Part shown: piece by piece, positions 1-64,000 of the stretch
Numbering within the stretch: the first letter of the stretch is position 1
Layout of the letters: the number at the start of each line of letters is the position of its first letter
Notes under the pieces: generated by a model
Database searches by the model: none
Seen by the model: the letters and a program-made list of their open reading frames with translations, nothing else
What the model was told of the DNA's origin: nothing
Program-made: the position numbers and the translations under genes
Source: Mucilaginibacter sp.
GTDB lineage: Bacteria > Bacteroidota > Bacteroidia > Sphingobacteriales > Sphingobacteriaceae
Direction of reading: 5' to 3'
DNA: 64,000 bases
Assembly: GCF_028288225.1 (NCBI RefSeq)
Contig: NZ_JAQBOC010000018.1
Span: 1 to 64,000, forward strand

Positions 1-521
1 GTTGAAATATGGAAAACTGAAGGAGTTTCCCACATTCCAACACGACAAAGAAACAACAACGTTTTCTTTAACATAAACCTTCTATAATTGTATTTAAAAA
101 CTGTCAACTTATTTTAGGGAAGGTCAAGCGGAACACCCCGAACGTTATGAAACATGTTCATTATCAGGCTGTTCAATTTTAACAAACCTGCAAATAACTG
201 ATAATCAAACGATTTCAAATAAGCGTTGCAGTCTCGTCCTGAAAAATTGGTTCGGTAACGAATAGTTTGGGTATGAACAGAGCTGGCAGATTTAACCACA
301 GAGGGCACTGAGAAATCACAGAGCGCACTGAGCTTGTCAATTCGAATTAATTTAACTGAACAACCCATAAAATACCTGCGGCTTCTCAACTTAAGATTTC
401 TTTTTCTCTGTGTTCTGTGTGTTTTCTCTCCGCGTCTCCGTGGTTAAATTTCACTACTGACAAAACACTGTCAGCACATTAACGGCTGCAACCACTTAAA
501 TTTGTTGTAATCGTTATAACC
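1..521. other. Intergenic region, no supported gene
   Basis: No convincing coding sequence is seen. The only longer open frame runs antisense through the CACAGAG-type inverted repeat at 291-450 and its translation looks like read-through of that repeat. The extreme left may be the flank of the element that carries the ATPase gene at 522. Confidence 0.5.
291..450. repeat. Imperfect inverted repeat of the CACAGAG / CTCTGTG type
   Basis: The left arm begins TTTAACCACAGAG (291-303) and continues with further CACAGAG and CACTGAG units. The right arm (about 400-450) reads CTCTGTG units and ends CTCCGTGGTTAAATT. Folded, this gives a long imperfect hairpin. Repeats of this wording occur between genes in many Bacteroidetes genomes. 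No protein-coding role is likely. Confidence 0.6.
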
Positions 522-1913
522 ATGTCAACCAACCCATTTTCCGAACGCCCACCTATCATCGAGCAGCTGCGAGCCGAAAGCCGCGGTCTGCCATCCCGAC
601 CGGCTAAAAGAAAAAGACTACCCGAGCCCACGCGACCCAGTCCCGAAGACAGTCATCGCCTGTTTACCATTGAAAACGGGAACCGCTGGCTGGAGCTGGC
701 CCGGCGCGAACCCGAAGCCAAAATGCTGCTTGGCGAGCTTTGGCACCAGGGCGAACTGTGTATGCTGTTTGCGGATACCAATATCGGCAAATCGGTACTG
801 GCTGTGCAGCTAGGCGAAAGCATTGCACGCGGGCAAAGCGTTGGGCCTTTTGCCTGCCAGGCGCCGCCGGCTCGTGTGCTCTATATCGATTTTGAGTTGA
901 GCCAGGCCCAGTTTGGGCTGCGGTACAGCAATGGCGAAGAGGATCACCTGTTTTCGGACAGTTTTTTCCGCGCACAGTACAATTTCATCCCCGATCCGCC
1001 GCCCAATGTCGACGAAAACGACCTGCTCATTGCCGCCATTGAATATAAAGTACATCTAAGTAAGGCCACCGTGCTCATTATCGATAACATTACCTGCCTG
1101 CGCGGCGGCACTGAAAATTCGGCGGTGGCGCTTTCGCTCATGAAAAGCCTTAAAGCATTAAAAACCGACCACAACCTGTCTATCCTCGTACTCGCGCATA
1201 CCCCCAAACGGCGCAACGCCACACAACCCATCAGCGCCGACGACCTGCACGGCAGCAAGCTGCTCATCAACTTTGCGGACAGCGCCTTCGCCATCGGCAA
1301 AAGCACCATCGACACTGATCTCTGCTACCTGAAACAAATAAAGCAGCGCAACACCCGCCAGCGCTACGGTCACGATAATATATGCCTGTGCCGCATCCAA
1401 AAACCTGGCGCGTTTTTGCACTTCACATTCGAAGGTAACAGTGCCGAACGCCATCACCTGCTCAGCCGCACCGCCGCAGACCGCCGGCAATTGGCTCATG
1501 AAATAACCACCCTCTCCGCCGCCGGCCTCAGCCAGCGCGACATCAGCAAACAGCTAAATATAGGCCTGGCCACAGTTAACCGGCTTATCAAATGTGCGGA
1601 TGTGCGGATGCGTGGATGTGCGGATGAGGAAGGATCCGCGGATGATGAAAGATGTGCAGGTGAAGAAGGATATGCAGGTGCCCTAATGACCAATGACGTA
1701 ATGACCAATGACCAAAAAGCAACGCCCAGTGCGCGCCCCAACCCCGCCTGGGGCATGAAAACGTCAATAATTGACATGAAGCTCTCCCCGGCACTCCTTG
1801 AACACATAAAACAGACAACGATGCGCGAAAACTCCATCCAGGGAAAAAAGAGCAATAACTTTAATCAATCAATCACTTCAACGGGTGCCGAAGCGAATAA
1901 TGGCGGACCGTAA
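522..1913 (+). CDS. RepA-like / RecA-fold AAA ATPase of a mobile element
   Basis: A 463-residue ATPase of the RepA/DnaB-like RecA-fold group (AAA_25 type), often carried by integrative elements and plasmids of Bacteroidetes. Residues 84-91 read ADTNIGKS, a P-loop in which the usual first glycine is alanine. VLIIDN at 185-190 is the Walker B strand. A helix-turn-helix-like segment follows near 331-356 (LSQRDISKQLNIGLATVNR). The tail from about residue 358 is encoded by short imperfect tandem repeats and is probably disordered. By eye the gene is richer in G+C than its neighbours, which fits transfer. The ATG at 522 is the first good start. A replication or mobilisation role is inferred from family resemblance; no integrase or relaxase is in the window. 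Confidence 0.7.
   Translation: MSTNPFSERPPIIEQLRAESRGLPSRPAKRKRLPEPTRPSPEDSHRLFTIENGNRWLELARREPEAKMLLGELWHQGELCMLFADTNIGKSVLAVQLGESIARGQSVGPFACQAPPARVLYIDFELSQAQFGLRYSNGEEDHLFSDSFFRAQYNFIPDPPPNVDENDLLIAAIEYKVHLSKATVLIIDNITCLRGGTENSAVALSLMKSLKALKTDHNLSILVLAHTPKRRNATQPISADDLHGSKLLINFADSAFAIGKSTIDTDLCYLKQIKQRNTRQRYGHDNICLCRIQKPGAFLHFTFEGNSAERHHLLSRTAADRRQLAHEITTLSAAGLSQRDISKQLNIGLATVNRLIKCADVRMRGCADEEGSADDERCAGEEGYAGALMTNDVMTNDQKATPSARPNPAWGMKTSIIDMKLSPALLEHIKQTTMRENSIQGKKSNNFNQSITSTGAEANNGGP
1592..1712 (+). repeat. Intragenic tandem repeats in the ATPase tail
   Basis: Units of the form GGATGTGC and GATGAGGAAGGA recur from about 1592 to 1680. They are followed by a direct duplication of TAATGACCAATGAC (about 1684-1711). 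They lie in frame and encode a Cys/Ala/Asp/Glu-rich tail followed by a doubled MTND motif. This looks like a length-variable minisatellite at the 3' part of the gene. Confidence 0.6.
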
Positions 1914-2332
1914 AGCAATAAAATAATTAGTCCGTAGCTGGAAACTTTAGTTAGCGGGACTACGGTGAACCCACATCTTTTCAGAACCCCATCAGGGTTT
2001 AAGGTCGGTAGAAAAAGCACCCGATAGTTAGTTCGGGCCGCAGGTCATAGGTGTTCCAAAGATTAAAAAAGCGTTGGGATGTGCGATTCCCTCCCTTGGG
2101 AGGGCGGAGGGAGGGGTTTCTGCGCCATGCTTTTACGCATGATTATCAGCGGTATGCCAGTTCAAGAAACCCCACCCTTCCCCGCCCCAAGGCGGGAACC
2201 GACTTTAGGAGCTCATGAATGCCTTAAAAACAAAACACTATATTCATAATCGCACAGGGCCACAGCTTGCATTGCTCGCCTACCCGCAACGCGGCACAAA
2301 AACATTTTCATAACCAATTAACCCCCAAAACC
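1914..2332. repeat. Intergenic region with a long imperfect inverted repeat
   Basis: No gene is supported here. An imperfect inverted repeat is visible: CCTCCCTTGGGAGGGCGG and GGGGTTTCT at about 2091-2121 match, on the other strand, AGAAACCCC (about 2164-2172) and CCGCCCCAAGGCGGG (about 2180-2194). The 1914-2060 stretch also carries short GC-rich inverted words. It looks like a dispersed non-coding repeat. Confidence 0.5.
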
Positions 2333-2755
2333 ATGACCGGTGAATTTACTGCCTGGTGCAGCCAATACTACCACCTCACACAGCTGTTTTCAGCGCGCAA
2401 TGAACGCTTCAAAAACCTGTTAGACAATGCGCCGCCTTATACAGAGCAAAGCAATTTAAGCGACTTAGACGCCATAATCAGCTATAACCGCAAGGTACAA
2501 GCCGCTAAAGCCAAGGCAGACAAAACTTTTAAAGATCTGACAGATACCGGGCACACTATCCTGATGATTATGCAGTATTTTGAAATACCACCCCGCACCG
2601 TGCTCACCGGCGAAATACCCGGCGAACTGGAGTATGAGATCTGGGCCAATGAAAAGGATGAAATTTTTATCGGCAAAATCAGGGACCTGCCACAAGAGGC
2701 GGATAACCCCAATATTGTATATATCAAATGTTGGAATGGTAATAAGGGTGATTGA
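2333..2755 (+). CDS. Hypothetical protein
   Basis: I do not recognise this 140-residue protein. The frame opens at a TTG at 2267, but the ATG at 2333 is the more plausible start because the preceding 22 residues look like translated spacer. The sequence is mixed alpha/beta, polar and without signal peptide or membrane segment. It has a helical, lysine-rich middle (AKAKADKTFKDL) and a tail with acidic and aromatic residues. It follows the RepA-like ATPase on the same strand with a repeat-filled gap, so it may be cargo of the same element. No function is proposed. Confidence 0.5.
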   Translation: MTGEFTAWCSQYYHLTQLFSARNERFKNLLDNAPPYTEQSNLSDLDAIISYNRKVQAAKAKADKTFKDLTDTGHTILMIMQYFEIPPRTVLTGEIPGELEYEIWANEKDEIFIGKIRDLPQEADNPNIVYIKCWNGNKGD

Positions 2756-2847
2756 GGTTGATTGATAGTTTTGCACAGGAAGTCACGAATCGCATTTGCG
2801 CTTTTGCTAACCTTTCGGATGCTCGAAAGGGTGAATACTCTCATGGC

Positions 2848-2869
2848 GTCATTGCGAGGAACGAAGCAA
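2848..2869. repeat. Dispersed short repeat (GCGAGGAACGAAGCAA type)
   Basis: The words GTCATTGCGAGG and AACGAAGCAA form a short repeat that is very common between genes in Bacteroidetes. It breaks the credibility of the open frame at 2752-3000, whose translation (VIARNEAN) comes from this repeat. Confidence 0.6.
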
Positions 2870-2950
2870 ACTCTGCACAGGACAATCAAGGAACCTCAAT
2901 GTTTGGGGAAGGATACCGCCGCATGCATCGTGGTTACTTAGCAGGCGGGG

Positions 2951-2997
2951 CACTAGTAGCCCACCTCTTTTGGCTTGCCCGGATACTAGCGCCAGAA
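2951..2997 (+). repeat. Structured repeat, left copy flanking the nuclease-STAND locus
   Basis: The core CCACCTCTTTTGGC and the edge GCGCCAGA are shared, in opposite orientation, with 8903-8949. A stem CTAGTA (2953-2958) / TACTAG (2984-2989) encloses the core. In the other copy the same stem positions read CGAGAA/TTCTCG, so two base pairs have changed in a compensating way. The copy ends 8 bases before the 3' end of the 1299-residue gene. Confidence 0.6.
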
Positions 2998-3005
2998 TAA
3001 GGTGC

Positions 3006-6000
3006 TTATAAAGAAATCATTTCAAAAAGCTTTTCAACGAACTCCTCTTTACTATGCATCTCTTTTCCTTCGACAATGTCCAATGACCATTGAAGAAATG
3101 CCATGTCGGTTCCATTTTCGGGAATCATTCTAACCCTATCTAAAATCAGTGTTGAATATTTGTCCTCAAGGTCAACTAACCAAGATAACTCAACTGGCGA
3201 ATGCTGATCCAACCTTGCCCGAGATTCAGTCAAGCGCCATAGATCATAAATGATCGTTGTATAGACGGCCTTAACGTCATTTAGTGATGTCTTGGTAAAT
3301 TTGAGTTCCGGTAAAAAGAGCAGCGACTCTTCGTCCGGTAGAATTGGAATCGGCATCACGATATCCAAACCCGGTTCCGTGCTGACTTCCTCGATATAGT
3401 CTTTGGAAAATCTAAGGCCAGACCGTACAGTATCATTGTCAACAAAAAACACACTGTAAAAGTGAATATCCAAAACTTTAAGCGGCTTGAGTAATAAGCT
3501 AAATCTCAAAAGTTCGTAGCCATTGGTATGATCCAAATTTGCAACGCCGAACGTCGCAAAGGTTAATGTATCAGTTTCTTTAAGTTGTGTCGGCAGGTAA
3601 AACACCAGATCAGTTGACGAGGCTATTTCCTTAAGTATTTGTTTAACCCTATTCAACTTACGGTCATGAAAACTATCCCACCATTCGAAAACGGCATTTT
3701 TTCCGACCGCCTTAGGCTGCTGTGATTCTATTGGTTCATGGTGAAGAAAATACATGACTGTTTGATAGAGCCTGTTGTACCAATTTGCTTCATTGCTTAA
3801 AAGCTCTGAATTGTCAAAGTACTGAAAAGTAAGTTTTTCAATAGTGCTAAAAGCAACTTGCATCTTTTCGAGGTCGAAGTAAACTGCTTTCAAATTGATG
3901 GTGCCAATATTTCGGTCATTATCCTTTAAGGGATTAACTATATTCTGAAATTGGCTATTAAGATTTGAAAGATGTACGAGCCAACTATCGATAATTTTTT
4001 GGTCAGCCTCGTAAGTTTTTATATCAAATACTTTTGTTTTATAGCTTGGGAAAGGCTTTCTGACCGTTAAAAGAGCCGATAACTTTTCCCGTTGCTTGAT
4101 CATCGGTTCGATGGTCGCAAGTTGTTTCTTCCTATTTCTTTCGATCAGTGAATCTAGGAAACGAACGAAAGGTTTAACCGTTTCAATCGCTTCGGCCCTT
4201 ATATCTATGATGCCTTTTTGCCAATCAAAAACTGATGATGCCGCATAATTTTTAAGGATCGTTGATGACCAGATTACGTTAAGATTTACATCAAAAAGAC
4301 TTCCAATAGATTCGAGCGTCATTCCCTTGTTTGAGTTCATCCGTACGATGGATACCAATTGCTCGTTGGGAAACGGCAATAAAATAGCTTGGGTATTGTA
4401 TTTATCGTAGTAAGGCAGGAAAGATGAGATCGTTCTAATCCGGTCAACACTAAGGTCATTTGCCTGGTTAATCTCATCATCACGAAGGAAATAATTGATC
4501 GTTATTTCATCCCCCTCTTCCATGATCGTTATCGAATCTGTTTTAACTTTTAAAAGACTAATGATTTCAGATTTATTTTTATTTATAAAATCACGATACT
4601 TTTCAGGATTCTCAATCCTACAATAAACAAATAGGTCTTTGCTTTCCGTAACTGGCAAATCCACCAGCTGGCGAATCAGGTGTTCCCGCGTGGTTTCTAT
4701 TTTCAAATGGAATGTCAGTTCTAATTTGTTAAACCACTTGTACAAGAACTCCAGGCCTTCATAACTAACGATTGGTGCACTTCTTGACGGCAAAGCCAGG
4801 CTTAAGGCAGAACCAAATTGGGAAACCCCTGTGTCTTTCAATGTATATTCAGGGAGTTTTTCAGCGATCTCGGCAAGTTTGCGAAAATTCTGCCCGCCAT
4901 CATCGCCAAGCATTTCTCCGAATTTTTGCAGCGTTTTTAAATTTGCGAAAGGAATTGAGTCATAAACGAAGATCTCAATCCCTCCCCCGAACTGAGCTTG
5001 GTCAAAAAAAGACTTATTTTTCAACCAATATGTTTGCGGTTCACCATGAAGAATGCCATCAAAGGCGGCGGCCATATCAGCAAAGGACCCGTTGATCAAC
5101 AGACCTGCCAGTTCTTTGTAAAATGCAGGCCTTTCGGAGTCCTTAAGCATACCTGGTGCATTAGCAAAAAAGTCGTATTTATCCTCCCCAAGTAATGTGT
5201 AGACCACCATCAAAGTATCTGCAATAGATACGAAATCATGTAGGGCATTTTTTATGTGCTCCGATCTGACGGGATGTAAACCCTCTACATATTGTTGGTC
5301 AAAACGAATGAAATACTCGCTTTCCAATTCCTGGAAAATCGCACCGCGATCCTGTTCAAACCGTATCGTTTTATTAATATATGATATCAGTGTTTTGGTT
5401 TCTACCTTAAGGTTAAGGCAATCAGCGACGGCTACGATTCGCAGTATCTCCAATTTAGCCGCAGCGCTGCCCTGCCGGGTAAGCTCTTTCAACTGCTGCT
5501 TGATACGGTCTTCGATCATCTGGCCACGGGTCAACAGGTAGGTGTATTCAATCAGCAACCCGTGGTCTTGTACCTGCTCCCATACAGGTTGCCAGTTTAG
5601 TGAACCTGTATATAGTTTGTTTTTTTGTTTAAGCTGTTGATATATCTCTTTGGCCTCGGATTGGGACAATTGGATGTCTATTATTTGAAGACCGATCCTT
5701 GATATGTCCGCTCCGTACCGGTACCAATCTTCATATCTTGAAGTGATCAATAATTTTACGGGGAGGTCTGCTATTTTCTCTGCAAGAACTGACCAATAAG
5801 AAATTGTGCTATCTAATCCGTCAATAACGATTAACGGTTGCTCTCCGATGACAATCCTCGCCGTCAAAAATTCCTTGATAGCGTTTACTTGTTCCCAGTT
5901 CACGCATTGGTATAACTGGTAAATTTTATACTGTTTTGAAAGATCAAACCCCACCTGCCATGCTAATGTTGACTTACCTTGCCCGCTCGATGATCGGATC

Positions 6001-6905
6001 ACAACTGCATCGGTTTCATTCAGTTTGGTATTGATCTGTTGTTCCCAGCCTTTTCGTCGTACAGGCAACTGGTCGGCTATGTGTACCGGTTTGGCGGCCT
6101 TCCCTTCAAAATAATCATCATTAGACTTTCCTGTTGTCTGGTAAATTACCGGGGCGAGCCAATTGTGTCGCCAGGCAAGATTTACCGGGGCTTTGGAAAA
6201 TGAATCCGTAACCGTTATCAGTAACTGCTGGATATCCGTTCTGAAAATTTTTGAACGCCCCTTAGAGCGGGTAAAGGCAAAGTAAAATAGCGCTTTAAAG
6301 TACTGGTCTTCGGCACCGACATTTACATTCCAGTTTTTCAATAGTGATAACCGTATCTTTGAAAGAATATCGTTGAGATTATGTTTTTCGTAAGAGATGC
6401 GACTTAGGAACCTTGCAAAATCGATATGCCTGTATCGTTCTCCCAAGCTGTTTAATTTTTCTGCCCAAAAAGCAAATGCGCCACCAGTTATTTTCCCGGA
6501 GATCAGTGCATGAAGGTTTCCGTCAGAGATCTTCATATTATAAACTAACCTGAAATTGGCCGTCGGTTCCAAAGCATATACTTCAAGGAAATTTTGCAGG
6601 ACACCAAGTGTCCAAAATGTCCCTGCATTCAGCGGATTCTGTGACGATTTTAACTGTATATATTCTGCCTCTCTTGCATCGGGTTTACGCTCTGAAACAA
6701 CATCAAGATCTTCCAGCCCTTCCAGATGAACGTATTTGTCGCCACTGTCGGCATTAAGCTTATCTAAAAGGATTAATACTGCATAGGCGATCTGAAACTC
6801 TGTACCCCTAAAATTGACAGCACCACCGGATCTTTTGTGTTCGATCTGTTGCAAGTAAGAGGCGAGTATTTGTTGAGTGGTAGTTGATTCAGGCGGTAAA
6901 TTCAT
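3006..6905 (-). CDS. Cap4/DUF4297-like nuclease fused to STAND NTPase (Avs-like candidate)
   Basis: A 1299-residue multidomain protein. The N-terminal 100 or so residues carry a PD-(D/E)XK pattern as in Cap4/DUF4297 nucleases: FRGTEFQIAYAV (32-43), E62, EDLD (65-68) and YIQLKSS with Q84 and K86. A STAND-type NTPase follows, with Walker A SSSGQGKST near 305-313, Walker B LIVIDGLD near 360, and LLITSRYEDW near 386. The long C-terminal half (about 600-1299) has no repeat I can name and would be the sensor by analogy with Avs proteins. Divergent from the DUF4209 gene: the two ATG codons are separated by only 23 bases. The architecture resembles Avs2/Avs3-like antiphage proteins; family membership and any phage trigger are inference. 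Confidence 0.65.
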   Translation of the reverse strand: MNLPPESTTTQQILASYLQQIEHKRSGGAVNFRGTEFQIAYAVLILLDKLNADSGDKYVHLEGLEDLDVVSERKPDAREAEYIQLKSSQNPLNAGTFWTLGVLQNFLEVYALEPTANFRLVYNMKISDGNLHALISGKITGGAFAFWAEKLNSLGERYRHIDFARFLSRISYEKHNLNDILSKIRLSLLKNWNVNVGAEDQYFKALFYFAFTRSKGRSKIFRTDIQQLLITVTDSFSKAPVNLAWRHNWLAPVIYQTTGKSNDDYFEGKAAKPVHIADQLPVRRKGWEQQINTKLNETDAVVIRSSSGQGKSTLAWQVGFDLSKQYKIYQLYQCVNWEQVNAIKEFLTARIVIGEQPLIVIDGLDSTISYWSVLAEKIADLPVKLLITSRYEDWYRYGADISRIGLQIIDIQLSQSEAKEIYQQLKQKNKLYTGSLNWQPVWEQVQDHGLLIEYTYLLTRGQMIEDRIKQQLKELTRQGSAAAKLEILRIVAVADCLNLKVETKTLISYINKTIRFEQDRGAIFQELESEYFIRFDQQYVEGLHPVRSEHIKNALHDFVSIADTLMVVYTLLGEDKYDFFANAPGMLKDSERPAFYKELAGLLINGSFADMAAAFDGILHGEPQTYWLKNKSFFDQAQFGGGIEIFVYDSIPFANLKTLQKFGEMLGDDGGQNFRKLAEIAEKLPEYTLKDTGVSQFGSALSLALPSRSAPIVSYEGLEFLYKWFNKLELTFHLKIETTREHLIRQLVDLPVTESKDLFVYCRIENPEKYRDFINKNKSEIISLLKVKTDSITIMEEGDEITINYFLRDDEINQANDLSVDRIRTISSFLPYYDKYNTQAILLPFPNEQLVSIVRMNSNKGMTLESIGSLFDVNLNVIWSSTILKNYAASSVFDWQKGIIDIRAEAIETVKPFVRFLDSLIERNRKKQLATIEPMIKQREKLSALLTVRKPFPSYKTKVFDIKTYEADQKIIDSWLVHLSNLNSQFQNIVNPLKDNDRNIGTINLKAVYFDLEKMQVAFSTIEKLTFQYFDNSELLSNEANWYNRLYQTVMYFLHHEPIESQQPKAVGKNAVFEWWDSFHDRKLNRVKQILKEIASSTDLVFYLPTQLKETDTLTFATFGVANLDHTNGYELLRFSLLLKPLKVLDIHFYSVFFVDNDTVRSGLRFSKDYIEEVSTEPGLDIVMPIPILPDEESLLFLPELKFTKTSLNDVKAVYTTIIYDLWRLTESRARLDQHSPVELSWLVDLEDKYSTLILDRVRMIPENGTDMAFLQWSLDIVEGKEMHSKEEFVEKLFEMISL

Positions 6906-6928
6906 ATTAATTTAGGATTTTAAATGGT

Positions 6929-8824
6929 ATGCAATATAATTCATTGTCACCAGTAAACAGTACATCGGTATTTATTGATTATTTTTATCACAAATATTTA
7001 AGCCTATTGGATACCGACATTTCATTATCAGAGCGAACGTTTTACGCCCTTGTAGATCAGGAAGAGATGCCTTACGCTGCTACTGATGCCATTGATCTAG
7101 CCAATGAGGTAGTTATCCTTTATAAGGACGAACCATTATTTGATCGAACGCCGATGGCGGTAGAGTTTTTTTGCTTTATGTCATTTCCCGATGACGAAGG
7201 GCATTTTAATAGCTTAACAGCTGCCGGAATAGAGCGACTATCGTCAGATGCCGCCGCTGTTTACTTAAAAAAGAGAATTACTCAAAGCCCCAACCTTTAC
7301 TCGATCAGCCGATACGGACATATTCTGTGGGAGTTTCACAAGTCATTCCAACATGTTAAAATAGCAATAGAATCCTACCTGCAGGTTGCAAGATCTTGTC
7401 TTTCAAAGCTTTCTAATGATGAAAAGTTTTTCAGCCCTTTTAAACAATCGTTTCAACAGGCATTGATATTAAGCCTGAATTTAAAATATAAATCAGGCGT
7501 TTCTGGCGCTACCAACATTTTAGAGAAGTTTATCCAAACGAGAACTGAGTTATGGATGAAAGAAATGATCATAGACCATTTACTTTCAAAAGCAAAAAAG
7601 ATCTTAAAGGCAGTCAACTTATTACCTTTTGTGGAAGAAGTCAAGGGCAATCCTGTGCTGAAGGGATATTTCCAGGCGAAAGAGATCCATCTTTGTGCCA
7701 TCAAGGTGGCCAACTACTATAAAACAGGCGATGCACTGCTACTTTATGAACAGTTGGGCGATAAAATAAGGGCTGATGCCAATGGCAGAAAAGACGATAA
7801 GACCGGACTGGTCGTCATCCCACACCTTGCCGAAGCAATGAAATATTACCGGTTCGCAAAGGCTGATGAAAAATTTAAGGCGACGGCCAATGAGCTTGCT
7901 TTGTTTAAGAAAAAAAGAAAACCGTTTGCCCGGGTCAGAATTCCCTTGAGTGATACGTTAGGGGTACAGCTATTCGCGATGAACGAGCGAATTATCAAAT
8001 GGATCAGCGCTGTACCGAATGAAGCGCGACTTGTTGTTTTAGGAAGTGACAATAGCTTTCTTCCCAGGTTCGGGACATCAGCGGCGGTACATAGCAGTAG
8101 ATCGTTAACGTCATTGTTTACGGTTTATCAATTCGATAAGAACCAAAATTCAAAACTTTTAAAAGACCAGGCTAAGCCGAAAAACGACGCCGATACGACG
8201 TATCACGCTCAATTTCAATTAACTGCCAAGCAAATTATAGTTACCATTATGCATGAACTCATTAAGAGCCGGCAGTTAACCGTCGAAAAGATGGACGAGC
8301 ATTTCAGAAATAATTGGATAGGAATCATTCATCAGGCGGAAACAGACGGAAAATCAACCCCGATATGTTTTTATGACTACATACGCCCAGCATTAATTCA
8401 TTATTTGGAACAAGTCACTAAATCTTTAACGAATTCAGGTGAGGCCGACTTTATTGTGTGTATCGATGCCATGGTCATCAGGTTGGAGTTTCTTTTGAGA
8501 AGTTTATTTAAACTCAAGGAAATCTCAACGACCACGATTGACACTGCGTCAAGCGAGTTACGGGAGATCTATTTGCCGGAATTGCTTGAACGGTCGAAAG
8601 AACTTAAGGTATTAGCTGATCAGGAGTATCAGGTATTAAATTACTTGTATACGAAAAGCGGGCTTGACCTGCGCAACAATATTGCACATGGCTATTTTGA
8701 TATAAAATCTTATACCATCGAACTGGCCGATATGGTTTTCTGGTCTATAGTAAAACTTGGAGAACATCTTTTTCCAGAGTTCAATTTAGACAAACAAGAC
8801 CATACAAACGCAAAAAAAATGTAG
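6929..8824 (+). CDS. DUF4209 (HEPN-type) protein, putative partner of the STAND nuclease
   Basis: A 631-residue soluble, mostly helical protein. Near the C-terminus it contains DLRNNIAHGYF (about residues 580-590), matching the RNxxxHG signature of DUF4209, a HEPN-related domain. Residues 510-600 form the likely domain. The N-terminal 500 residues are helical with no motif I can name. HEPN domains in defence loci are often RNases, and the conserved Arg and His fit that, but catalysis is unproven here. It is transcribed away from the nuclease-STAND gene, and inverted repeat copies lie just beyond both outer ends, so the pair behaves as a cassette. The start ATG at 6929 leaves almost no room for two independent promoters. 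Confidence 0.65.
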   Translation: MQYNSLSPVNSTSVFIDYFYHKYLSLLDTDISLSERTFYALVDQEEMPYAATDAIDLANEVVILYKDEPLFDRTPMAVEFFCFMSFPDDEGHFNSLTAAGIERLSSDAAAVYLKKRITQSPNLYSISRYGHILWEFHKSFQHVKIAIESYLQVARSCLSKLSNDEKFFSPFKQSFQQALILSLNLKYKSGVSGATNILEKFIQTRTELWMKEMIIDHLLSKAKKILKAVNLLPFVEEVKGNPVLKGYFQAKEIHLCAIKVANYYKTGDALLLYEQLGDKIRADANGRKDDKTGLVVIPHLAEAMKYYRFAKADEKFKATANELALFKKKRKPFARVRIPLSDTLGVQLFAMNERIIKWISAVPNEARLVVLGSDNSFLPRFGTSAAVHSSRSLTSLFTVYQFDKNQNSKLLKDQAKPKNDADTTYHAQFQLTAKQIIVTIMHELIKSRQLTVEKMDEHFRNNWIGIIHQAETDGKSTPICFYDYIRPALIHYLEQVTKSLTNSGEADFIVCIDAMVIRLEFLLRSLFKLKEISTTTIDTASSELREIYLPELLERSKELKVLADQEYQVLNYLYTKSGLDLRNNIAHGYFDIKSYTIELADMVFWSIVKLGEHLFPEFNLDKQDHTNAKKM

Positions 8825-9035
8825 GAGTTCAGTTTGCAGAACCCAACTACACCACAAACCTGCTGCAATACCTTGTTCAACCGGTGTAGTTGAACCCCCT
8901 CCTCTGGCGCGAGAATGCAGCCACGGCCAAAAGAGGTGGAGTTCTCGTGTACCGCTGACAGGTAGCAAGCTTTACTAACAAGCGTGCTACTTTATTTATT
9001 ACCACTACCTCCTCTGCTCCCCCTTGCCGGAATAA
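8825..9035. repeat. Palindrome-rich spacer after the DUF4209 gene
   Basis: Several hairpins lie here: GTTCAAC/GTTGAAC (about 8875-8895), the structured element at 8903-8949, and GTAGCAAGCTT/AAGCGTGCTAC (8962-8990, one mismatch). They may act together as transcription end structures or as a mosaic repeat. No gene is seen. Confidence 0.5.
8903..8949 (-). repeat. Structured repeat, right copy flanking the nuclease-STAND locus
   Basis: On the minus strand it shares the core CCACCTCTTTTGGC and the edge GCGCCAGA with 2951-2997. Its enclosing stem is CGAGAA (8910-8915) / TTCTCG (8942-8947). It is the inverted partner of the left copy and lies 78 bases after the DUF4209 stop. Confidence 0.6.
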
Positions 9036-9212
9036 TCAATCGCCTGACAAAGCCCAAATTAAACAAACCACCCATCCGGCTATAGTCCATCCGAAGAATG
9101 GATTGCAAAAGGCTATTGCGGTCGCATTTTTCTTTTTACGGCCAATAATAGCTGGCAGGAAATAGCATAGTCCGGCAACTATTAAAACTAAACAAGCCAA
9201 AAATATATTCAT
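9036..9212 (-). CDS. Superinfection immunity (Imm-type) small membrane protein
   Basis: A 58-residue protein encoded on the minus strand. It has two hydrophobic segments (about residues 3-19 and 42-55) separated by a basic turn. The pattern YFLPAIIGRKKKN followed by FFGWTIAGWVVCLIWAL matches the small superinfection-immunity family named after phage T4 Imm (PF14373). In T4, Imm blocks DNA entry by related phages at the inner membrane. Here the protein sits between a putative defence pair and an S41 peptidase, which makes an exclusion role attractive. Homologues are also common as uncharacterised chromosomal genes, so the role is not certain. The ATG at 9212 and TGA at 9036-9038 define it clearly. 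Confidence 0.7.
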   Translation of the reverse strand: MNIFLACLVLIVAGLCYFLPAIIGRKKKNATAIAFCNPFFGWTIAGWVVCLIWALSGD

Positions 9213-9267
9213 TGCAGCAAGGTTTATCCGAAGCTACTTAAACTTATCCAAATAACAAACTTCCAGG

Positions 9268-9294
9268 CCGGTTCAAGCAGCCCCCTTGAACCGG
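9268..9294. repeat. Perfect hairpin CCGGTTCAAG-N7-CTTGAACCGG
   Basis: A 10-bp perfect stem with a 7-base loop, built on the same TTCAAG word as the elements at 14613, 16949 and 17717. It lies between the Imm-type gene and the S41 peptidase stop and could end transcription in either direction, though no T-run follows. Confidence 0.6.
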
Positions 9295-9376
9295 CGTGGG
9301 TTGCGGGAATACGCAGGGTCTCCCCCACGGGAAACCCTGCTAAAACGGAGCATGTGCCACGAAGTTTTAAATCTTT

Positions 9377-10657
9377 TTATTGGATCTTTGGTTTAAACGA
9401 GATGTTACCGTTGCTCCAGTAAAACTGCATACCGGAAGCGGACCCTTGTTGCTGGCCGAATTTAATCTGTACATTTTCGTCCAACTGGAAAAAACCGGGC
9501 GAAATATAACGCAATTTAAAAACCTGGTTCCCGCGTTCCGGGTTTTCACAATACAGGGCACCCTCCTTTACATAAAACTTTAGCCCGCCCTCATAAGTTC
9601 CAAGGTAGGCTTGCACAGCCTGGGCGTCTACCGGCCGGTCAACGGCTTTATGCTGATTTGCAGCCCAGGAATTCGGGAATAAAGCTAAAGTGACATCGTC
9701 CAGCGATGCATCCCCCTTAAGTGCAATGTCAGGAATAACCCCGGTGCCTTCCCATTCTGTCCCGGTATGGATATTATACGTATGGGCAAACGGAATGCCC
9801 GCTACAAAGCCATGTCCCAAAAAAACCGGCCCTACCGGATGGGAGCCGCCTGCTGTTTTTTCACCTGCTATAGTTCCCCTTTTTGTCGCCTGCATCGCGT
9901 AGGCGAGATCTTCAGCCGCCGAAACCGTGTTGCTGCTGGTTAATACATACACCGGCATCCGCAGGATAAGCCCGTCGGTGGCTGTTGGGTCCGTCCAGCC
10001 CTTTGCGGTGTCACGCTTGTTGGGGACAATGATATCATTTACCCGGGTCTTGTCCGCAAAAAAATAACTCGCCACCTGTTTAACCATCTCCGGGCTGCCG
10101 CCATGGTTTTCCCGAAGATCGATGATCAATGCTTTGGTATGCCGTACAAAGCGAAAAGCCGCTGTAACGGTTTCTTTGGCGGCGGGGCTAACATCCATAA
10201 ACCCGTTAAATTTTACGTAGCCCACATTGCCTGGTAAAATTTCTGAAGCTGTGAACGCAAAATTACGCTCCGCCATATCGGCATTTCTAAGCGAATCCTG
10301 GTGCGGGTTGGGAGCACGCATTGGCGGAGGCGCACCCATTTGCGCTAGCCGGGGATCGAAATGGAAACCCATGTGCAGGTCAGGACAGGCAGTTTGCAGG
10401 TCGGCCGAGATCCGCGCGGCAAACTGCTGCGGGTCTTTGATAGCCCGGTAGGCGCCCTTTGCCAATTGCCCCTTAAGGTATTTACTCATAACCAGTGCTT
10501 TATCTGTGAAAACATAGTTAGTGATCAATGCTTTGGACAACGTATCGATCACTACCCGTGTGAGTTCCGGCGTCATTACAACGGCAGTAGCCTGCGGCCT
10601 TTCCTGCGCCATGCAGGCTAAGGAAATTGTTAAAAGGAACAATGTTATTTTTTTCAT
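9377..10657 (-). CDS. S41 family peptidase, secreted
   Basis: A 426-residue protein with an N-terminal signal peptide (KKITLFLLTISLACMAQ). The C-terminal-processing-peptidase fold is shown by ALIIDLRENHGGSPEMV and by VLTSSNTVSAAEDLAYAM, where the Ser before AAE is the expected nucleophile. The segment GEKTAGGSH follows as in IRBP-like S41 members. No PDZ domain is obvious, which also fits the IRBP-like branch. The final 90 residues form an extra beta-rich domain (AYLGTYEGGLKFYV). It probably cleaves proteins or peptides in the periplasm. It is a single gene with repeats on both sides. Confidence 0.85.
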   Translation of the reverse strand: MKKITLFLLTISLACMAQERPQATAVVMTPELTRVVIDTLSKALITNYVFTDKALVMSKYLKGQLAKGAYRAIKDPQQFAARISADLQTACPDLHMGFHFDPRLAQMGAPPPMRAPNPHQDSLRNADMAERNFAFTASEILPGNVGYVKFNGFMDVSPAAKETVTAAFRFVRHTKALIIDLRENHGGSPEMVKQVASYFFADKTRVNDIIVPNKRDTAKGWTDPTATDGLILRMPVYVLTSSNTVSAAEDLAYAMQATKRGTIAGEKTAGGSHPVGPVFLGHGFVAGIPFAHTYNIHTGTEWEGTGVIPDIALKGDASLDDVTLALFPNSWAANQHKAVDRPVDAQAVQAYLGTYEGGLKFYVKEGALYCENPERGNQVFKLRYISPGFFQLDENVQIKFGQQQGSASGMQFYWSNGNISFKPKIQ

Positions 10658-10950
10658 GGTTTGATTGGTTTAAGATTCAGTTATTACCAGTTCCACACCA
10701 ACTCAGATCACTTGATTGTGCCTGTTGTATAAATTGCCACGGATGGGAACGTGCGGTAACCAAGGTAAGGAAATGTTTTCAATTCTGCATCACAATCCCG
10801 CTGTCCGTAGGTACTGTGTCTACGGACAAATTATACCCGTAGTCTATGACTACTGTATGGCGGAAAGCAACTAACAGGATAATAGTGATGCTTTACAAAC
10901 GTCCTGCACAAATGCCTTTTAATGCTTATTTTCGAAAAAACCAATCCACC
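10658..10950. repeat. Spacer with CTGTCCGTAG-family repeat, copy 1
   Basis: TGTCCGTAG (10802-10810) pairs with CTACGGACA (10820-10828), and GTAGTC/GACTAC (10839-10853) forms a second hairpin. The same two-hairpin arrangement recurs at 14466-14515, with degenerate copies at about 11256-11291 and 18098-18195. No gene is supported in the rest of the gap. Confidence 0.65.
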
Positions 10951-11238
10951 ATGAAAACTTTAGCCGAATTTAAAGCATCATTAAATTTAGAACAGCCCGC
11001 TAGTGAACTTTCTGTGCAGTTAAAAAGCCTTTGGTACGATGGCAAGGGCGATTGGCACCAGGCACATGCACAAGTTGATCACCTGGATGATCAGGCATCT
11101 GCGTGGGTACATGCCTACCTGCACCGTAAAGAAGGTGATATCCGAAATGCGGATTATTGGTACAGCAAAGCACGCCAAACCCGCCCGAAGCTTTCGCTGG
11201 AAAAGGAATGGGAGCAGTTGGTAGTACAGTTTCTTTGA
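10951..11238 (+). CDS. Conserved hypothetical protein (about 95 residues)
   Basis: The reading frame is longer, but ATG 10951 is the likely start because the upstream part is translated repeat. The protein contains LWYDGKGDWHQAH, ASAWVHAYLHRKEGD and NADYWYSKA. I recall this pattern from a small conserved family of unknown function found in several phyla; the aromatic and His-rich helices suggest a compact helical fold. It has no signal peptide. It is flanked by copies of the CTGTCCGTAG repeat on both sides and has no operon partner. Confidence 0.75.
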   Translation: MKTLAEFKASLNLEQPASELSVQLKSLWYDGKGDWHQAHAQVDHLDDQASAWVHAYLHRKEGDIRNADYWYSKARQTRPKLSLEKEWEQLVVQFL

Positions 11239-11255
11239 GCGGACTTTTGGAAATC

Positions 11256-11291
11256 ATGCCCGCTGTCCGGGACTGCGTCTACGGACAGTTG
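11256..11291. repeat. CTGTCCG-family repeat, copy 2 (degenerate)
   Basis: CTGTCC...GTCTACGGACAG forms an imperfect hairpin just after the small conserved gene. Wording matches the copies at 10802 and 14466. Confidence 0.5.
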
Positions 11292-11479
11292 GGGGCGTTC
11301 AAACCAATTATCAAGCAAGTGGTTATAAAGGAATTCAAAAAAGGACAATATTCTGATGCAGTTTTTGTATTATTTTAACTAATATTGATCTTGATCTTAA
11401 TGTCGCCTTGGCAATAAGATTATACGGCTTAACCCGCCGGCAGTCCTAAACAATAATTTATCACAAAAAATTTAAAATT

Positions 11480-12496
11480 ATGAGCCAAAATCACAGAATC
11501 GACATCGCTCAACAACCATCGTTTATTCCAGCAGGATGGATTGGTGGTTTTTCCGAAAATCCGCCCAATCAGCCTTATCCAAACGCACAACTTCTTTCAT
11601 CACTGCCTTTTGAAGGAAATTTGGATCACATTCCAAACATTACGCGTATGTTGAGGGCTAAGTGGCCGGAATTTAGCTGGGAGCTAACTAAAGGAGATCC
11701 CGCTACAAGAATGTACCAAATGTTCGCGCCGGATATATCCAGGCTCGGGTATGATAATACCGGAAGAGTCTGGTCTATCATATGCCCTCAACAAGGCGTC
11801 TATTTTCCGACACTGGGTGCTACGATGAATATTGAAGTTACCGTTACCGGAAACAGGGGTTGGATTAACGAGACTGCACCTGAAGAACAGTTATTTGCAG
11901 CAGATATAACCATTAAACCTACCATTTGGTTTAGCCCGGACAGTGTTGACGGGAAGTTTTGGCAACTGCTGCTGAAGTTGGACGACAAATTGAATAACAA
12001 GCTGCCGCTCAGTAAACTTAAAGGAATCAGGATAAATGCAACTGATGAGGGTGGCAAAAATGACATACAAGTGCGGATGGGTGAACGCCCTGATTATCCT
12101 TTTCCTGACCGGGCCAAACATTGGAATGACTATGCATGGGCTGTTGCAAATTTAGCAGTGAGGATAGGAGATATCGATTCAACTTCTGACCCGAAAGCTG
12201 ATGATTTTAACAACCAGGTTATGGAAATTTTTAATTTAGGATCCGGTAATCTGTTACAGGCAGGCAATGTTTTGACCTGGAACCTCTGGGCTGGTTCGCC
12301 TGAGTTAGTAAATCAGGATGAATGGGCACATCACGCAGAATATTGGAGGCATTCAATTGATGTAAACCATCGCCCGCCCGTAGGCGAAGGAAGCGGCATA
12401 GGCGACATTAATGGCAAACCATTTAATGCTGATCAAATTGCTTTAGGTTTAAAAATTGCCGAATTTTCTGCATGGATAGCATGGGAGCTGTTATAA
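11480..12496 (+). CDS. Hypothetical protein
   Basis: I do not recognise this 338-residue protein. It has no signal peptide or membrane helix. It is rich in Trp and in short beta-type stretches (VYFPTLGATMNIEVTV, GKFWQLLLKLDDKL), with an acidic, polar C-terminal part. The ATG at 11480 is clean and the frame is long and intact, so it is a real gene. A strong symmetrical hairpin lies just after the stop (12540-12571). Nothing nearby hints at function. Confidence 0.7.
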   Translation: MSQNHRIDIAQQPSFIPAGWIGGFSENPPNQPYPNAQLLSSLPFEGNLDHIPNITRMLRAKWPEFSWELTKGDPATRMYQMFAPDISRLGYDNTGRVWSIICPQQGVYFPTLGATMNIEVTVTGNRGWINETAPEEQLFAADITIKPTIWFSPDSVDGKFWQLLLKLDDKLNNKLPLSKLKGIRINATDEGGKNDIQVRMGERPDYPFPDRAKHWNDYAWAVANLAVRIGDIDSTSDPKADDFNNQVMEIFNLGSGNLLQAGNVLTWNLWAGSPELVNQDEWAHHAEYWRHSIDVNHRPPVGEGSGIGDINGKPFNADQIALGLKIAEFSAWIAWELL

Positions 12497-12539
12497 AAAC
12501 ATCGTTTAAAGCTGCCAAAATAGTTTTTAGATAGTAACA

Positions 12540-12571
12540 AAATCCTGTAAATCGTTTGATTTACAGGATTT
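12540..12571. terminator. Terminator-like hairpin, 13-bp stem
   Basis: AAATCCTGTAAAT (12540-12552) pairs perfectly with ATTTACAGGATTT (12559-12571) around a 6-base loop. It lies 43 bases after the 338-residue hypothetical gene and also faces the end of the DHFR-like gene, so it may work both ways. The word AAATCCTGTAAAT also occurs between trpB and trpA, so it belongs to a dispersed repeat family. Confidence 0.65.
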
Positions 12572-12773
12572 TGCGTTTTTTGTCGGGACAGATTGTGGGG
12601 CACGAGTCGCTTTTGCACACCTGGACAGCTCCCAGACTCGCCTGAAAAGGGCCTTGTTGAGGGAACGCGCGAAACGGTGAACTTTTTGGTGGATTTGAAA
12701 GCCATACTGGCCAGGCTGAACAAACCAATAATAATAGATTGTCGCCCGCTCAGCCGCCTGCATCGGTGAAATA

Positions 12774-13343
12774 TTAGGATTTCAGCGGTCCAACGTGTCG
12801 ATAAGTGTTGATGAATAAACCTGTGGGCGTGGTCTTCGAGTCAACAAAAGCAAGTTCCCGGGCGTCAATACTGTCCGACAATAAGCGTTTACCCCGGCCA
12901 AGCAAAACCGGGTAGGTGATGAGCACAACCTCGTCAGCCAGTCCCTGGTCAAGCAGCACGGATGTTAGCGTCGAACTTCCAACCACGATCAGGTTGGGGC
13001 CGTCTGTCGACTTGAGATCGCGAACTGCCGCTATAACGTCCCCGCCCAAATGTTGCACCGGGCCCCATTCCAGGCTGTCGGGCCTGTGGGTTACGATGTA
13101 TTTCGTTGCAGCGTTTATAGCATTTGCCATTGGGAAATCTCCGGCAGTAGGCCAAAAGCCACTAAATATATCGTAGGTGTGGCGGGCAAGCAGCAGGTCA
13201 AAGTTCGGCCCGTATGCCTCCAATAGGATTGCCGCCCCGGCAGGGCTTCGATAGGGTGTCGTCCATGCGCCATAGGTGTAGTCTCCGTCATGTTCTATCA
13301 CGCCATCCAGCGAGATATGTTCAAAAATTCTGATCTTTCTCAT
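12774..13343 (-). CDS. Dihydrofolate reductase family protein (RibD C-terminal type)
   Basis: A 189-residue protein starting at the ATG at 13343; the upstream extension is unlikely. MRKIRIFEHISLDGVIE is the usual N-terminal strand and loop of the RibD_C/DHFR-like group. LLLARHTYDIFSGFW, LIVVGSSTLTSVLLDQGLAD and YPVLLGRGKRLL are the further family hallmarks (NADPH-binding region and the VxPVxLGxGxxLF-like strand). Proteins of this type are probable NADPH-dependent reductases of unknown substrate. It stands alone, 84 bases after an alpha/beta hydrolase gene on the same strand. Confidence 0.85.
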   Translation of the reverse strand: MRKIRIFEHISLDGVIEHDGDYTYGAWTTPYRSPAGAAILLEAYGPNFDLLLARHTYDIFSGFWPTAGDFPMANAINAATKYIVTHRPDSLEWGPVQHLGGDVIAAVRDLKSTDGPNLIVVGSSTLTSVLLDQGLADEVVLITYPVLLGRGKRLLSDSIDARELAFVDSKTTPTGLFINTYRHVGPLKS

Positions 13344-13427
13344 TTTTTTATAATTAGTTTGTAGATGATTTGACATTAACACTCGTAGTTCGAAAATATT
13401 TATCGAAGCACTTTTTTACGATTATGT

Positions 13428-14303
13428 TTACTTCAAAAAGCCATCCAGGTAACCTAATATGGTACCCGACTGCATCATCACGCCAACATGACTCTGCGAA
13501 GGAACAACGGCCAAATGCGATTTTGGCATCGGTTGCATATCAGCAGATCCGCCACCTCCCAGTAATTGATAGGTTTTCGCCAACTCAACTTTATCCAGGC
13601 CATCATTGTCGCCTGAAATGATCAATACCGGCGATGTAATTTTCGCAATATTGCTGTCGCCCATGTCGAATGACGTAGCGAGAAAACCAAGCATCTGGTC
13701 TATGAACTTTGTCCATTTTGTTTTGTCAGGCGCTACTGCATCATATGCCGTTTTCATCGGGCTATTCGCAAACATTTCAGGCTTCATGTTTTTAAACGCA
13801 TTAGCTATTTGGGGCGCCCAACCCGTACTTTTATAAGTAGAAGAAATGATCACTAATTTTTTTACCCGTTTAGGGCTTTTTATGGTCAACTGGTAAGCCA
13901 CGGAACCACCCATGCTATATCCCACAACATCAGCACTGTCAACTTTTAAATAATTCATTACCCCATCTACATCACTTGCCAGGGTAGCCAGGTCTAATTT
14001 TCTGTCTGAATATGGTGTGTGCCCATGTCCCTGCATTTCAATGGCAATTACTTTTCGTGTTTTTGACAATTCAGGTATTAATTGCCCCCAGTTCCCCTCA
14101 ATGGTCATGAAAGCACCATGCAGCAAAACCAGAGGCGTACCCTCACCATATACTTCGTAATAAACTTTAATACCATTAACAGGTACATAGCCACTGTCGG
14201 CAGGTTTAAGCTGTTGCCCGTTAGACTGAAATACTGTAAAACAAAGCATAGCAATTATTAATACCGGTTTGAGGACATGAGGTCCTTTAAATACTCTTTT
14301 CAT
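13428..14303 (-). CDS. Alpha/beta hydrolase, exported
   Basis: A 291-residue protein with a signal peptide ahead of NGQQLKPADSG. The fold is shown by PLVLLHGAF (oxyanion region) and VVGYSMGGSVAYQL with the nucleophile Ser, followed by VLIISGDNDGLD for the Asp and SQSHVGVMM for the His. EMQGHGHTPYSD is typical of the COG0596 group that includes esterases and C-C hydrolases. The start at 14303 is chosen because it begins the signal peptide; the frame extends 18 codons further. Substrate unknown. Confidence 0.85.
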   Translation of the reverse strand: MKRVFKGPHVLKPVLIIAMLCFTVFQSNGQQLKPADSGYVPVNGIKVYYEVYGEGTPLVLLHGAFMTIEGNWGQLIPELSKTRKVIAIEMQGHGHTPYSDRKLDLATLASDVDGVMNYLKVDSADVVGYSMGGSVAYQLTIKSPKRVKKLVIISSTYKSTGWAPQIANAFKNMKPEMFANSPMKTAYDAVAPDKTKWTKFIDQMLGFLATSFDMGDSNIAKITSPVLIISGDNDGLDKVELAKTYQLLGGGGSADMQPMPKSHLAVVPSQSHVGVMMQSGTILGYLDGFLK

Positions 14304-14465
14304 AAAATGTAATTTAAATTGTTTTGAGTTTATTGACAATACAAATATCGAAGTCATTTCAGGGTTTTACGCTGTGTAAAAACGACAAATTAAGGGTGGA
14401 ATCGAGACAAGATATTGCCGTTATATCGGAAAAAGAGTATCAGGGGTTCGACTGTAGTCGCCGCT

Positions 14466-14515
14466 GTCCGTAGAACGCGTCTACGGACTATTATGCCTGT
14501 AGTCTGTGACTACAG
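14466..14515. repeat. CTGTCCGTAG-family repeat, copy 3 (best copy)
   Basis: GTCCGTAG (14466-14473) pairs with CTACGGAC (14481-14488), and CTGTAGTC (14497-14504) pairs with GACTACAG (14508-14515). The two hairpins, their spacing and the linker TATTATGCC match 10802-10853 closely. Confidence 0.7.
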
Positions 14516-14612
14516 TATCTCAACTGCAACAATCCGACAGATGCGGGCAATTATAAAACTATATCATGGCGAAATGGAACTATGTAGTCCGTGCGCTGGA
14601 GACACAGTCTTC

Positions 14613-14800
14613 GCCGCCCGTTCAAGCGTGCCGCTTGAACGCCCCAAATTTAAGCATCCTGCTTAAATCACTAAATAACATGTAACGAAGTTCGGATTGG
14701 CCCTGCGTGTCCATAAAATAAAAGCAACAGACTTTTATTTTATGCGGGACGCTTAAATTTCTATATATCCAGGCGGCACGCTTGGACAGGCGGGGTTTAT
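14613..14800. repeat. Palindromic TTCAAGC element, copy A
   Basis: CGTTCAAGC-GTGCC-GCTTGAACG (14619-14641) is a perfect 9-bp hairpin, followed by AAGCATCCTGCTT. At the right end TGCGGGACGCTTAAAT and CAGGCGGCACGCTTGGA mirror these words. The whole forms a long imperfect inverted repeat of about 185 bases. Copies B (16949-17128) and C (17717-17970) share order and spacing, so this is a mobile or REP/MITE-like element with no coding capacity. Confidence 0.7.
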
Positions 14801-14929
14801 ACAGTCGTTTAAAATTTGTAAATTGCCTGTATATTTAACCGTCAGCTTTAAACAGCTTCGTAACAAACACCTCAACCAGCACACCAATTGAGCCCAAAAA
14901 GACCATAAACCAAGTAAAACAGCTTAACG

Positions 14930-16321
14930 ATGAATAAAATCCTTTACATTATTTTAATTGTTTTTTTGGGTCTAACCACAGCCTCCGGTATATGGAACTT
15001 CATAATCGGGTTCAAAATGGGGCCGGAAATTTACAAGCTCGATTCCTACGTCCAGTGGTTTTTAGTGGGGAACATCACTGCCTTTATAGGATCAATATTA
15101 TTGTTGAAGTATTATTACGATCGAAACTACCGGTTGGCCTTTTTTACAGGAGTCATTGTCGTAATAACAAATCTCGGCTATACCACTGTCCTTTATATCG
15201 CCTTAACGTCAGGAGAATTAAGAAGCTATTATATGCCTGCAGTTCTTCTTAACTTATGCGCTATTATTGTATACGCTGTAGTCCTTATATTTTCAAATAC
15301 ACGAAAAAGATTCTGGTTAAAACTGGTAGGATTTTGCGGGTTGGTGATCGGCCTCGTTTTAGTGTCGGCACTTATTGGAGGCATGTATCCTAAAAATGCA
15401 TGGATTATTAACATATTTGGAAAAATCGCCCAATGGAGTCCGATTGCCTGGTACCTGGTTGATGTTATGTTTATCATGAATTTCGTGGGTGAGTTCAGAA
15501 CATTAAAGACCGAAAATGCGAATGTACCCAGGCAGAGATTTTTAGTAAGCATATTAGGTGTACTTGCGATAGCCGCTGTAGTATTTACAATAACAACTGG
15601 AAAATTATTGGTCAATGAAAGTGATTCGCAATATGATTGGCGAAAAGACACTGCTGTACAGGCGCAGCGATTGGTTTGGTTAGCAGGGGGAGCCAGAACT
15701 TTTGTTGACAGCGAAGGAGACAGCCTGCATTATCTTTTAATAAAGCCACAAAATTATGATAAGCAAAAGAAGTACCCGTTAGTTGTGTGCCTGCCTTATG
15801 GTGGTTACGAGGCCGGAGCGGCCGAGTTACTGTCAACTGATGGCCGCAGAAGTACATACCCTGCATTTATTTTTGTACCCTATTGCCCCGAAGGCGAAGG
15901 CTGGGGAGGTATTCCCGGGTGCGCTTCGCTGGATTTGTTGGTTTATGAAACCATTAGTGCGCTGACCGAGCCGGGAATAGATGTAAAAAGACGTTACGTA
16001 ACAGGTGTATCACGAGGTGGGTATGGAACCTGGCAATTTATTTGTAGCCGTCCCGATATGTTTGCCGCTGCTATGCCAGTTTGCGGAGGAGGCGACCCTG
16101 AACTTGCATCAAAAATTGTTAATATGCCTATATGGGCTTTCCATGGTGCAAATGATAAGAATGTGCCGGTCAGTGGCTCGCGAGATATAATTTCGGCGAT
16201 AAAAAAGGCCGGCGGACACCCGCGATATACGGAATATCCTGATGAAGCGCACAACATTTGGGACAAGGTTAGTGATACGCCGGGTTTATGGAACTGGCTT
16301 TTTGCGCAGAAACGGGAATGA
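14930..16321 (+). CDS. Membrane-anchored alpha/beta hydrolase (prolyl-oligopeptidase-like esterase)
   Basis: A 463-residue protein. The first 240 residues hold about seven hydrophobic membrane segments. The soluble C-terminal half is an alpha/beta hydrolase: YVTGVSRGGYGTWQF has the nucleophile Ser in GVSRGG, AFHGANDKNVPV supplies the Asp, and YPDEAHNIWD the His. This pattern matches PHB-depolymerase/esterase-like peptidase S9 relatives. The order membrane-then-hydrolase is unusual for the family and suggests a catalytic domain held at the membrane. It is a single gene, followed by a terminator (16373-16405). Confidence 0.75.
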   Translation: MNKILYIILIVFLGLTTASGIWNFIIGFKMGPEIYKLDSYVQWFLVGNITAFIGSILLLKYYYDRNYRLAFFTGVIVVITNLGYTTVLYIALTSGELRSYYMPAVLLNLCAIIVYAVVLIFSNTRKRFWLKLVGFCGLVIGLVLVSALIGGMYPKNAWIINIFGKIAQWSPIAWYLVDVMFIMNFVGEFRTLKTENANVPRQRFLVSILGVLAIAAVVFTITTGKLLVNESDSQYDWRKDTAVQAQRLVWLAGGARTFVDSEGDSLHYLLIKPQNYDKQKKYPLVVCLPYGGYEAGAAELLSTDGRRSTYPAFIFVPYCPEGEGWGGIPGCASLDLLVYETISALTEPGIDVKRRYVTGVSRGGYGTWQFICSRPDMFAAAMPVCGGGDPELASKIVNMPIWAFHGANDKNVPVSGSRDIISAIKKAGGHPRYTEYPDEAHNIWDKVSDTPGLWNWLFAQKRE

Positions 16322-16372
16322 TAGAATTTTATGGTTTAGCCTGGCTAATGTTATCAAGACACCATAAACAAC

Positions 16373-16405
16373 AAAGCCCGGCATCTCCATATCAGGCTTT
16401 TTGTT
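16373..16405 (+). terminator. Terminator of the membrane esterase gene
   Basis: AAAGCC...GGCTTT with a 16-base interior and a tail TTTTTGTT. The same wording (AACAAAGCCCG...AGGCTT) recurs at 17670 and 30377, so these terminators share a common origin or are a repeat family. Confidence 0.65.
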
Positions 16406-16407
16406 CG

Positions 16408-16556
16408 AAAATTTGTCACCTTATCAGAATAAAAGTAAAAATTTGAAAATAGGGATTAATCAAACACCTTATGATGTAAGAGAGATTATCAAGAAAGACG
16501 GTTTGAAAGATATTACCGGCAACGGCATAGTTGACATTGAAATTGACTTCCTATGA
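16408..16556 (+). pseudogene. Possible gene remnant, no start codon
   Basis: An open frame without ATG reads, near its end, KIGINQTPYDVREI and DGLKDITGNGIVDIEIDF before the TGA at 16554-16556. The wording is protein-like rather than random, but the frame begins inside terminator sequence and is only about 50 codons. It may be the 3' end of a lost gene. Family unknown. Confidence 0.3.
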
Positions 16557-16948
16557 TTATGAACACATTCACGCCTATAGCTATGCTTTAAACACAAATA
16601 CCCCTAGGGGTTATATAAGAGGTTAATTGCTTACTAAGAGATTATTATGTCGTAACTGTTTTATTCAATAAAAACATTAATAACATTTGATCGTCTGTGA
16701 CGCCAATATCAATGTTGCATAATTGAATTTTTGTAATTATCTCGTTTATTAAGGAAGTGGTTTCCTGGTCGGTAAACCATGCTTTTATAATAGAATTTGT
16801 ATTCATGTGCACTAATCGAATTGTCAATAAAAAAACTAACCATTTAAAATGCGTCTGCTTTTAATAATTAGTCTTAGATTATACGTAATAGTCTAAAATT
16901 TAGTTACTAAAAAACAATAAAAGATTGACGATACCATTTTTTGTCCCC
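16557..16948. other. AT-rich stretch, no supported gene
   Basis: A 60-codon minus-strand frame (16645-16827) exists, with no recognisable content and no partner; I do not call it. The rest is AT-rich spacer before palindromic element B. Confidence 0.45.
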
Positions 16949-17128
16949 CCGCCCGTTCAAGCGTGCCGCTTGAACGCCCCAAATTCAAGCGTCCCGCTTA
17001 AATCACTAGATAACTTTTAACGAAGTTCTGATTAGCACTGCCTGGTCATAAAATAAGAGCTACAGGCTTTTAATTTAAGCGGGACGCTGCTTAATCCCAG
17101 GGTGCCGCTTGGATAAGCGGGGACGTCT
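16949..17128. repeat. Palindromic TTCAAGC element, copy B
   Basis: CGTTCAAGC-GTGCC-GCTTGAACG (16954-16976) is identical in stem and loop to copy A. AAGCGTCCCGCTTAAATCAC follows. The right end carries TTTAAGCGGGACGCTG and GGTGCCGCTTGGATAAGCGGGG, mirroring the left end. It lies on one side of an AT-rich ORF pair whose other side holds copy C. Confidence 0.7.
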
Positions 17129-17157
17129 ATCTCTATATTTCTACCTTATTACGGACA

Positions 17158-17382
17158 TTAGTTGGATAGAATAAAATAAATTTTTTTATGCCTCTTGTTT
17201 CTGGCTATATAGAACCTATCTATTTGTATTACATCAAATTCATTCTTCGAGATGTTATTAAAGTTTAGAAACCAAATTGGTTTTTGTTTTATGTGAACAT
17301 TTACTTTTTTTTCAAACAATGAAAAATTTATTTTTCTTGTTTGAGGTTTTGTAAATGTTGTATCATAGAAACTATTGTTCAT
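17158..17382 (-). CDS. Hypothetical, downstream half of a coupled or split gene
   Basis: A 74-residue AT-rich frame. Its ATG follows directly on the TAA of the upstream frame, in the same phase with no base between. It is basic and aromatic (HIKQKPIWFLNFNN, RHKKIYFIL). Either two small genes are translationally coupled, or one gene of about 170 codons has acquired an in-frame stop. No family recognised. It lies between palindromic elements B and C. Confidence 0.35.
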   Translation of the reverse strand: MNNSFYDTTFTKPQTRKINFSLFEKKVNVHIKQKPIWFLNFNNISKNEFDVIQIDRFYIARNKRHKKIYFILSN

Positions 17383-17670
17383 TTAAGAAAATGATCCAAA
17401 TGCACATAATGAATCAAGACAAGAACTATTAAAAAGTTCATAAGCATCTTTAGAAACTATAGGTGGGAACCATCCTTTATTTCTTTGATTCACTTTGTTA
17501 AAGTCCTCGAAATTGTCATAATGTTGTTGATATTCCTGACAAGCAGAAAATAATAGCAGGAAGGGTTTTACTAGTGCTTGTTCTTTGGAGCCATTTAAAT
17601 TCAAATATATGCTAAAAAAAACACTTGATCCAACAAATACTTTGTCTCCGTAAGAATCCTTACTAAGCAT
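17383..17670 (-). CDS. Hypothetical, upstream half of a coupled or split gene
   Basis: About 95 residues from ATG 17670; a further ATG lies at 17691 and the frame opens inside the terminator/repeat sequence. It contains VFVGSSVFFSIYLNLNG and LFSACQEYQQHYDNF. It reads without interruption into the next frame except for a single TAA at 17383-17385. The composition is much more AT-rich than the nearby core genes, which hints at transfer. Function unknown. Confidence 0.35.
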   Translation of the reverse strand: MLSKDSYGDKVFVGSSVFFSIYLNLNGSKEQALVKPFLLLFSACQEYQQHYDNFEDFNKVNQRNKGWFPPIVSKDAYELFNSSCLDSLCAFGSFS

Positions 17671-17716
17671 AAACAACAAAGCCCGATCCATTTTGCGGAC
17701 CAGGCTTTGTGTCGAT

Positions 17717-17970
17717 CCCCGCCGGTTCAAGCGTCCTGCTTGAACCCCAACCCCGGCAGCGTCCCGCTGACGTCACCAAACAACCTTCAGCGGACGTTCC
17801 GGGTAAATACGTATATTCAATCTACCACGATTAGGGTCAAAGTGAGCTCGTCGGTTGAGGCGTTGCCTTGCATGGTAATAAATATGCAGCTATTTTTCCT
17901 ACATTGCAAAATGCCTCATGTAAGCGGGACGCTTACATTTGCCTGGATTCAAGCGGGACGCTTGAACCGG
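17717..17970. repeat. Palindromic TTCAAGC element, copy C
   Basis: GGTTCAAGC-GTCCT-GCTTGAACC (17724-17746), then GGCAGCGTCCCGCTGACG. On the right, ATGTAAGC-GGGAC-GCTTACAT (17918-17938) and TTCAAGC-GGGAC-GCTTGAA (17948-17966). The interior differs from A and B and is longer. In copies A, B and C the 5-base loops alternate between GTGCC/GTCCT-type on the left and GGGAC on the right. Confidence 0.65.
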
Positions 17971-18039
17971 CAGGTGAAATATGCTGATAAAAATTCGAGT
18001 GGGAAAGTGAATAATCTTGCAATCTTCTTTTTAAAAGGG

Positions 18040-18073
18040 GTTCAATAAATTTAACACGCTCGATTTATTGAAC
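18040..18073. repeat. Perfect 11-bp hairpin
   Basis: GTTCAATAAAT (18040-18050) pairs with ATTTATTGAAC (18063-18073), loop 12 bases. No T-run follows; role unknown. Confidence 0.55.
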
Positions 18074-18097
18074 ACCTTTCTTGCGTTCTGCTGTAGT

Positions 18098-18195
18098 CTT
18101 TAACCCTCTGTCCGAAGTTTCCGATTATAGATGACTATGCTTGTAGTTTGTGACTACACTAAACACTCCAAACGCTGGGGACACAGTCCCGAACA
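18098..18195. repeat. CTGTCCG-family repeat, copy 4 (degenerate)
   Basis: CTGTCCGAAG, then TGTAGTTTGTGACTACA (imperfect hairpin), then CTGGGGACACAGTC and GAACAGCGGG. The order of words matches copy 3 and its right flank (CTGGAGACACAGTC at about 14597). Confidence 0.5.
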
Positions 18196-18211
18196 GCGGG
18201 ATTTTCTTCGG

Positions 18212-18652
18212 TTAAATTTTTCCGTTATAATTTGGGTCAAATTCCACAATCCATTCAATCCCATATTTATCTCTAAACATTCCAGCGTATGTACCCCAGG
18301 GACCCTCGCCAATGGGCCCTTCAATATCTCCGCCTGCTGACAATCCATTAAATATTTTGTCTGCTTCTTCACTGCTTTCTGCACTAACTGATATTTTAGA
18401 CCTGTTTTCGTTTTCGCTTACCCGTCCCATAAATTCGGGAACATCATTGGCAATTAACACATTGTGTTTGCCAATAGGCAAAGCAATGTGCATTATTTTG
18501 TTTTCATCATGTTCCGCTATCGGAAATTCCGCGCTTGATAGTTCCTTGAAACGAACGATCTTTGTGAACTCTCCGCCAAAAACTGATTTGTAAAAAGTGA
18601 ATGCTTCTTCAGCATTTCCGTTGAAGTTGATCCAGGGATTAATTGTTCTCAT
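18212..18652 (-). CDS. VOC / PhnB-like protein
   Basis: A 146-residue single-domain vicinal-oxygen-chelate protein of the PhnB-like (3-demethylubiquinone-methyltransferase-like) type. INPWINFNGNAEEAFTFYKSVFGGEF is the typical opening split by the family's FNGNAEEA word, and WGTYAGMFRDKYGIEW the typical close. Members of this group are mostly uncharacterised. It is the last gene of a minus-strand set ArsR - SRPBCC - VOC, a common Bacteroidetes combination, with an 88-base gap to the SRPBCC gene. Confidence 0.85.
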   Translation of the reverse strand: MRTINPWINFNGNAEEAFTFYKSVFGGEFTKIVRFKELSSAEFPIAEHDENKIMHIALPIGKHNVLIANDVPEFMGRVSENENRSKISVSAESSEEADKIFNGLSAGGDIEGPIGEGPWGTYAGMFRDKYGIEWIVEFDPNYNGKI

Positions 18653-18740
18653 AATTTTTATTGTTAAATTGTTAATTTTTTCTGTTTACGCTCTTCAGTT
18701 TTCAGCGTTGCCGTTGTCAATGTGATTATAAAATTTCTTC

Positions 18741-19241
18741 TTATTGTTTTCGTGATAAAGTGACCAACAGATATTCCAGATTTTTTAAGGTCATGGTGAA
18801 GCCTATTTTGAAGCCTTCCAATAATTTCTCCAATCGCTCAAACGATTCATTAAAAATGATAATGTTCACTTTGGTTATGTCATTTTGTTCGCTGAAATTG
18901 TAATCCCAGTCAGACCCCGGTAATTCCCGGTTTTCGTCTTTGTCTGCAAACGCGTTGTACATCTTAAAATTGGTTTTCGGGGTAATGGAAGTATATTCCT
19001 GGACTGCCCAACGCTCCTGCCCATCGGGGCTTATCATCGCATAAAACCGGCGCCCACCCACTTTAAAATCCATATACTTGGTTTTGGCGCGCATCGGTGC
19101 AGGTGCTCCCCATTGGTCCAGTAGTTCTGGTTTTGTAAAAGCATCCCATACCAAAGAAAGTCCGGCGTTAAACTCTCTTGTTATAAATACCGTTTTCGCT
19201 GCTTTGTCAACGTTAAAATCAAATAGCAAATCGTTGTTCAT
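18741..19241 (-). CDS. SRPBCC / AHSA1 family protein
   Basis: A 166-residue START-like (AHA1-type) protein: [29 protein letters not shown] is the family's opening pattern (in two parts [19 protein letters not shown] and ELLDQWGAP), and the C-terminal helix ends the hydrophobic cavity. Substrate unknown. Its ATG overlaps the stop of the ArsR gene by one base (TAATG), so translation is coupled and the two are co-regulated. Confidence 0.85.
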
Positions 19242-19558
19242 TATTTCTGTTCTTTAATTGATGATAATAATCCGTCAAGTTGATTAAATTGCGTTTCCCA
19301 GTTTTTCCTGAACTGGGCTAACCAATTGTCAAATTCCTGCATTTTTTTTGCATTAAAGTGATAATAAATTTCTCTGCCAGACTGCTCAGGTTTAATCAAT
19401 TCACATTCGTGTAATACTTTAATATGTTTCGATACTGCCTGTCGGCTCATATCAAATTTTTCGGCCATAGCATTTGGTGTTAATGCTTGAATAGCAATTA
19501 AAGTTAATATCGCCCTGCGTGTTGGGTCAGCTATGGCCTGGAATATGTCTTGTTTCAT
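19241..19558 (-). CDS. ArsR-family transcriptional regulator
   Basis: A 105-residue winged-helix regulator. [18 protein letters not shown] is the hallmark start of this ArsR subgroup, followed by [19 protein letters not shown] (recognition helix) and [14 protein letters not shown] (wing). No metal-binding Cys pair is visible. It is paired with the SRPBCC gene by a one-base overlap, and such pairs are usually autoregulated. ATG 19558 is chosen; the frame extends 16 codons upstream. Confidence 0.88.
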
Positions 19559-19816
19559 TTTGTAATGGCAAATTAAGCAACCTACAGGTTGCAAATATAT
19601 ATGCAACTTTTGAGTTGCGCAAATTTATTTGCTTTTATTTTTTGCCGGGGTAAGTTTTCTTTAAAGGTGTTCAAAGAAATTGACATGGGGGGTTCACACC
19701 TTGTAATTGTAAATTCATCAAGATTAATTACGAAACTCCTTTCCTCAATTCTATTAATTACAGGTTTGAAAAAACGCCTCCTTATTTGTAATTGATTGTT
19801 GAGACAAATATTTGTA

Positions 19817-19839
19817 TTATTGGTCTAACTAACCAATAA
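19817..19839 (+). promoter_or_regulatory. Inverted repeat upstream of the NACHT gene
   Basis: TTATTGGT (19817-19824) pairs perfectly with ACCAATAA (19832-19839) around 7 bases, ending 17 bases before the ATG at 19857. It could be an operator or a 5'-leader hairpin. No regulator gene is adjacent. Confidence 0.45.
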
Positions 19840-19856
19840 ACAGATCATAATTACTA

Positions 19857-22800
19857 ATGAGTACTAAAGAACCCGAGCTGTTTGACTATTTCAAATCTGT
19901 TAAAGATGTAAAATCACCAGCAACGCATGCCGCACATCAATTAGACTCACTAATACCTAATCTGTCACTTTGTATTAAACTATTGATTTTATTTATCAAT
20001 AGTACGGATAGCGATTCTTCTTTGGAAAGACTACCAGATGATTTCAATCAATATTGTAATGTGATTTTATCAGACAACCTTTCGGGTTATCCAGTGGCTA
20101 TAGAAGGTTTGTCTCAAAAATTCGAAGCCTTTTTAAAGAAGGTTGGTTACCTCCGTTATAAGAATACTATTTATTGGAGCGGAGATAGTAGTCATATAGG
20201 GATAAAGGAAACAACACTTAATAATCTTTGTGACGGTATACTTGTACCACAAAAAGGTATGCCTAAGGGCACTGGAGCTAGGCACTTGCCACATCCTTTA
20301 TTTGCTTTTACTGGATTTAATCATGATTTAGTAGAATTCCTAAGAAAGGAACTAAGAAATAAAGTACATCAGGCTCCCAATATTCCTAAAAGAGATCTTA
20401 TTACTTATGCCGAATATGTATTGTTAGCATATCTATTCGTTGTTCAAGACAATTTATCATTACTATCAGAAAACCTTTCGATCGAAAGTAAGCATAATTC
20501 CAAGCTTGCAACTTATTTTTCAAAATGGCAAAATCGGTATGTGCAAACGATCTTTATTGAAAAAGACACTAATGATCTGGTTGAGCTATCCCCTCATATT
20601 ATTGAAACGGATTGGGATGTAAACAACCAAGCGCAATCATTTGTGCCCAAACAGGGCAAAATTCTAGATATTCTGGGTGATCTTAAACAGTTTGTAATAA
20701 TTGGCGATCCAGGATTAGGAAAAACTACTACATTGCAATTTCTCGGCTATCACTTAGCACGGCAGGATAAAAATTTGCCTTTATATTTTCCAATAAAAAA
20801 CTTTGTACCTAAAAGAGACTTACTTTCACAAGTTGCAACATATGCGGAATTAAGTCAAGATGTTATAAGTTCTTACAGAGAATCAGGATTCCTAGCTTTT
20901 TTATTCGATGGCATTAATGAGGTTCTTATTTCGGCTGATCAAGTTGAGCTCAAAAATCAGATTAAAAGTCTCCTTAAAGATTACAAGCATAGTTGTTTCA
21001 TATTCACAACTAGACCATCAGCATATAAAAACGATTTCAATATACCTGTATTCGAACTTCAAGCGTTAAACGACATAGAAATCATAGAGTTCATTCAGAA
21101 AAACCATCCCGAAAAGGCTACAACCCTGGTTACAGAACTCGAAAAACAACCAAAATTAAAAGAATTATGCCGAAATCCATTGATTTTGGTAATACTGTGC
21201 TCGCTTATTCAGCAGGCACCTTTTACCATTCCGTCTAATAAAGGTCTATTGCTTAAAAACTTTATTGATGCTTTGTTAAAACGAGAGCAGCATAAAAATC
21301 AACTATTTGACTGCTATAAGTATTTTAATTATCTCCTTGCACTTGGCTTACAAACCAGGATTGACGAACGCATTAGTTTCGACACGCACTATGCAATAAC
21401 CATTATATCGAAAGCTGTAGAACAAATTGACCCATCGGCGGATCGCTCAAAAATATTAATAGATCTAATTGATATTGGCTTGCTTACCAAAAACAATAAT
21501 CAGATCAGCTTTACTCACGAATTATACCAAGAATATTTCGCTGCTGAAGGAATATTACAAAAAAATCTACCAGAATCCGAATTGCAAGCATTTGAAGCTT
21601 CGACAAATTGGGAACAACCTCTTATTTTATACTCAGGATTAGTTGAACGTTACGACGAATTCATCGGAAGCCTTTCCGAACGCAACCCGATTTTGGCATT
21701 AAAATGCTTTGAAAGTTCAATTAAAAACGATGATGCCATACTTGCTGTCATTACTAAAAATGCTTTCATTAACTCTCAGAAAGTAGATAATATAAAAACA
21801 GCATCAAACGGGTTGATCACTTTACTTCGCCTTGGAGAAGCAAAATTATTCAACGAGTCGTTGGCATCAAGTATTGGCAAACACGGGGAAATTGTTTTTA
21901 GGTTGTTGGGACAGATATCATCCGTACTCGTCAAAACTATTGACTTTAACTATCTATTTGATTCCATATCAATCGTGGTTAATCTTAATAAGTCTTTTAT
22001 CCCATCGATTATTCGAAATCTTGGCAGGCGTAATCCTGAGGAAATCGTTAAAATCAAAGACCAATTATTTGATTTGTTTAAAAAGGATTTTTTTACCTCA
22101 ATTAAACCATCTTTTTTATATCGTTTCTTTCGTCTAATAGATCTTACTAGCGCCGAAAAAGTTGGTAAATCAAATTTGGAAAACTATTGTATTAAGCTTT
22201 GTAAAAATGACAATGCCCATTCTATTGAAAGTACAAATACAGCATGGAACCTCGTATCCCAATTTAAACTTTTTGATGATTCTAAATTTGTAACAAAGGT
22301 TATAGGTATATTGGTGAATAATCGTAAAGCAAATCATGGCTTTATTAAGAAGCTTGCTGATCATTCGCCCAATCAATTAGATAATATTATTATCGCTTGT
22401 CTTGACTCTAAAAACATTACCTGTCATTGCGTTGGAATATACTTGAGTATAGCTAACGGAAAAGAAGCAGCATTTAAGGAAGCTCTAGAGAAGCTATTTA
22501 TTTACCGTAACGAAGCTATTAAGAAAAGAATAGTCTCGTCCTATAATGACAATATGCTTGCTGAGAGAATAAGCGTGATCTTTAATCACGAAGTTATAAG
22601 ACGCTTACTAATTGAATTTGAAAAGAACAAGGCGACCGTTTACAAATACAAAGTAAAGGATATAAAAGACCAAATGATTGTTATTCGAATTAGAGGTCTT
22701 CATGTCCAAGGAAAACTCTTAGAGGCCGAAAGAATTACTAAAAACATTAAAAAAGATCAAGCACTAACTGTAAAACTTGCATTTATAGATCCATTTGCGC

Positions 22801-23207
22801 AGGTTGTATATTTTACGGAAAAGGAAGATCCGTTTGAAAATTATTATAGTATATGTCAGTTACCTGCGCCAGGCTTGGAGGTTCGTGCCAAAATTTCTTA
22901 CATTAAAAACGATGAAGCAGAAGCTTTTATTCACGACAAATATATAGGCATAATAAAAGATAGTCGATTGAAAGACCAAAAACTCCTTGGAAAAAAAGTT
23001 TCTGCAATAATTATCAAACTCGAAGAAGGACGATATATCTTAGAATTAGCGCCACAAAAAGTTTCGAAATTCAAACCCGCTATAGAAAAAATTCCTCAAA
23101 TAAATAAAAGTCAAAAAATCACATCAAAGTTTTCGGGCAAGTCAAGACGAGAATCAGATTTTGCATTTCTGTTGAAAAATGCGTTGAAGAGTGATAATGA
23201 AGATTAA
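19857..23207 (+). CDS. NACHT-domain STAND NTPase (bNACHT-like)
   Basis: A 1116-residue protein. NACHT motifs: Walker A GDPGLGKTT (283-291), Walker B AFLFDGINEV (about 347-356), FIFTTRPSAY (about 380-389), and the helical LKELCRNPLILVILCSL. The N-terminal 270 residues are helical and include LRNKVHQ (166-172), HEPN-like but one residue shorter than the usual RNxxxH. After the NACHT come helical repeats (550-920). The C-terminal 190 residues look beta-rich, possibly two small OB/S1-like folds. Bacterial NACHT proteins of this layout have been shown to protect against phages; defence here is inference. AT-rich by eye; single gene. Confidence 0.7.
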   Translation: MSTKEPELFDYFKSVKDVKSPATHAAHQLDSLIPNLSLCIKLLILFINSTDSDSSLERLPDDFNQYCNVILSDNLSGYPVAIEGLSQKFEAFLKKVGYLRYKNTIYWSGDSSHIGIKETTLNNLCDGILVPQKGMPKGTGARHLPHPLFAFTGFNHDLVEFLRKELRNKVHQAPNIPKRDLITYAEYVLLAYLFVVQDNLSLLSENLSIESKHNSKLATYFSKWQNRYVQTIFIEKDTNDLVELSPHIIETDWDVNNQAQSFVPKQGKILDILGDLKQFVIIGDPGLGKTTTLQFLGYHLARQDKNLPLYFPIKNFVPKRDLLSQVATYAELSQDVISSYRESGFLAFLFDGINEVLISADQVELKNQIKSLLKDYKHSCFIFTTRPSAYKNDFNIPVFELQALNDIEIIEFIQKNHPEKATTLVTELEKQPKLKELCRNPLILVILCSLIQQAPFTIPSNKGLLLKNFIDALLKREQHKNQLFDCYKYFNYLLALGLQTRIDERISFDTHYAITIISKAVEQIDPSADRSKILIDLIDIGLLTKNNNQISFTHELYQEYFAAEGILQKNLPESELQAFEASTNWEQPLILYSGLVERYDEFIGSLSERNPILALKCFESSIKNDDAILAVITKNAFINSQKVDNIKTASNGLITLLRLGEAKLFNESLASSIGKHGEIVFRLLGQISSVLVKTIDFNYLFDSISIVVNLNKSFIPSIIRNLGRRNPEEIVKIKDQLFDLFKKDFFTSIKPSFLYRFFRLIDLTSAEKVGKSNLENYCIKLCKNDNAHSIESTNTAWNLVSQFKLFDDSKFVTKVIGILVNNRKANHGFIKKLADHSPNQLDNIIIACLDSKNITCHCVGIYLSIANGKEAAFKEALEKLFIYRNEAIKKRIVSSYNDNMLAERISVIFNHEVIRRLLIEFEKNKATVYKYKVKDIKDQMIVIRIRGLHVQGKLLEAERITKNIKKDQALTVKLAFIDPFAQVVYFTEKEDPFENYYSICQLPAPGLEVRAKISYIKNDEAEAFIHDKYIGIIKDSRLKDQKLLGKKVSAIIIKLEEGRYILELAPQKVSKFKPAIEKIPQINKSQKITSKFSGKSRRESDFAFLLKNALKSDNED

Positions 23208-23404
23208 GCTTAGAAACTATCAAGGATTAAATTAATATTAAAGATTATTACATAGTTTAGTTCATAAAATCTATTTGAATACCTCAATTGACAATATAGA
23301 TTTATTAAAATTTGTAAGCCATTTTTTCTTGTCATTTAGGTGAACGCTCATAAATCAGTTTTTCATCTTTATTAAATTAAAAAAAGTGCATTTAATTCAA
23401 GAGA

Positions 23405-23548
23405 ATGGAAACAAAAAAAAGAAAAGCAAGAAGAACAACAGGTCGTCCAATCAAGAAGAAAGTTAGAGATAGTAATATTTATGCAGGTAGGGAGGAAGCA
23501 ATGTTAAATAAAGTTGTAGAAATAATAGTGAAGAAAAACGCGTTATGA
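23405..23548 (+). CDS. Small basic protein (47 residues)
   Basis: A short plus-strand frame after the NACHT gene, strongly basic at the N-terminus (METKKRKARRTTGRPIKKKV) and amphipathic at the C-terminus. The GRP[IV]KKK word is also seen at the N-terminus of some Bacteroidetes mobilisation accessory proteins, so this could be a truncated MobC-like or ribbon-helix-helix protein. It overlaps the next minus-strand gene by six bases, tail to tail. Weak call. Confidence 0.35.
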   Translation: METKKRKARRTTGRPIKKKVRDSNIYAGREEAMLNKVVEIIVKKNAL

Positions 23549-24142
23549 ATCTATCCTGAACTTTTTTGACAACAGGACTACCAACGCCTCGGCAGAATCA
23601 TTCAACGCCGGAAAAGTTTTCCCTGTGCTGTCTTCATTCATCGCATCTCCATTTATGATATAATTTCGAAAGGATTTCCCATCGTAACGGCTTGCTCCTC
23701 CAAAAACACCGAACCAGATGTTGCCTTTTTTATCTTCATAAATACTACCAACATCATTATTAAGAAGTCCGTCCTTGGTTGTAAAATTTCGAAAGGATTT
23801 CCCATCGTAATAATAAACACCTGAGCCAACGGAGCCGAACCAAAAGTTGCCTTTCCTGTCTTCTAAAACAGAAAAGAAACGTGCCGAACTTACTTTACTT
23901 GTGATATTAGTAAACGATTTTCCGTCGTATCGAAAAATGCCCTCCCACGAAGCAATCCAAATGTTGCCCTTTCTATCTTGTATGATATTACGGGTGATAT
24001 TGTTAGGTCCGGCGGAAGTGATTACGCTTCTGGTTTCGGACTTAATACTGTCTTTTGGGAGGTCAGTTTTGCTTTGTCCTTTACAGGAAGTGCAAAAAAC
24101 AAATATTAGTAACAAAGAATAGACGGGAAGATATTTTATCAT
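23543..24142 (-). CDS. Two-component-propeller repeat lipoprotein
   Basis: A 199-residue exported protein with a lipobox-type end to its signal peptide (VFCTSC, with Cys as likely acylation site). Three propeller repeats follow, of the form DRKGNIWIASWEGIFRYDGK, DRKGNFWFGSVGSGVYYYDG and DKKGNIWFGVFGGASRYDGK. These are the Reg_prop blades of hybrid two-component sensors and related lipoproteins. With only three blades it is too small for a closed propeller alone, so it may be a shortened copy or may pair with another protein. Ligand unknown. Confidence 0.7.
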   Translation of the reverse strand: MIKYLPVYSLLLIFVFCTSCKGQSKTDLPKDSIKSETRSVITSAGPNNITRNIIQDRKGNIWIASWEGIFRYDGKSFTNITSKVSSARFFSVLEDRKGNFWFGSVGSGVYYYDGKSFRNFTTKDGLLNNDVGSIYEDKKGNIWFGVFGGASRYDGKSFRNYIINGDAMNEDSTGKTFPALNDSAEALVVLLSKKFRIDS

Positions 24143-24201
24143 TTTATCTTTTTCTTTTTATGAACTTCAAAAAACCAAAAGCTTTGCGGGTTTGGAATTT
24201 T

Positions 24202-25305
24202 TCAACATCCTTTATTTGGTATGGCATAAATCACGTTGCCTGAAACAGATAAATTGAAGCCATAATTTTCTATAGCAGGAAGTAACAGTTTTTTCCATGT
24301 TTTGCCCATGTCAGATGACCGGAATATACCATCTGAGCCGCCACATATTAAATATTTACCCATTTGTTTAATTGATAAAATATCCGATGAAGATTTAAGT
24401 AAGCCTATTTTTTTCATTAATAAACTACTCCAGGAAGGTTGAAGTTCTTCGCCTATGGCATTCCAGGTTTTTCCACTATCCAGTGAAATGTGTATGCTGT
24501 TTGTTTGAGTTATTGTGTTGTTTACTATAGCAGCAAATCCTCCATCTATACGTTCCACAGCGATGCCAACACCCCCTTCACTAATCACACGATCCCAGTT
24601 TTCACCATCATCGGTCGATCTTAATATTCCCTTTGAGCTGGCAGCCAGCAGTACACCGTTTGACTCTACCATTTTCATTACCCAGCCTCCAACATGCACA
24701 TATTTCCAGGTTTTTCCACTGTTAGTGGATTTATAAAGGGCGTTGTTGGAGCCTACGAAAACTGTGCCTCCTATAGTTTCAAAAACGCTGGATACTTGTT
24801 TCTCTTTATAATTCGTGTACATCCAATCTATCGTTCTGTTAAGGCGTACGGCTTGCTCTTGAAAATTCGTGTACATGGGTGACCAATTATTCGTTCCGTT
24901 TATTTTTTGTAAAAATTGACCCCTGAAATTATATGCAAATATCCCATTCTTGCCAGGGGCTATGTTACGCTGTTCACCAGGGAAAATTTCTTTTGTCCAA
25001 AAACGAGTTGTGGAATTTGGTTCACTGTGATAAACCCCATTGCCAGCACGTAAATAGAGCCCACGGTCATTTGCAAAGAAACCATCACTCCGCACACCTT
25101 CTCTCTGCAAATTTTCGGGCAACCCTTCGCTAATGTCCTGCCATGTTTGTCCGCCATCAGCAGATTTAAAAATGATGTTGACAATCGCCGATGATTTGCC
25201 TTCTTTTATTGGTTTCTTTTTTGCTTCCTTTTCTTTTAGCACAAAAGAATTTAGTAGAAATAATACCAGGAAGATAGCCGGAACAAATACAAATAATCTT
25301 TTCAT
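24202..25305 (-). CDS. BNR / sialidase-type repeat protein, exported
   Basis: A 367-residue protein with an N-terminal signal or anchor (RLFVFVPAIFLVLFLLNSF). Asp-box-like repeats are visible: KSADGGQTWQDI, KSTNSGKTWKYV, RSTDDGENWDRV, SLDSGKTWNAI and RSSDMGKTWKKL. They mark a beta-propeller of the WD40/YVTN/BNR-like superfamily. No sialidase active-site Arg triad is evident, so enzymatic activity is not claimed. ATG 25305 starts the signal peptide. It lies 60 bases upstream of the propeller lipoprotein on the same strand, probably one operon. Confidence 0.75.
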   Translation of the reverse strand: MKRLFVFVPAIFLVLFLLNSFVLKEKEAKKKPIKEGKSSAIVNIIFKSADGGQTWQDISEGLPENLQREGVRSDGFFANDRGLYLRAGNGVYHSEPNSTTRFWTKEIFPGEQRNIAPGKNGIFAYNFRGQFLQKINGTNNWSPMYTNFQEQAVRLNRTIDWMYTNYKEKQVSSVFETIGGTVFVGSNNALYKSTNSGKTWKYVHVGGWVMKMVESNGVLLAASSKGILRSTDDGENWDRVISEGGVGIAVERIDGGFAAIVNNTITQTNSIHISLDSGKTWNAIGEELQPSWSSLLMKKIGLLKSSSDILSIKQMGKYLICGGSDGIFRSSDMGKTWKKLLLPAIENYGFNLSVSGNVIYAIPNKGC

Positions 25306-25411
25306 TTTTTTAAATTTTAAGTAAAACATATGTTTCATAATCTATTTTATGATCCTATCAGAATTGATGCAGCAAAATTACTTTGATATATTTCAGCCTG
25401 AGGCATCAGGA

Positions 25412-25445
25412 TTGTAAATAAAAATGTAAACTTTGTAAATAAAAA
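25412..25445 (+). promoter_or_regulatory. Two identical 13-mers upstream of the regulator gene
   Basis: TTGTAAATAAAAA occurs at 25412-25424 and again at 25433-25445. The offset is 21 bases, about two helical turns. The second copy ends 9 bases before the ATG of the membrane-anchored winged-helix regulator, so the pair could be its autoregulatory site or lie in its promoter. Confidence 0.45.
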
Positions 25446-25454
25446 CTTGACACT

Positions 25455-26351
25455 ATGCATCTCAGCCGAAACCTCCTCTTCGGGAAACGCAAGTACCTGT
25501 TCGGATTGATCTTACTCTTGTTTAGCGCTGTAATCTGCGTGGCTTTCAGTATGACCGGCAGTGACGACTTTGATCTCGCCAGAAGAGAAGTTTTGCTCCG
25601 CAGGATCGGACATGAACTACTCTTACAGTCTGGCGATAGTACATCAAGAGTGCTCCCGGTAAAAAAGATCGCAGAAAATGAATACCAAATCAGTTTTGAG
25701 AATGAACTCACTTTTCAACCTGCCTCCCTGGTGAATACTACCAGCCGTTTGTTGGCCAAAGCCCCCCTTGCAAATGACTATGTTGTTAACGTGCTAAACT
25801 GTGGCAACTCCGGTGTAGCTTATGGATATGCTATATCAAAAAATAAGAAAGATGATATTGTAGCCTGTATAGGAAGGAAGCAGCCCCGGGCATGTTACAT
25901 GATCAACATTAAATTCAAAGCGACGGGTATAATTACAGCAAAGAACGGATACCTTTTGGGCAGCCTGCCATTTTTAGCATTTGTTGGATTTATTTTTTTG
26001 AGATCTGTTAAGCCACGGAGAGCCTTGCCTGACGGTCAGTATACTGACATGTTAACTTTGGGCGCGGTGTTGTTCGATACGAAGAACAGGAAGCTCATTA
26101 TAAATGAAAAACCAATAGACCTGACCGGAACCGAAACCCGTGTACTGCGCATTTTCGCGTTATCTCCTAACGAGACTATAGAGCGAAGCCGGCTGCAAAA
26201 AGAGATCTGGGAAGATGAAGGTGTTATTGTGGGGCGCAGTCTGGATATGTTCATATCAAAACTTAGAAAAAAATTGGAACTTGATCCGAATATCAACATT
26301 GTTGTTATACGCGGCAAAGGATATAAGCTTGAAATTAGGGGTCAAATATGA
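25455..26351 (+). CDS. Membrane-anchored OmpR-type winged-helix regulator
   Basis: A 298-residue protein. An N-terminal membrane segment (about residues 15-32) is followed by an extracytoplasmic stretch of about 140 residues with three Cys. A second membrane segment (about 173-190, LPFLAFVGFIFL) precedes a C-terminal OmpR/PhoB-type winged helix (about 205-298: LTGTETRVLRIFALSPNE, IERSRLQKEIW, and VVIRGKGYKLEI). This is a ToxR-like plan turned round, with the DNA-binding domain at the C-terminus. It would sense an envelope signal without a kinase. It is divergent from the BNR/propeller operon, which may be its target. Confidence 0.75.
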   Translation: MHLSRNLLFGKRKYLFGLILLLFSAVICVAFSMTGSDDFDLARREVLLRRIGHELLLQSGDSTSRVLPVKKIAENEYQISFENELTFQPASLVNTTSRLLAKAPLANDYVVNVLNCGNSGVAYGYAISKNKKDDIVACIGRKQPRACYMINIKFKATGIITAKNGYLLGSLPFLAFVGFIFLRSVKPRRALPDGQYTDMLTLGAVLFDTKNRKLIINEKPIDLTGTETRVLRIFALSPNETIERSRLQKEIWEDEGVIVGRSLDMFISKLRKKLELDPNINIVVIRGKGYKLEIRGQI

Positions 26352-26361
26352 CGCTTAAAAT

Positions 26362-27012
26362 TTAACCAGCAACTTTGATTTTTACATCGTAGTAAAAATC
26401 ATGCAAACTTTTATTTCTGCTCAAATATTTGGTCAAACGTTTTTCATCATTTGTGTTAAACTCTTTACTAAACTCAAAATAAAGCTGATAATCTGGCTTC
26501 ATCTTTCCTTGCCTGTAACCTTTTTTAAATTCAATTCTCTTTTTTGCATTGGCCGTTTTTGAAGAATCACGGTCCTCTAGTAGAGTCAATATCCATGCAT
26601 CCATTTCTTCTACGGAAATTGCATACAAGAATGTCGAACTTAAATCTTCACCAATCCATTCATTAATTTTATTAATAATGGATGATCTTATTTCCTTGCA
26701 ATAATTTGGCCCTTTTTCTGGTTGTACAATACCATAATCTGCACTTTCCGCAGTATCAAAATGAATTGCTATAAAATCGCTTTGTTCTTGCAGGAAAAAA
26801 TCATCGATAAAAATGCGATTCTTACATTCATCTTTGACTGAATTCCATCCTCCATGAATCTCTCCTCTTCCAGCAGCTAAATCCGTTGCGTCATATTTAT
26901 ATTGAGGTAGTAAAGGTTGGAAATCACTTTCATCCATGCCTGTTATTCCAGAAATAATATTTACTATAACAGCTCTATCAGAATGTCCTTCTGCTATTAT
27001 GCCAATTCTCAT
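26362..27012 (-). CDS. DUF4276 / TOPRIM-like putative effector
   Basis: A 216-residue protein, last gene of a three-gene operon. It opens MRIGIIAEGHSDRAVI, where E8 fits the TOPRIM glutamate. FIAIHFDTAESADYG supplies acidic residues where the DxD is expected, and YAISVEEMDAWILTLLED matches the E-x-x-AW helix typical of DUF4276 and the related RloB/AriB (DUF4435) groups. AriB is the TOPRIM nuclease effector of PARIS, held by an ATPase. By position and motif this protein is a candidate effector for the ATPase upstream, from which it is separated by three bases. Nuclease activity is inference. Confidence 0.65.
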   Translation of the reverse strand: MRIGIIAEGHSDRAVIVNIISGITGMDESDFQPLLPQYKYDATDLAAGRGEIHGGWNSVKDECKNRIFIDDFFLQEQSDFIAIHFDTAESADYGIVQPEKGPNYCKEIRSSIINKINEWIGEDLSSTFLYAISVEEMDAWILTLLEDRDSSKTANAKKRIEFKKGYRQGKMKPDYQLYFEFSKEFNTNDEKRLTKYLSRNKSLHDFYYDVKIKVAG

Positions 27013-27015
27013 AAT

Positions 27016-28659
27016 TTAAAAGTTATCCGGGACACCTCCTAAAGACCCTCTCATCCACATTTCTGAAATTTTTAATGGCTTATCTTTTAAATCTTCTTTA
27101 AACTTCACGCGCCTGGTTTTTGTATGCCCTTCACTATTTCTATAAACGACAAATAATCTTTGTTCATCATCAAATAAATTTAGGCCATCTAAAACAGCTG
27201 GGTTGTGGGTAGTTATAATGGCTTGTTTTCCCCTTTCTTTTGATAAAATAGCCAATTCCATTATCAATCGTTGACATAACCTCGGATTTAATGCGGTTTC
27301 AATATTATCAATTCCGAACAGTTTTGGGGTTTTATTACTGATAAAAAGTGATAAATAAAACAACACATGTAATATCCCCTCATTGCTATTTTCAGCAGAG
27401 AGAACATTATTCTTTTTCAGCATGTATTTATCTGAAAAATATAGCGTTGAGGTACTCCTACCTGGTTTAAGCCCTAAAAGCTTATTTTTGTCATCTTTAT
27501 CACTTATTATTCCGTCCAACCACTTAAAAAACATTTCACTCTTTTTTAAATAATCCCTTTCGAAAGAGTTAAAACTTGAAATCAATAAATCTAACCCTTC
27601 TCCATTCAGCCCCAATGGAGTTTTCCTACTATCTGACGGGGTGATTCCTCTCAGAGACTTAGTATTCAAATCGAAAATCCCGTATTCTGAAAGAATCTCT
27701 ATATATCTATCAGACTTATTGGAAATTTTATATTCGGATTTCTCAAAAACCTCTTTGAATGCAGTTTCAAAATCAACGTTGATTCCACTTTTTTCATAAT
27801 CATAAATAATATTTCTAAAGCGAACTAAAAAGTCGCTTTCAACCTCCGGTAATACACCATCGATCCACTTAGTATAAATTTCATTTTTCTTTTCAGGATA
27901 AATTGAAGAATGACTTGTTGTTAGTCCTTGATTAGTATTAAACCCAACCTGGATATTAATTCTATCACTTTGTGTAGCTCCCAAAAAAGAACTCAGCATT
28001 AAATCAGGCCTAGCAATTCTGATACCCCTACTATAAAGTCCATCAAAATTTAAATCATTAGCTTTAGCGGCTCCAATAACCGCTATTGCTTCTAAAATAT
28101 TCGATTTCCCACAACCATTTTCACCAATAAATACATTAAATCTTCCGAGTTCAATTTTATCATTTAATATGGACTTATAGTTACTAATTTCAATAGAGCG
28201 TAATTGTGTAGTATCTATTTTATTATCAGGTGTTTGATTCTGCTTAAATTCTTGAACTGCATCGTTCCAATCTTTGCTGTTAAATTTCAAAATAGCCTTC
28301 AATGCTATATCAGATAAAGCATAATGTGTTTTTGAACTTGTCGTGCTTAATTCAGGATCGTCAGGATTTAAAACAGCGATGGTATTTTCTACAAAAGGTT
28401 TTAAAGCAAGTTTTCTAAATGATTCTCTCGAATTAGGCTTATAATCAGCTTTGTAATATTCATTAGCAAATTCCATTATATCTTTGGAAATAATCATGCT
28501 TCTTTTATGGGCATTTTTCCATTGGCTTTCGGGTTTTAAATTACTTAATGCAAGTAATGTTAACGCACAAATGCGATTTTGCAAATGTTTTTCCAATCCT
28601 AAATCAGATAAAATTTGTTGTGCTTCTGAAATTTTAGATTCAATATTTTCTTTACTCAT
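27016..28659 (-). CDS. BsuBI/PstI-type N-terminal domain fused to SMC/OLD-like ATPase
   Basis: A 547-residue fusion. Residues 1-130 resemble the N-terminal domain of BsuBI/PstI-family restriction enzymes (LQNRICALTLLALSNLKPE, PNSRESFRKLALKPFV, VLNPDDPEL). From about 155 comes an ABC/SMC-like ATPase of the AAA_21 type: ISNYKSI, Walker A GENGCGKSN near 178-186, Walker-B-like KLFGIDNIETALNP, and the H-loop segment AIITTHNPAVLDGL near 478. The usual PD-(D/E)XK nuclease of PstI-type enzymes is absent and the ATPase stands in its place. Its ATG overlaps the methylase stop by one base (TAATG). The name by function is open: an ATPase sensor or loader linked to the methylase target is my inference. 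Confidence 0.7.
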   Translation of the reverse strand: MSKENIESKISEAQQILSDLGLEKHLQNRICALTLLALSNLKPESQWKNAHKRSMIISKDIMEFANEYYKADYKPNSRESFRKLALKPFVENTIAVLNPDDPELSTTSSKTHYALSDIALKAILKFNSKDWNDAVQEFKQNQTPDNKIDTTQLRSIEISNYKSILNDKIELGRFNVFIGENGCGKSNILEAIAVIGAAKANDLNFDGLYSRGIRIARPDLMLSSFLGATQSDRINIQVGFNTNQGLTTSHSSIYPEKKNEIYTKWIDGVLPEVESDFLVRFRNIIYDYEKSGINVDFETAFKEVFEKSEYKISNKSDRYIEILSEYGIFDLNTKSLRGITPSDSRKTPLGLNGEGLDLLISSFNSFERDYLKKSEMFFKWLDGIISDKDDKNKLLGLKPGRSTSTLYFSDKYMLKKNNVLSAENSNEGILHVLFYLSLFISNKTPKLFGIDNIETALNPRLCQRLIMELAILSKERGKQAIITTHNPAVLDGLNLFDDEQRLFVVYRNSEGHTKTRRVKFKEDLKDKPLKISEMWMRGSLGGVPDNF

Positions 28660-30275
28660 TATAACTTGATCTTTAGCTGCCTTGAAATAACTCCATCAAT
28701 AGATGTTTGGGTTATTTCGTTTTCATTTAAAACTTCTCTGCCAATCTCAATAATTTTTTTAATATTCGGCAATTTAATATCTCTTAATTCTGTGGCACTT
28801 ACATTTATATTACCATTAAATGTACGGAAATATCTATCGAAGAGTGTGCTATTTAAAAGAGCTGATAATCCAATCGTTTCTTCTATCGTTAACGATCCTT
28901 GTTTTTTATATATATAGTTTAAATGATTTTCAATTCCTATTTTATCAAATTCGTTTAGAGTGGTACTTAAATATGGCGCAGCAATCAATTTCCTTGAATC
29001 ATCTTTTGCGCTGAATCTTCTTAACAAAACGTAATTTAAATTGGGAACCAAAAGCTTATTTGAATCTTTATTGGATAGAAAATACTGTCTTTTCGGTTTA
29101 CCCTTTACTCCGTTTTCCGTAGGCCAATTATACTCCATGTATTTGATATTATGAAGCCAAAAAAGTGGAACAGAGTTGCCCACAGGATCTTTCAATATGA
29201 ATTCTTGGCTTCTAAAATCTACAATTTTCCCCGTAGAAACTTCCCAACCAAATTTATGTAATGTATTATCCCATTTTCTAAATACGTCAATTACTTTATC
29301 ATCTTCATTATTAGATGGTAAATGGAGTGTTTTTTGATAGCTATTTATATCTATAAGGGTTTCTGCTGAATAAAACATCCACGTACGTTTGTCTAAGTCA
29401 GACATTCCGGAGGAAGACGAAATAATTATTGAATCTTTTGAAATTTGATCAAATGGCAAATGTAATTGATTAGGAGAAGAATTCAGTTTAGCAGATGCAG
29501 CAATTATAAGGGTTTCTTGTAATACTTTATCTCGTTTAAATGTGGAAGATCTAGATTCAAATAGATGAATATTTTTAATATCCACCTGGGAGAAAAATTG
29601 TTCACGAAACATTCTAAAATAATTTCCGGAACAGAAACTTCTTGGAGTTATAAAAATCAGTTTTCCACCCGGTTTTAATAGTTTTGCCGCTATAAGAAGA
29701 AAAATAGAATAAATATTCGTCTGTCCATAAATAACAGTTTGAGCTGCTATCGAACGAGGATCATCCTTTGGCAATTTAAAATATGGAGGATTAGAAATGA
29801 TAAGATCATATTTTTCGTGAATATCTTCCCTGCCTGATAGAATATGTGAATTATGAAGTATGAAATCATTTTTACAAAGAAAGTAATTCAATTCTACTCC
29901 TTTTGAATACAACCATAATCGAAGATAATTAAAACACATTTCAGCAAGTGGAAGTAACTTAACATCTGTTTCAAAGGCAACAAGTTCAATTGTCTTTATT
30001 TGCGGGTTAATGAAAATAAAATCTTCTGCCATGGCAGCAGAAAGAATCCCTATTCCACAACCAGGATCTAATATTTTAACTATTTCGCCAGTACTAACCG
30101 CAAACTCTCCTATAAATTTTGCAATAGGAAGTGGCGTAAAAAATTGACCCGCTTTTTTTTTATGTTCGTCAGTTACAGTTGAGGCATAAATTATCCCTAA
30201 ACGATCGGCAAAAGCAGAGGGTAATTCATTCTCAAATGGAAAAATCTCAAAAGATTCAGTCTCTAAACTTGACAT
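28659..30275 (-). CDS. N6-adenine DNA methyltransferase (BsuBI/PstI/Eco57I-like)
   Basis: A 538-residue gamma-type methylase, first gene of the operon. KKAGQFFTPLPIAKFI is the pre-motif, KILDPGCGIGILSAAM motif I for AdoMet, and LIISNPPYFKLP motif IV (NPPY), which indicates N6-adenine methylation. The C-terminal 250 residues form the target recognition part. Among known systems the M.PstI/M.BsuBI type fits best, and the neighbour's N-terminal domain supports this. ATG 30275 is chosen; the frame opens earlier at a TTG. By eye the operon is AT-richer than the core genes to the right. Recognition sequence cannot be read from the sequence, though relatives methylate CTGCAG. Confidence 0.8.
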   Translation of the reverse strand: MSSLETESFEIFPFENELPSAFADRLGIIYASTVTDEHKKKAGQFFTPLPIAKFIGEFAVSTGEIVKILDPGCGIGILSAAMAEDFIFINPQIKTIELVAFETDVKLLPLAEMCFNYLRLWLYSKGVELNYFLCKNDFILHNSHILSGREDIHEKYDLIISNPPYFKLPKDDPRSIAAQTVIYGQTNIYSIFLLIAAKLLKPGGKLIFITPRSFCSGNYFRMFREQFFSQVDIKNIHLFESRSSTFKRDKVLQETLIIAASAKLNSSPNQLHLPFDQISKDSIIISSSSGMSDLDKRTWMFYSAETLIDINSYQKTLHLPSNNEDDKVIDVFRKWDNTLHKFGWEVSTGKIVDFRSQEFILKDPVGNSVPLFWLHNIKYMEYNWPTENGVKGKPKRQYFLSNKDSNKLLVPNLNYVLLRRFSAKDDSRKLIAAPYLSTTLNEFDKIGIENHLNYIYKKQGSLTIEETIGLSALLNSTLFDRYFRTFNGNINVSATELRDIKLPNIKKIIEIGREVLNENEITQTSIDGVISRQLKIKL

Positions 30276-30376
30276 TTTTGTAAGATAAACGAATATTTGT
30301 AAAACTTTCAAGCCTTTTGCTTAATTGAAAAATATTTTTTTTCTATATCTAATTTTATTGATTATTTAAGACAACA

Positions 30377-30402
30377 AAGCCCGATATTTTCATACCAGGC
30401 TT
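30377..30402 (-). terminator. Terminator-like hairpin after tRNA-Leu
   Basis: On the minus strand AAGCCTGG...CGGGCTT followed by GTTGT. It lies just downstream of tRNA-Leu and upstream of the methylase, so it would end the tRNA transcript before the defence operon. Confidence 0.5.
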
Positions 30403-30420
30403 CTTGTTCGATTCTAAATG

Positions 30421-30505
30421 TACTCAGAGCGGGAATCGAACCCGCACTCCGTTTACGGGAACAGGATTTTAAGTCCTGCGTGTCTACCAGTTCCACCATC
30501 TGAGC
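30421..30505 (-). tRNA. tRNA-Leu (anticodon UAA)
   Basis: An 85-base class II tRNA. Acceptor GCTCAGA pairs with TCTGAGT (one G-U pair), discriminator A. The anticodon stem CAGGA/TCCTG holds loop CTTAAAA, so the anticodon is TAA. The T-arm GCGGGTTCGATTCCCGC is perfect. A long variable arm is present as expected for Leu. No CCA is encoded. Confidence 0.95.
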
Positions 30506-30563
30506 ATGGTTCCTTGTCTACCAGTTTTCGTCACCTGAGCAGGTGATTAAACCTTTTAACAAT

Positions 30564-30588
30564 AAATCCCTTCTTGTGGAAGGGATTT
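30564..30588. terminator. Perfect 10-bp hairpin between the two tRNA genes
   Basis: AAATCCCTTC (30564-30573) pairs with GAAGGGATTT (30579-30588) around five bases. It begins one base after the 3' end of tRNA-Gly on the minus strand and could act as its terminator or processing signal. Confidence 0.5.
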
Positions 30589-30589
30589 G

Positions 30590-30662
<73 letters not shown>

Positions 30663-30849
30663 ATTTTTTATTCTCCGCTTTGCTGATTTTCACTTGCTGA
30701 CTATCGTTTCTCGCTTGCGGAGTGCAAATATAGAGAGAAATGCCTATTCTGCAAATGAAAATTTTATTTTTTTTGATTTTGCGTTGATTGGTTTGAATTG
30801 CCTTTATTAAGTTATTGTTAGCTAAAGGCTTACGCTTAAAAAAAAAATT

Positions 30850-30918
30850 TACCTATTCAACATTCCAACCCAACCAACCCAATCCAACCCAATCAACCAC
30901 TCACCTAATCAACCTAAT
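30850..30918. repeat. AATCAACC tandem-type repeat
   Basis: Units of AACCCAACC, AATCAACC and TAATCAACC recur just after (on the minus strand) and into the end of recX. The inverted form, TTGATTAGG, occurs at 62827-62872 next to the amidohydrolase gene. Confidence 0.55.
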
Positions 30919-31396
30919 CAACCCTTTCCCTTAAAACATCTAAAACAAGATCACTCTCATATCCGCGACTAAAAGCGTACTGCTGCAGTTTATATTGGCG
31001 TTTCCGGGGATCTTTTTCTGTTATTGTTTTGTCTTTTTTCTCCAAAAGCCTTTCCAGTGTTTTCAAATAATCGTCTCCTGCTATGGTCAGCAATGCTTTT
31101 TTTATCAAAACATCAGGCACCTTTTTTAATTTAAGCCCCTGTTTTATCTTGATCTTCCCCCACCCTTTTTGTTTAAACTTGCCCTGCACATAAGCTTTTG
31201 CAAAACGTTCCTCGTTTAAGAAGCGCCCTTCTATCAATAAGATAATAATATTTTCAACCGCCGCTTCCCACAGCCCCCACTCATAAAGCTTATTGCGTAC
31301 CTCCTGCTGCGAGCGTTCCTGGTAGGCGCAATAATGTTCGGCCTTTGCCAGGGCTACTTTTACATCAGTTATTTTATTTGTTTTTGGGCTGTCCAT
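30914..31396 (-). CDS. recX: Regulatory protein RecX
   Basis: A 160-residue RecX-type modulator of RecA. Family words include ALAKAEHYCAYQERSQQEV, VRNKLYEWG, LIEGRFLNEERFAKAYVQG and KFKQKGWGKIKIKQGL, followed by the second helical repeat DPRKRQYKLQQYAFSRGY. The length fits the family. ATG 31396 is the likely start. It is divergent from murF-alr, with 58 bases between the starts, and recA is not in the window. The last codons run into the AATCAACC repeat. Confidence 0.9.
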   Translation of the reverse strand: MDSPKTNKITDVKVALAKAEHYCAYQERSQQEVRNKLYEWGLWEAAVENIIILLIEGRFLNEERFAKAYVQGKFKQKGWGKIKIKQGLKLKKVPDVLIKKALLTIAGDDYLKTLERLLEKKDKTITEKDPRKRQYKLQQYAFSRGYESDLVLDVLRERVD

Positions 31397-31454
31397 TAAA
31401 ACCAAAAATCGTTAAAAATTCTTCTATCTACAGAAATATAAGCAAATTCGTACC

Positions 31455-33917
31455 ATGCTCAGCAATCAATACACCATTTCGGAGATCCAACAAATAATTA
31501 ATGCAGGCGGAGTTATTGTTAAAGAATACAATATCAACACCTTATTAACTGATAGCCGCCGGATCAGCAACCCTGCGGGTGGCTTGTTTTTTGCTTTGAG
31601 CGGCAGACGAAACGGGCACGAGTTTATTGCCGAAGCTTACGCTAGCGGTGTTCGGAATTTTGTAGTAAAGCAGGGTAATGAAATAAAAGCCCCTTCAGCC
31701 AACTTTTTAATGGTAGATGATGTACTTGCCGCTTTACAAACATTGACTGCTTATCACCGTACCCGTTTTAAGCTTGAAGTAATAGGCATTACAGGCAGCA
31801 ACGGCAAAACTATTGTGAAAGAATGGCTGTACCAGCTATTATCGCCCGATAAAAACATCGTACGGAACCCTAAAAGTTACAACTCGCAAATTGGCGTACC
31901 ACTTTCTGTATGGCAGATAAACGAAAAAAACGATCTGGGTATTTTTGAGGCGGGGATCTCTACTGTTGGTGAAATAGATAAGCTGGAAGCTATTATAAAG
32001 CCCTCTGTTGGCATATTAACACATATTGGGCCAGCACATGACGAGGGCTTTGAAAGCCGCGACCAAAAGGTACTGGAGAAATTAAGATTATTTAAAAATT
32101 GCCGGCTGCTGATCCACAATTACGATCAGCTAATTGACTTTAAAGATAAAATCCCTGTTAAAAACTGTTTTACCTGGAGCACCAAATTCAAGCAAGCCGA
32201 TCTGTATGTTTTCAGTGAAACTGTGATCTCAAAAAATTACTATTTAAGGGCAAAATATAAAGGTAAAGAGATTGAATGCCTGATCCCATTTTTGGACGAA
32301 GCTTCTGTTGAAAACGCTATAGTTTGCTGGGCCACTATGCTGGCCATGGGGTACACTGCCGTTGAGGCTGATAAAAGGATAGAACATTTAAATGCCGTTA
32401 GCATGCGGCTTGAGCTAAAAACGGGAATAAATGATTGTTCGGTTATTGATGATTCATACAACTCGGATATTCAGTCGCTGGAGATTGCATTAAATTTTTT
32501 AACACAGCAAAACCAGCATCATAAAAAAACATTGATCCTGTCGGATATTTACCAGTCAGGATTACAGGCCGATGTATTATACAGGCAGGTTGCCGATATG
32601 ATAAAGATTAAACAGGTGGATAAATTTATAGGCGTTGGCGAAGCGCTGTCAATTCACCAGGATTATTTTGATACGGCTGAAAAACACTTTTACCCGGATA
32701 CATCAGCCATGCTTCAACATTTGCGGGTGCTAAATTTCAGGGAAGAAACCATCCTGATAAAAGGGTCCCGTAGTTTTGAGTTTGAGCGCATAAGCCGTGC
32801 GTTGGTGCAAAAAGCTCATGAAACTATATTAGAGATCAATCTGAATGCCTTACTAAACAACCTTAATTTTTATCGCTCCAAATTAAAGCCGGGAGTAAAA
32901 GTAATGGCAATGGTAAAAGCATTTTCATATGGCAGCGGAACTTTTGAAATAGCCAACATATTGCAGTATAATAAGGTTGATTACCTTGCTGTAGCCTATA
33001 TTGACGAAGGTGTAGCTTTGCGTAATACCGGTATTAACCTGCCAATAATGATTCTTAACCCCGAGGCATCGGCATTTGATAAGTTAACCGAGTTTAAGCT
33101 GGAGCCTGTTATATACAGCTTTGGCTTATTTGACGAATACATAAAGTATGCACAGGAGAAAAACGTACTGGATTACCCTATCCACTTAAAAATTGATACC
33201 GGGATGCACCGGCTGGGCTTTGAAAATGCCGATGTGGAAACACTGTGCGATTTGCTGGAAGAAAACAGGTATGTGCGTGTACAATCAGTATTTTCGCACC
33301 TGGTTGCCAGTGAGGCAAAAGAACATGACGAATTTACAAAAAAGCAGATCCATAGTTTTGAAAAGGCTTACAAGCAGATAGAGAAAACTTTGGGCTATAA
33401 GGTGATCAAACACTTGAGTAACACATCAGGCATTATGCGCTGGCCCGGGGCTCATTATGATATGGTAAGACTTGGGATAGGATTGTATGGCATTGACATG
33501 GGGATGGCGACACCTGATACCGGCTTACAACCGATTGCAAGCTTAAAGACCAGTATTGCACAAGTAAAAAAAGTAAAAGCCGGAGAAACCGTTAGCTATA
33601 GCCGCAGCGGCAAACTGGCGAAGGATGGAAAGATAGCAACCGTACGCATTGGTTATGCCGATGGCTATCTGCGTGCTTTTGGCAACGGAGTTGGTAAAAT
33701 GCTTGTTAAAGGTACATTGGTGCCCACTGTCGGCAATATAACAATGGATATGTGCATGCTTGATGTTACAGGGATTGATGTAAGGGAGGGTGATGAGGTT
33801 ATAATATTTAATGAGCAGCAGCGCATTAATGAATTGGCGACACAAATTGGCACCATACCTTATGAAATTTTAACCAATGTTTCGCAACGGGTAAAAAGGG
33901 TGTACTTTTACGAATAG
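31455..33917 (+). CDS. Bifunctional MurF ligase / alanine racemase
   Basis: An 820-residue fusion known from Bacteroidetes. Residues 1 to about 450 form the Mur ligase (UDP-MurNAc-tripeptide:D-Ala-D-Ala ligase): ATP loop GITGSNGKTIVKEW, then NPKSYNSQIGVPLS and the C-terminal DSYNSDIQSLEIAL. Residues from about 455 form a PLP alanine racemase: VKVMAMVKAFSYGSG holds the PLP lysine (near 488), and HLSNTSGIMRWP, DMVRLGIGLYG and VGNITMDMCMLDV are family motifs. Together the two halves make D-Ala and attach D-Ala-D-Ala in peptidoglycan synthesis. The DUF502 gene follows after 14 bases and is likely co-transcribed. Confidence 0.93.
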   Translation: MLSNQYTISEIQQIINAGGVIVKEYNINTLLTDSRRISNPAGGLFFALSGRRNGHEFIAEAYASGVRNFVVKQGNEIKAPSANFLMVDDVLAALQTLTAYHRTRFKLEVIGITGSNGKTIVKEWLYQLLSPDKNIVRNPKSYNSQIGVPLSVWQINEKNDLGIFEAGISTVGEIDKLEAIIKPSVGILTHIGPAHDEGFESRDQKVLEKLRLFKNCRLLIHNYDQLIDFKDKIPVKNCFTWSTKFKQADLYVFSETVISKNYYLRAKYKGKEIECLIPFLDEASVENAIVCWATMLAMGYTAVEADKRIEHLNAVSMRLELKTGINDCSVIDDSYNSDIQSLEIALNFLTQQNQHHKKTLILSDIYQSGLQADVLYRQVADMIKIKQVDKFIGVGEALSIHQDYFDTAEKHFYPDTSAMLQHLRVLNFREETILIKGSRSFEFERISRALVQKAHETILEINLNALLNNLNFYRSKLKPGVKVMAMVKAFSYGSGTFEIANILQYNKVDYLAVAYIDEGVALRNTGINLPIMILNPEASAFDKLTEFKLEPVIYSFGLFDEYIKYAQEKNVLDYPIHLKIDTGMHRLGFENADVETLCDLLEENRYVRVQSVFSHLVASEAKEHDEFTKKQIHSFEKAYKQIEKTLGYKVIKHLSNTSGIMRWPGAHYDMVRLGIGLYGIDMGMATPDTGLQPIASLKTSIAQVKKVKAGETVSYSRSGKLAKDGKIATVRIGYADGYLRAFGNGVGKMLVKGTLVPTVGNITMDMCMLDVTGIDVREGDEVIIFNEQQRINELATQIGTIPYEILTNVSQRVKRVYFYE

Positions 33918-33931
33918 AAACAGGAGTTAAG

Positions 33932-34528
33932 ATGAAGCAGATTGCAAGGGCACTTTTACGGTATTTTATTAAAGGTTTATTGATTGTAGTTCCGCTTGGC
34001 GCAGCTTTTCTTTTAATTTTCTGGGCAGTTAAAAGTATTGATAGTGCCCTGAATTTAAGCGATATGTTATGGACCGACCCAAAAACCGGAAAACCTGTAT
34101 ATATTCCGGGTTTGGGCATTTTAAATGTGCTGGTTATAATTTTAATAGCGGGCATATTGGTAACCAATGTAGTAACCGACCCTATAAAACGCTGGTTTAA
34201 CCGCTGGCTTAACCGTTTGCCGCTGTTTAAATTTTTATACTCCTCTATAAAAGACCTTACAGAAGCCTTTGTTGGCGAGGAAAAGAAATTCAATGAACCT
34301 GTATTGGTTGAAATAAATGAATTTGGGTTAAAGAAAATAGGGTTTATGGTACAAAAAGACCTTTCCGCGTTAAATCTGCCGGGAGAAGTTGCCGTTTACT
34401 TCCCCTACTCCTATTCATTTGCCGGGCAGGTTGTTATCATATCTGCCGAAAAGGTAAAACTTATAGATAGAAGCGCAGCAGATATGATGAAATTTGTGAT
34501 TTCAGGCGGTGTTAGCGGGTTGAACTAG
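33932..34528 (+). CDS. DUF502 family membrane protein
   Basis: A 198-residue inner-membrane protein with two hydrophobic segments (about residues 13-35 and 63-85) and a cytosolic C-terminal domain. FIKGLLIVVPLGAAFLLI, YIPGLGILNVLVIILIAGI and RLPLFKFLYSSIKDLTEAF are DUF502 hallmarks. Function unknown in the family. It lies 14 bases after murF-alr. Confidence 0.88.
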   Translation: MKQIARALLRYFIKGLLIVVPLGAAFLLIFWAVKSIDSALNLSDMLWTDPKTGKPVYIPGLGILNVLVIILIAGILVTNVVTDPIKRWFNRWLNRLPLFKFLYSSIKDLTEAFVGEEKKFNEPVLVEINEFGLKKIGFMVQKDLSALNLPGEVAVYFPYSYSFAGQVVIISAEKVKLIDRSAADMMKFVISGGVSGLN

Positions 34529-34640
34529 TGTCGTGTCAATCATGAGTTAACGCTTAGTCTTGAGTCGAAAGTCTTGAGTTCTAAGCCGGAAAAACAATAA
34601 AATTCACTTATGACTTCCGACTAAAGACTTTTGACTTAAC
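34529..34640. repeat. GTCTTGAGT-family repeat, copy 1
   Basis: It begins CTAGTGTCGTGTCAATCATGA and continues with CTTAGTCTTGAGTCGAAAG and a mirrored right half (ACTTCCGACTAAAGACTTTT). A near-identical copy lies at 35952-36072, so the two frame the first MFS gene. The right arm encodes the last residues of that gene. Confidence 0.7.
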
Positions 34641-35864
34641 ACCAGCTTGTTCAGTCTTTTTAAAGCTTCTTACAGCTATAAAAGCACTTATCAGCATTAA
34701 CGCTGAGGCAAGGAGATATGCACCTCCCGGAAAATAAACAATCGAGTCTTTGTGAGTGAAATATGAAAATACATAACCAAAAATGAGCGGCCCTATAATC
34801 ACGCTTAAACTATTAATAATTGTTATTGCGCCTTGCAGCTCACCTTGTTCTTTTTGAGAAACCTTACCTGTTGTAAGCCCTTGCAGTGCCGGGCCGGAAA
34901 TCCCGCCCAAACAATAAGGGATCATAAATACGTACATCATCCAGCCCTGGCTTGCAAAAGCTATTAGCGTTAATCCAATTGCATAAAATACCAACCCGGC
35001 TACAATATTTTTTTCCTGTCCGAATTTTGGTATCGTATACCTGATAAGCCCTCCTTGTATTCCTACCAGAAGTAGGCCTATAACAATACCGAGTGTACCA
35101 ACACTGCTTAATGTCCAATTGAATTTTTCGAATAAGTAGAATGACAGCAGGTATTCTACAGCTTTTTGGCCGATGTAAACCAATGTTATAGCACCTAACA
35201 AACCGGTTAAAGCCGGCTGTTTAGTAAAAACTCTTACCAGGGCCCCAACCGGATTGGCGCGTTTCCATTCAAACTTTCTCCTGTTTTTAAGCGGTAATGA
35301 TTCCGGTAAAACAAACAAACCATAAAGCCCGTTAAAAAATGCCAGCCCCGCCGCCGCTATGAAAGGGATTTTTATATCAATAGCGCCAAGGTATGCGCCT
35401 AAAGCAATACCTATTATAAACCCAAATCCAGATGCAGCCCCTACCAGTCCAAAATTTGAGGCTCTTTTATCGCCTGTACTAACGTCTGCTATATAAGCCG
35501 TAGCTGTAGCGTTACTTGCACCTGATATCCCGGCAATAAACCGGCCTACAAATAGCCATGCAATAGTTGGCGCAAAAGCCATAAACAGATAATCGATACT
35601 AAAACCGAAGAGAGAAATCAATAAAACAGGTCTTCGGCCATACCTGTCGCTAAGGTTACCCAATATCGATGCAAAAACTAATTGCATTGATGCATAGACA
35701 AAAGTTAACCAGCCACTATATTGTGATGCTATACTTATATCAATATGACCTAAGGTTTGCAATAACTTGGGCATTACGGGAATTATGATGCCTAAACCCA
35801 AAACATCAATAAAGATGGTTATAAAGATAAATCCCAACGCCGCAGATTGTTTAGGTTTTGCCAT
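34608..35864 (-). CDS. Tet/TCR-type MFS drug transporter, paralogue 1
   Basis: A 418-residue 12-helix transporter of the major facilitator superfamily. [19 protein letters not shown] is the usual TM1, LGNLSDRYGRRPVLL the motif A loop between TM2 and TM3, and RFIAGISGASNATATAYIAD the motif C-like region of TetA-type antiporters. Probable role: proton-driven export of a small drug or metabolite. The last 15 or so residues (GVKSKVFSRKS region) come from the repeat at 34529-34640. The paralogue at 36121 is close in sequence, so a local duplication is likely. Confidence 0.85.
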   Translation of the reverse strand: MAKPKQSAALGFIFITIFIDVLGLGIIIPVMPKLLQTLGHIDISIASQYSGWLTFVYASMQLVFASILGNLSDRYGRRPVLLISLFGFSIDYLFMAFAPTIAWLFVGRFIAGISGASNATATAYIADVSTGDKRASNFGLVGAASGFGFIIGIALGAYLGAIDIKIPFIAAAGLAFFNGLYGLFVLPESLPLKNRRKFEWKRANPVGALVRVFTKQPALTGLLGAITLVYIGQKAVEYLLSFYLFEKFNWTLSSVGTLGIVIGLLLVGIQGGLIRYTIPKFGQEKNIVAGLVFYAIGLTLIAFASQGWMMYVFMIPYCLGGISGPALQGLTTGKVSQKEQGELQGAITIINSLSVIIGPLIFGYVFSYFTHKDSIVYFPGGAYLLASALMLISAFIAVRSFKKTEQAGVKSKVFSRKS

Positions 35865-35951
35865 ATATTATTTCATAGTGAAAAGGCCCGATGAGTATAA
35901 AAGTTTTAGTTAGCATAAAATAAATATAGTATTAGAGATTAGAAATTAGAA

Positions 35952-36072
35952 GCTAGTGTCGTGTCAATCATGAATTGACGCTTAGTCTTGAGTCGAAAGT
36001 CTTGAGTTCTAAGTCAGAAAAAGACAAAATTTGACTTAAGACTTGCGACTTAAGACTGTTGACTTAACACTA
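35952..36072. repeat. GTCTTGAGT-family repeat, copy 2
   Basis: Same opening (CTAGTGTCGTGTCAATCATGA) and same order of words as 34529-34640, with a few substitutions. Its arms pair imperfectly (GTCTTGAGT... and ...ACTTAAGAC). It lies between the two MFS genes. Confidence 0.7.
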
Positions 36073-36120
36073 GAGATCAGAGATTAGCTAATGTGAAAGT
36101 TGAAATGTCAATTTGGGATA

Positions 36121-37404
36121 TTAGGTAACTTTTTCTTTCGGACTTCCGGACTTCCGGACTAAATTTAAACTCTGATCTCTGGCCTCTGATCTCTTTTCCC
36201 CCCTAAAACTCCGTACAGCTAATATCGCCCTTAAAAGCATCAATATAGCACCTATTGCAAATGGCGCACCCGGGAATTGAAAAAACGGATTAGGCTTTGT
36301 AAAATAATAAAATGATTCAGTCATCAACAGCGGGCCGAATATAGAACTAATGCTTATTAAGCTTGTAAGGCCGCCCTGCAGTTCGCCCTGTTCGTTTGCA
36401 GGTACGCTATTACTCATATATCCTTGTATTGCAGGGCCCGCTATTCCCCCTAAGCAATAAGGAATCAGGATAGCAAACATCATCCAACCCTTAACAGCAA
36501 AAGCAAAAAAAGCAAGACCTGAAGCGTACAAAAGCAGGCCAATCCAAATGCTTCGTTCGGTTCCCAGTTTAGGCAATATTATCCTGATCAAACCTCCCTG
36601 CACAGAAGCCACCATCAAGCCCACAAAGCCAAGCGAGTAACCCACCATATCCTCATTCCAGTTAAATTTTTTGATTGTGTAATAAGTCCATACGCTTTGC
36701 ACGGCCTGTGCTGCAAAATAGATCAGGAACATGCATAATGCTAAACCTATTACAGATTTATATTTTTTTAGCTGGATTACCGAGCCGAAAGGATTTGCTC
36801 TTTTAATATCAAACGACCGCCTGTTCTCCGGCGCTAATGATTCGGGTAAGATAAAATAGCCATAAATTGCATTAAGTAATGCCAGGGCGGCGGCAGCGAT
36901 AAACGGATAATGAACATCATATTTTCCGAGAATACCGCCCAGAGCCGGGCCTATAATAAACCCAAGGCCGAATGCAACACCAACTAATCCGAAATTGGCT
37001 GCGCGTTTTTCAGGGTCGCTTATATCAGCAATATAGGCAGATGCTGTTGTAAAGCTGGCACCTGTTATACCCGCAACAATGCGACCCACAAACAACCAGG
37101 CTATAGTAGGCGCAAAGGCAGAAAATAAATAATCAACACTAAAACCCAAAAGAGAACATAGTAATACCGGCCTGCGGCCAAATTTATCACTAAGGTTACC
37201 TATAACCGGCGCAAATATAAATTGCATGCCCGCATAAGCGGCAGTAAGCCATCCGCCATACCATGAAGCATCGCTTACATCTCCATGAATTAAATGTTCA
37301 ATAAGCTTTGGTATAACTGGTATAATAATTCCCAGCCCGATAACATCAATTAGTAAAGTGGCAAAAATAAATCCAAGCGCTGCCTGTTTTTTAGGTTTGT
37401 GCAT
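36121..37404 (-). CDS. Tet/TCR-type MFS drug transporter, paralogue 2
   Basis: A 427-residue paralogue of the gene at 34608. [34 protein letters not shown] and [20 protein letters not shown] match it motif for motif. ATG 37404 is chosen because the frame opens three codons earlier at TTG. The last 30 residues, rich in Lys, Arg and Ser, are encoded by the short repeats GATCTCTGGCCTCTGATC and TCGGACTTCCGGACTTCC, so this gene too has a repeat-derived tail. Confidence 0.85.
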
Positions 37405-37570
37405 AGCCCGCAAAATAAAAATTATTATATAATTTTTTTAAATAAAACTTGCTTATAAATAAACAATCACTAACTTTAACTAATAATATAGTTATTACGA
37501 GGCCTTCATGATTTGTGATACAGGGCATCATTTTCAATATTGCTTCCTTAACCTTAAAAAAAACACTCGT

Positions 37571-39532
37571 ATGAAAAACATGAAAATCCTATTTGCATTA
37601 CCGGGCATCCTGGCCATGCAGTGTGCATTTGCACAAACCGAAACACATCTTAAACTGTCTGATGCCTACCCTTCTGCAGGCGAAAAGATAACTTTAACTT
37701 ATGATCCCGCAGGAACCGCATTGGATGGAAAAAAAGATCTTACCGCTGCCGTTTATTACCTGGATAATAAAGACTATCCCGTCGCTGACATCGACCTGAA
37801 AGCAAATGAAAAATTACTGACCGGTGAAGTTACGGTTCCGGCAACGGCTAAAGCTTTTTTTGTAAAAATAAGCGGTGGCGAACAGGTTGATAACAATAAT
37901 GATAAGGGGTATGTGTACCTTGTTTATAAAGATAAGCAGCCCGTTGAAGGCGCTTATGCCATGCAGGCATATTTGCTTTCGAGCGGAATGGGCACCTATT
38001 TTGCAAAAATAAAAACGGATAATGCCGCAGGAATCGACCTATACAAAAAGGAATTTGCAATGTACCCGCAAAGTGAAAAGGAGTACGAAGCAAATTATTA
38101 CTCATTTTTAGCCAGGACGCCTGCAAATAAAGCTGCGGTTGATGCCAAAATTACTGTTCTTGAAAAAAGCGCTGATGAAAAAGACCTGATGCTTGCAGCC
38201 AACCTCTTAAGCATGTCGAAAAAAACAGCAAGAGCTGATTCATTAAATGCAATAATCAAAACAAAATTCCCTGATGGATTAACCGTTAAAAACAGTTTAG
38301 GCAGAGCATTTTCTAAAGAAAAAGATCTTGCAAAAAAGGATTCTATATACAACGTTTATATTAAAAAGTATCCGGAAAGCCCTACTGACAAAAATACAAT
38401 ACAAGATAACCTCAGATTACAATTGGCCAGCGCATATCTTGAAAAAGGCGATATGGCCAATTATAATAAATATGAAGCTTTAGTTAAAAATAAAACAAAT
38501 TTAGCAGGATCATTAAATAATGTAGCTTATCCATGGGCGCAAAAAGGCGAGCATTTGGCTGACGCTGAGAAATTATCGAAACAATCGCTGGATATTATTT
38601 CAGAAAAGATCAGCAATCCTGTTGGAGCTGCATACACTTCTCCTTCGCAAATGAAAAAGAATTACGAGTATACCTACGATATGTACGCTGATACCTATGC
38701 CCTGATCTTACTTAAAGAAAACAAATTGGATGAGGCCCTTAAGTATGAACAACCCGTATTTGACCATAGCGGCAAAAACATTGAAGCTGAAGTATATGAG
38801 CATTACATACAGATACTAAGCGCTTTAGGACAATCCGCCAAAGTAAAACAAAATGCTGAAAATGCTATAAAAGACGGCAAAGGAACTGAAACAATAAAAG
38901 CCGAGCTCAAAAAGAACTATGCTAAAATAAAAGGCAATGACAGCGGGTATGAGCAATACCTGGCTTCGCTTGAATCGGCAGCAAAAAACAAAATACTGAC
39001 AGAGCTGGCTAAAACTATGATCAATCAGCCATCCCCTGCTTTTGCATTGAAAGACCTTGATGGTAAAACCGTATCACTGGCAGACCTTAAAGGCAAAGTG
39101 GTAATAGTTGATTTTTGGGCAACCTGGTGCGGCCCTTGTAAAGCTTCATTTCCGGGCATGCAAATGGCAGTAACCAAATACAAGGATGATCCTAATGTTA
39201 AGTTTTTATTTGTTGATGTATGGGAAACTGCAGCAAATTATACCGATGAAGTTAAAAAGTTCATTGCTGATAATAAATACACTTTCCACGTACTGCTGGA
39301 TGAAAAAAACGCAAGTGGCAAGCAGGACAAAGTAGTAAGTACATTCGATGTATCAGGAATACCAACTAAGTTTATTATTGATAAAAACGGGAATATCCGC
39401 TTTAAGTATGTGGGTTACATAGGTACACCTGAAAAACTGGTTGACGAAGTAACCAACATGGTTGATATGGCCGGTAATCCCGAAGCTTATGCCGCTCAAA
39501 AGCCAGAGGCCGCAAAAGCCGGTATGAAATAA
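37571..39532 (+). CDS. TlpA-like thioredoxin-domain protein, exported
   Basis: A 653-residue periplasmic protein with a signal peptide (MKNMKILFALPGILAMQ). The first 470 residues hold a beta-rich domain and helical repeats that look TPR-like. The C-terminal 150 residues are a TlpA/AhpC-TSA thioredoxin fold: FALKDLDGKTVSL, VVIVDFWATWCGPCKASFPG with the CxxC near 519-522, and DVSGIPTKFIIDKNG with the cis-Pro loop. It probably acts in disulfide reduction or redox sensing in the envelope. ATG 37571 begins the signal peptide; the 21 codons upstream are not needed. Confidence 0.85.
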   Translation: MKNMKILFALPGILAMQCAFAQTETHLKLSDAYPSAGEKITLTYDPAGTALDGKKDLTAAVYYLDNKDYPVADIDLKANEKLLTGEVTVPATAKAFFVKISGGEQVDNNNDKGYVYLVYKDKQPVEGAYAMQAYLLSSGMGTYFAKIKTDNAAGIDLYKKEFAMYPQSEKEYEANYYSFLARTPANKAAVDAKITVLEKSADEKDLMLAANLLSMSKKTARADSLNAIIKTKFPDGLTVKNSLGRAFSKEKDLAKKDSIYNVYIKKYPESPTDKNTIQDNLRLQLASAYLEKGDMANYNKYEALVKNKTNLAGSLNNVAYPWAQKGEHLADAEKLSKQSLDIISEKISNPVGAAYTSPSQMKKNYEYTYDMYADTYALILLKENKLDEALKYEQPVFDHSGKNIEAEVYEHYIQILSALGQSAKVKQNAENAIKDGKGTETIKAELKKNYAKIKGNDSGYEQYLASLESAAKNKILTELAKTMINQPSPAFALKDLDGKTVSLADLKGKVVIVDFWATWCGPCKASFPGMQMAVTKYKDDPNVKFLFVDVWETAANYTDEVKKFIADNKYTFHVLLDEKNASGKQDKVVSTFDVSGIPTKFIIDKNGNIRFKYVGYIGTPEKLVDEVTNMVDMAGNPEAYAAQKPEAAKAGMK

Positions 39533-39844
39533 TAAAAACGCTGTTTTAAAAAAGAAGAGGCTGTATCAAAAGTAACTATGAAAGCCCCGGTAAACCGGGG
39601 CTTATTTCCCTTTCCCGTTGGCTGTGTCCCCACAGCCAACCACCATGCTAATCGAAAATGTATTAGTTTGGAACAATATAAAATATAGAAAAAAGCCAAC
39701 GACATAAAGCTTATTAATATACGATATGAATATAGCGGGAATGTCCTGGTGGTTAAAAATTATTATATGACTTCTTCAAATTATAAATTTTAGCCTTAAA
39801 AAATGTAATTTGCCCCATTATAAACCATTTTCATTCATCCTGGC
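39533..39844. other. Spacer with two perfect hairpins
   Basis: No gene. AAGCCCCGG/CCGGGGCTT (39582-39603, loop TAAA) and GTTGGCTGTG/CACAGCCAAC (39617-39640, loop TCCC) both follow the TlpA-like gene. The first, followed by ATTT, is its likely terminator; the second may be a REP-type repeat. Confidence 0.6.
39582..39603 (+). terminator. Terminator of the TlpA-like gene
   Basis: A perfect 9-bp GC-rich stem, AAGCCCCGG/CCGGGGCTT, with loop TAAA, 50 bases after the stop. The following T-run is short (ATTTCCCTTT). Confidence 0.6.
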
Positions 39845-42190
39845 ATGAAAGCTTTTCCTCTATTTGTTTTGTTATTGATTGTAATGTGTAAGGCAAAGTC
39901 TCAATCCGTTGATCCTTACGCGACCCATATTATGCAAGGAATTAGCAATAGTAAAATAAATAATACAAATCCTTATGTAACAGCCGGAGACCGCGCCTAC
40001 CTCATAGGAACCCAGGATGGAAAATTTCCCGATATGGGTGATCATGTAAAGGGCGAAATGGCTGGCTTATGGTGTCCGCCTTTTAAACTTGCCGACGGTT
40101 TTTGGGTAAGTGTAACCGATAAAAGTACAGGCAAAGCCATGTGGTTAAACGCTGATAAATTTATAACCTATCCTTATGGTAATAAATTCATTTACAAATT
40201 ACCTTTTGATGGTATAAGCATTGAACGCTTTCAATTTTGCCCGGATGGTAAAACAGGAACCCTGGTAAAATATACTGTGAAGTATACCGGCAAGGCAAAG
40301 AGGGAGTTAAAGCTTTCATTTAATTTAAAAACGGATATCAGGCCAGTCTGGTTCACAGACACGGTCGATGTTGATTTTGCAGACAAAATATTATCAAAAC
40401 CAAAGGATGATTATTTTTTAGCCAAAGACAGTGTTAAACCATGGTACCTGGCAATGGTATCATCTGTAACAGCAAACGATCAGCAATTAAATTCAGGAAC
40501 AAACCTGCCATATAAAACTATTGGCCGTGGCGTTTCATATACTGCAGATTATGATTTTACCTTAGAAAATAATAGCACTAAGAGCATTACATTTTGCATC
40601 GCCGGATCAGAAAATGATCAAAATGCGGCAATACTATATTCCCGCAATATGTTAAAGCACTATAACGAATTATTAAAGGAGAAAATAAATAATTATAAAA
40701 AAGTTATTTCCCGTGCTCAAATTACCATTCCCGATGCACAGCTTCAAGATGTTTATAACTGGGTAAAGATAAACACTAACTGGCTGATAAGAAGTGTGCA
40801 GGGAACCGGCACGGGGCTCACGGCCGGGTATATGGAATATCCGTGGTGGTTTGGCTGCGATAACACCTACGCTTTGCAGGGTGTTTTAGCCACCGGGGAT
40901 TTTAAACTGGCAAAATCAACGCTCGGGTTATTATACAATAAATCAAAGGCTGTGAATGGAAATGGCCGTATAGTTCATGAAATATCCACAAGCGGCAAAG
41001 TATATAACAAAGGCAACACGCAGGAAACCGCCCATTTTATTATGTGTTCCGGAACTTATTTAAAATGGACAGGAGACACTGCTTTTATCAGGAAGATCTA
41101 CCCCTCAATAAAAGACGGGATCAACTGGCTCCTGAACACCATGGATACTAATCATAATATGTTTCCGGAGGGTTACGGCATTATGGAAGTAACCGGCTTA
41201 AATGCGGAACTTATTGACGTTGCTGTTTATACCCAGCAAGCCTTAAAAAATGCAGCTGAAATGGCAATGATAATGGGTGATAAAAAAACAGAAGAAAAAT
41301 ATAACTCACTGGCAAATAACTTAAAGGTTAAAATAAATAAGGACTTTTGGGATGAGGAGAGCCTGTCATACTGTGATTTTTATGGAACTAAACAACAGGC
41401 ACTATCTACATTGGATGGCGCTTTAAAACAACTGAAAATCAGAGAATCTAATACCCGTGATAAACAACAAAATGAAAGAGAAAATTTCTATAAAGAATTG
41501 CAGAAAAAAATTGGCTTGATGCCCGACACAAGCCGCGGCTGGTTAACAAATAAAAACTGGGTAATAAACACTCCTATGGAAACGGGAATCGCTCCACATA
41601 AAACAGCAATTATGGCACTTGACAAGATCCGACAAGAGAATTGTGGTGAATACGGGCCCTACTTATCAGCAGTGGAGAAGAAATACATGATGACCATAGC
41701 CACCGGGGTACAAGCTGTTGCCGAATGCCAGTATGGCCGGATAGACTCGGCGATGTGGTATGTAAAAAAAATAGCGGCAACGTTTAACCGGGTGCTACCC
41801 GGCTCCATTTCTGAAATGATGCCGGATTATGGTTGCTTCACACAGGCATGGACAAATTACGGCATCGACATACCACTGGTGAGCTATGTATTTGGAATAT
41901 CACCTGATGCCGTCAATCATACTGTAAATATCAAACCAAACTTACCTTCAACATGGAAAAACATCAATATCAAGAATGTACAAGTGGGGAGTAATAATTT
42001 AGCAATTGATGTAAAAACTAAAGGAAAGAAGTGTACTTATACAATCACTCAAAGCAAGCCCAAGTGGAAAGTTTTGTTTAAAGTAAATTCCAGGTCATCA
42101 TATTGTATTTTAAATGGCCAAAAAGTTAAATTAACTGACTCAGGACTTGTCCTCTTTGCTAAAACCAATATAGTTACAGTTTCCCTGTAA
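39845..42190 (+). CDS. Six-hairpin glycosidase (glycogen-debranching-like)
   Basis: A 781-residue secreted protein with a signal peptide. After an N-terminal beta-sandwich (to about 300) comes an (alpha/alpha)6 barrel: YPWWFGCDNTYALQGVLAT, GRIVHEISTSGKVYNKGN, TQETAHFIM and NMFPEGYGIMEV are typical of amylo-alpha-1,6-glucosidase/MGH1-like and GH78-like proteins. A C-terminal beta domain (VNIKPNLPSTWKNINI) resembles the end of GH78-type enzymes. The acidic residues in the barrel would be catalytic, but the family and substrate cannot be fixed by eye. It has no SusC/SusD partner nearby. Confidence 0.75.
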   Translation: MKAFPLFVLLLIVMCKAKSQSVDPYATHIMQGISNSKINNTNPYVTAGDRAYLIGTQDGKFPDMGDHVKGEMAGLWCPPFKLADGFWVSVTDKSTGKAMWLNADKFITYPYGNKFIYKLPFDGISIERFQFCPDGKTGTLVKYTVKYTGKAKRELKLSFNLKTDIRPVWFTDTVDVDFADKILSKPKDDYFLAKDSVKPWYLAMVSSVTANDQQLNSGTNLPYKTIGRGVSYTADYDFTLENNSTKSITFCIAGSENDQNAAILYSRNMLKHYNELLKEKINNYKKVISRAQITIPDAQLQDVYNWVKINTNWLIRSVQGTGTGLTAGYMEYPWWFGCDNTYALQGVLATGDFKLAKSTLGLLYNKSKAVNGNGRIVHEISTSGKVYNKGNTQETAHFIMCSGTYLKWTGDTAFIRKIYPSIKDGINWLLNTMDTNHNMFPEGYGIMEVTGLNAELIDVAVYTQQALKNAAEMAMIMGDKKTEEKYNSLANNLKVKINKDFWDEESLSYCDFYGTKQQALSTLDGALKQLKIRESNTRDKQQNERENFYKELQKKIGLMPDTSRGWLTNKNWVINTPMETGIAPHKTAIMALDKIRQENCGEYGPYLSAVEKKYMMTIATGVQAVAECQYGRIDSAMWYVKKIAATFNRVLPGSISEMMPDYGCFTQAWTNYGIDIPLVSYVFGISPDAVNHTVNIKPNLPSTWKNINIKNVQVGSNNLAIDVKTKGKKCTYTITQSKPKWKVLFKVNSRSSYCILNGQKVKLTDSGLVLFAKTNIVTVSL

Positions 42191-42898
42191 TTAAAAGTTC
42201 GGTTTCAGCACATACTTCTCGTAAAACCGGAAAATATGTTCAGCTGCTTCCTCGGCAGTATCAACCAGCCTGTAAAGCATCAGATCGTCGGGATGGATAT
42301 TGTGTTCCTGGTCAAGCATTTTTTCCTCAACCCAGTTAAACAGTCCTTTCCAATAATCAACACCAACAAATATAATGGGGAACCGGGCAATTTTACCCGT
42401 TTGTATCAGCGTAATGGCCTCGAATGATTCATCCATAGTTCCAAACCCACCAGGTAAAACAATAAAACCCTGCGAGTATTTCATAAACATTACCTTACGG
42501 ATAAAAAAGTAATCAAACTCCAGAATCTTGTCCCTGTCTATATACTTATTATGAAATTGCTCAAAAGGCAATTCGATATTTAACCCTACAGATTTCCCGC
42601 CAGCTTCGTAAGCACCTTTGTTAGCGGCTTCCATAATACCTGGCCCGCCGCCGGAAATCACGCCATATCCCCTTTCGGTTAAGATCCGTGCAGCGTTTTC
42701 TGCTATCTTATAATACTTATTATCGTTATGTGTACGTGCCGAACCAAATATGGATACACATGGACCTATTTTTGCCAGCTTTTCAAAGCCGTCAACAAAT
42801 TCAGCCATAATTTTAAAGATCTGCCAGGAATCGGTTACTTTAATTTCCTGCCAATTTTTGTTCTCAAAAGCTTGTCTTATTTTCTCTTCACCTGTCAT
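42191..42898 (-). CDS. LOG-family (TIGR00730) Rossmann protein
   Basis: A 235-residue protein of the LOG / lysine-decarboxylase-like family. Motifs: VSIFGSARTHNDN, GVISGGGPGIMEAANKGAYE, and the hallmark VLPGGFGTMDESFEA. Characterised members are cytokinin riboside-monophosphate phosphoribohydrolases, that is nucleotide 5'-monophosphate nucleosidases. The label lysine decarboxylase is misleading. It ends next to the stop of the glycosidase, tail to tail with no gap. Confidence 0.88.
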   Translation of the reverse strand: MTGEEKIRQAFENKNWQEIKVTDSWQIFKIMAEFVDGFEKLAKIGPCVSIFGSARTHNDNKYYKIAENAARILTERGYGVISGGGPGIMEAANKGAYEAGGKSVGLNIELPFEQFHNKYIDRDKILEFDYFFIRKVMFMKYSQGFIVLPGGFGTMDESFEAITLIQTGKIARFPIIFVGVDYWKGLFNWVEEKMLDQEHNIHPDDLMLYRLVDTAEEAAEHIFRFYEKYVLKPNF

Positions 42899-42966
42899 AC
42901 ATCTTTTTTAGTCCGGAAGCCGAAAGTCGGTAAAGTCCGGTAAAAGTTAATTAATCTGCAATAATA

Positions 42967-44499
42967 TTACAATAAATCACCTGTTAAGTTTGCCCCCTCA
43001 ATATTATCAAAATTTCGGACTTCCAGTCGTTCGGATTTTTTTGAAGATGTAAGCCACAGACCAACAAATGTAATTAATCCATTAACTATTATTAGTTCGT
43101 TATCAAAAACATAACCGCCCAACAATTTGGCTGAATTAATACTTAGATAATAACATATTGCGGGAGAGATTAAACAAATAAAAGGCACTAACTTATCCTT
43201 AACCTGCCGGTTACCTAAAAATAATCCAAACGAATAAAGGCCAAGCAATGGCCCATAGGTATATGATGCCACTTTAAATATGGCATTAACAACTGCCGTA
43301 TTAGTTATAGCATTAAATATAATAATTGTTAACAGCATACAGCCCGAAAATGCGATATGCACATAATGGCGTACGTTTACCATTTCTTTGCTGTTGACAT
43401 TCAATTTTTTATTAAAGCCCAAAAAGTCTACACAAAAAGATGTAGTAAGTGCCGTTAAAGCTGAATCAGTAGTTGCAAAGGTAGCTGCCGTTAAGCCAAG
43501 CATAAATACCATTGCAGGGATCAGACCCAGGTATTTTAAGGCGATTGTTGGGTACAGGTAATCCGTTTTTTCAACTGTGATGCCATATTTTGCTGCGTAC
43601 ATATAAAGCAGGGCACCCACACACAAAAAGAAAATATTTATAACCACAAAAACTGCAGTAAAGCTAAACATGTTCTTTTTTGCTTCACGGATATTTTTAA
43701 GGCTCAGGTTTTTTTGCATCAGGTCCTGATCAAGACCCGTCATAGCCACTGTAATAAATAACCCACCTAAAAAAGCCTTGCTAAAATGGAATTTGCTGGT
43801 TAAAAAATTATCAAAGAAAAAGACCTTGGAGTAACTGCTTTTCTTTATTGCGTCGACAGCTTCAAAAATATTGTAGTGAAGGCTCTGGCAAATAAAATAC
43901 ATCGACAAAAATACCGACGACACTAAAAATAGCGTTTGCAGGCTATCTGTAATAATAATGGTTTTAAGGCCGCCTTTAAATGTGTACGACCATATCAGCA
44001 ACAAACATATTAAACCCGTTATAAAAAATGGCACATGGTAACTATCAAAAATAAATTTCTGTAAAACTATAACCACCAGGTACAGCCTGAATGATGAACC
44101 TATGATCCGGCTGATCAAAAAGATCCCAGCTGCAGTTTTATAGCTCCAGGCACCAAGGGCTCCTTCAATATAACTGTATATTGAAGTGAGTTTCAGTCGA
44201 TAATACAGCGGGAGCAAAACTGTTGCTATAACTACAAAACCAGCGGCATTACCCAAAACAAACTGAAAATATTCAAACTCATCGCCGGTTACAGCGCCAA
44301 CTTTGCCGGGTACCGATATAAATGTCACTCCGCTTAATGCGGTACCAATCATTCCAAAAGCTACTAGGTACCATTTAGAATTACGATTAGCCACAAAAAA
44401 AGTATCGTTATCTGATGACTTACGTGAGGTTAACCATGATATAATGAGCAATACTAAAAAGTAGCCGATGATAAATGTGAGTAGTACTCCGGGAGACAT
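42967..44499 (-). CDS. Sodium:solute symporter (SSS family)
   Basis: A 510-residue integral membrane protein with about 13 hydrophobic segments. GMIGTALSGVTFISVPGKVG and MFMLGLTAATFATTDSALTAL are characteristic of SSS transporters; the DSALTAL region is the Na+ site. Substrate is unknown. The C-terminal tail (SKKSERLEVRNFDN) is encoded by a copy of the TCCGGAAGTCC short repeat. The start region is likewise preceded by copies of the repeat at 44512-44545. Confidence 0.88.
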   Translation of the reverse strand: MSPGVLLTFIIGYFLVLLIISWLTSRKSSDNDTFFVANRNSKWYLVAFGMIGTALSGVTFISVPGKVGAVTGDEFEYFQFVLGNAAGFVVIATVLLPLYYRLKLTSIYSYIEGALGAWSYKTAAGIFLISRIIGSSFRLYLVVIVLQKFIFDSYHVPFFITGLICLLLIWSYTFKGGLKTIIITDSLQTLFLVSSVFLSMYFICQSLHYNIFEAVDAIKKSSYSKVFFFDNFLTSKFHFSKAFLGGLFITVAMTGLDQDLMQKNLSLKNIREAKKNMFSFTAVFVVINIFFLCVGALLYMYAAKYGITVEKTDYLYPTIALKYLGLIPAMVFMLGLTAATFATTDSALTALTTSFCVDFLGFNKKLNVNSKEMVNVRHYVHIAFSGCMLLTIIIFNAITNTAVVNAIFKVASYTYGPLLGLYSFGLFLGNRQVKDKLVPFICLISPAICYYLSINSAKLLGGYVFDNELIIVNGLITFVGLWLTSSKKSERLEVRNFDNIEGANLTGDLL

Positions 44500-44511
44500 G
44501 TTGCTTTGTTA

Positions 44512-44545
44512 GTCCGAAAGTCCGGAAAGTCCGGAAGTCCGAAAG
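44512..44545. repeat. TCCGGAAGTCC short tandem repeat
   Basis: Units AGTCCGAAAG, TCCGGAAAG and TCCGGAAGTCCGAAAG in tandem. Further copies of the same wording occur at 36140-36160, 42907-42940, 43014-43036 and 44773-44795. Confidence 0.6.
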
Positions 44546-44811
44546 ATGAACTAATTATCGAAAGTACAATTTAACATTATTATTTTAAGGAGTTTTTTAA
44601 CCCATTATCATAACCAAAATTACTTCGCATTGTGCATAAATTTTAGAGAAATCAGGTTGATCAATTAGCCTGCAAACTCATAACATTAAATCCGGGCGAC
44701 AAGTTATCAAACAAAATGAAATTTATCCAATAATTTATTTTCGCCAAATTGCGCGTCATTTTTCGAACTTGCAGACTTCCGGACTTTCGGACTATTCCCT
44801 ATCTTCGCGAT

Positions 44812-45429
44812 ATGAACTTTTCATCAAGGTTGCTGGAAGATGCTGTAGCTGAATTTGCGAAACTGCCGGGGATAGGCCAAAAAACTGCTTTACGGTTGGT
44901 TTTGCACTTGCTTAACCAGGATAAGAGTGACGTAGAAAAGTTTAGTGCGACTATAAGCAAGCTGCGTAACGAGATCCAGTTTTGCAGGGTTTGTTTAAAT
45001 ATTTCCGATCATCCCGTCTGCCAGATCTGCTCTTCCCCAAAACGGGATCATAACCTCATATGTGTAGTCGAAGATACCCGTGATGTTATGGCTATTGAAA
45101 ATACCAACCAGTATAATGGTGTATACCATGTATTGGGTGGCTTAATATCGCCAATGGATGGCGTCGGACCGGCAGACCTTGAAGTAGATTCATTACTTGA
45201 ACGCTTAAAAGAAAATGACGTAAAAGAGATCATTTTTGCCCTTAGCGCTACAATGGAGGGCGATACCACTATTTTTTATTTAGATAAACGTTTAAAATCT
45301 TTTGATATAACCATCTCAACCATAGCTCGTGGCATAGCTTTTGGTGGTGAATTAGAGTACGTAGATGAAATTACCTTGGGCAGATCCATTGTAACACGCA
45401 TTCCGTATGTTAATTCATTGTCAAAGTAA
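44812..45429 (+). CDS. recR: Recombination protein RecR
   Basis: A 205-residue RecR. The helix-hairpin-helix FAKLPGIGQKTALRLVLHLL, the zinc finger CRVCLNISDHPVCQIC, and the TOPRIM part (ICVVEDTRDVMAIENTNQYN, YHVLGGLISPMDGVGP) are complete. RecR works with RecO and RecF to load RecA at gaps. ATG 44812 is chosen; the upstream frame reads through the TCCGGAAGTCC repeat. The next gene starts two bases after the stop. Confidence 0.94.
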   Translation: MNFSSRLLEDAVAEFAKLPGIGQKTALRLVLHLLNQDKSDVEKFSATISKLRNEIQFCRVCLNISDHPVCQICSSPKRDHNLICVVEDTRDVMAIENTNQYNGVYHVLGGLISPMDGVGPADLEVDSLLERLKENDVKEIIFALSATMEGDTTIFYLDKRLKSFDITISTIARGIAFGGELEYVDEITLGRSIVTRIPYVNSLSK

Positions 45430-45431
45430 AT

Positions 45432-46265
45432 ATGAAGCTATCAATAATCGTTGTTAACCGTAACACTTGTATATTGCTAAAGCAAGCAATATATTCTTTA
45501 ATTGATGCTTGTAAAAGCATTGATTATGAATTACTTATAGTCGACAATGCATCTACTGATCATTCATTACAAATGCTTGAGAATAATTTTCCAGATATAA
45601 ATGTTATTGCAAATGACGCCAACCTGGGAATAGCAAAGGCAAACAATCAGGCTATAAAACAGAGTACAGGTGAGTATGTTTTACTGGTCAGTCCGGATAC
45701 AATAACCATCAAAGATTCAATTGAAAAGATGATTGATTTTATGGACGGGCATGCTGATGCAGGTGGCACAGGTATAAGAATGCTTAGTCCGCAGGGTCGT
45801 TTTTTACCGGAGTCTATCCACGGTTTAACAAAAACATGGGGCGCATTTTTAAAACTTATCGGCTTTGCCAGGCATCTTTCTAAAACCCGTTTATATGATC
45901 GCAACCGTAAAGACTGGGTTGAAGAGTTCCAGGTGGCCGAGGTTGATATATTGAATGGCGCTTGCATGATGTTGCGCAGCTCGGCATTAAATGAAACCGG
46001 GATGTTTGATGAGCGCTTCTTTATGTACGGAGCTGATATTGACCTTTCATACAGGTTAAGGTTGGCTGGCTTTAAAAATTACTATTATCCAAAAACATAT
46101 ATCATCAATTTCGAAAACCATCATTTGGCCAAATTTAGCTGGAACTACATTAAGTATTTTTATGGCGCTATGTTTATATTCGCCGTCAAATATTTAATAA
46201 AAATGCCTGACATTAATTTGAAGGGCATACCGCAGTTATTCCCTTCAAATTATGAGGTTAAATAA
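45432..46265 (+). CDS. Family 2 glycosyltransferase
   Basis: A 277-residue GT-A enzyme. LSIIVVNRNTCILL, IVDNASTDHSLQMLE and ANLGIAKANNQAI are the nucleotide-binding part, EYVLLVSPDTI holds the metal site, and NGACMMLRSSALNETGMFDE with MYGADIDLSYRL marks the rhamnosyltransferase-like subgroup. It probably adds a sugar in surface polysaccharide synthesis. The two-base spacing to recR suggests shared transcription, without a functional link. Confidence 0.88.
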   Translation: MKLSIIVVNRNTCILLKQAIYSLIDACKSIDYELLIVDNASTDHSLQMLENNFPDINVIANDANLGIAKANNQAIKQSTGEYVLLVSPDTITIKDSIEKMIDFMDGHADAGGTGIRMLSPQGRFLPESIHGLTKTWGAFLKLIGFARHLSKTRLYDRNRKDWVEEFQVAEVDILNGACMMLRSSALNETGMFDERFFMYGADIDLSYRLRLAGFKNYYYPKTYIINFENHHLAKFSWNYIKYFYGAMFIFAVKYLIKMPDINLKGIPQLFPSNYEVK

Positions 46266-46366
46266 AAAGTTTAACCACTTCTATCATCATAATTACTAAA
46301 TTTTATTAATTAACATTGATGATTAAGTTATACAATCAAAAAAAATAAAATTCTTAAATTTGAGGC

Positions 46367-46585
46367 ATGAAATTAGCGCTTCAATATTTGAGTGATGTAA
46401 ATGGCAACCCAAAAGCCGTCCAATTATCATTAACTGATTGGGAAAAGGTTTTGGCTAAACTTAAAAAGTACGAACAGACATTAAAAATCAAATCGGACTT
46501 AACAGAAGCTTTTAACCAGGTAGCTTTATTGAAAAATTCCAAAGAAAAAAAGCAAACCCTAACTGATTTTCTTAATGAGCTTTAG
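46367..46585 (+). CDS. Antitoxin of a RelE-type pair (putative)
   Basis: A 72-residue small protein. The N-terminal part (YLSDVNGNPKAVQLSLTDW) followed by a helix of charged residues resembles Phd/ RelB-like antitoxins of Bacteroidetes. The reading frame overlaps the toxin gene by 11 bases, as in many type II systems. The role rests mainly on its partner. Confidence 0.65.
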   Translation: MKLALQYLSDVNGNPKAVQLSLTDWEKVLAKLKKYEQTLKIKSDLTEAFNQVALLKNSKEKKQTLTDFLNEL

Positions 46586-46910
46586 CATTATCCCCACAGA
46601 TAAATTTAAAAAAGAAGCTAAAAGACTTATTAAAAAATACCCTTCCCTTAAAAGTGAGCTCGTTGACCTCAACATTTATTTAGCAAATGATCCTACATCT
46701 GGGACATCATTAGGCAATAATACTTATAAAATTAGAGTTGCAATAAAGAGTAAAGGAGCAGGTAAAAGTGGCGGAGCCCGAGTTATAACGTATCTTTTAT
46801 CTAAAAACAAGGAGGTTTATTTGTTAACCATTTACGATAAAGGTGAGCTTGACTCTATTGACGATAAAGCTATTAAAAGCATCATAAAGCACTTAGACAC
46901 AGGCAAATAA
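46575..46910 (+). CDS. RelE/ParE-superfamily toxin (putative)
   Basis: A 111-residue basic protein: KFKKEAKRLIKKYPSLKSEL, NNTYKIRVAIKSKGAGKSGG and EVYLLTIYDKGELDSI. These match the RelE/HigB-like mRNA-interferase fold of Bacteroidetes, with the basic helix and the central RVAI strand. The catalytic residues cannot be assigned by eye. It is co-transcribed with the antitoxin (overlap) and would be bound by it. Confidence 0.72.
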   Translation: MSFSIIPTDKFKKEAKRLIKKYPSLKSELVDLNIYLANDPTSGTSLGNNTYKIRVAIKSKGAGKSGGARVITYLLSKNKEVYLLTIYDKGELDSIDDKAIKSIIKHLDTGK

Positions 46911-46924
46911 TACTTCATCAATTC

Positions 46925-47740
46925 ATGAACTTAACCAATAAAATAGTAATAATTACCGGCGCTTCTTCAGGAATAGGCAAATCTCTTGCCATAGAATTTG
47001 CCAAACGCGGTGCAAACCTTGTTTTGGGTGCAAGGCATTTTGTTAATTTATGCACAATTACACAACAGCTCGAGCAGCAATACAAAATAAAAGCTGTAGC
47101 TGTGCAATGCGATGTAACCATTGAAGGAGATTGTGAGCTTTTGATTAAGCAGGCCCTTGTTACTTTTGATAAAATAGATATACTGGTAAACAACGCAGGG
47201 ATCTCAATGCGGGCATTATTTAAGGATACTGATGTTAAAGTTCTAAAATCGGTAATGGATGTAAACTTTTGGGGTACAGTTTATTGTACCAAATATGCGT
47301 TACCAGAGATCTTAAAAACCAAAGGCAGTATTGTTGGCGTATCATCAATAGCGGGCTACAAAGGCTTACCCGGACGCTCAGGTTATTCGGCCTCAAAATT
47401 TGCCATGAATGGATTTTTAGATGCTTTACGGGTTGAGAACTTAAAAACAGGTATCCACATATTAACTGCATGTCCGGGTTTTACGGCATCAAACATCCGC
47501 AATACGGCTTTGGATAAAGAAGGTAATGAACAGCGGGAAAGCACATTAAACGAAGAAAGTATGATGACCAGCGATGAAGTTGCTAAAATTATTGCTAATG
47601 GTGTTGAAAGCCGGTCAAGAACGCTGATAATGACCGGGCAAGGAAAATTAACAGTATTGATAGGCAAATTTTTTCCTAAGCTACTGGATAAGCTGGTTTA
47701 TAATACTTTGGCGAAAGAAAGAAATTCGTTGCTTAGATAG
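46925..47740 (+). CDS. SDR-family oxidoreductase
   Basis: A 271-residue short-chain dehydrogenase. Cofactor loop TGASSGIGKSLAIEFA, then NNAGIS, and the catalytic SS...YSASKFAMNGF (Ser, Tyr, Lys). The R in LVLGARH suggests NADP preference. This subgroup (DltE-like/ COG0300) often has unknown substrate. It starts 14 bases after the toxin stop. Confidence 0.85.
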   Translation: MNLTNKIVIITGASSGIGKSLAIEFAKRGANLVLGARHFVNLCTITQQLEQQYKIKAVAVQCDVTIEGDCELLIKQALVTFDKIDILVNNAGISMRALFKDTDVKVLKSVMDVNFWGTVYCTKYALPEILKTKGSIVGVSSIAGYKGLPGRSGYSASKFAMNGFLDALRVENLKTGIHILTACPGFTASNIRNTALDKEGNEQRESTLNEESMMTSDEVAKIIANGVESRSRTLIMTGQGKLTVLIGKFFPKLLDKLVYNTLAKERNSLLR

Positions 47741-47763
47741 AAGCATCTGCTAAACCTAATGGT

Positions 47764-48729
47764 TTATTCCACCCCAACCTTTTCCAAATCAAATGGCACA
47801 TGCTCACTTATCTTGCTGATATCTAAAACTATCCGGCCGGTTTCATCACGGTCGAAAACAGGTTTAAATTTAGCACCCCAAATAATTTCATGAGCCTGGT
47901 ATTGTGTTCGTGAATGAACTGTTTGTGAAAAGGTATCATCAAACGCCCTTAAAAGAATAGCAAATCCTGCTTCTGATTTAATAAGCTCATCCTTCGTCAT
48001 GTCAATAAGTGGGCTATTTTCATCAAGCGGGTGCACAATTGTCCAGTTTAATGTTAACACGCTCACCTTGCGGCGTTCAAGTTCAAGGGGATAAAACCGG
48101 CGTACTGTTTTTCCATCCACGGTTTCATTGTATGAAAATATGATCTCAATTTCAAGGTCGATCAGCATATTTCTTCGCAGGTTGGCCAAACGGAACATCA
48201 CACCCCGGCCTGTATCCATGTAAGGCGCTACCAATATGTTTTTACTATATATAATTTGTGCCGATGGCCTCGAAAATCGCCCGTACAACAAGCCGGTTGC
48301 CAATGCAAATGCCAGTAGCCCCATCATTGACTCTAATGCAGCCACACTGTTTGTTGTCATCCCCCTTGGACTAATATGCCCGTAGCCTACAGTTGACATG
48401 GTTTGTGCCGAAAAAAAGAAGGCATCCATAAAATGATCGAACCTGGTATTTCCTGATGTTCCATCCAGGCTATGGGGGCCTATTGAAGTATAGATAAATG
48501 CAAATATTATATTGACAATTAAATAGCTGCTTAAAACAACCAACCAGAATTTTGTCCAGCTCATTGTAATTAGTGTATGGTAACTATTAGCTGTATTAAA
48601 AAATGACAGCCCTACACGTTTTACGTTGGGCGACCCGTCTTTATTCATTAAAGGCTGGTTTTTCATAACCGGCTGTGGACCAAAGCCTAGATCATCTTCA
48701 GGGTTTATTTTTCGTTTTTGGATAGCCAT
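47764..48729 (-). CDS. Inward-rectifier K+ channel (KirBac type)
   Basis: A 321-residue bacterial Kir channel. TM1 KFWLVVLSSYLIVNIIFAF, then the pore helix and filter SAQTMSTVGYGHISP, then TM2 SMMGLLAFALATGLLYGRF. The C-terminal half is the cytoplasmic Kir beta-sandwich (NILVAPYMDTGRGVMFRLAN). It conducts K+ and is likely gated by lipid or pH. ATG 48729 is the likely start; the frame is open 13 codons further. It is divergent from the trp leader, with 83 bases between the starts. Confidence 0.92.
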   Translation of the reverse strand: MAIQKRKINPEDDLGFGPQPVMKNQPLMNKDGSPNVKRVGLSFFNTANSYHTLITMSWTKFWLVVLSSYLIVNIIFAFIYTSIGPHSLDGTSGNTRFDHFMDAFFFSAQTMSTVGYGHISPRGMTTNSVAALESMMGLLAFALATGLLYGRFSRPSAQIIYSKNILVAPYMDTGRGVMFRLANLRRNMLIDLEIEIIFSYNETVDGKTVRRFYPLELERRKVSVLTLNWTIVHPLDENSPLIDMTKDELIKSEAGFAILLRAFDDTFSQTVHSRTQYQAHEIIWGAKFKPVFDRDETGRIVLDISKISEHVPFDLEKVGVE

Positions 48730-48772
48730 AATCAGATACATTAGCTTTATGCTTTGTAAAAATATCATTCTG

Positions 48773-48804
48773 CTTGCTTTTAGTAAAAACTATTTCCATA
48801 TTTG
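48773..48804 (+). promoter_or_regulatory. Candidate trp promoter
   Basis: CTTG (48773-48776) and CATATTTG (48797-48804) are separated by 20 bases, close to the Bacteroidetes -33 TTTG / -7 TAnnTTTG consensus with one mismatch in each box. It would start transcription near 48810, almost at the leader ATG, so the leader peptide would be nearly leaderless. An earlier promoter is not excluded. Confidence 0.4.
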
Positions 48805-48812
48805 TGGCACAA

Positions 48813-48860
48813 ATGATAATAAAAGCAATAAACAATAATTGGTGGTGGCTTAACGAGTAA
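48813..48860 (+). CDS. trpL: trp leader peptide with three consecutive Trp codons
   Basis: A 15-codon frame reads MIIKAINNNWWWLNE and stops at TAA. The TGG TGG TGG run is at 48840-48848. Three tandem Trp codons in so short a peptide directly upstream of trpD are the hallmark of ribosome-mediated attenuation. It is followed by a terminator at 48901-48931. The peptide itself probably has no job beyond sensing charged tRNA-Trp. The gene symbol is assigned by analogy with the enterobacterial leader; sequence identity with that is not implied. Confidence 0.8.
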   Translation: MIIKAINNNWWWLNE

Positions 48861-48931
48861 TCGTAAGGCAATTCCATTTATGTTTTTTCAAAATATTCAG
48901 AAGGGTTGCCATAATGGCAACCCTTTTTTTT
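48847..48931 (+). promoter_or_regulatory. trp attenuator: pause hairpin, antiterminator and terminator
   Basis: Three alternative pairings are visible. Pause hairpin: GGCTTAACGA (48847-48856, starting in the last Trp codon) with TCGTAAGGC (48861-48869), with bulges. Antiterminator: GGCAATTCC (48867-48875) with GGGTTGCC (48903-48910), one bulge. Terminator: AAGGGTTGCC (48901-48910) with GGCAACCCTT (48916-48925), a perfect 10-bp stem, followed by T through 48931. A ribosome stalled on the Trp codons would block the pause hairpin, free GGCAATTCC to pair with the terminator's left arm, and let transcription reach trpD. With ample Trp-tRNA the terminator forms. Confidence 0.78.
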
Positions 48932-48932
48932 G

Positions 48933-49010
48933 CCCCCCGGCCCCCTAAAGGGGGAGTTATTTGGAGGGTGAAATAGTAAACAATAAATAACCATTAAAAT
49001 CCCCCTTTAG
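48933..49010. repeat. CCCCCTAAAGGGGG inverted repeat before trpD
   Basis: CCCCCTAAAGGGGG (about 48941-48954) and CCCCCTTTAGGGG (about 49003-49015) can pair with themselves or with each other. This wording is common between genes in the group. It sits between the attenuator and the trpD start and might shelter the ribosome site. Confidence 0.5.
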
Positions 49011-49023
49011 GGGTTAGGGGCTT

Positions 49024-50013
49024 ATGAAGCAGATATTAAATCACCTTTTTGAACACAAAACATTTACCCGTGAGCAGTCAAAAGAAATTTTGACTGCTAT
49101 TGCACAGGGTAAATACAACAATTCGCAAATGGCAGCCTTTATGACGGCCTATTGCATGCGCAGCATTACCGTTAATGAGCTGGAAGGTTTTCGCGATGCT
49201 ATGCTTGAGCTTTGCCTGCCTATTGACCTTGAAACTGACCAGGTAATTGATCTGTGTGGTACTGGTGGTGATGGTAAGGATACTTTTAATATTTCAACAC
49301 TTGCCTCCTTTGTTGTTGCGGGAGCCGGTTATAAAGTTGCCAAGCATGGTAATTATGGCGTTTCATCTGGTTGCGGGTCATCAAATGTGATGGAATTTTT
49401 AGGTTGTACATTTACCAATGATACTAATAAGCTAAAAACAAATATAGACGAGGCGAATATTTGCTTTTTACACGCACCCCTTTTTCACCCTGCCATGAAA
49501 ACCGTTGCACCAATCCGCAGGGAGCTCGGGGTAAAAACATTTTTTAACATGTTAGGTCCATTAGTTAATCCGGCAAAACCAAAAAATCAATTGGTAGGTG
49601 TTTTTAATTTAGAGCTTGCCCGGGTTTATGCCTATCTGTATCAAAAATCGGATATTAAATACACTATAGTAAATGCACTGGAGGGTTATGATGAAGTGTC
49701 ATTAACCTGCGATTTTAAAACATTTTCGGGCGCTGGCGAAAAGATAAACAGTATTGAAAGTATGGGCTTTGAAAAACTTGACCCTAAAGATATTTTAGGA
49801 GGAAGTACGATCAGTGAATCGGCAGATATTTTTGTTGAAGTACTTAATAACCGCGCTACTGCAGCACAAAGCAATGTGGTTTTATGCAATGCGGCGTTGG
49901 CTATCAGCACAATAAATCCTCAAAAAAGCTTTGCTGATTGTTTTTATGAAGCAGAAGAATCACTGATCACCAAAAAAGCTTTGAAAAGCTTTGAAACATT
50001 AGTTGCTAACTGA
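49024..50013 (+). CDS. trpD: Anthranilate phosphoribosyltransferase
   Basis: A 329-residue TrpD, transferring phosphoribosyl from PRPP to anthranilate. LCGTGGDGKDTFNISTLAS is the PRPP loop, AKHGNYGVSSGCGSSN the next conserved block, and RRELGVKTFFNMLGPLVNP the anthranilate side. It is the first structural gene after the trp attenuator. The next gene starts one base after its stop. TrpG is not fused to it. Confidence 0.95.
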   Translation: MKQILNHLFEHKTFTREQSKEILTAIAQGKYNNSQMAAFMTAYCMRSITVNELEGFRDAMLELCLPIDLETDQVIDLCGTGGDGKDTFNISTLASFVVAGAGYKVAKHGNYGVSSGCGSSNVMEFLGCTFTNDTNKLKTNIDEANICFLHAPLFHPAMKTVAPIRRELGVKTFFNMLGPLVNPAKPKNQLVGVFNLELARVYAYLYQKSDIKYTIVNALEGYDEVSLTCDFKTFSGAGEKINSIESMGFEKLDPKDILGGSTISESADIFVEVLNNRATAAQSNVVLCNAALAISTINPQKSFADCFYEAEESLITKKALKSFETLVAN

Positions 50014-50014
50014 G

Positions 50015-50641
50015 ATGAAGATAAAAGTTTGCGGTTTAAGAGATCCTGAAAATATAAAAGCTGTTGCAGCTTTAGAACCTGATTATGTAGGTTTTATATT
50101 TTATAACGGATCACCAAGGTTTATTGACGAATTGCAGGTTGAGGTTCTCGCGAATATTCCGGATACTATTAATAAAACCGCTGTTTTTGTAAATGAAAAC
50201 GCCGAAACCATTAATAAACTGATTGATAAATATGATTTTGATTTTATACAGCTGCATGGAAATGAGAACCCGGACTTCTGCAATTCATTCAGAGACAAAG
50301 CAATAGTGATCAAAGCATTTGGAATAAATAATGATTTTGATTTTGAGCAGCTAAAAGCGTACAAAAAGAAAGTAGACTTGTTTTTATTTGATACTAAAAC
50401 GGAAAGTCATGGCGGCTCCGGACAAACATTTGACTGGGACATCCTTGATAAATATGATTTAGAGATCCCTTTCTTTTTAAGCGGAGGAATAAGTCCTGAT
50501 AATATAGAAGAAGTAAAATACATCAATCATCCTCAATTTTACGGTGTTGATCTTAATAGTAAGTTTGAGATTTCGCCGGGACTAAAGAGCATTGAAAAAT
50601 TAGAAAAAGCATTTACTATTATTAAACAAAGCATAGAGTAA
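50015..50641 (+). CDS. trpF: Phosphoribosylanthranilate isomerase
   Basis: A 208-residue TIM barrel. [19 protein letters not shown] is the standard start, [13 protein letters not shown] the second strand, [12 protein letters not shown] the third, and [16 protein letters not shown] plus [15 protein letters not shown] the phosphate-binding end. It is one base from trpD and overlaps trpB by one base. ATG 50015 is used; an earlier in-frame start would overlap trpD. Confidence 0.94.
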
Positions 50642-51822
50642 TGAAATACGGAGTTAATGAACAAGGGTATTACGGTGATTTTGGTGGAGCTTATATCCCC
50701 GAAATGCTGTATCCTAATGTGGAAGAATTACGCCAGCAATATTTAACTATCATTAATGATGATTCATTTAAGGCGGAATTCGACCAGCTTTTAAAAGATT
50801 ATGTAGGGCGCCCGTCGCCTTTGTATTATGCTAAAAGATACTCTGAAAAATATGGCGCCAATATATTTTTCAAACGGGAGGATCTGAACCATACCGGCTC
50901 GCATAAAATAAATAATGCTATCGGACAAATTCTTTTGGCAAAGCGCCTGGGTAAAAAGCGCATAATCGCCGAAACCGGTGCCGGTCAGCACGGCGTTGCA
51001 ACTGCTACCGTTTGTGCCCTTATGGGGATTGAATGTGTAGTTTATATGGGCGAGATAGATATGGCACGGCAGGCACCCAATGTTTCGCGCATGAAGATGC
51101 TGGGGGCCAAGGTTGTTCCGGCTATATCAGGCAGTAAAACATTAAAAGATGCCACCAATGAGGCCCTGCGCGATTGGATAGGCAACCCGGTTGATACACA
51201 TTACATCATAGGTTCTGTGGTTGGACCCTATCCATATCCTGACATGGTTGCACGCTTTCAGTCAATCATCTCTTTAGAAACCAAAAAACAGTTGCTTGAG
51301 CATACAGGTAAGGAATTACCGGAATATGTAATGGCATGTGTTGGCGGCGGCAGTAATGCAATGGGCATGTTCTATCACTTTTTGGATGACGAATCAGTAA
51401 AGCTGGTAGCCGTTGAAGCAGCCGGCAAAGGAGTAGATAGCGGTCATTCTGCGGCAACTACTTTCCTTGGTCGCGAAGGGGTTTTACATGGCAGCCGTAC
51501 CATATTGATGCAAACCGATGACGGGCAGGTGGTTGAGCCCTATTCCATTTCAGCCGGACTTGATTATCCGGGAATAGGCCCGCAACACGCCCATTTATTT
51601 AAAATTAACCGGGCACAGTATGTAAGTGTTACCGATGACGAAGCCTTACAGGCAGGCTTACTTTGCTGCCAGCTGGAAGGCATTATCCCAGCTATTGAAA
51701 CGGCACATGCACTTGCCCAGCTTGAAAAAATGGAGTTTAACCCAACTGACAATATAGTGATCTGTATTTCGGGCCGTGGGGATAAAGATTTGGATACGTA
51801 TATTAAATATTTCAATTTCTGA
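50641..51822 (+). CDS. trpB: Tryptophan synthase beta chain
   Basis: A 393-residue PLP enzyme that joins indole and serine. [17 protein letters not shown] and [18 protein letters not shown] begin it, [19 protein letters not shown] holds the PLP lysine, [17 protein letters not shown] follows, and [16 protein letters not shown] is the phosphate loop. The length is standard. The 110-base gap to trpA contains an inverted repeat. Confidence 0.96.
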
Positions 51823-51919
51823 ATCAGAATTCACTGAATTTAAGAATTTCCAAGATGCAATCGATGTTTAACACCAGACAATTTTGTTAATTCTAAAATC
51901 CTGTAAATTCTGATTCAGA
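51821..51919. repeat. Inverted repeat in the trpB-trpA gap
   Basis: CTGAATCAGAATT (51821-51833) pairs with AATTCTGATTCAG (51907-51919). The 3' side also contains AAATCCTGTAAATTCTGATT, sharing words with the hairpin at 12540. A repeat has probably inserted in the operon, and the left arm overlaps the trpB stop. It may lower read-through to trpA. Confidence 0.65.
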
Positions 51920-51932
51920 CAACTATAAAAAC

Positions 51933-52703
51933 ATGAACCGCCTTAATCAACTTTTCAATACAAAAAAGGATAATCTGTTATCCATCTACTATACAGCAGG
52001 TTACCCTGAACTGAACACTACTCTTGATATTGCCGAAGCTTTAGAAAAGGCCGGGGTTGATTTCCTGGAGGTGGGTTTCCCCTACTCTGATCCCGTAGCT
52101 GATGGCCCTACCATTCAACACAGCTCAGAAAAAGCTTTGGAAAACGGCATGACGCTTAATTTATTGTTTGAGCAATTGGCTGATCTGCGGAAACGGGTAA
52201 CTATCCCTATCCTGTTAATGGGCTATGCCAATCCAATGATCCAGTATGGTGTTGAGCGTTTTTGCAAAAAGGCAGCAGAAGTTGGTGTTGATGGCGTTAT
52301 TGTACCTGATTTGCCAATGTATGAGTATGAAACCTTATATGCTGATTATTTTAAAACCAATAACCTGAGCAACATTTTCCTGGTAACACCGCAAACATCC
52401 GAAGAGCGCATCCGCAAGATTGACGAATTGAGCAATAGCTTTATTTATTTACTTTCTTCGTCATCCATAACCGGCGGGAATTTACAGGTGTCTGTAAATA
52501 TCGAAGACTACTATAAACGAATTAAGGCGATGCAGCTAAAGAATCCGGCTATAATAGGTTTTGGGATCTCAGATAACAGATCATTTAACAAAGCCTGTGA
52601 ATATGCGGCAGGAGCTATTGTGGGCAGTGCTTTTGTTAAGTTATTGGGGGCGGAAGAGTATTTGGGTAAAATAGCAGGTTTTGTTAAGGAAATCAGGCCT
52701 TAA
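51933..52703 (+). CDS. trpA: Tryptophan synthase alpha chain
   Basis: A 256-residue TIM barrel that splits indole-3-glycerol phosphate. YYTAGYPELNTTLDI, FLEVGFPYSDPVADGPTIQ, with the catalytic Glu and Asp in this type of motif, and GFGISDNRSFNKAC are typical. The gap to trpB is unusually long for Trp operons. trpA stops three bases before the end of the convergent tsaC-like gene. Confidence 0.95.
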   Translation: MNRLNQLFNTKKDNLLSIYYTAGYPELNTTLDIAEALEKAGVDFLEVGFPYSDPVADGPTIQHSSEKALENGMTLNLLFEQLADLRKRVTIPILLMGYANPMIQYGVERFCKKAAEVGVDGVIVPDLPMYEYETLYADYFKTNNLSNIFLVTPQTSEERIRKIDELSNSFIYLLSSSSITGGNLQVSVNIEDYYKRIKAMQLKNPAIIGFGISDNRSFNKACEYAAGAIVGSAFVKLLGAEEYLGKIAGFVKEIRP

Positions 52704-52706
52704 TGA

Positions 52707-53327
52707 TTATAAATACATCTCCAACTCACCTTTACCCTCACGGATAACTTCAAAGTCGCCGCCGGTACAATCCACTACGGTTGACGGGATATTTTCGCCA
52801 TAACCGCCGTCTATAACCAGGTCTACAAGGTCTTCATACTTTTCGTGGATCAATTCTGGATCTGTTGAGTATTCGATGATCTCGTCATCATCTTTTATAG
52901 AGGTTGACAGGATGGGATTGCCCAACTGCTTTACTATCTCCCTGGCGATATCATTATCGGGCACCCTGATGCCTACTGTTTTTTTATTGGAACTTAGCAG
53001 TTTGGGCACATTATGATTGGCGTTAAATATAAAAGTAAACGGACCCGGCAATGCCTTTTTTAATACCCTGAAGGTGGTATTGTCAATCGGTTTGATATAA
53101 TCAGATATATGGCTCAGATCGTAGCAAATAAAAGAAAAATTAGCCTTATCTGGCTTAATATTCCTGATTTTACAGATGGCTTCAACTGCTTTATGGTTAG
53201 TAATATCACAACCCAACCCATAAACAGTATCGGTAGGATAAATGATAAGACCGCCTTTACGCAGCACATCCACAACTTGCTCAATTGCTTTTGGATTAGG
53301 GTTTTCGGGGTAGATTTTAATTAACAT
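52707..53327 (-). CDS. Threonylcarbamoyl-AMP synthase family protein (YrdC/Sua5)
   Basis: A 206-residue YrdC-fold protein: [45 protein letters not shown] and [20 protein letters not shown]. These make threonylcarbamoyl-AMP for the t6A modification of tRNAs. It lacks the Sua5 C-terminal domain and so is a short TsaC/YciO type; YciO-like members may do another job, so no symbol is assigned. Confidence 0.85.
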
Positions 53328-53366
53328 AATGATTTACAAATATATTCTGTAAAAGCTTACAAAGCA

Positions 53367-53396
53367 AAAAGCCATTCGCTTTAACAAATGGCTTTT
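53367..53396 (-). terminator. Terminator of yceI-type gene
   Basis: AAAAGCCATT (53367-53376) pairs with AATGGCTTTT (53387-53396). On the minus strand it lies downstream of the YceI gene and upstream of the tsaC-like gene. Both arms end in runs of A/T, so it can act on either strand. Confidence 0.65.
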
Positions 53397-53446
53397 ATAT
53401 CCAGGTCGACTTATCAACCTAATAAACTTATTCTAACTCAATCAAC

Positions 53447-53983
53447 TTACTTTTGCTTAGCAAACTGGATGTTGATGAGCAATTTTATATCCTCACCTAC
53501 TACAATTGAACCTGCTTCAGTAACACCATCCCAGGTTAAACCAAACTCTTTACGGTTAATTTTGCCTGTAACTTCAAAACCTGCCTTTGTGTTTCCATAA
53601 AAATCATCTGTTGAACCACCATATTCAGCAGCTAACTTAACCGGTTTAGTAACGCCTTTAACAGTAAGGTCGCCAAACAGGTCATACTCATCATCACCTG
53701 TTTTTTTGAACGAAGTTGATTTAAAAGTGATCTGCGGATATTGGGCGGCATCAAAAAATTCAGCCGATTTTAAGTGCTCATCTCTTTGTGTTTGATTAGT
53801 ATCAATGCTGTCGATATTTAAAGCAAACGAAATATTAGCATCTTCAAAGTCATCACCCGTAGTTTCTAATGTTCCCTCAAAGCTTTTGAAAAAACCGCTA
53901 ACTGTTGATATAACTAAATGTTTTACTTTAAACTGAACTTCTGAGTGCATTGGGTCTATAACCCATTTTGTTGCTGTTGCCAT
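53447..53983 (-). CDS. YceI-family lipid-binding protein
   Basis: A 178-residue beta-barrel of the YceI family: WVIDPMHSEVQFKVKHLV, VSGFFKSFEGTL, KSAEFFDAAQYPQITFKS, LTVKGVTKPVKL and NRKEFGLTWD are all hallmarks. Family members bind long isoprenoids or similar lipids. No signal peptide is seen from ATG 53983, so it may be cytosolic, as in many Bacteroidetes copies. It has its own terminator. Confidence 0.92.
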   Translation of the reverse strand: MATATKWVIDPMHSEVQFKVKHLVISTVSGFFKSFEGTLETTGDDFEDANISFALNIDSIDTNQTQRDEHLKSAEFFDAAQYPQITFKSTSFKKTGDDEYDLFGDLTVKGVTKPVKLAAEYGGSTDDFYGNTKAGFEVTGKINRKEFGLTWDGVTEAGSIVVGEDIKLLINIQFAKQK

Positions 53984-54182
53984 GATCTTATTTTTTTTGA
54001 TTGTTTTATTTAGATCAAATGTAAGTAATAGATGTTTAAACATCTAATTTCTTTATCAATATTACATTTGCTTTACAATGTTAAACTAAACACGTCAATT
54101 TCAGTTTTGTTGGGGTTAATTTAAATATTAATCGACTTTTACAATATCATTATCATAAGCTAACAATAACTGCACATACCAG

Positions 54183-55271
54183 CTATTTATTCATAAATTC
54201 AGCAAGTATGCGATGAAAATGATGTGTGCCCTGCTCACGTGTGACTGAGTAACGTCCATGCTTATAAAACCTTGAACGCACACCGCGCTGAACATTTTCT
54301 ACAATCTCTTCGTCCTCCTGTTCAACTTTATCAAGCCCTGCCCCTGCCCCTTTGTTTAACCTGGATGCGTCCCAAACGTAAGAGAAAAATTTCACCCTGC
54401 ATTCACCAACCGAAACAGGCTCAACAACGTTGACAGAAAGACCCCAGGGATAAAAATTAAACATCATATTAGGAAATACCCAAAAGTAGTAGGCGGCCAC
54501 ATTTTTACCATGATCAGGTGATGATACCGGTAATTCAAAACAATCGGCTGCACTTTTGGCCAGGCCTAATTGCAAACTGGAATATGGAAAAAACAATTCA
54601 GTAGCATATTCGCCAAAATCAATAACAGCATTTAAGCCGGCATGCACAAAGGGGATATGAAATCCTTCCAGGTAATTCTCGCAGTACAGGGCCCAGTTTG
54701 CTTTCACATTAAATACCCGCGATAATTGCGGGTCAAATTTAAACTCATCGAGCGGCATCCAGCTTACGCGCTCTATCATATCCCTAAAAAACAATTCCTT
54801 AGAGTATTTATTCCCCAGAGAAGCGAACAGCCATTTACTCCATTTAAATGTTTCCAGTTTGGGCAGATTGTCATCATCGCAGGGGAAATTCTCAACCTCT
54901 TTAAACTCTGGCATCGAAACAAATCTGCCATCAAGATTAAACATGCGCCCATGGTAGCGGCAGCGGAGGTTACTGAGTTTGCAGGCTTTATCAGCAACCA
55001 GGTTACCCCTATGTGTACAAACATTTGACATTAAGTGGACAGCCCCGCTTTTATCTCTTGTTAATAGTAAAGGTTCATCAAGGTAATTTTCTAAAAGGGT
55101 AAAAGGGTACACGTCGCCATTTTCTTTTACCAGGTCGGTATTTCCGATAAATTGCCATGATTGAGCAAATATTTTTTCCCGGCATTTCTCAAATACTATC
55201 GTGCTGGTATAAAAATCGGCATTTAATGTTTTGGCTTTGGCAATGTTGGGGTCTACAAAATAGTCAGGCAT
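54183..55271 (-). CDS. Rieske aromatic-ring-hydroxylating dioxygenase, alpha subunit type
   Basis: A 362-residue oxygenase. The Rieske [2Fe-2S] site is C85-x-H87 ... C104-x-x-H107 (CTHRG and CRYHG). The catalytic iron site is in ENYLEGFHIPFVH (His, His) and the C-terminal SRPBCC domain gives the third ligand. It resembles the choline-monooxygenase/GbcA-like branch more than the classical aromatic dioxygenases. No beta subunit or reductase gene is adjacent; the partner must be elsewhere. Substrate unknown. Confidence 0.87.
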   Translation of the reverse strand: MPDYFVDPNIAKAKTLNADFYTSTIVFEKCREKIFAQSWQFIGNTDLVKENGDVYPFTLLENYLDEPLLLTRDKSGAVHLMSNVCTHRGNLVADKACKLSNLRCRYHGRMFNLDGRFVSMPEFKEVENFPCDDDNLPKLETFKWSKWLFASLGNKYSKELFFRDMIERVSWMPLDEFKFDPQLSRVFNVKANWALYCENYLEGFHIPFVHAGLNAVIDFGEYATELFFPYSSLQLGLAKSAADCFELPVSSPDHGKNVAAYYFWVFPNMMFNFYPWGLSVNVVEPVSVGECRVKFFSYVWDASRLNKGAGAGLDKVEQEDEEIVENVQRGVRSRFYKHGRYSVTREQGTHHFHRILAEFMNK

Positions 55272-55602
55272 ATATGTTTAGTTTCAAAAGTTAAATTAGG
55301 CAATTGAAATCAAATCACCTAAATCATTTTATCAAATCTGGGATTATAAACCCCAAAATGAGCAACTAATCCCCTACTTTTAAAATTACAACCATTTTCA
55401 TAACATTTGCGTATTACACCTCCGGACGTTTTTAGTAGTAAAAATTACACACCATGTCGTTTTTTTGCTTGTAAGTTTAATTTTTATATATTTTCACTGC
55501 CTTGAGGCATTAAAATAGCTTATTTGATAAACGTTTTATCATTCAGTTTAAATCATAAATAATATTTGGCTTATTTATTGCCAATTTTGATGTAACATAA
55601 TT
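55272..55602. other. Divergent promoter region
   Basis: A 331-base AT-rich gap between the divergent Rieske and TPR genes. No gene, no perfect Bacteroidetes promoter box and no strong hairpin were found by eye. Confidence 0.5.
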
Positions 55603-57735
55603 ATGAAAAGACTTTTAGTTATTATTTCATTTATACCACTCCTGGCCTTTGCTCAAACATCAGATCAACATTTGAAACTGGCTAACGACCTGTCTAATCA
55701 AAAAAATTACAAGGCTGCGATTCCTGAATTTACTAAAGCCATCGAGTTAAATGGCGATAATGTAAATGCCTATTTATATAGGGGAAATGCCTACAGCAAT
55801 AGCAAGGAATATGATGAAGCTGTTAATGATTATACCAAAGTTGTAGGGATAGATCCCGGCAACGCCAATGCTTTTTACTATCGTGCCAATGCCAACAGCA
55901 ACATCAAATCATACAAAAACGCAATAGATGATTATTCAAAGGCTATTGAATTAGGACTTCGGAATGCCGACATTTATCACTACAGGGCTAATGCCAAAGT
56001 TAACTCTGCCGATTATGCGGGGGCAATTGAAGATTTCAGCCGGGCTATAGAAATTACACCTAATGACCCTGAATTATACGAATATCGCGGCGTTGCAAAA
56101 ACAAATTTAAACGATAACAAAGGTGCTGTCCAGGACTATGATGTTTCCATTAGGTTAAATCCTAACAATGCGGATGCATATTATTACCGGGCCAATTCAA
56201 AAGGTACCATTGCTGATTATAACGGAGCCATTACCGATTATACTACAACGTTACAGATGAACCCTTCAAACGCCGAAGCTATCTTTTATCGCGGCAATAT
56301 AAAAACAAACTTAAGAGATTATAAAGGCGCTATTGAAGACTACAAAAAAGCAAGCACAATGAATCCTGGTTTGCATAACCTGTATTACTATTTGGCAAAA
56401 GCCATCAGCAATAGCTCGGATAACAAAGCTGCTATTGACTACTTTAACAAAGCAATTGTACAGGATCCTTCAAATGCAGAACTTTATTTATACCGGGGGA
56501 TCTCAGAAAGCAAGATGGACGACAAGGACGCTGCTATGGCCGACTATAATAAAGCCATTGAACTAAATTCTAATTTATCAGAGGCGTATCAAAACCGCGC
56601 GGACCTAAAAATAGATAAAAAAGACTTCCATGGTGCTTTAGATGATGCAAACAACGCTGTTAACTATGGCAAAAATCAGGATGGGTATGCCTATATAACC
56701 CGTGCAAAAGCAAAAAGATTTTTAAAGGATACGACCGGCGCACTGGATGATTATAACTCGGCTGTCCGGATCAACCCCAAAAATACCGATGGATATTTTG
56801 GCCGCGGTGAAATGAAAATACTGCTGGTTGATTACAGCGGTGCAATAGCTGATTTTACAACAGCCATCGAAATGTTCCCAGGTAATGCAGATGCTTATTT
56901 AAACCGCGGAATTGCCAAAAGCCGGATGGGCGATAAAGAGGGAGCCATAAAAGATTTTAAAAAACAGGTTGAACTCGACCCTAAAAACCAACAGGCCTAC
57001 ATAAGGCTTGGAAAAATATTACTTGATGACAGGCAATACTCCGAGGCATTAGTATTATTCAGCAAAGTAGTTACACCTTATACAAAAAACGGAAAACTTT
57101 TAGTCCTTCGCGGCGCGGCTATGGGGGGCTTAGGGGATAACAGGGGTGCTATGATTGATTTTGACAGAGCCATTGCTGTAGATTCTAATTCGATATCGCT
57201 GGCATACAGCGGCAGGGCTAATGTTAAAATGGGGCTTAAAGATTACGAAGGAGCCGCAAGCGACATCAGTAAAGCTATTGATAAGGATCAGAACAATGAT
57301 GACGCTTATTTTATAAGAGGCAATTTAAAAATGCTTCAGAAAAATTACGAGGGTGCTGTTTATGATTATATCAGCGTACTGTTAATTAATCCTGATAATA
57401 TTAAAACCTATGCTTACCGTGGTCTTGCAGAGGCTTATATACGTGATACCGCCGCTATGAATGGCGACTTTAAACAAGCCATGAAACTTAGTCCGGAGGA
57501 TGGTAATAATTACATCCAGCGCGCAAAAGCCAAAATGTTTATGCGGGATTACGAGAGCGGGTTAAGTGATTTTGCTAAAGCCATAGAGCTGACCCCCCGC
57601 AATTATGATACCTGGCTGAGCCGCGGAATAGCTAAGCTACAGGAGAATGATAAAACAGGCTGTGCCGACTTAAATAAAGCCGTAGAGTTGGGATCGAAAG
57701 ATGCTGTCGACGAGCTAAGAAAATATTGTAAGTAG
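55603..57735 (+). CDS. Large TPR-repeat protein, exported
   Basis: A 710-residue protein with a signal peptide (KRLLVIISFIPLLAFAQ). Nearly the whole mature chain consists of tetratricopeptide repeats of 34 residues, about 19-20 units, with recurrent AIEDYSKAIELNP-like ends and NADAYYYRANAK-like starts. The high regularity suggests repeat expansion. It should be a periplasmic scaffold. No enzymatic domain. It is separated from the next gene by a 138-base inverted-repeat spacer. Confidence 0.88.
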   Translation: MKRLLVIISFIPLLAFAQTSDQHLKLANDLSNQKNYKAAIPEFTKAIELNGDNVNAYLYRGNAYSNSKEYDEAVNDYTKVVGIDPGNANAFYYRANANSNIKSYKNAIDDYSKAIELGLRNADIYHYRANAKVNSADYAGAIEDFSRAIEITPNDPELYEYRGVAKTNLNDNKGAVQDYDVSIRLNPNNADAYYYRANSKGTIADYNGAITDYTTTLQMNPSNAEAIFYRGNIKTNLRDYKGAIEDYKKASTMNPGLHNLYYYLAKAISNSSDNKAAIDYFNKAIVQDPSNAELYLYRGISESKMDDKDAAMADYNKAIELNSNLSEAYQNRADLKIDKKDFHGALDDANNAVNYGKNQDGYAYITRAKAKRFLKDTTGALDDYNSAVRINPKNTDGYFGRGEMKILLVDYSGAIADFTTAIEMFPGNADAYLNRGIAKSRMGDKEGAIKDFKKQVELDPKNQQAYIRLGKILLDDRQYSEALVLFSKVVTPYTKNGKLLVLRGAAMGGLGDNRGAMIDFDRAIAVDSNSISLAYSGRANVKMGLKDYEGAASDISKAIDKDQNNDDAYFIRGNLKMLQKNYEGAVYDYISVLLINPDNIKTYAYRGLAEAYIRDTAAMNGDFKQAMKLSPEDGNNYIQRAKAKMFMRDYESGLSDFAKAIELTPRNYDTWLSRGIAKLQENDKTGCADLNKAVELGSKDAVDELRKYCK

Positions 57736-57873
57736 ATAAGAGTCAAGACATCAAGAGTCAGGAATCAGGACGAGATTCAAGACGTCAGGAATCAAGATAC
57801 AAGAAGAATCAAATGAATGAATTTTCTTTCTTCCTATCTTGATTCTTGACTCTTGATTTCTTGATTCTTCGCC
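57736..57873. repeat. Long imperfect inverted repeat (TCAAGA type)
   Basis: AAGAGTCAAGACATCAAGAG and GGAATCAAGAT on the left pair with ATCTTGATTCTTGACTC and CTTGATTCTT on the right. The wording is akin to the GTCTTGAGT repeats at 34529 and 35952. It lies between two convergent genes and could end transcription both ways. Confidence 0.6.
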
Positions 57874-59196
57874 TTATCTTAATTTACCGCCAGAGGCATC
57901 ATTAAAATCATCTTCGTAATTTACCTTACCGTTTGATAGTTTAACATAATCAACCGAGCCTGTACCCTGAAAGGTGTAATCAATCCCTATTATTTTTGCT
58001 TTGATGATGTCCTCATTTACCGAATAAACCAGCTTACCATTCAAAAATATTTTCGCTTTCCTGTTTGCCGTTTCAATCCGTACTTTTACAAACGAGCTAA
58101 AATCGACCCCGAAGGCTGACAGATCTGCCTGTTTGCCGGAAGCATAATAATTTGTAAAAAGTAAATCGAGTGAGGAAATACAACCTTTACTGCAAAGCGG
58201 GATGTAAATGGCCGTGCCCTCGCACAAAATATAGATCTTACTGAGCTGGCATATTGATGCCCCTTCCTTATAATCGTTTTTTACAGACGTTTCAAAAATA
58301 AAATTATCACTGTAGATCTCGCCAAAGTCGCGTACGTTTGCATAAAGCACGTCAGGGGTAACAGGTTGCAGCTTGACATTTTTTGCCTGGACCTTTTCAA
58401 TTGGTAATGAAATTTTCCCGTTAACTATAACTTCTTCTTTTGAAAAATACACCGGCACAGGCGATTGTGTAACTGCGGTCAGCCAGCCATTTGATTTAAT
58501 TAAAAGCCGGTGCATGCTTACGATCTTCCCGCCCACAATAAGCTTTGCCTTATAATAATCAGGATAATAATAAATAGAAGTGTGCTGATGATCATTTTTA
58601 GAAACCTTTGTTTGCAGGTGCCTATCCCATGATTGCTGAATAATAACTGAATCGTAAGGTGATTTGGTAGCATCGTAATTAAATACTACCGAATTTGGCA
58701 AACCCTCTGAAACTACCTTTTTACTGCTGAATTTGTAATCGTTATCAGCAACTTTGGGCGGTGTATTTTTATTAGTGTAAGTTATGGCTGCAATTAAAGC
58801 TATAACACAAATAATAAAAAGAATGATCTTTAACCGGTTTGTACTTTTTCCGGTAGCTGGCTGTTCTTCTTTAATATCGCTTGCAACAGGAATCGGTATA
58901 ATATTTTCTGCAGGTGTTGTGCCGTTGCCATTTTGTGATTTAAAGCTGCGCCAGTTTTCGTACCCCAAAAACTGAACAAGCGTGTCAAGCGTATGCGTAT
59001 TCGGCAGGCTATCGTATTTTACCTTACCCCAAACCCTTTTTAGCGTAACATGACTAAGCGCAATACCAGTATGTTCCTGGATCTTTTCGCTCAGGATTAC
59101 AAAATCCTGGTTAGTCCACTCGCTGCTATCGCCCCAACCAGTATTTATTTCAAATAACTTTTTGGTTTTTTCTATAAAAAACTCGTCATTATGCAT
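57874..59196 (-). CDS. HTH-like / single-TM protein of unknown function
   Basis: A 440-residue protein. The N-terminal 95 residues (NDEFFIEKTKKLFEI, TGIALSHVTLKRVWGKV, TLDTLVQFLGYENWRSF) read like a DNA-binding helix bundle known from Pedobacter-type proteins. A membrane helix follows (LKIILFIICVIALIAAITY, about 123-142). The external 290 residues are beta-rich with a concanavalin-like end. It could be a one-component membrane sensor. ATG 59196 is used since the frame opens two codons earlier at TTG. A 10-bp-phased repeat and a TAnnTTTG box lie just upstream. Confidence 0.65.
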   Translation of the reverse strand: MHNDEFFIEKTKKLFEINTGWGDSSEWTNQDFVILSEKIQEHTGIALSHVTLKRVWGKVKYDSLPNTHTLDTLVQFLGYENWRSFKSQNGNGTTPAENIIPIPVASDIKEEQPATGKSTNRLKIILFIICVIALIAAITYTNKNTPPKVADNDYKFSSKKVVSEGLPNSVVFNYDATKSPYDSVIIQQSWDRHLQTKVSKNDHQHTSIYYYPDYYKAKLIVGGKIVSMHRLLIKSNGWLTAVTQSPVPVYFSKEEVIVNGKISLPIEKVQAKNVKLQPVTPDVLYANVRDFGEIYSDNFIFETSVKNDYKEGASICQLSKIYILCEGTAIYIPLCSKGCISSLDLLFTNYYASGKQADLSAFGVDFSSFVKVRIETANRKAKIFLNGKLVYSVNEDIIKAKIIGIDYTFQGTGSVDYVKLSNGKVNYEDDFNDASGGKLR

Positions 59197-59217
59197 AGCC
59201 AAAATTCAATATTGAAG

Positions 59218-59278
59218 CAAAAATATAATATATAGCCAAATGGTTTGGCTTGTACAAACTTGTACCAACTTGTATAAA
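59218..59278 (-). promoter_or_regulatory. Promoter with three phased 10-base repeats
   Basis: On the minus strand TATTTTTG (59225-59218) matches the -7 consensus TAnnTTTG exactly and would start transcription near 59211, 15 bases before the ATG. No TTTG lies at the normal -33 distance. Instead CTTGTACAAA, CTTGTACCAA and CTTGTATAAA lie end to end at 59249-59278, about -38 to -67. This is the look of an activator-dependent promoter. Confidence 0.5.
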
Positions 59279-59535
59279 ATTTGAATAGCATTATCAGCTA
59301 TTTCTTCTTAAATTTATATATAATAAATATATTAAATCCTTTATAAATAAAAGGAGAGCATTGCCAATTATAAACCAAAATTATTTGCACTATTAATATG
59401 CGCTGTTGATTATAAACAACATGCACAATGGCTGTAAAATAAACAATGCTTTTAAATATGAGGATAAGCCAATTGCCCTCTTACAAGGTAACACTTTCCC
59501 CTAAAGAGTTTATTGTTATACTTAATCTTTTTGTT
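59279..59535. other. AT-rich intergenic region
   Basis: No gene is supported. It should hold the promoter of the retropepsin-PDZ gene; I see no clear consensus boxes by eye. An in-frame ATG at 59446 could lengthen that gene, but ATG 59536 begins the signal peptide. Confidence 0.4.
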
Positions 59536-60768
59536 ATGCTTAGTAAAAATATACACCGGTTAATTTTTTGGCTGTTGTATTTAAATTGCTTTATTTTAAC
59601 AACAGCCTACGCTCAAACATTTGATATAAACAATCACCATAAAAAAGTATCCATACCATTCCGGTTGGTGAGGAATATGGTAATTATTCAATTGCAGATC
59701 GATAATAAAGGGCCCTTTAATTTTGTTATGGACACGGGTGTTGGATTGATGATAATTACCGACCCTCAATTAATTGATTCGCTAAACATACCGGTAAAAC
59801 GCATTTTAAAGCTGAGAGGGTTTGGCGAAAACGAATCGTACGAGGCATATGCCTCTCCTGTATTAAATATTGGGATCCCGGGGCTTACCAGCTATGGCGT
59901 TAGTGCAGCCATATTAAAAAAAGATCATTTTGGCTTATCAAACTATGCAGGAATGCCGATACATGGTTTGCTGGGATACGAATTTTTCAATAACCTGGCT
60001 GTAAAGGTAAATTTTAGTGATTCAACCATAACAGTATACAGGTCAAAGGATAAAAAGAAGTTTGCAAAAGGCGACAAGGTGCCAATAACCATTGAGGATC
60101 ATAAACCTTATATGGAAGCAATTGTTGTTATGCCCGATGGAAGTGCAAAGAAAAGCAAGCTGGTAATTGATCTTGGCGCCGGCCATCCGCTCTCCCTTGA
60201 AAACATATCTGACAAAAATGAATTACAAAAAAAATGTATCCGCGCTAATCTTGGTGTTGGATTTAGCGGGCCGATAAATGGGTTTATAAGCCGGGTGAAT
60301 GAAATTGGATTGGGAAAGTATAAGATCAAAAATATAATTTCTTCCTTTCCACAGGATGACTCTTTAAAAAACTATCTAAGCGTAAAAAGAGACGGAAACA
60401 TTGGCATTGGCTTGCTTAAAAAATTTGTCGTTGTTTTTGACTACCCTGGTAATGCCCTTTATTTGAAGCCCGGTCACAATTTTAAAGAACCATTTGAGCA
60501 GGATATGAGCGGCCTGGAATATTATGCCGATGGCGATGGTTTTAAGCGAATTATTATTAGCCGCGTAGAACCCGGCTCTGCAGGCGATAAGATAGGCCTT
60601 GCGAAGGATGATGAGATCGTATCTATAAATTTTAAACCTATCTCAAAAATGAGCCTTGAAGAAGTTGATAACCTGTTTAAATCACAGAATGACCGGAACC
60701 TTTTACTGGAGGTTTATCATGACAACCGGCACGACATGGTTGTGATGACGCTGAAGAGGAGGATCTAG
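59536..60768 (+). CDS. Retropepsin-like aspartic protease with C-terminal PDZ domain
   Basis: A 410-residue exported protein. After a signal peptide (IFWLLYLNCFILTTAYAQ) come two retropepsin-like halves: GPFNFVMDTGVGLMII with the catalytic DTG, and KSKLVIDLGAGHPLSL with DLG. From about residue 330 a PDZ domain follows: IIISRVEPGSAGDKIGLAKDDEI and VSINFKPISKM. The second motif has Leu where the canonical Asp-Thr-Gly has Thr, so one half may be degenerate. This arrangement is frequent in Bacteroidetes; activity is not proven. A perfect 16-bp palindrome ends the gene. Confidence 0.8.
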   Translation: MLSKNIHRLIFWLLYLNCFILTTAYAQTFDINNHHKKVSIPFRLVRNMVIIQLQIDNKGPFNFVMDTGVGLMIITDPQLIDSLNIPVKRILKLRGFGENESYEAYASPVLNIGIPGLTSYGVSAAILKKDHFGLSNYAGMPIHGLLGYEFFNNLAVKVNFSDSTITVYRSKDKKKFAKGDKVPITIEDHKPYMEAIVVMPDGSAKKSKLVIDLGAGHPLSLENISDKNELQKKCIRANLGVGFSGPINGFISRVNEIGLGKYKIKNIISSFPQDDSLKNYLSVKRDGNIGIGLLKKFVVVFDYPGNALYLKPGHNFKEPFEQDMSGLEYYADGDGFKRIIISRVEPGSAGDKIGLAKDDEIVSINFKPISKMSLEEVDNLFKSQNDRNLLLEVYHDNRHDMVVMTLKRRI

Positions 60769-60801
60769 AGATTTGACAACTTTTAAAAAGTTGTCAAATC
60801 T
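60769..60801. terminator. Bidirectional terminator, perfect 16-bp palindrome
   Basis: AGATTTGACAACTTTT and its complement AAAAGTTGTCAAATCT are separated by one base. It starts one base after the stop of the retropepsin-PDZ gene and lies 14 bases from the stop of the convergent DUF2961 gene, so it can end both transcripts. Confidence 0.8.
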
Positions 60802-60814
60802 AATCTTCAATATT

Positions 60815-61984
60815 TTAATTAACCTCCAGCTGATCCTTTGAAGGGAATACCGGGAAAGCTCCGTGGGGTTCACTTTGGTACCAAAATGCTACCGATGCCA
60901 AATCGTCCTGTAGTGGCATGTACCTTCCATCATGGTGCCAGCCCAAATCCTGCAGGGTTACTTTAAGGTCTTTTTCAAAACGGATAGGATCGGCAATGTG
61001 CCAGCGGTAAAGACCAAATCGCTGGGCTATTTCATAGTGCCCATCTCCTCTTAACACTTGCGGCAAACCAGTGTAAGGGCCGCTGAATTCAGTATATTCG
61101 CTGCCTTCAACACCAGCCGCGTTTTTATGCCGGCTGTCGAAATCATAAGCTCCGCAAAAATAGTCTTCGGTGCCCGTACCATTAATAGTCGGGAATTTAG
61201 TATCTCCATCCATAAAGAACTTGATCTCTCCTTCACCCCACCAGCCGTTTTTGTTTGAGCCATAGGCTAAATAGGTGCCTACATACTGTCCCTTACCTTT
61301 AATGCTGTCAACCATTACAAAATCTTTTTTAAATGGCAATGGGTTTACCCTGCGAAATTGAGCGTGAAAGTAACCGGCATCTTTAGGAACGTCAGTAAGT
61401 GTATAGTCTACCTGGTAATATAGCACCATATCTTCATTATCAATATTTTCCATGGTTATACGGCATTTTTTGCGAAAAGGCATAGGCCAATAGCAGTTTA
61501 ACCCACTACCCGGATTAACAACAACTGCTAATGACGTAACGGGTGCATATTTACCCCATCCCATACAAAAGAAATCGCCAACCGGCGCTTCTACAGATGG
61601 TGTAGTTTCATCGTCCCAATAAAAGCGAATGATAGAATAGCGCCAGTTACCTGTAGGTGTCATCCAGATATGCTGTATAGCACCTGACTCGTTTATCTCG
61701 GCAACAGTATATGTTGTGTGTTTTTTGATAACAACACTCGGGCTTACTTTCCAGGTTTGTCCCAACTCTCTTGATGGCGCTGCCCCCGTACCTGTGGTGG
61801 CCATACCACCCTTACCCTTTTCGCCATTAAAATTCTCAGGGCTGATAGACCTGGTTTTGGCATCAGACATCCGGTAAAGATTACCCATGTTTACACCAAG
61901 TCCATTAAATTTTTCCTGTGCCTGTACAGATAAGGAAACTAAAACTCCCGCTAAAACAAGTAAAGCTGATCTTTTCATCTTCAT
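60815..61984 (-). CDS. GH172 / DUF2961 glycoside hydrolase, exported
   Basis: A 389-residue DUF2961 protein with a signal peptide. LYRMSDAKTRSISPENFNGEKG is the family opening (as LYRMSDAKTRSIS and PENFNGEKGKGG), with IQHIWMTPTGNW, IIRFYWDDETTPSVEAPVGD and TGTEDYFCGAYDF. The family was assigned to GH172 after a difructose-dianhydride-forming fructofuranosidase; substrates include furanosides. It is downstream of the amidohydrolase, separated by four bases, so it belongs to the sugar cluster. The natural substrate here is unknown. Confidence 0.85.
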   Translation of the reverse strand: MKMKRSALLVLAGVLVSLSVQAQEKFNGLGVNMGNLYRMSDAKTRSISPENFNGEKGKGGMATTGTGAAPSRELGQTWKVSPSVVIKKHTTYTVAEINESGAIQHIWMTPTGNWRYSIIRFYWDDETTPSVEAPVGDFFCMGWGKYAPVTSLAVVVNPGSGLNCYWPMPFRKKCRITMENIDNEDMVLYYQVDYTLTDVPKDAGYFHAQFRRVNPLPFKKDFVMVDSIKGKGQYVGTYLAYGSNKNGWWGEGEIKFFMDGDTKFPTINGTGTEDYFCGAYDFDSRHKNAAGVEGSEYTEFSGPYTGLPQVLRGDGHYEIAQRFGLYRWHIADPIRFEKDLKVTLQDLGWHHDGRYMPLQDDLASVAFWYQSEPHGAFPVFPSKDQLEVN

Positions 61985-61988
61985 CAAT

Positions 61989-62822
61989 TTAATTAAGTTT
62001 ATAAAATTCAATAGCGTTGAGTCCCCAAAAGCGGGATTGCTCATTTATAGATAGCTTAGATATGTAATTCCGAACTATCGAGATCATTTTATCATATCCC
62101 CCGGCAACATTACAAACCGGCCAGTCGGAACCAAACATCACCCTTTTAGCGCCAAAAGCTTCAAATACTACATCAAGGTAAGGCTCAAAATCAGCTATTT
62201 TCCAGTTTTGCCAGTCGGCTTCAGTTACCATGCCTGATATTTTGCACCAAACATTTTCATGCTGAGCAATGATCTTCATGTTATTTGCCCACTTCTCAAT
62301 ATTCCCGTTTTTAATGTCAGGTTTGGCTATATGGTCAATGACATAGCGAACTCCTGAAATATTTTTTACAAACTGGTTAGTGTAACCCAACTGATCGGGG
62401 AAGATCAATATGTCATAGGTAAGATCATAATTTTTAAGGGCAGCAATACCTTTCATAAACTGCGGATTCAGCATATAGGCCCTGTCTGGTTCACCCTGCA
62501 AAACATGACGAATACCTTTGAGCTTTTTAAAGTTGCTATAATAAGCTATACGCTCCCTCACATGCGGATCCATCAAATCAATCCAGCCAACAACTCCTTT
62601 TATAAAATCATGTTTTTCTGCAAGGCTTAATAAAAATTCAGTTTCCGTTTCGCTTTGACCTACCTGTACAGCTATACAGCCATTAATATTATATTTATTT
62701 AATATTGGTTCTAGGTCTTGCGGGTAAAAGTCCTGCCGTATTGCAGCCATGGAATCATCAATCCAACTATCCCTAACCGGGTCAAATTTCCAAAAGTGCT
62801 GATGAGAATCTATTTTTAACAT
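61989..62822 (-). CDS. Amidohydrolase 2, probable L-fuconolactonase
   Basis: A 277-residue metal-dependent hydrolase of COG3618. MLKIDSHQHFWKFDPVRDSW has the HxH metal site, GVVGWIDLMDPHVRERI, GIRHVLQGEPDRAY and MFGSDWPVCNVAGGYD complete it. The closest named activities are L-fucono- and related sugar-lactonases. Beside a SDR sugar dehydrogenase and a FucP-type permease the lactonase role is likely. Confidence 0.8.
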   Translation of the reverse strand: MLKIDSHQHFWKFDPVRDSWIDDSMAAIRQDFYPQDLEPILNKYNINGCIAVQVGQSETETEFLLSLAEKHDFIKGVVGWIDLMDPHVRERIAYYSNFKKLKGIRHVLQGEPDRAYMLNPQFMKGIAALKNYDLTYDILIFPDQLGYTNQFVKNISGVRYVIDHIAKPDIKNGNIEKWANNMKIIAQHENVWCKISGMVTEADWQNWKIADFEPYLDVVFEAFGAKRVMFGSDWPVCNVAGGYDKMISIVRNYISKLSINEQSRFWGLNAIEFYKLN

Positions 62823-62826
62823 TCGT

Positions 62827-62872
62827 TTAAGTTGATTAAGTTAGATTAGGTTGATTAGGTTGATTAGGTTTT
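62827..62872. repeat. TTGATTAGG tandem repeat
   Basis: Units TTGATTAAG, TTAGATTAGG, TTGATTAGG and TTGATTAGG in tandem; the complementary AATCAACC words follow at 62896-62930. The pair can fold back. The AATCAACC-rich tract at 30850-30918 is the same family. Confidence 0.6.
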
Positions 62873-62935
62873 GCAGGGTCGATAATCATAACTTAATCAA
62901 CCACTCTCCCAATCAACTCAATCAACTAACCTCTG

Positions 62936-63724
62936 CTACGCATTCGCCAAAGCCCTGTCAAGATGCACATATCCCCCATCAACATATATCAATTGCCCGG
63001 TTGTATGGCTTGATCTTTCTGACAGTAAAAAGATAGCGGTATTTGCTATTTCTTCGGTAGTGGTCATCCGGCTTCCTAATGGGATCTTTGATTCAATTTC
63101 CTTTAGCTTTTCCTGCGGATTTGATAAAGTTTTTATCCAGGTCTCATATAGCGGCGTCCAGCATTCAGCAACAACTATTGCATTTACCCTTATTCCGTAT
63201 TTCAAAAGTTCAACTGCCCATTCGCGTGTTAATGCATTCCGGCCGCCGTTTGCCGCCGCATATGCGGATGTGTTTCCCTGTCCTGTATCTGCAGTTTTTG
63301 AGGTAATATTCAATATAGCTCCCTTTGATTTTTTTAAAGCAGGCAATGCAAAATGTGCCATCAGGTAATAATGAACAAGATTTTTATGCAGCGAAGCCAT
63401 AAATTGTTCATAATTGCCATTTTCAAGTCCTACACCATCATTTACACCTGCATTGTTAACAAGACCTTCAATCCGGCCAAAATGTTGCAGAACCTCGTTT
63501 ACTGCCTTTTCGCACGCAGCCGGATCGGTAAGCTCTGCAACAACCTGGTGAACTTTTCCTCCGGCTGCTTCAACTTCATGTACAACAACCATGTTATCTG
63601 CCTCAGTCCTGCCCACAATAACCGGGATAGCCCCTTCTGCTGCTAGTACCTTTACTATTCCTGCGCCTATGCCCTTAGCGCCACCGGTTACTACTATTAC
63701 TTTATTTGTTAATTGTAAATTCAT
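62936..63724 (-). CDS. SDR-family dehydrogenase, probable L-fucose dehydrogenase
   Basis: A 262-residue short-chain dehydrogenase: VIVVTGGAKGIGAGIVK (cofactor loop), LVNNAGVNDG, and the active site ITSKTADTGQGNTSAYAAANGG, where Ser, Tyr and the nearby polar residues differ from the usual YxxxK (here YAAANGG). That AYAAANGG signature is typical of the L-fucose-dehydrogenase-like group. It would oxidise fucose to the lactone opened by the next gene. The Lys-to-Asn change is a point to check. Confidence 0.75.
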   Translation of the reverse strand: MNLQLTNKVIVVTGGAKGIGAGIVKVLAAEGAIPVIVGRTEADNMVVVHEVEAAGGKVHQVVAELTDPAACEKAVNEVLQHFGRIEGLVNNAGVNDGVGLENGNYEQFMASLHKNLVHYYLMAHFALPALKKSKGAILNITSKTADTGQGNTSAYAAANGGRNALTREWAVELLKYGIRVNAIVVAECWTPLYETWIKTLSNPQEKLKEIESKIPLGSRMTTTEEIANTAIFLLSERSSHTTGQLIYVDGGYVHLDRALANA

Positions 63725-63787
63725 ATTATTAAAGTTTAAATTACACTCGCCTCACCCTGTCTTCTCCAAAGGAGAGGATTCAATTTA

Positions 63788-64000
63788 TTAATGGCTGCCA
63801 ACCATTTCCAATTTCTTAACTCTCAAATTTGTCGTCGCGAAATAGAGTATGTATGAAAAGCATACAATTGGCACCAGGTAAGCAAATTTAATATTACTTG
63901 CATCTGAAACCAGGCCCATTATCGGCGGAATTGTTGCACCACCCACTATTCCCATTATTATTAATGATGACCCAAGCTTGGTTTTTTGCCCCAGACCCCT
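63788..64000 (-). CDS. FucP-type sugar:H+ symporter, 3' end only
   Basis: The C-terminal 70 codons of a major-facilitator sugar permease, cut by the window edge. GQKTKLGSSLIIMGIVGG, then IPPIMGLVSDASNI and AYLVPIVCFSYILYF match the FucP/GluP family. It is the upstream gene of the fucose-type cluster and would bring in the sugar. The 63-base gap to the dehydrogenase contains only a short spacer. Confidence 0.8.
   Translation of the reverse strand, partial: RGLGQKTKLGSSLIIMGIVGGATIPPIMGLVSDASNIKFAYLVPIVCFSYILYFATTNLRVKKLEMVGSH

Follow-up and report, generated by a model that had tools for sequence, protein, structure and literature searches.

The window analysed here, a stretch of 64,000 nucleotides from Mucilaginibacter sp., begins at a contig end, where our view of the region to the left stops. 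Near this end lie two intact open reading frames on opposite strands, just as they had first been delimited: on the reverse strand (3006..6905), a gene for a protein of 1299 aa in which a Cap4-type nuclease precedes an nSTAND5 NTPase, and on the forward strand (6929..8824), a gene for a protein of 631 aa which carries a DUF4209 (HEPN) domain and belongs to the PADLOC family PDC-S39. As the divergent start codons are separated by a mere 23 bp (6906..6928), the transcription of each gene is probably influenced by that of the other. The promoter of either gene must overlap the 5' end of its neighbor, unless one of the starts is internal, and a promoter-like match of the Bacteroidota type was found for the forward gene at 6884-6915, by consensus match alone. 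Residues 1-32 of the DUF4209 reading frame are modelled with a pLDDT below 50 and are missing in aligned relatives, for which reasons the true start may lie downstream of the annotated one, and the gap would then widen.

The pair is flanked exactly by a 30-nt inverted repeat, the arms of which (2945-2974 and 8926-8955) lie just 3' of both genes. These arms fall within two copies (2945-2997, reverse strand; 8903-8955, forward strand) of a hairpin repeat of about GCGCGAGTATGCAGCGCAGGCCAAAAGAGGTGGCGTACTCGTGC. The core of this repeat is present in four copies in this genome, the others being at G000:C9:34095 and G000:C15:48124, and it recurs, with unrelated genes as neighbors, in 9 further genomes of the genus; the hairpin often lies just 3' of genes. 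The same hairpin with an invariant loop can be drawn for eleven copies, and 6 of its pairs are preserved by compensatory changes in the two arms of the stem. We considered whether inverted repeats might delimit a mobile cassette here and set this aside: because the core adjoins unrelated genes elsewhere, the flanking repeat is a dispersed hairpin, and does not show joint mobility of the two genes. A common insertion site was likewise discarded, given that around the pair isolated genes alone match two other genomes (G067 and G020), with no extended synteny.

Architecture and distribution of the nuclease-STAND protein

The N-terminal PD-(D/E)XK nuclease core occupies residues ~15-101 of the 1299-aa protein (6603..6863, reverse strand). 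The catalytic residues named in the initial annotation, E62, D66/D68 and Q84-x-K86, are present as read, accompanied by E65, and are conserved in relatives. In an alignment with 24 relatives, E62, E65, D66, D68, Q84 and K86 show no variation, and the same holds for the Walker A residues of the NTPase; in an alignment of 32 more diverse relatives E62, E65, D66, Q84 and K86 are again invariant, with D68 conserved in at least 90%. The PADLOC profile for LmuA, which is of Cap4 type, matches residues 16-100 of the window protein (E=2e-6), this being its sole PADLOC match, and is matched by 12 of the 32 relatives. The Pfam Cap4_nuclease model (PF14130) also matches 12 of the 32 (best 2.1e-8), and gives no match to the window protein at E<=1; a weak profile match to anti-bacteriophage protein A (AbpA; PDB 8zue) covers residues 19-94 (E=0.037). 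Since the profile matches, the 8zue match and the conserved residues agree, we regard this as a Cap4-type nuclease fused to a STAND module. The same kind of N-terminal nuclease domain is found in CBASS Cap4, Lamassu LmuA, HerA-DUF4297 and AbpA, from all of which the window protein differs in its fusion to STAND. Tests for the corresponding systems were negative, in that SAVED and CD-NTase (CBASS), SMC-like LmuB (Lamassu) and HerA were not detected in the 1299-aa chain or in the neighboring proteins scanned, namely an AAA_25/HTH protein, a hypothetical protein and the DUF4209 protein.

The NTPase core follows within the same chain at residues 264-400 (5706..6116, reverse strand; Pfam PF25199), in keeping with the first reading of STAND motifs downstream of the nuclease. 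It contains a Walker A motif, SSSGQGKST (305-313), a Walker B-like stretch, PLIVIDGLD (357-365), and TSRYEDW (388-394). The nSTAND5 model matches the window protein at E=1.4e-6, under Pfam's own cut-off, with nSTAND3 the second-best Pfam STAND model (2e-4), and all 32 relatives match nSTAND5. A literature search on nSTAND5 found nothing, and neither the STAND part nor DUF4209 had a relative in a sequence search of the PDB. Residues 560-1299 (740 residues; 3009..5228, reverse strand) make up a presumed sensor region, helical with mixed alpha/beta stretches, which AlphaFold2 models with a mean pLDDT of 87.4.

A chain composed of a nuclease, a STAND NTPase and a large C-terminal region is the tripartite plan described for Avs (AVAST) proteins (PMC12931631). 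The window protein shares this plan with Avs1-4, and by analogy would share with them the cleavage of DNA upon sensing a phage protein, which might suggest a true Avs receptor of terminase or portal, similar to Avs3 or Avs4. Among the PADLOC 2.0.0 profiles, however, no Avs profile was matched by the window protein at E<=1 or by any of the 32 members at E<=0.01, and the best STAND model is nSTAND5. Solved Avs3 and Avs4 structures are expected in the PDB structure library that we searched, and yet the confident C-terminal model matched no structure there at E<=0.001, the best match having E=0.19. The Avs label first attached to the protein, along with the Avs-type sensor sought in its C-terminal region, is consequently not retained, and a receptor of this kind has a small chance of being the correct identification. 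The Cap4-nuclease/nSTAND5 receptors merit attention in their own right, as a family that is patchily distributed in many phyla and lacks a PADLOC Avs match. What triggers them is a testable question, given a predicted C-terminal region which is confident and has no solved counterpart.

A scan of genome contigs recovered 70 loci related to the STAND protein, spread over many phyla in a patchy distribution, and their neighborhoods are varied. In one, GajA and GajB of Gabija lie beside the STAND relative (profile-confirmed), and gene pairs related to these by blastp occur in 4 more loci. Restriction-modification (R-M) enzymes or a helicase are found near the STAND relative in two loci, and a TPR protein in another, with a similar upstream gene in one further locus; serine recombinases are nearby in several. 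The neighbors were clustered to look for a constant partner of the STAND gene, and the idea of such a partner was rejected, as the commonest cluster, of AAA/OLD-like ATPases, accounts for 10 loci and none forms a majority. That no partner is common to most loci is as expected for an autonomous protein, and the varied surroundings fit a gene that is sufficient by itself and passes from one defence island to another. Viral contigs yielded one STAND relative, accompanied by a serine recombinase and not by DUF4209; as they held no DUF4209 relatives, the pair was not found there, and phage records gave no DUF4209 and one weak STAND-domain match. Separately, one relative (L016; G034:C1, 6477-10960) adjoins an IS21-type IstA/IstB pair and is reduced to 687 codons, which makes it a naturally broken copy.

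The DUF4209 protein and its genomic contexts

The DUF4209 domain of the 631-aa protein (8483..8755, forward strand) matches PF13910 at E=5.4e-8, exceeding the gathering cut-off, and follows an N-terminal part made of helical repeats. The RNNIAHG motif, which had been placed near residue 585, lies at residues 582-588, and within it the HEPN catalytic motif R582-x4-H587 (8672-8689, forward strand) occupies invariant columns: R582, N583, A586 and H587 do not vary in an alignment with 15 relatives. The earlier assignment of this neighbor to DUF4209, as a HEPN-related family, is thus borne out. Judged from the alignments, conservation of the motifs in both proteins is well beyond chance. The PADLOC PDC-S39 profiles match the 631-aa protein (E=2e-14 and 2.3e-13) as well as 10 of 10 relatives scanned. 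A Foldseek search with the DUF4209 model was uninformative, returning helical-repeat proteins only, with E values from ~0.005 upwards. DUF4209 corresponds to the HEPN family of C6orf70 type, which has been reported from R-M-related operons and is predicted to have RNase activity (PMC3710099). With the HEPN motif both intact and invariant, an enzymatic role is favored, and by family analogy the domain probably cleaves RNA.

Relatives of the DUF4209 gene occur in type I R-M operons with HsdR (three loci), in a locus that holds a relative of the 415-449-aa gene from these same operons, and beside an OLD-like AAA ATPase, an Eco57I-type enzyme and a BREX cluster (one locus each). In five others, two small genes come after the DUF4209 gene and encode proteins of ~161-194 aa and ~116-171 aa. 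The gene in the window shares the PDC-S39 match and the HEPN R-x4-H motif with this C6orf70/ERMARD family, and differs from other members in adjoining a nuclease-STAND gene rather than an R-M operon or small-gene partners. Such movement among unrelated defence contexts is more in keeping with an accessory effector than with a partner dedicated to one system. The five loci with small genes may represent a three-gene unit, the first small protein of which weakly resembles PDC-M32A. At a further locus (L021, 9866-12986), two close DUF4209-like genes of 309 aa (truncated) and 546 aa are oppositely oriented, with a 533-aa gene alongside.

In the initial annotation the two genes were joined in one defence unit with two effectors, in which the STAND protein would sense phage and cut DNA, and the HEPN protein would serve as a dedicated second effector acting on RNA, or as a regulator. 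The start codons 23 bp apart and the intact catalytic motifs of both proteins are consistent with such a unit, and recurrence of the adjacency in other genomes was chosen beforehand as its test. The search drew on one genome per species and found no recurrence. DUF4209 was present in none of the 70 STAND loci within the DNA examined, which extended at least 3 kb on both flanks in 50 of them. It was equally absent from the 25 whole genomes carrying the closest STAND relatives (E<=1e-5), although the same DUF4209 model found all 7 known carriers used as a positive control; conversely, the STAND family was detected in none of 19 other DUF4209-bearing genomes (E<=1e-20). The only other carrier of both families is a plasmid of Hymenobacter tibetensis, on which DUF4209 occupies 35394-37256 and the STAND gene 45399-49376. 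That both occur in the same island there might be taken in favor of a functional unit, but 8.1 kb separates the two genes, an interval that includes a type IIL MmeI restriction enzyme among other genes. With DUF4209 found in 12 genomes out of 346 from the phylum, one co-occurrence is about what independence would give. We accordingly consider a two-effector unit unlikely.

Such a unit may instead have formed recently, with a single phage signal leading to cleavage of both DNA and RNA through a receptor of the widespread nSTAND5 family, the sensor fold of which has no solved relative, and with the two genes coupled via the 23-bp start region; this we hold to be quite unlikely. That the DUF4209 protein acts as an inhibitor or antitoxin restraining the STAND nuclease, the alternative originally raised, is very improbable, as close divergent spacing is all that speaks for it, the STAND relatives in the loci and genomes examined all lack DUF4209 and yet persist, and the invariant HEPN catalytic residues, unneeded by an inhibitor, point to an enzyme.

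Proposed functions of the two genes, and two other loci

The explanation that we favor, and judge fairly likely, is that two separately acquired anti-phage genes, one encoding a self-contained NLR-like receptor and the other a HEPN defence protein, have become adjacent by chance. Each gene is probably anti-phage, and their pairing is probably accidental. The original proposal of a two-effector defence unit is hence preserved in part, in that a defence role is reasonable to suppose for each gene alone, whereas their coupling finds no recurrence from either side.

For the self-contained receptor, knowledge of related families leads us to infer the following course. The C-terminal region of the 1299-aa protein would bind a phage-derived trigger, upon which the nSTAND5 NTPase would bind nucleotide and oligomerize. 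The Cap4-type nuclease domains thereby brought together may then cut double-stranded DNA, and this would either clear the phage or kill the infected cell. HEPN proteins have been described as backup effectors in defence operons and BREX-related loci (PMC12839542). By the same reasoning, the DUF4209 HEPN domain may serve as a backup or accessory effector that cleaves RNA upon the failure or activation of a different defence.

Two further loci were noted elsewhere in the window. A 1116-aa NACHT protein (19857-23207, forward strand), whose profile matches include no recognized effector domain, weakly resembles the antiphage protein EruA over a short stretch (E=2.7e-6). On the reverse strand, a cluster at 26362-30311 comprises an Eco57I/N6-type methylase, an HTH-ATPase fusion protein and a PDC-M31B-like gene, in that order. 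In the fusion protein, the HTH of a BsuBI/PstI restriction enzyme is joined to an OLD-like AAA ATPase (PDC-M31A), which replaces the nuclease part. This cluster adjoins the tRNA-Leu and tRNA-Gly genes at 30420-30662.
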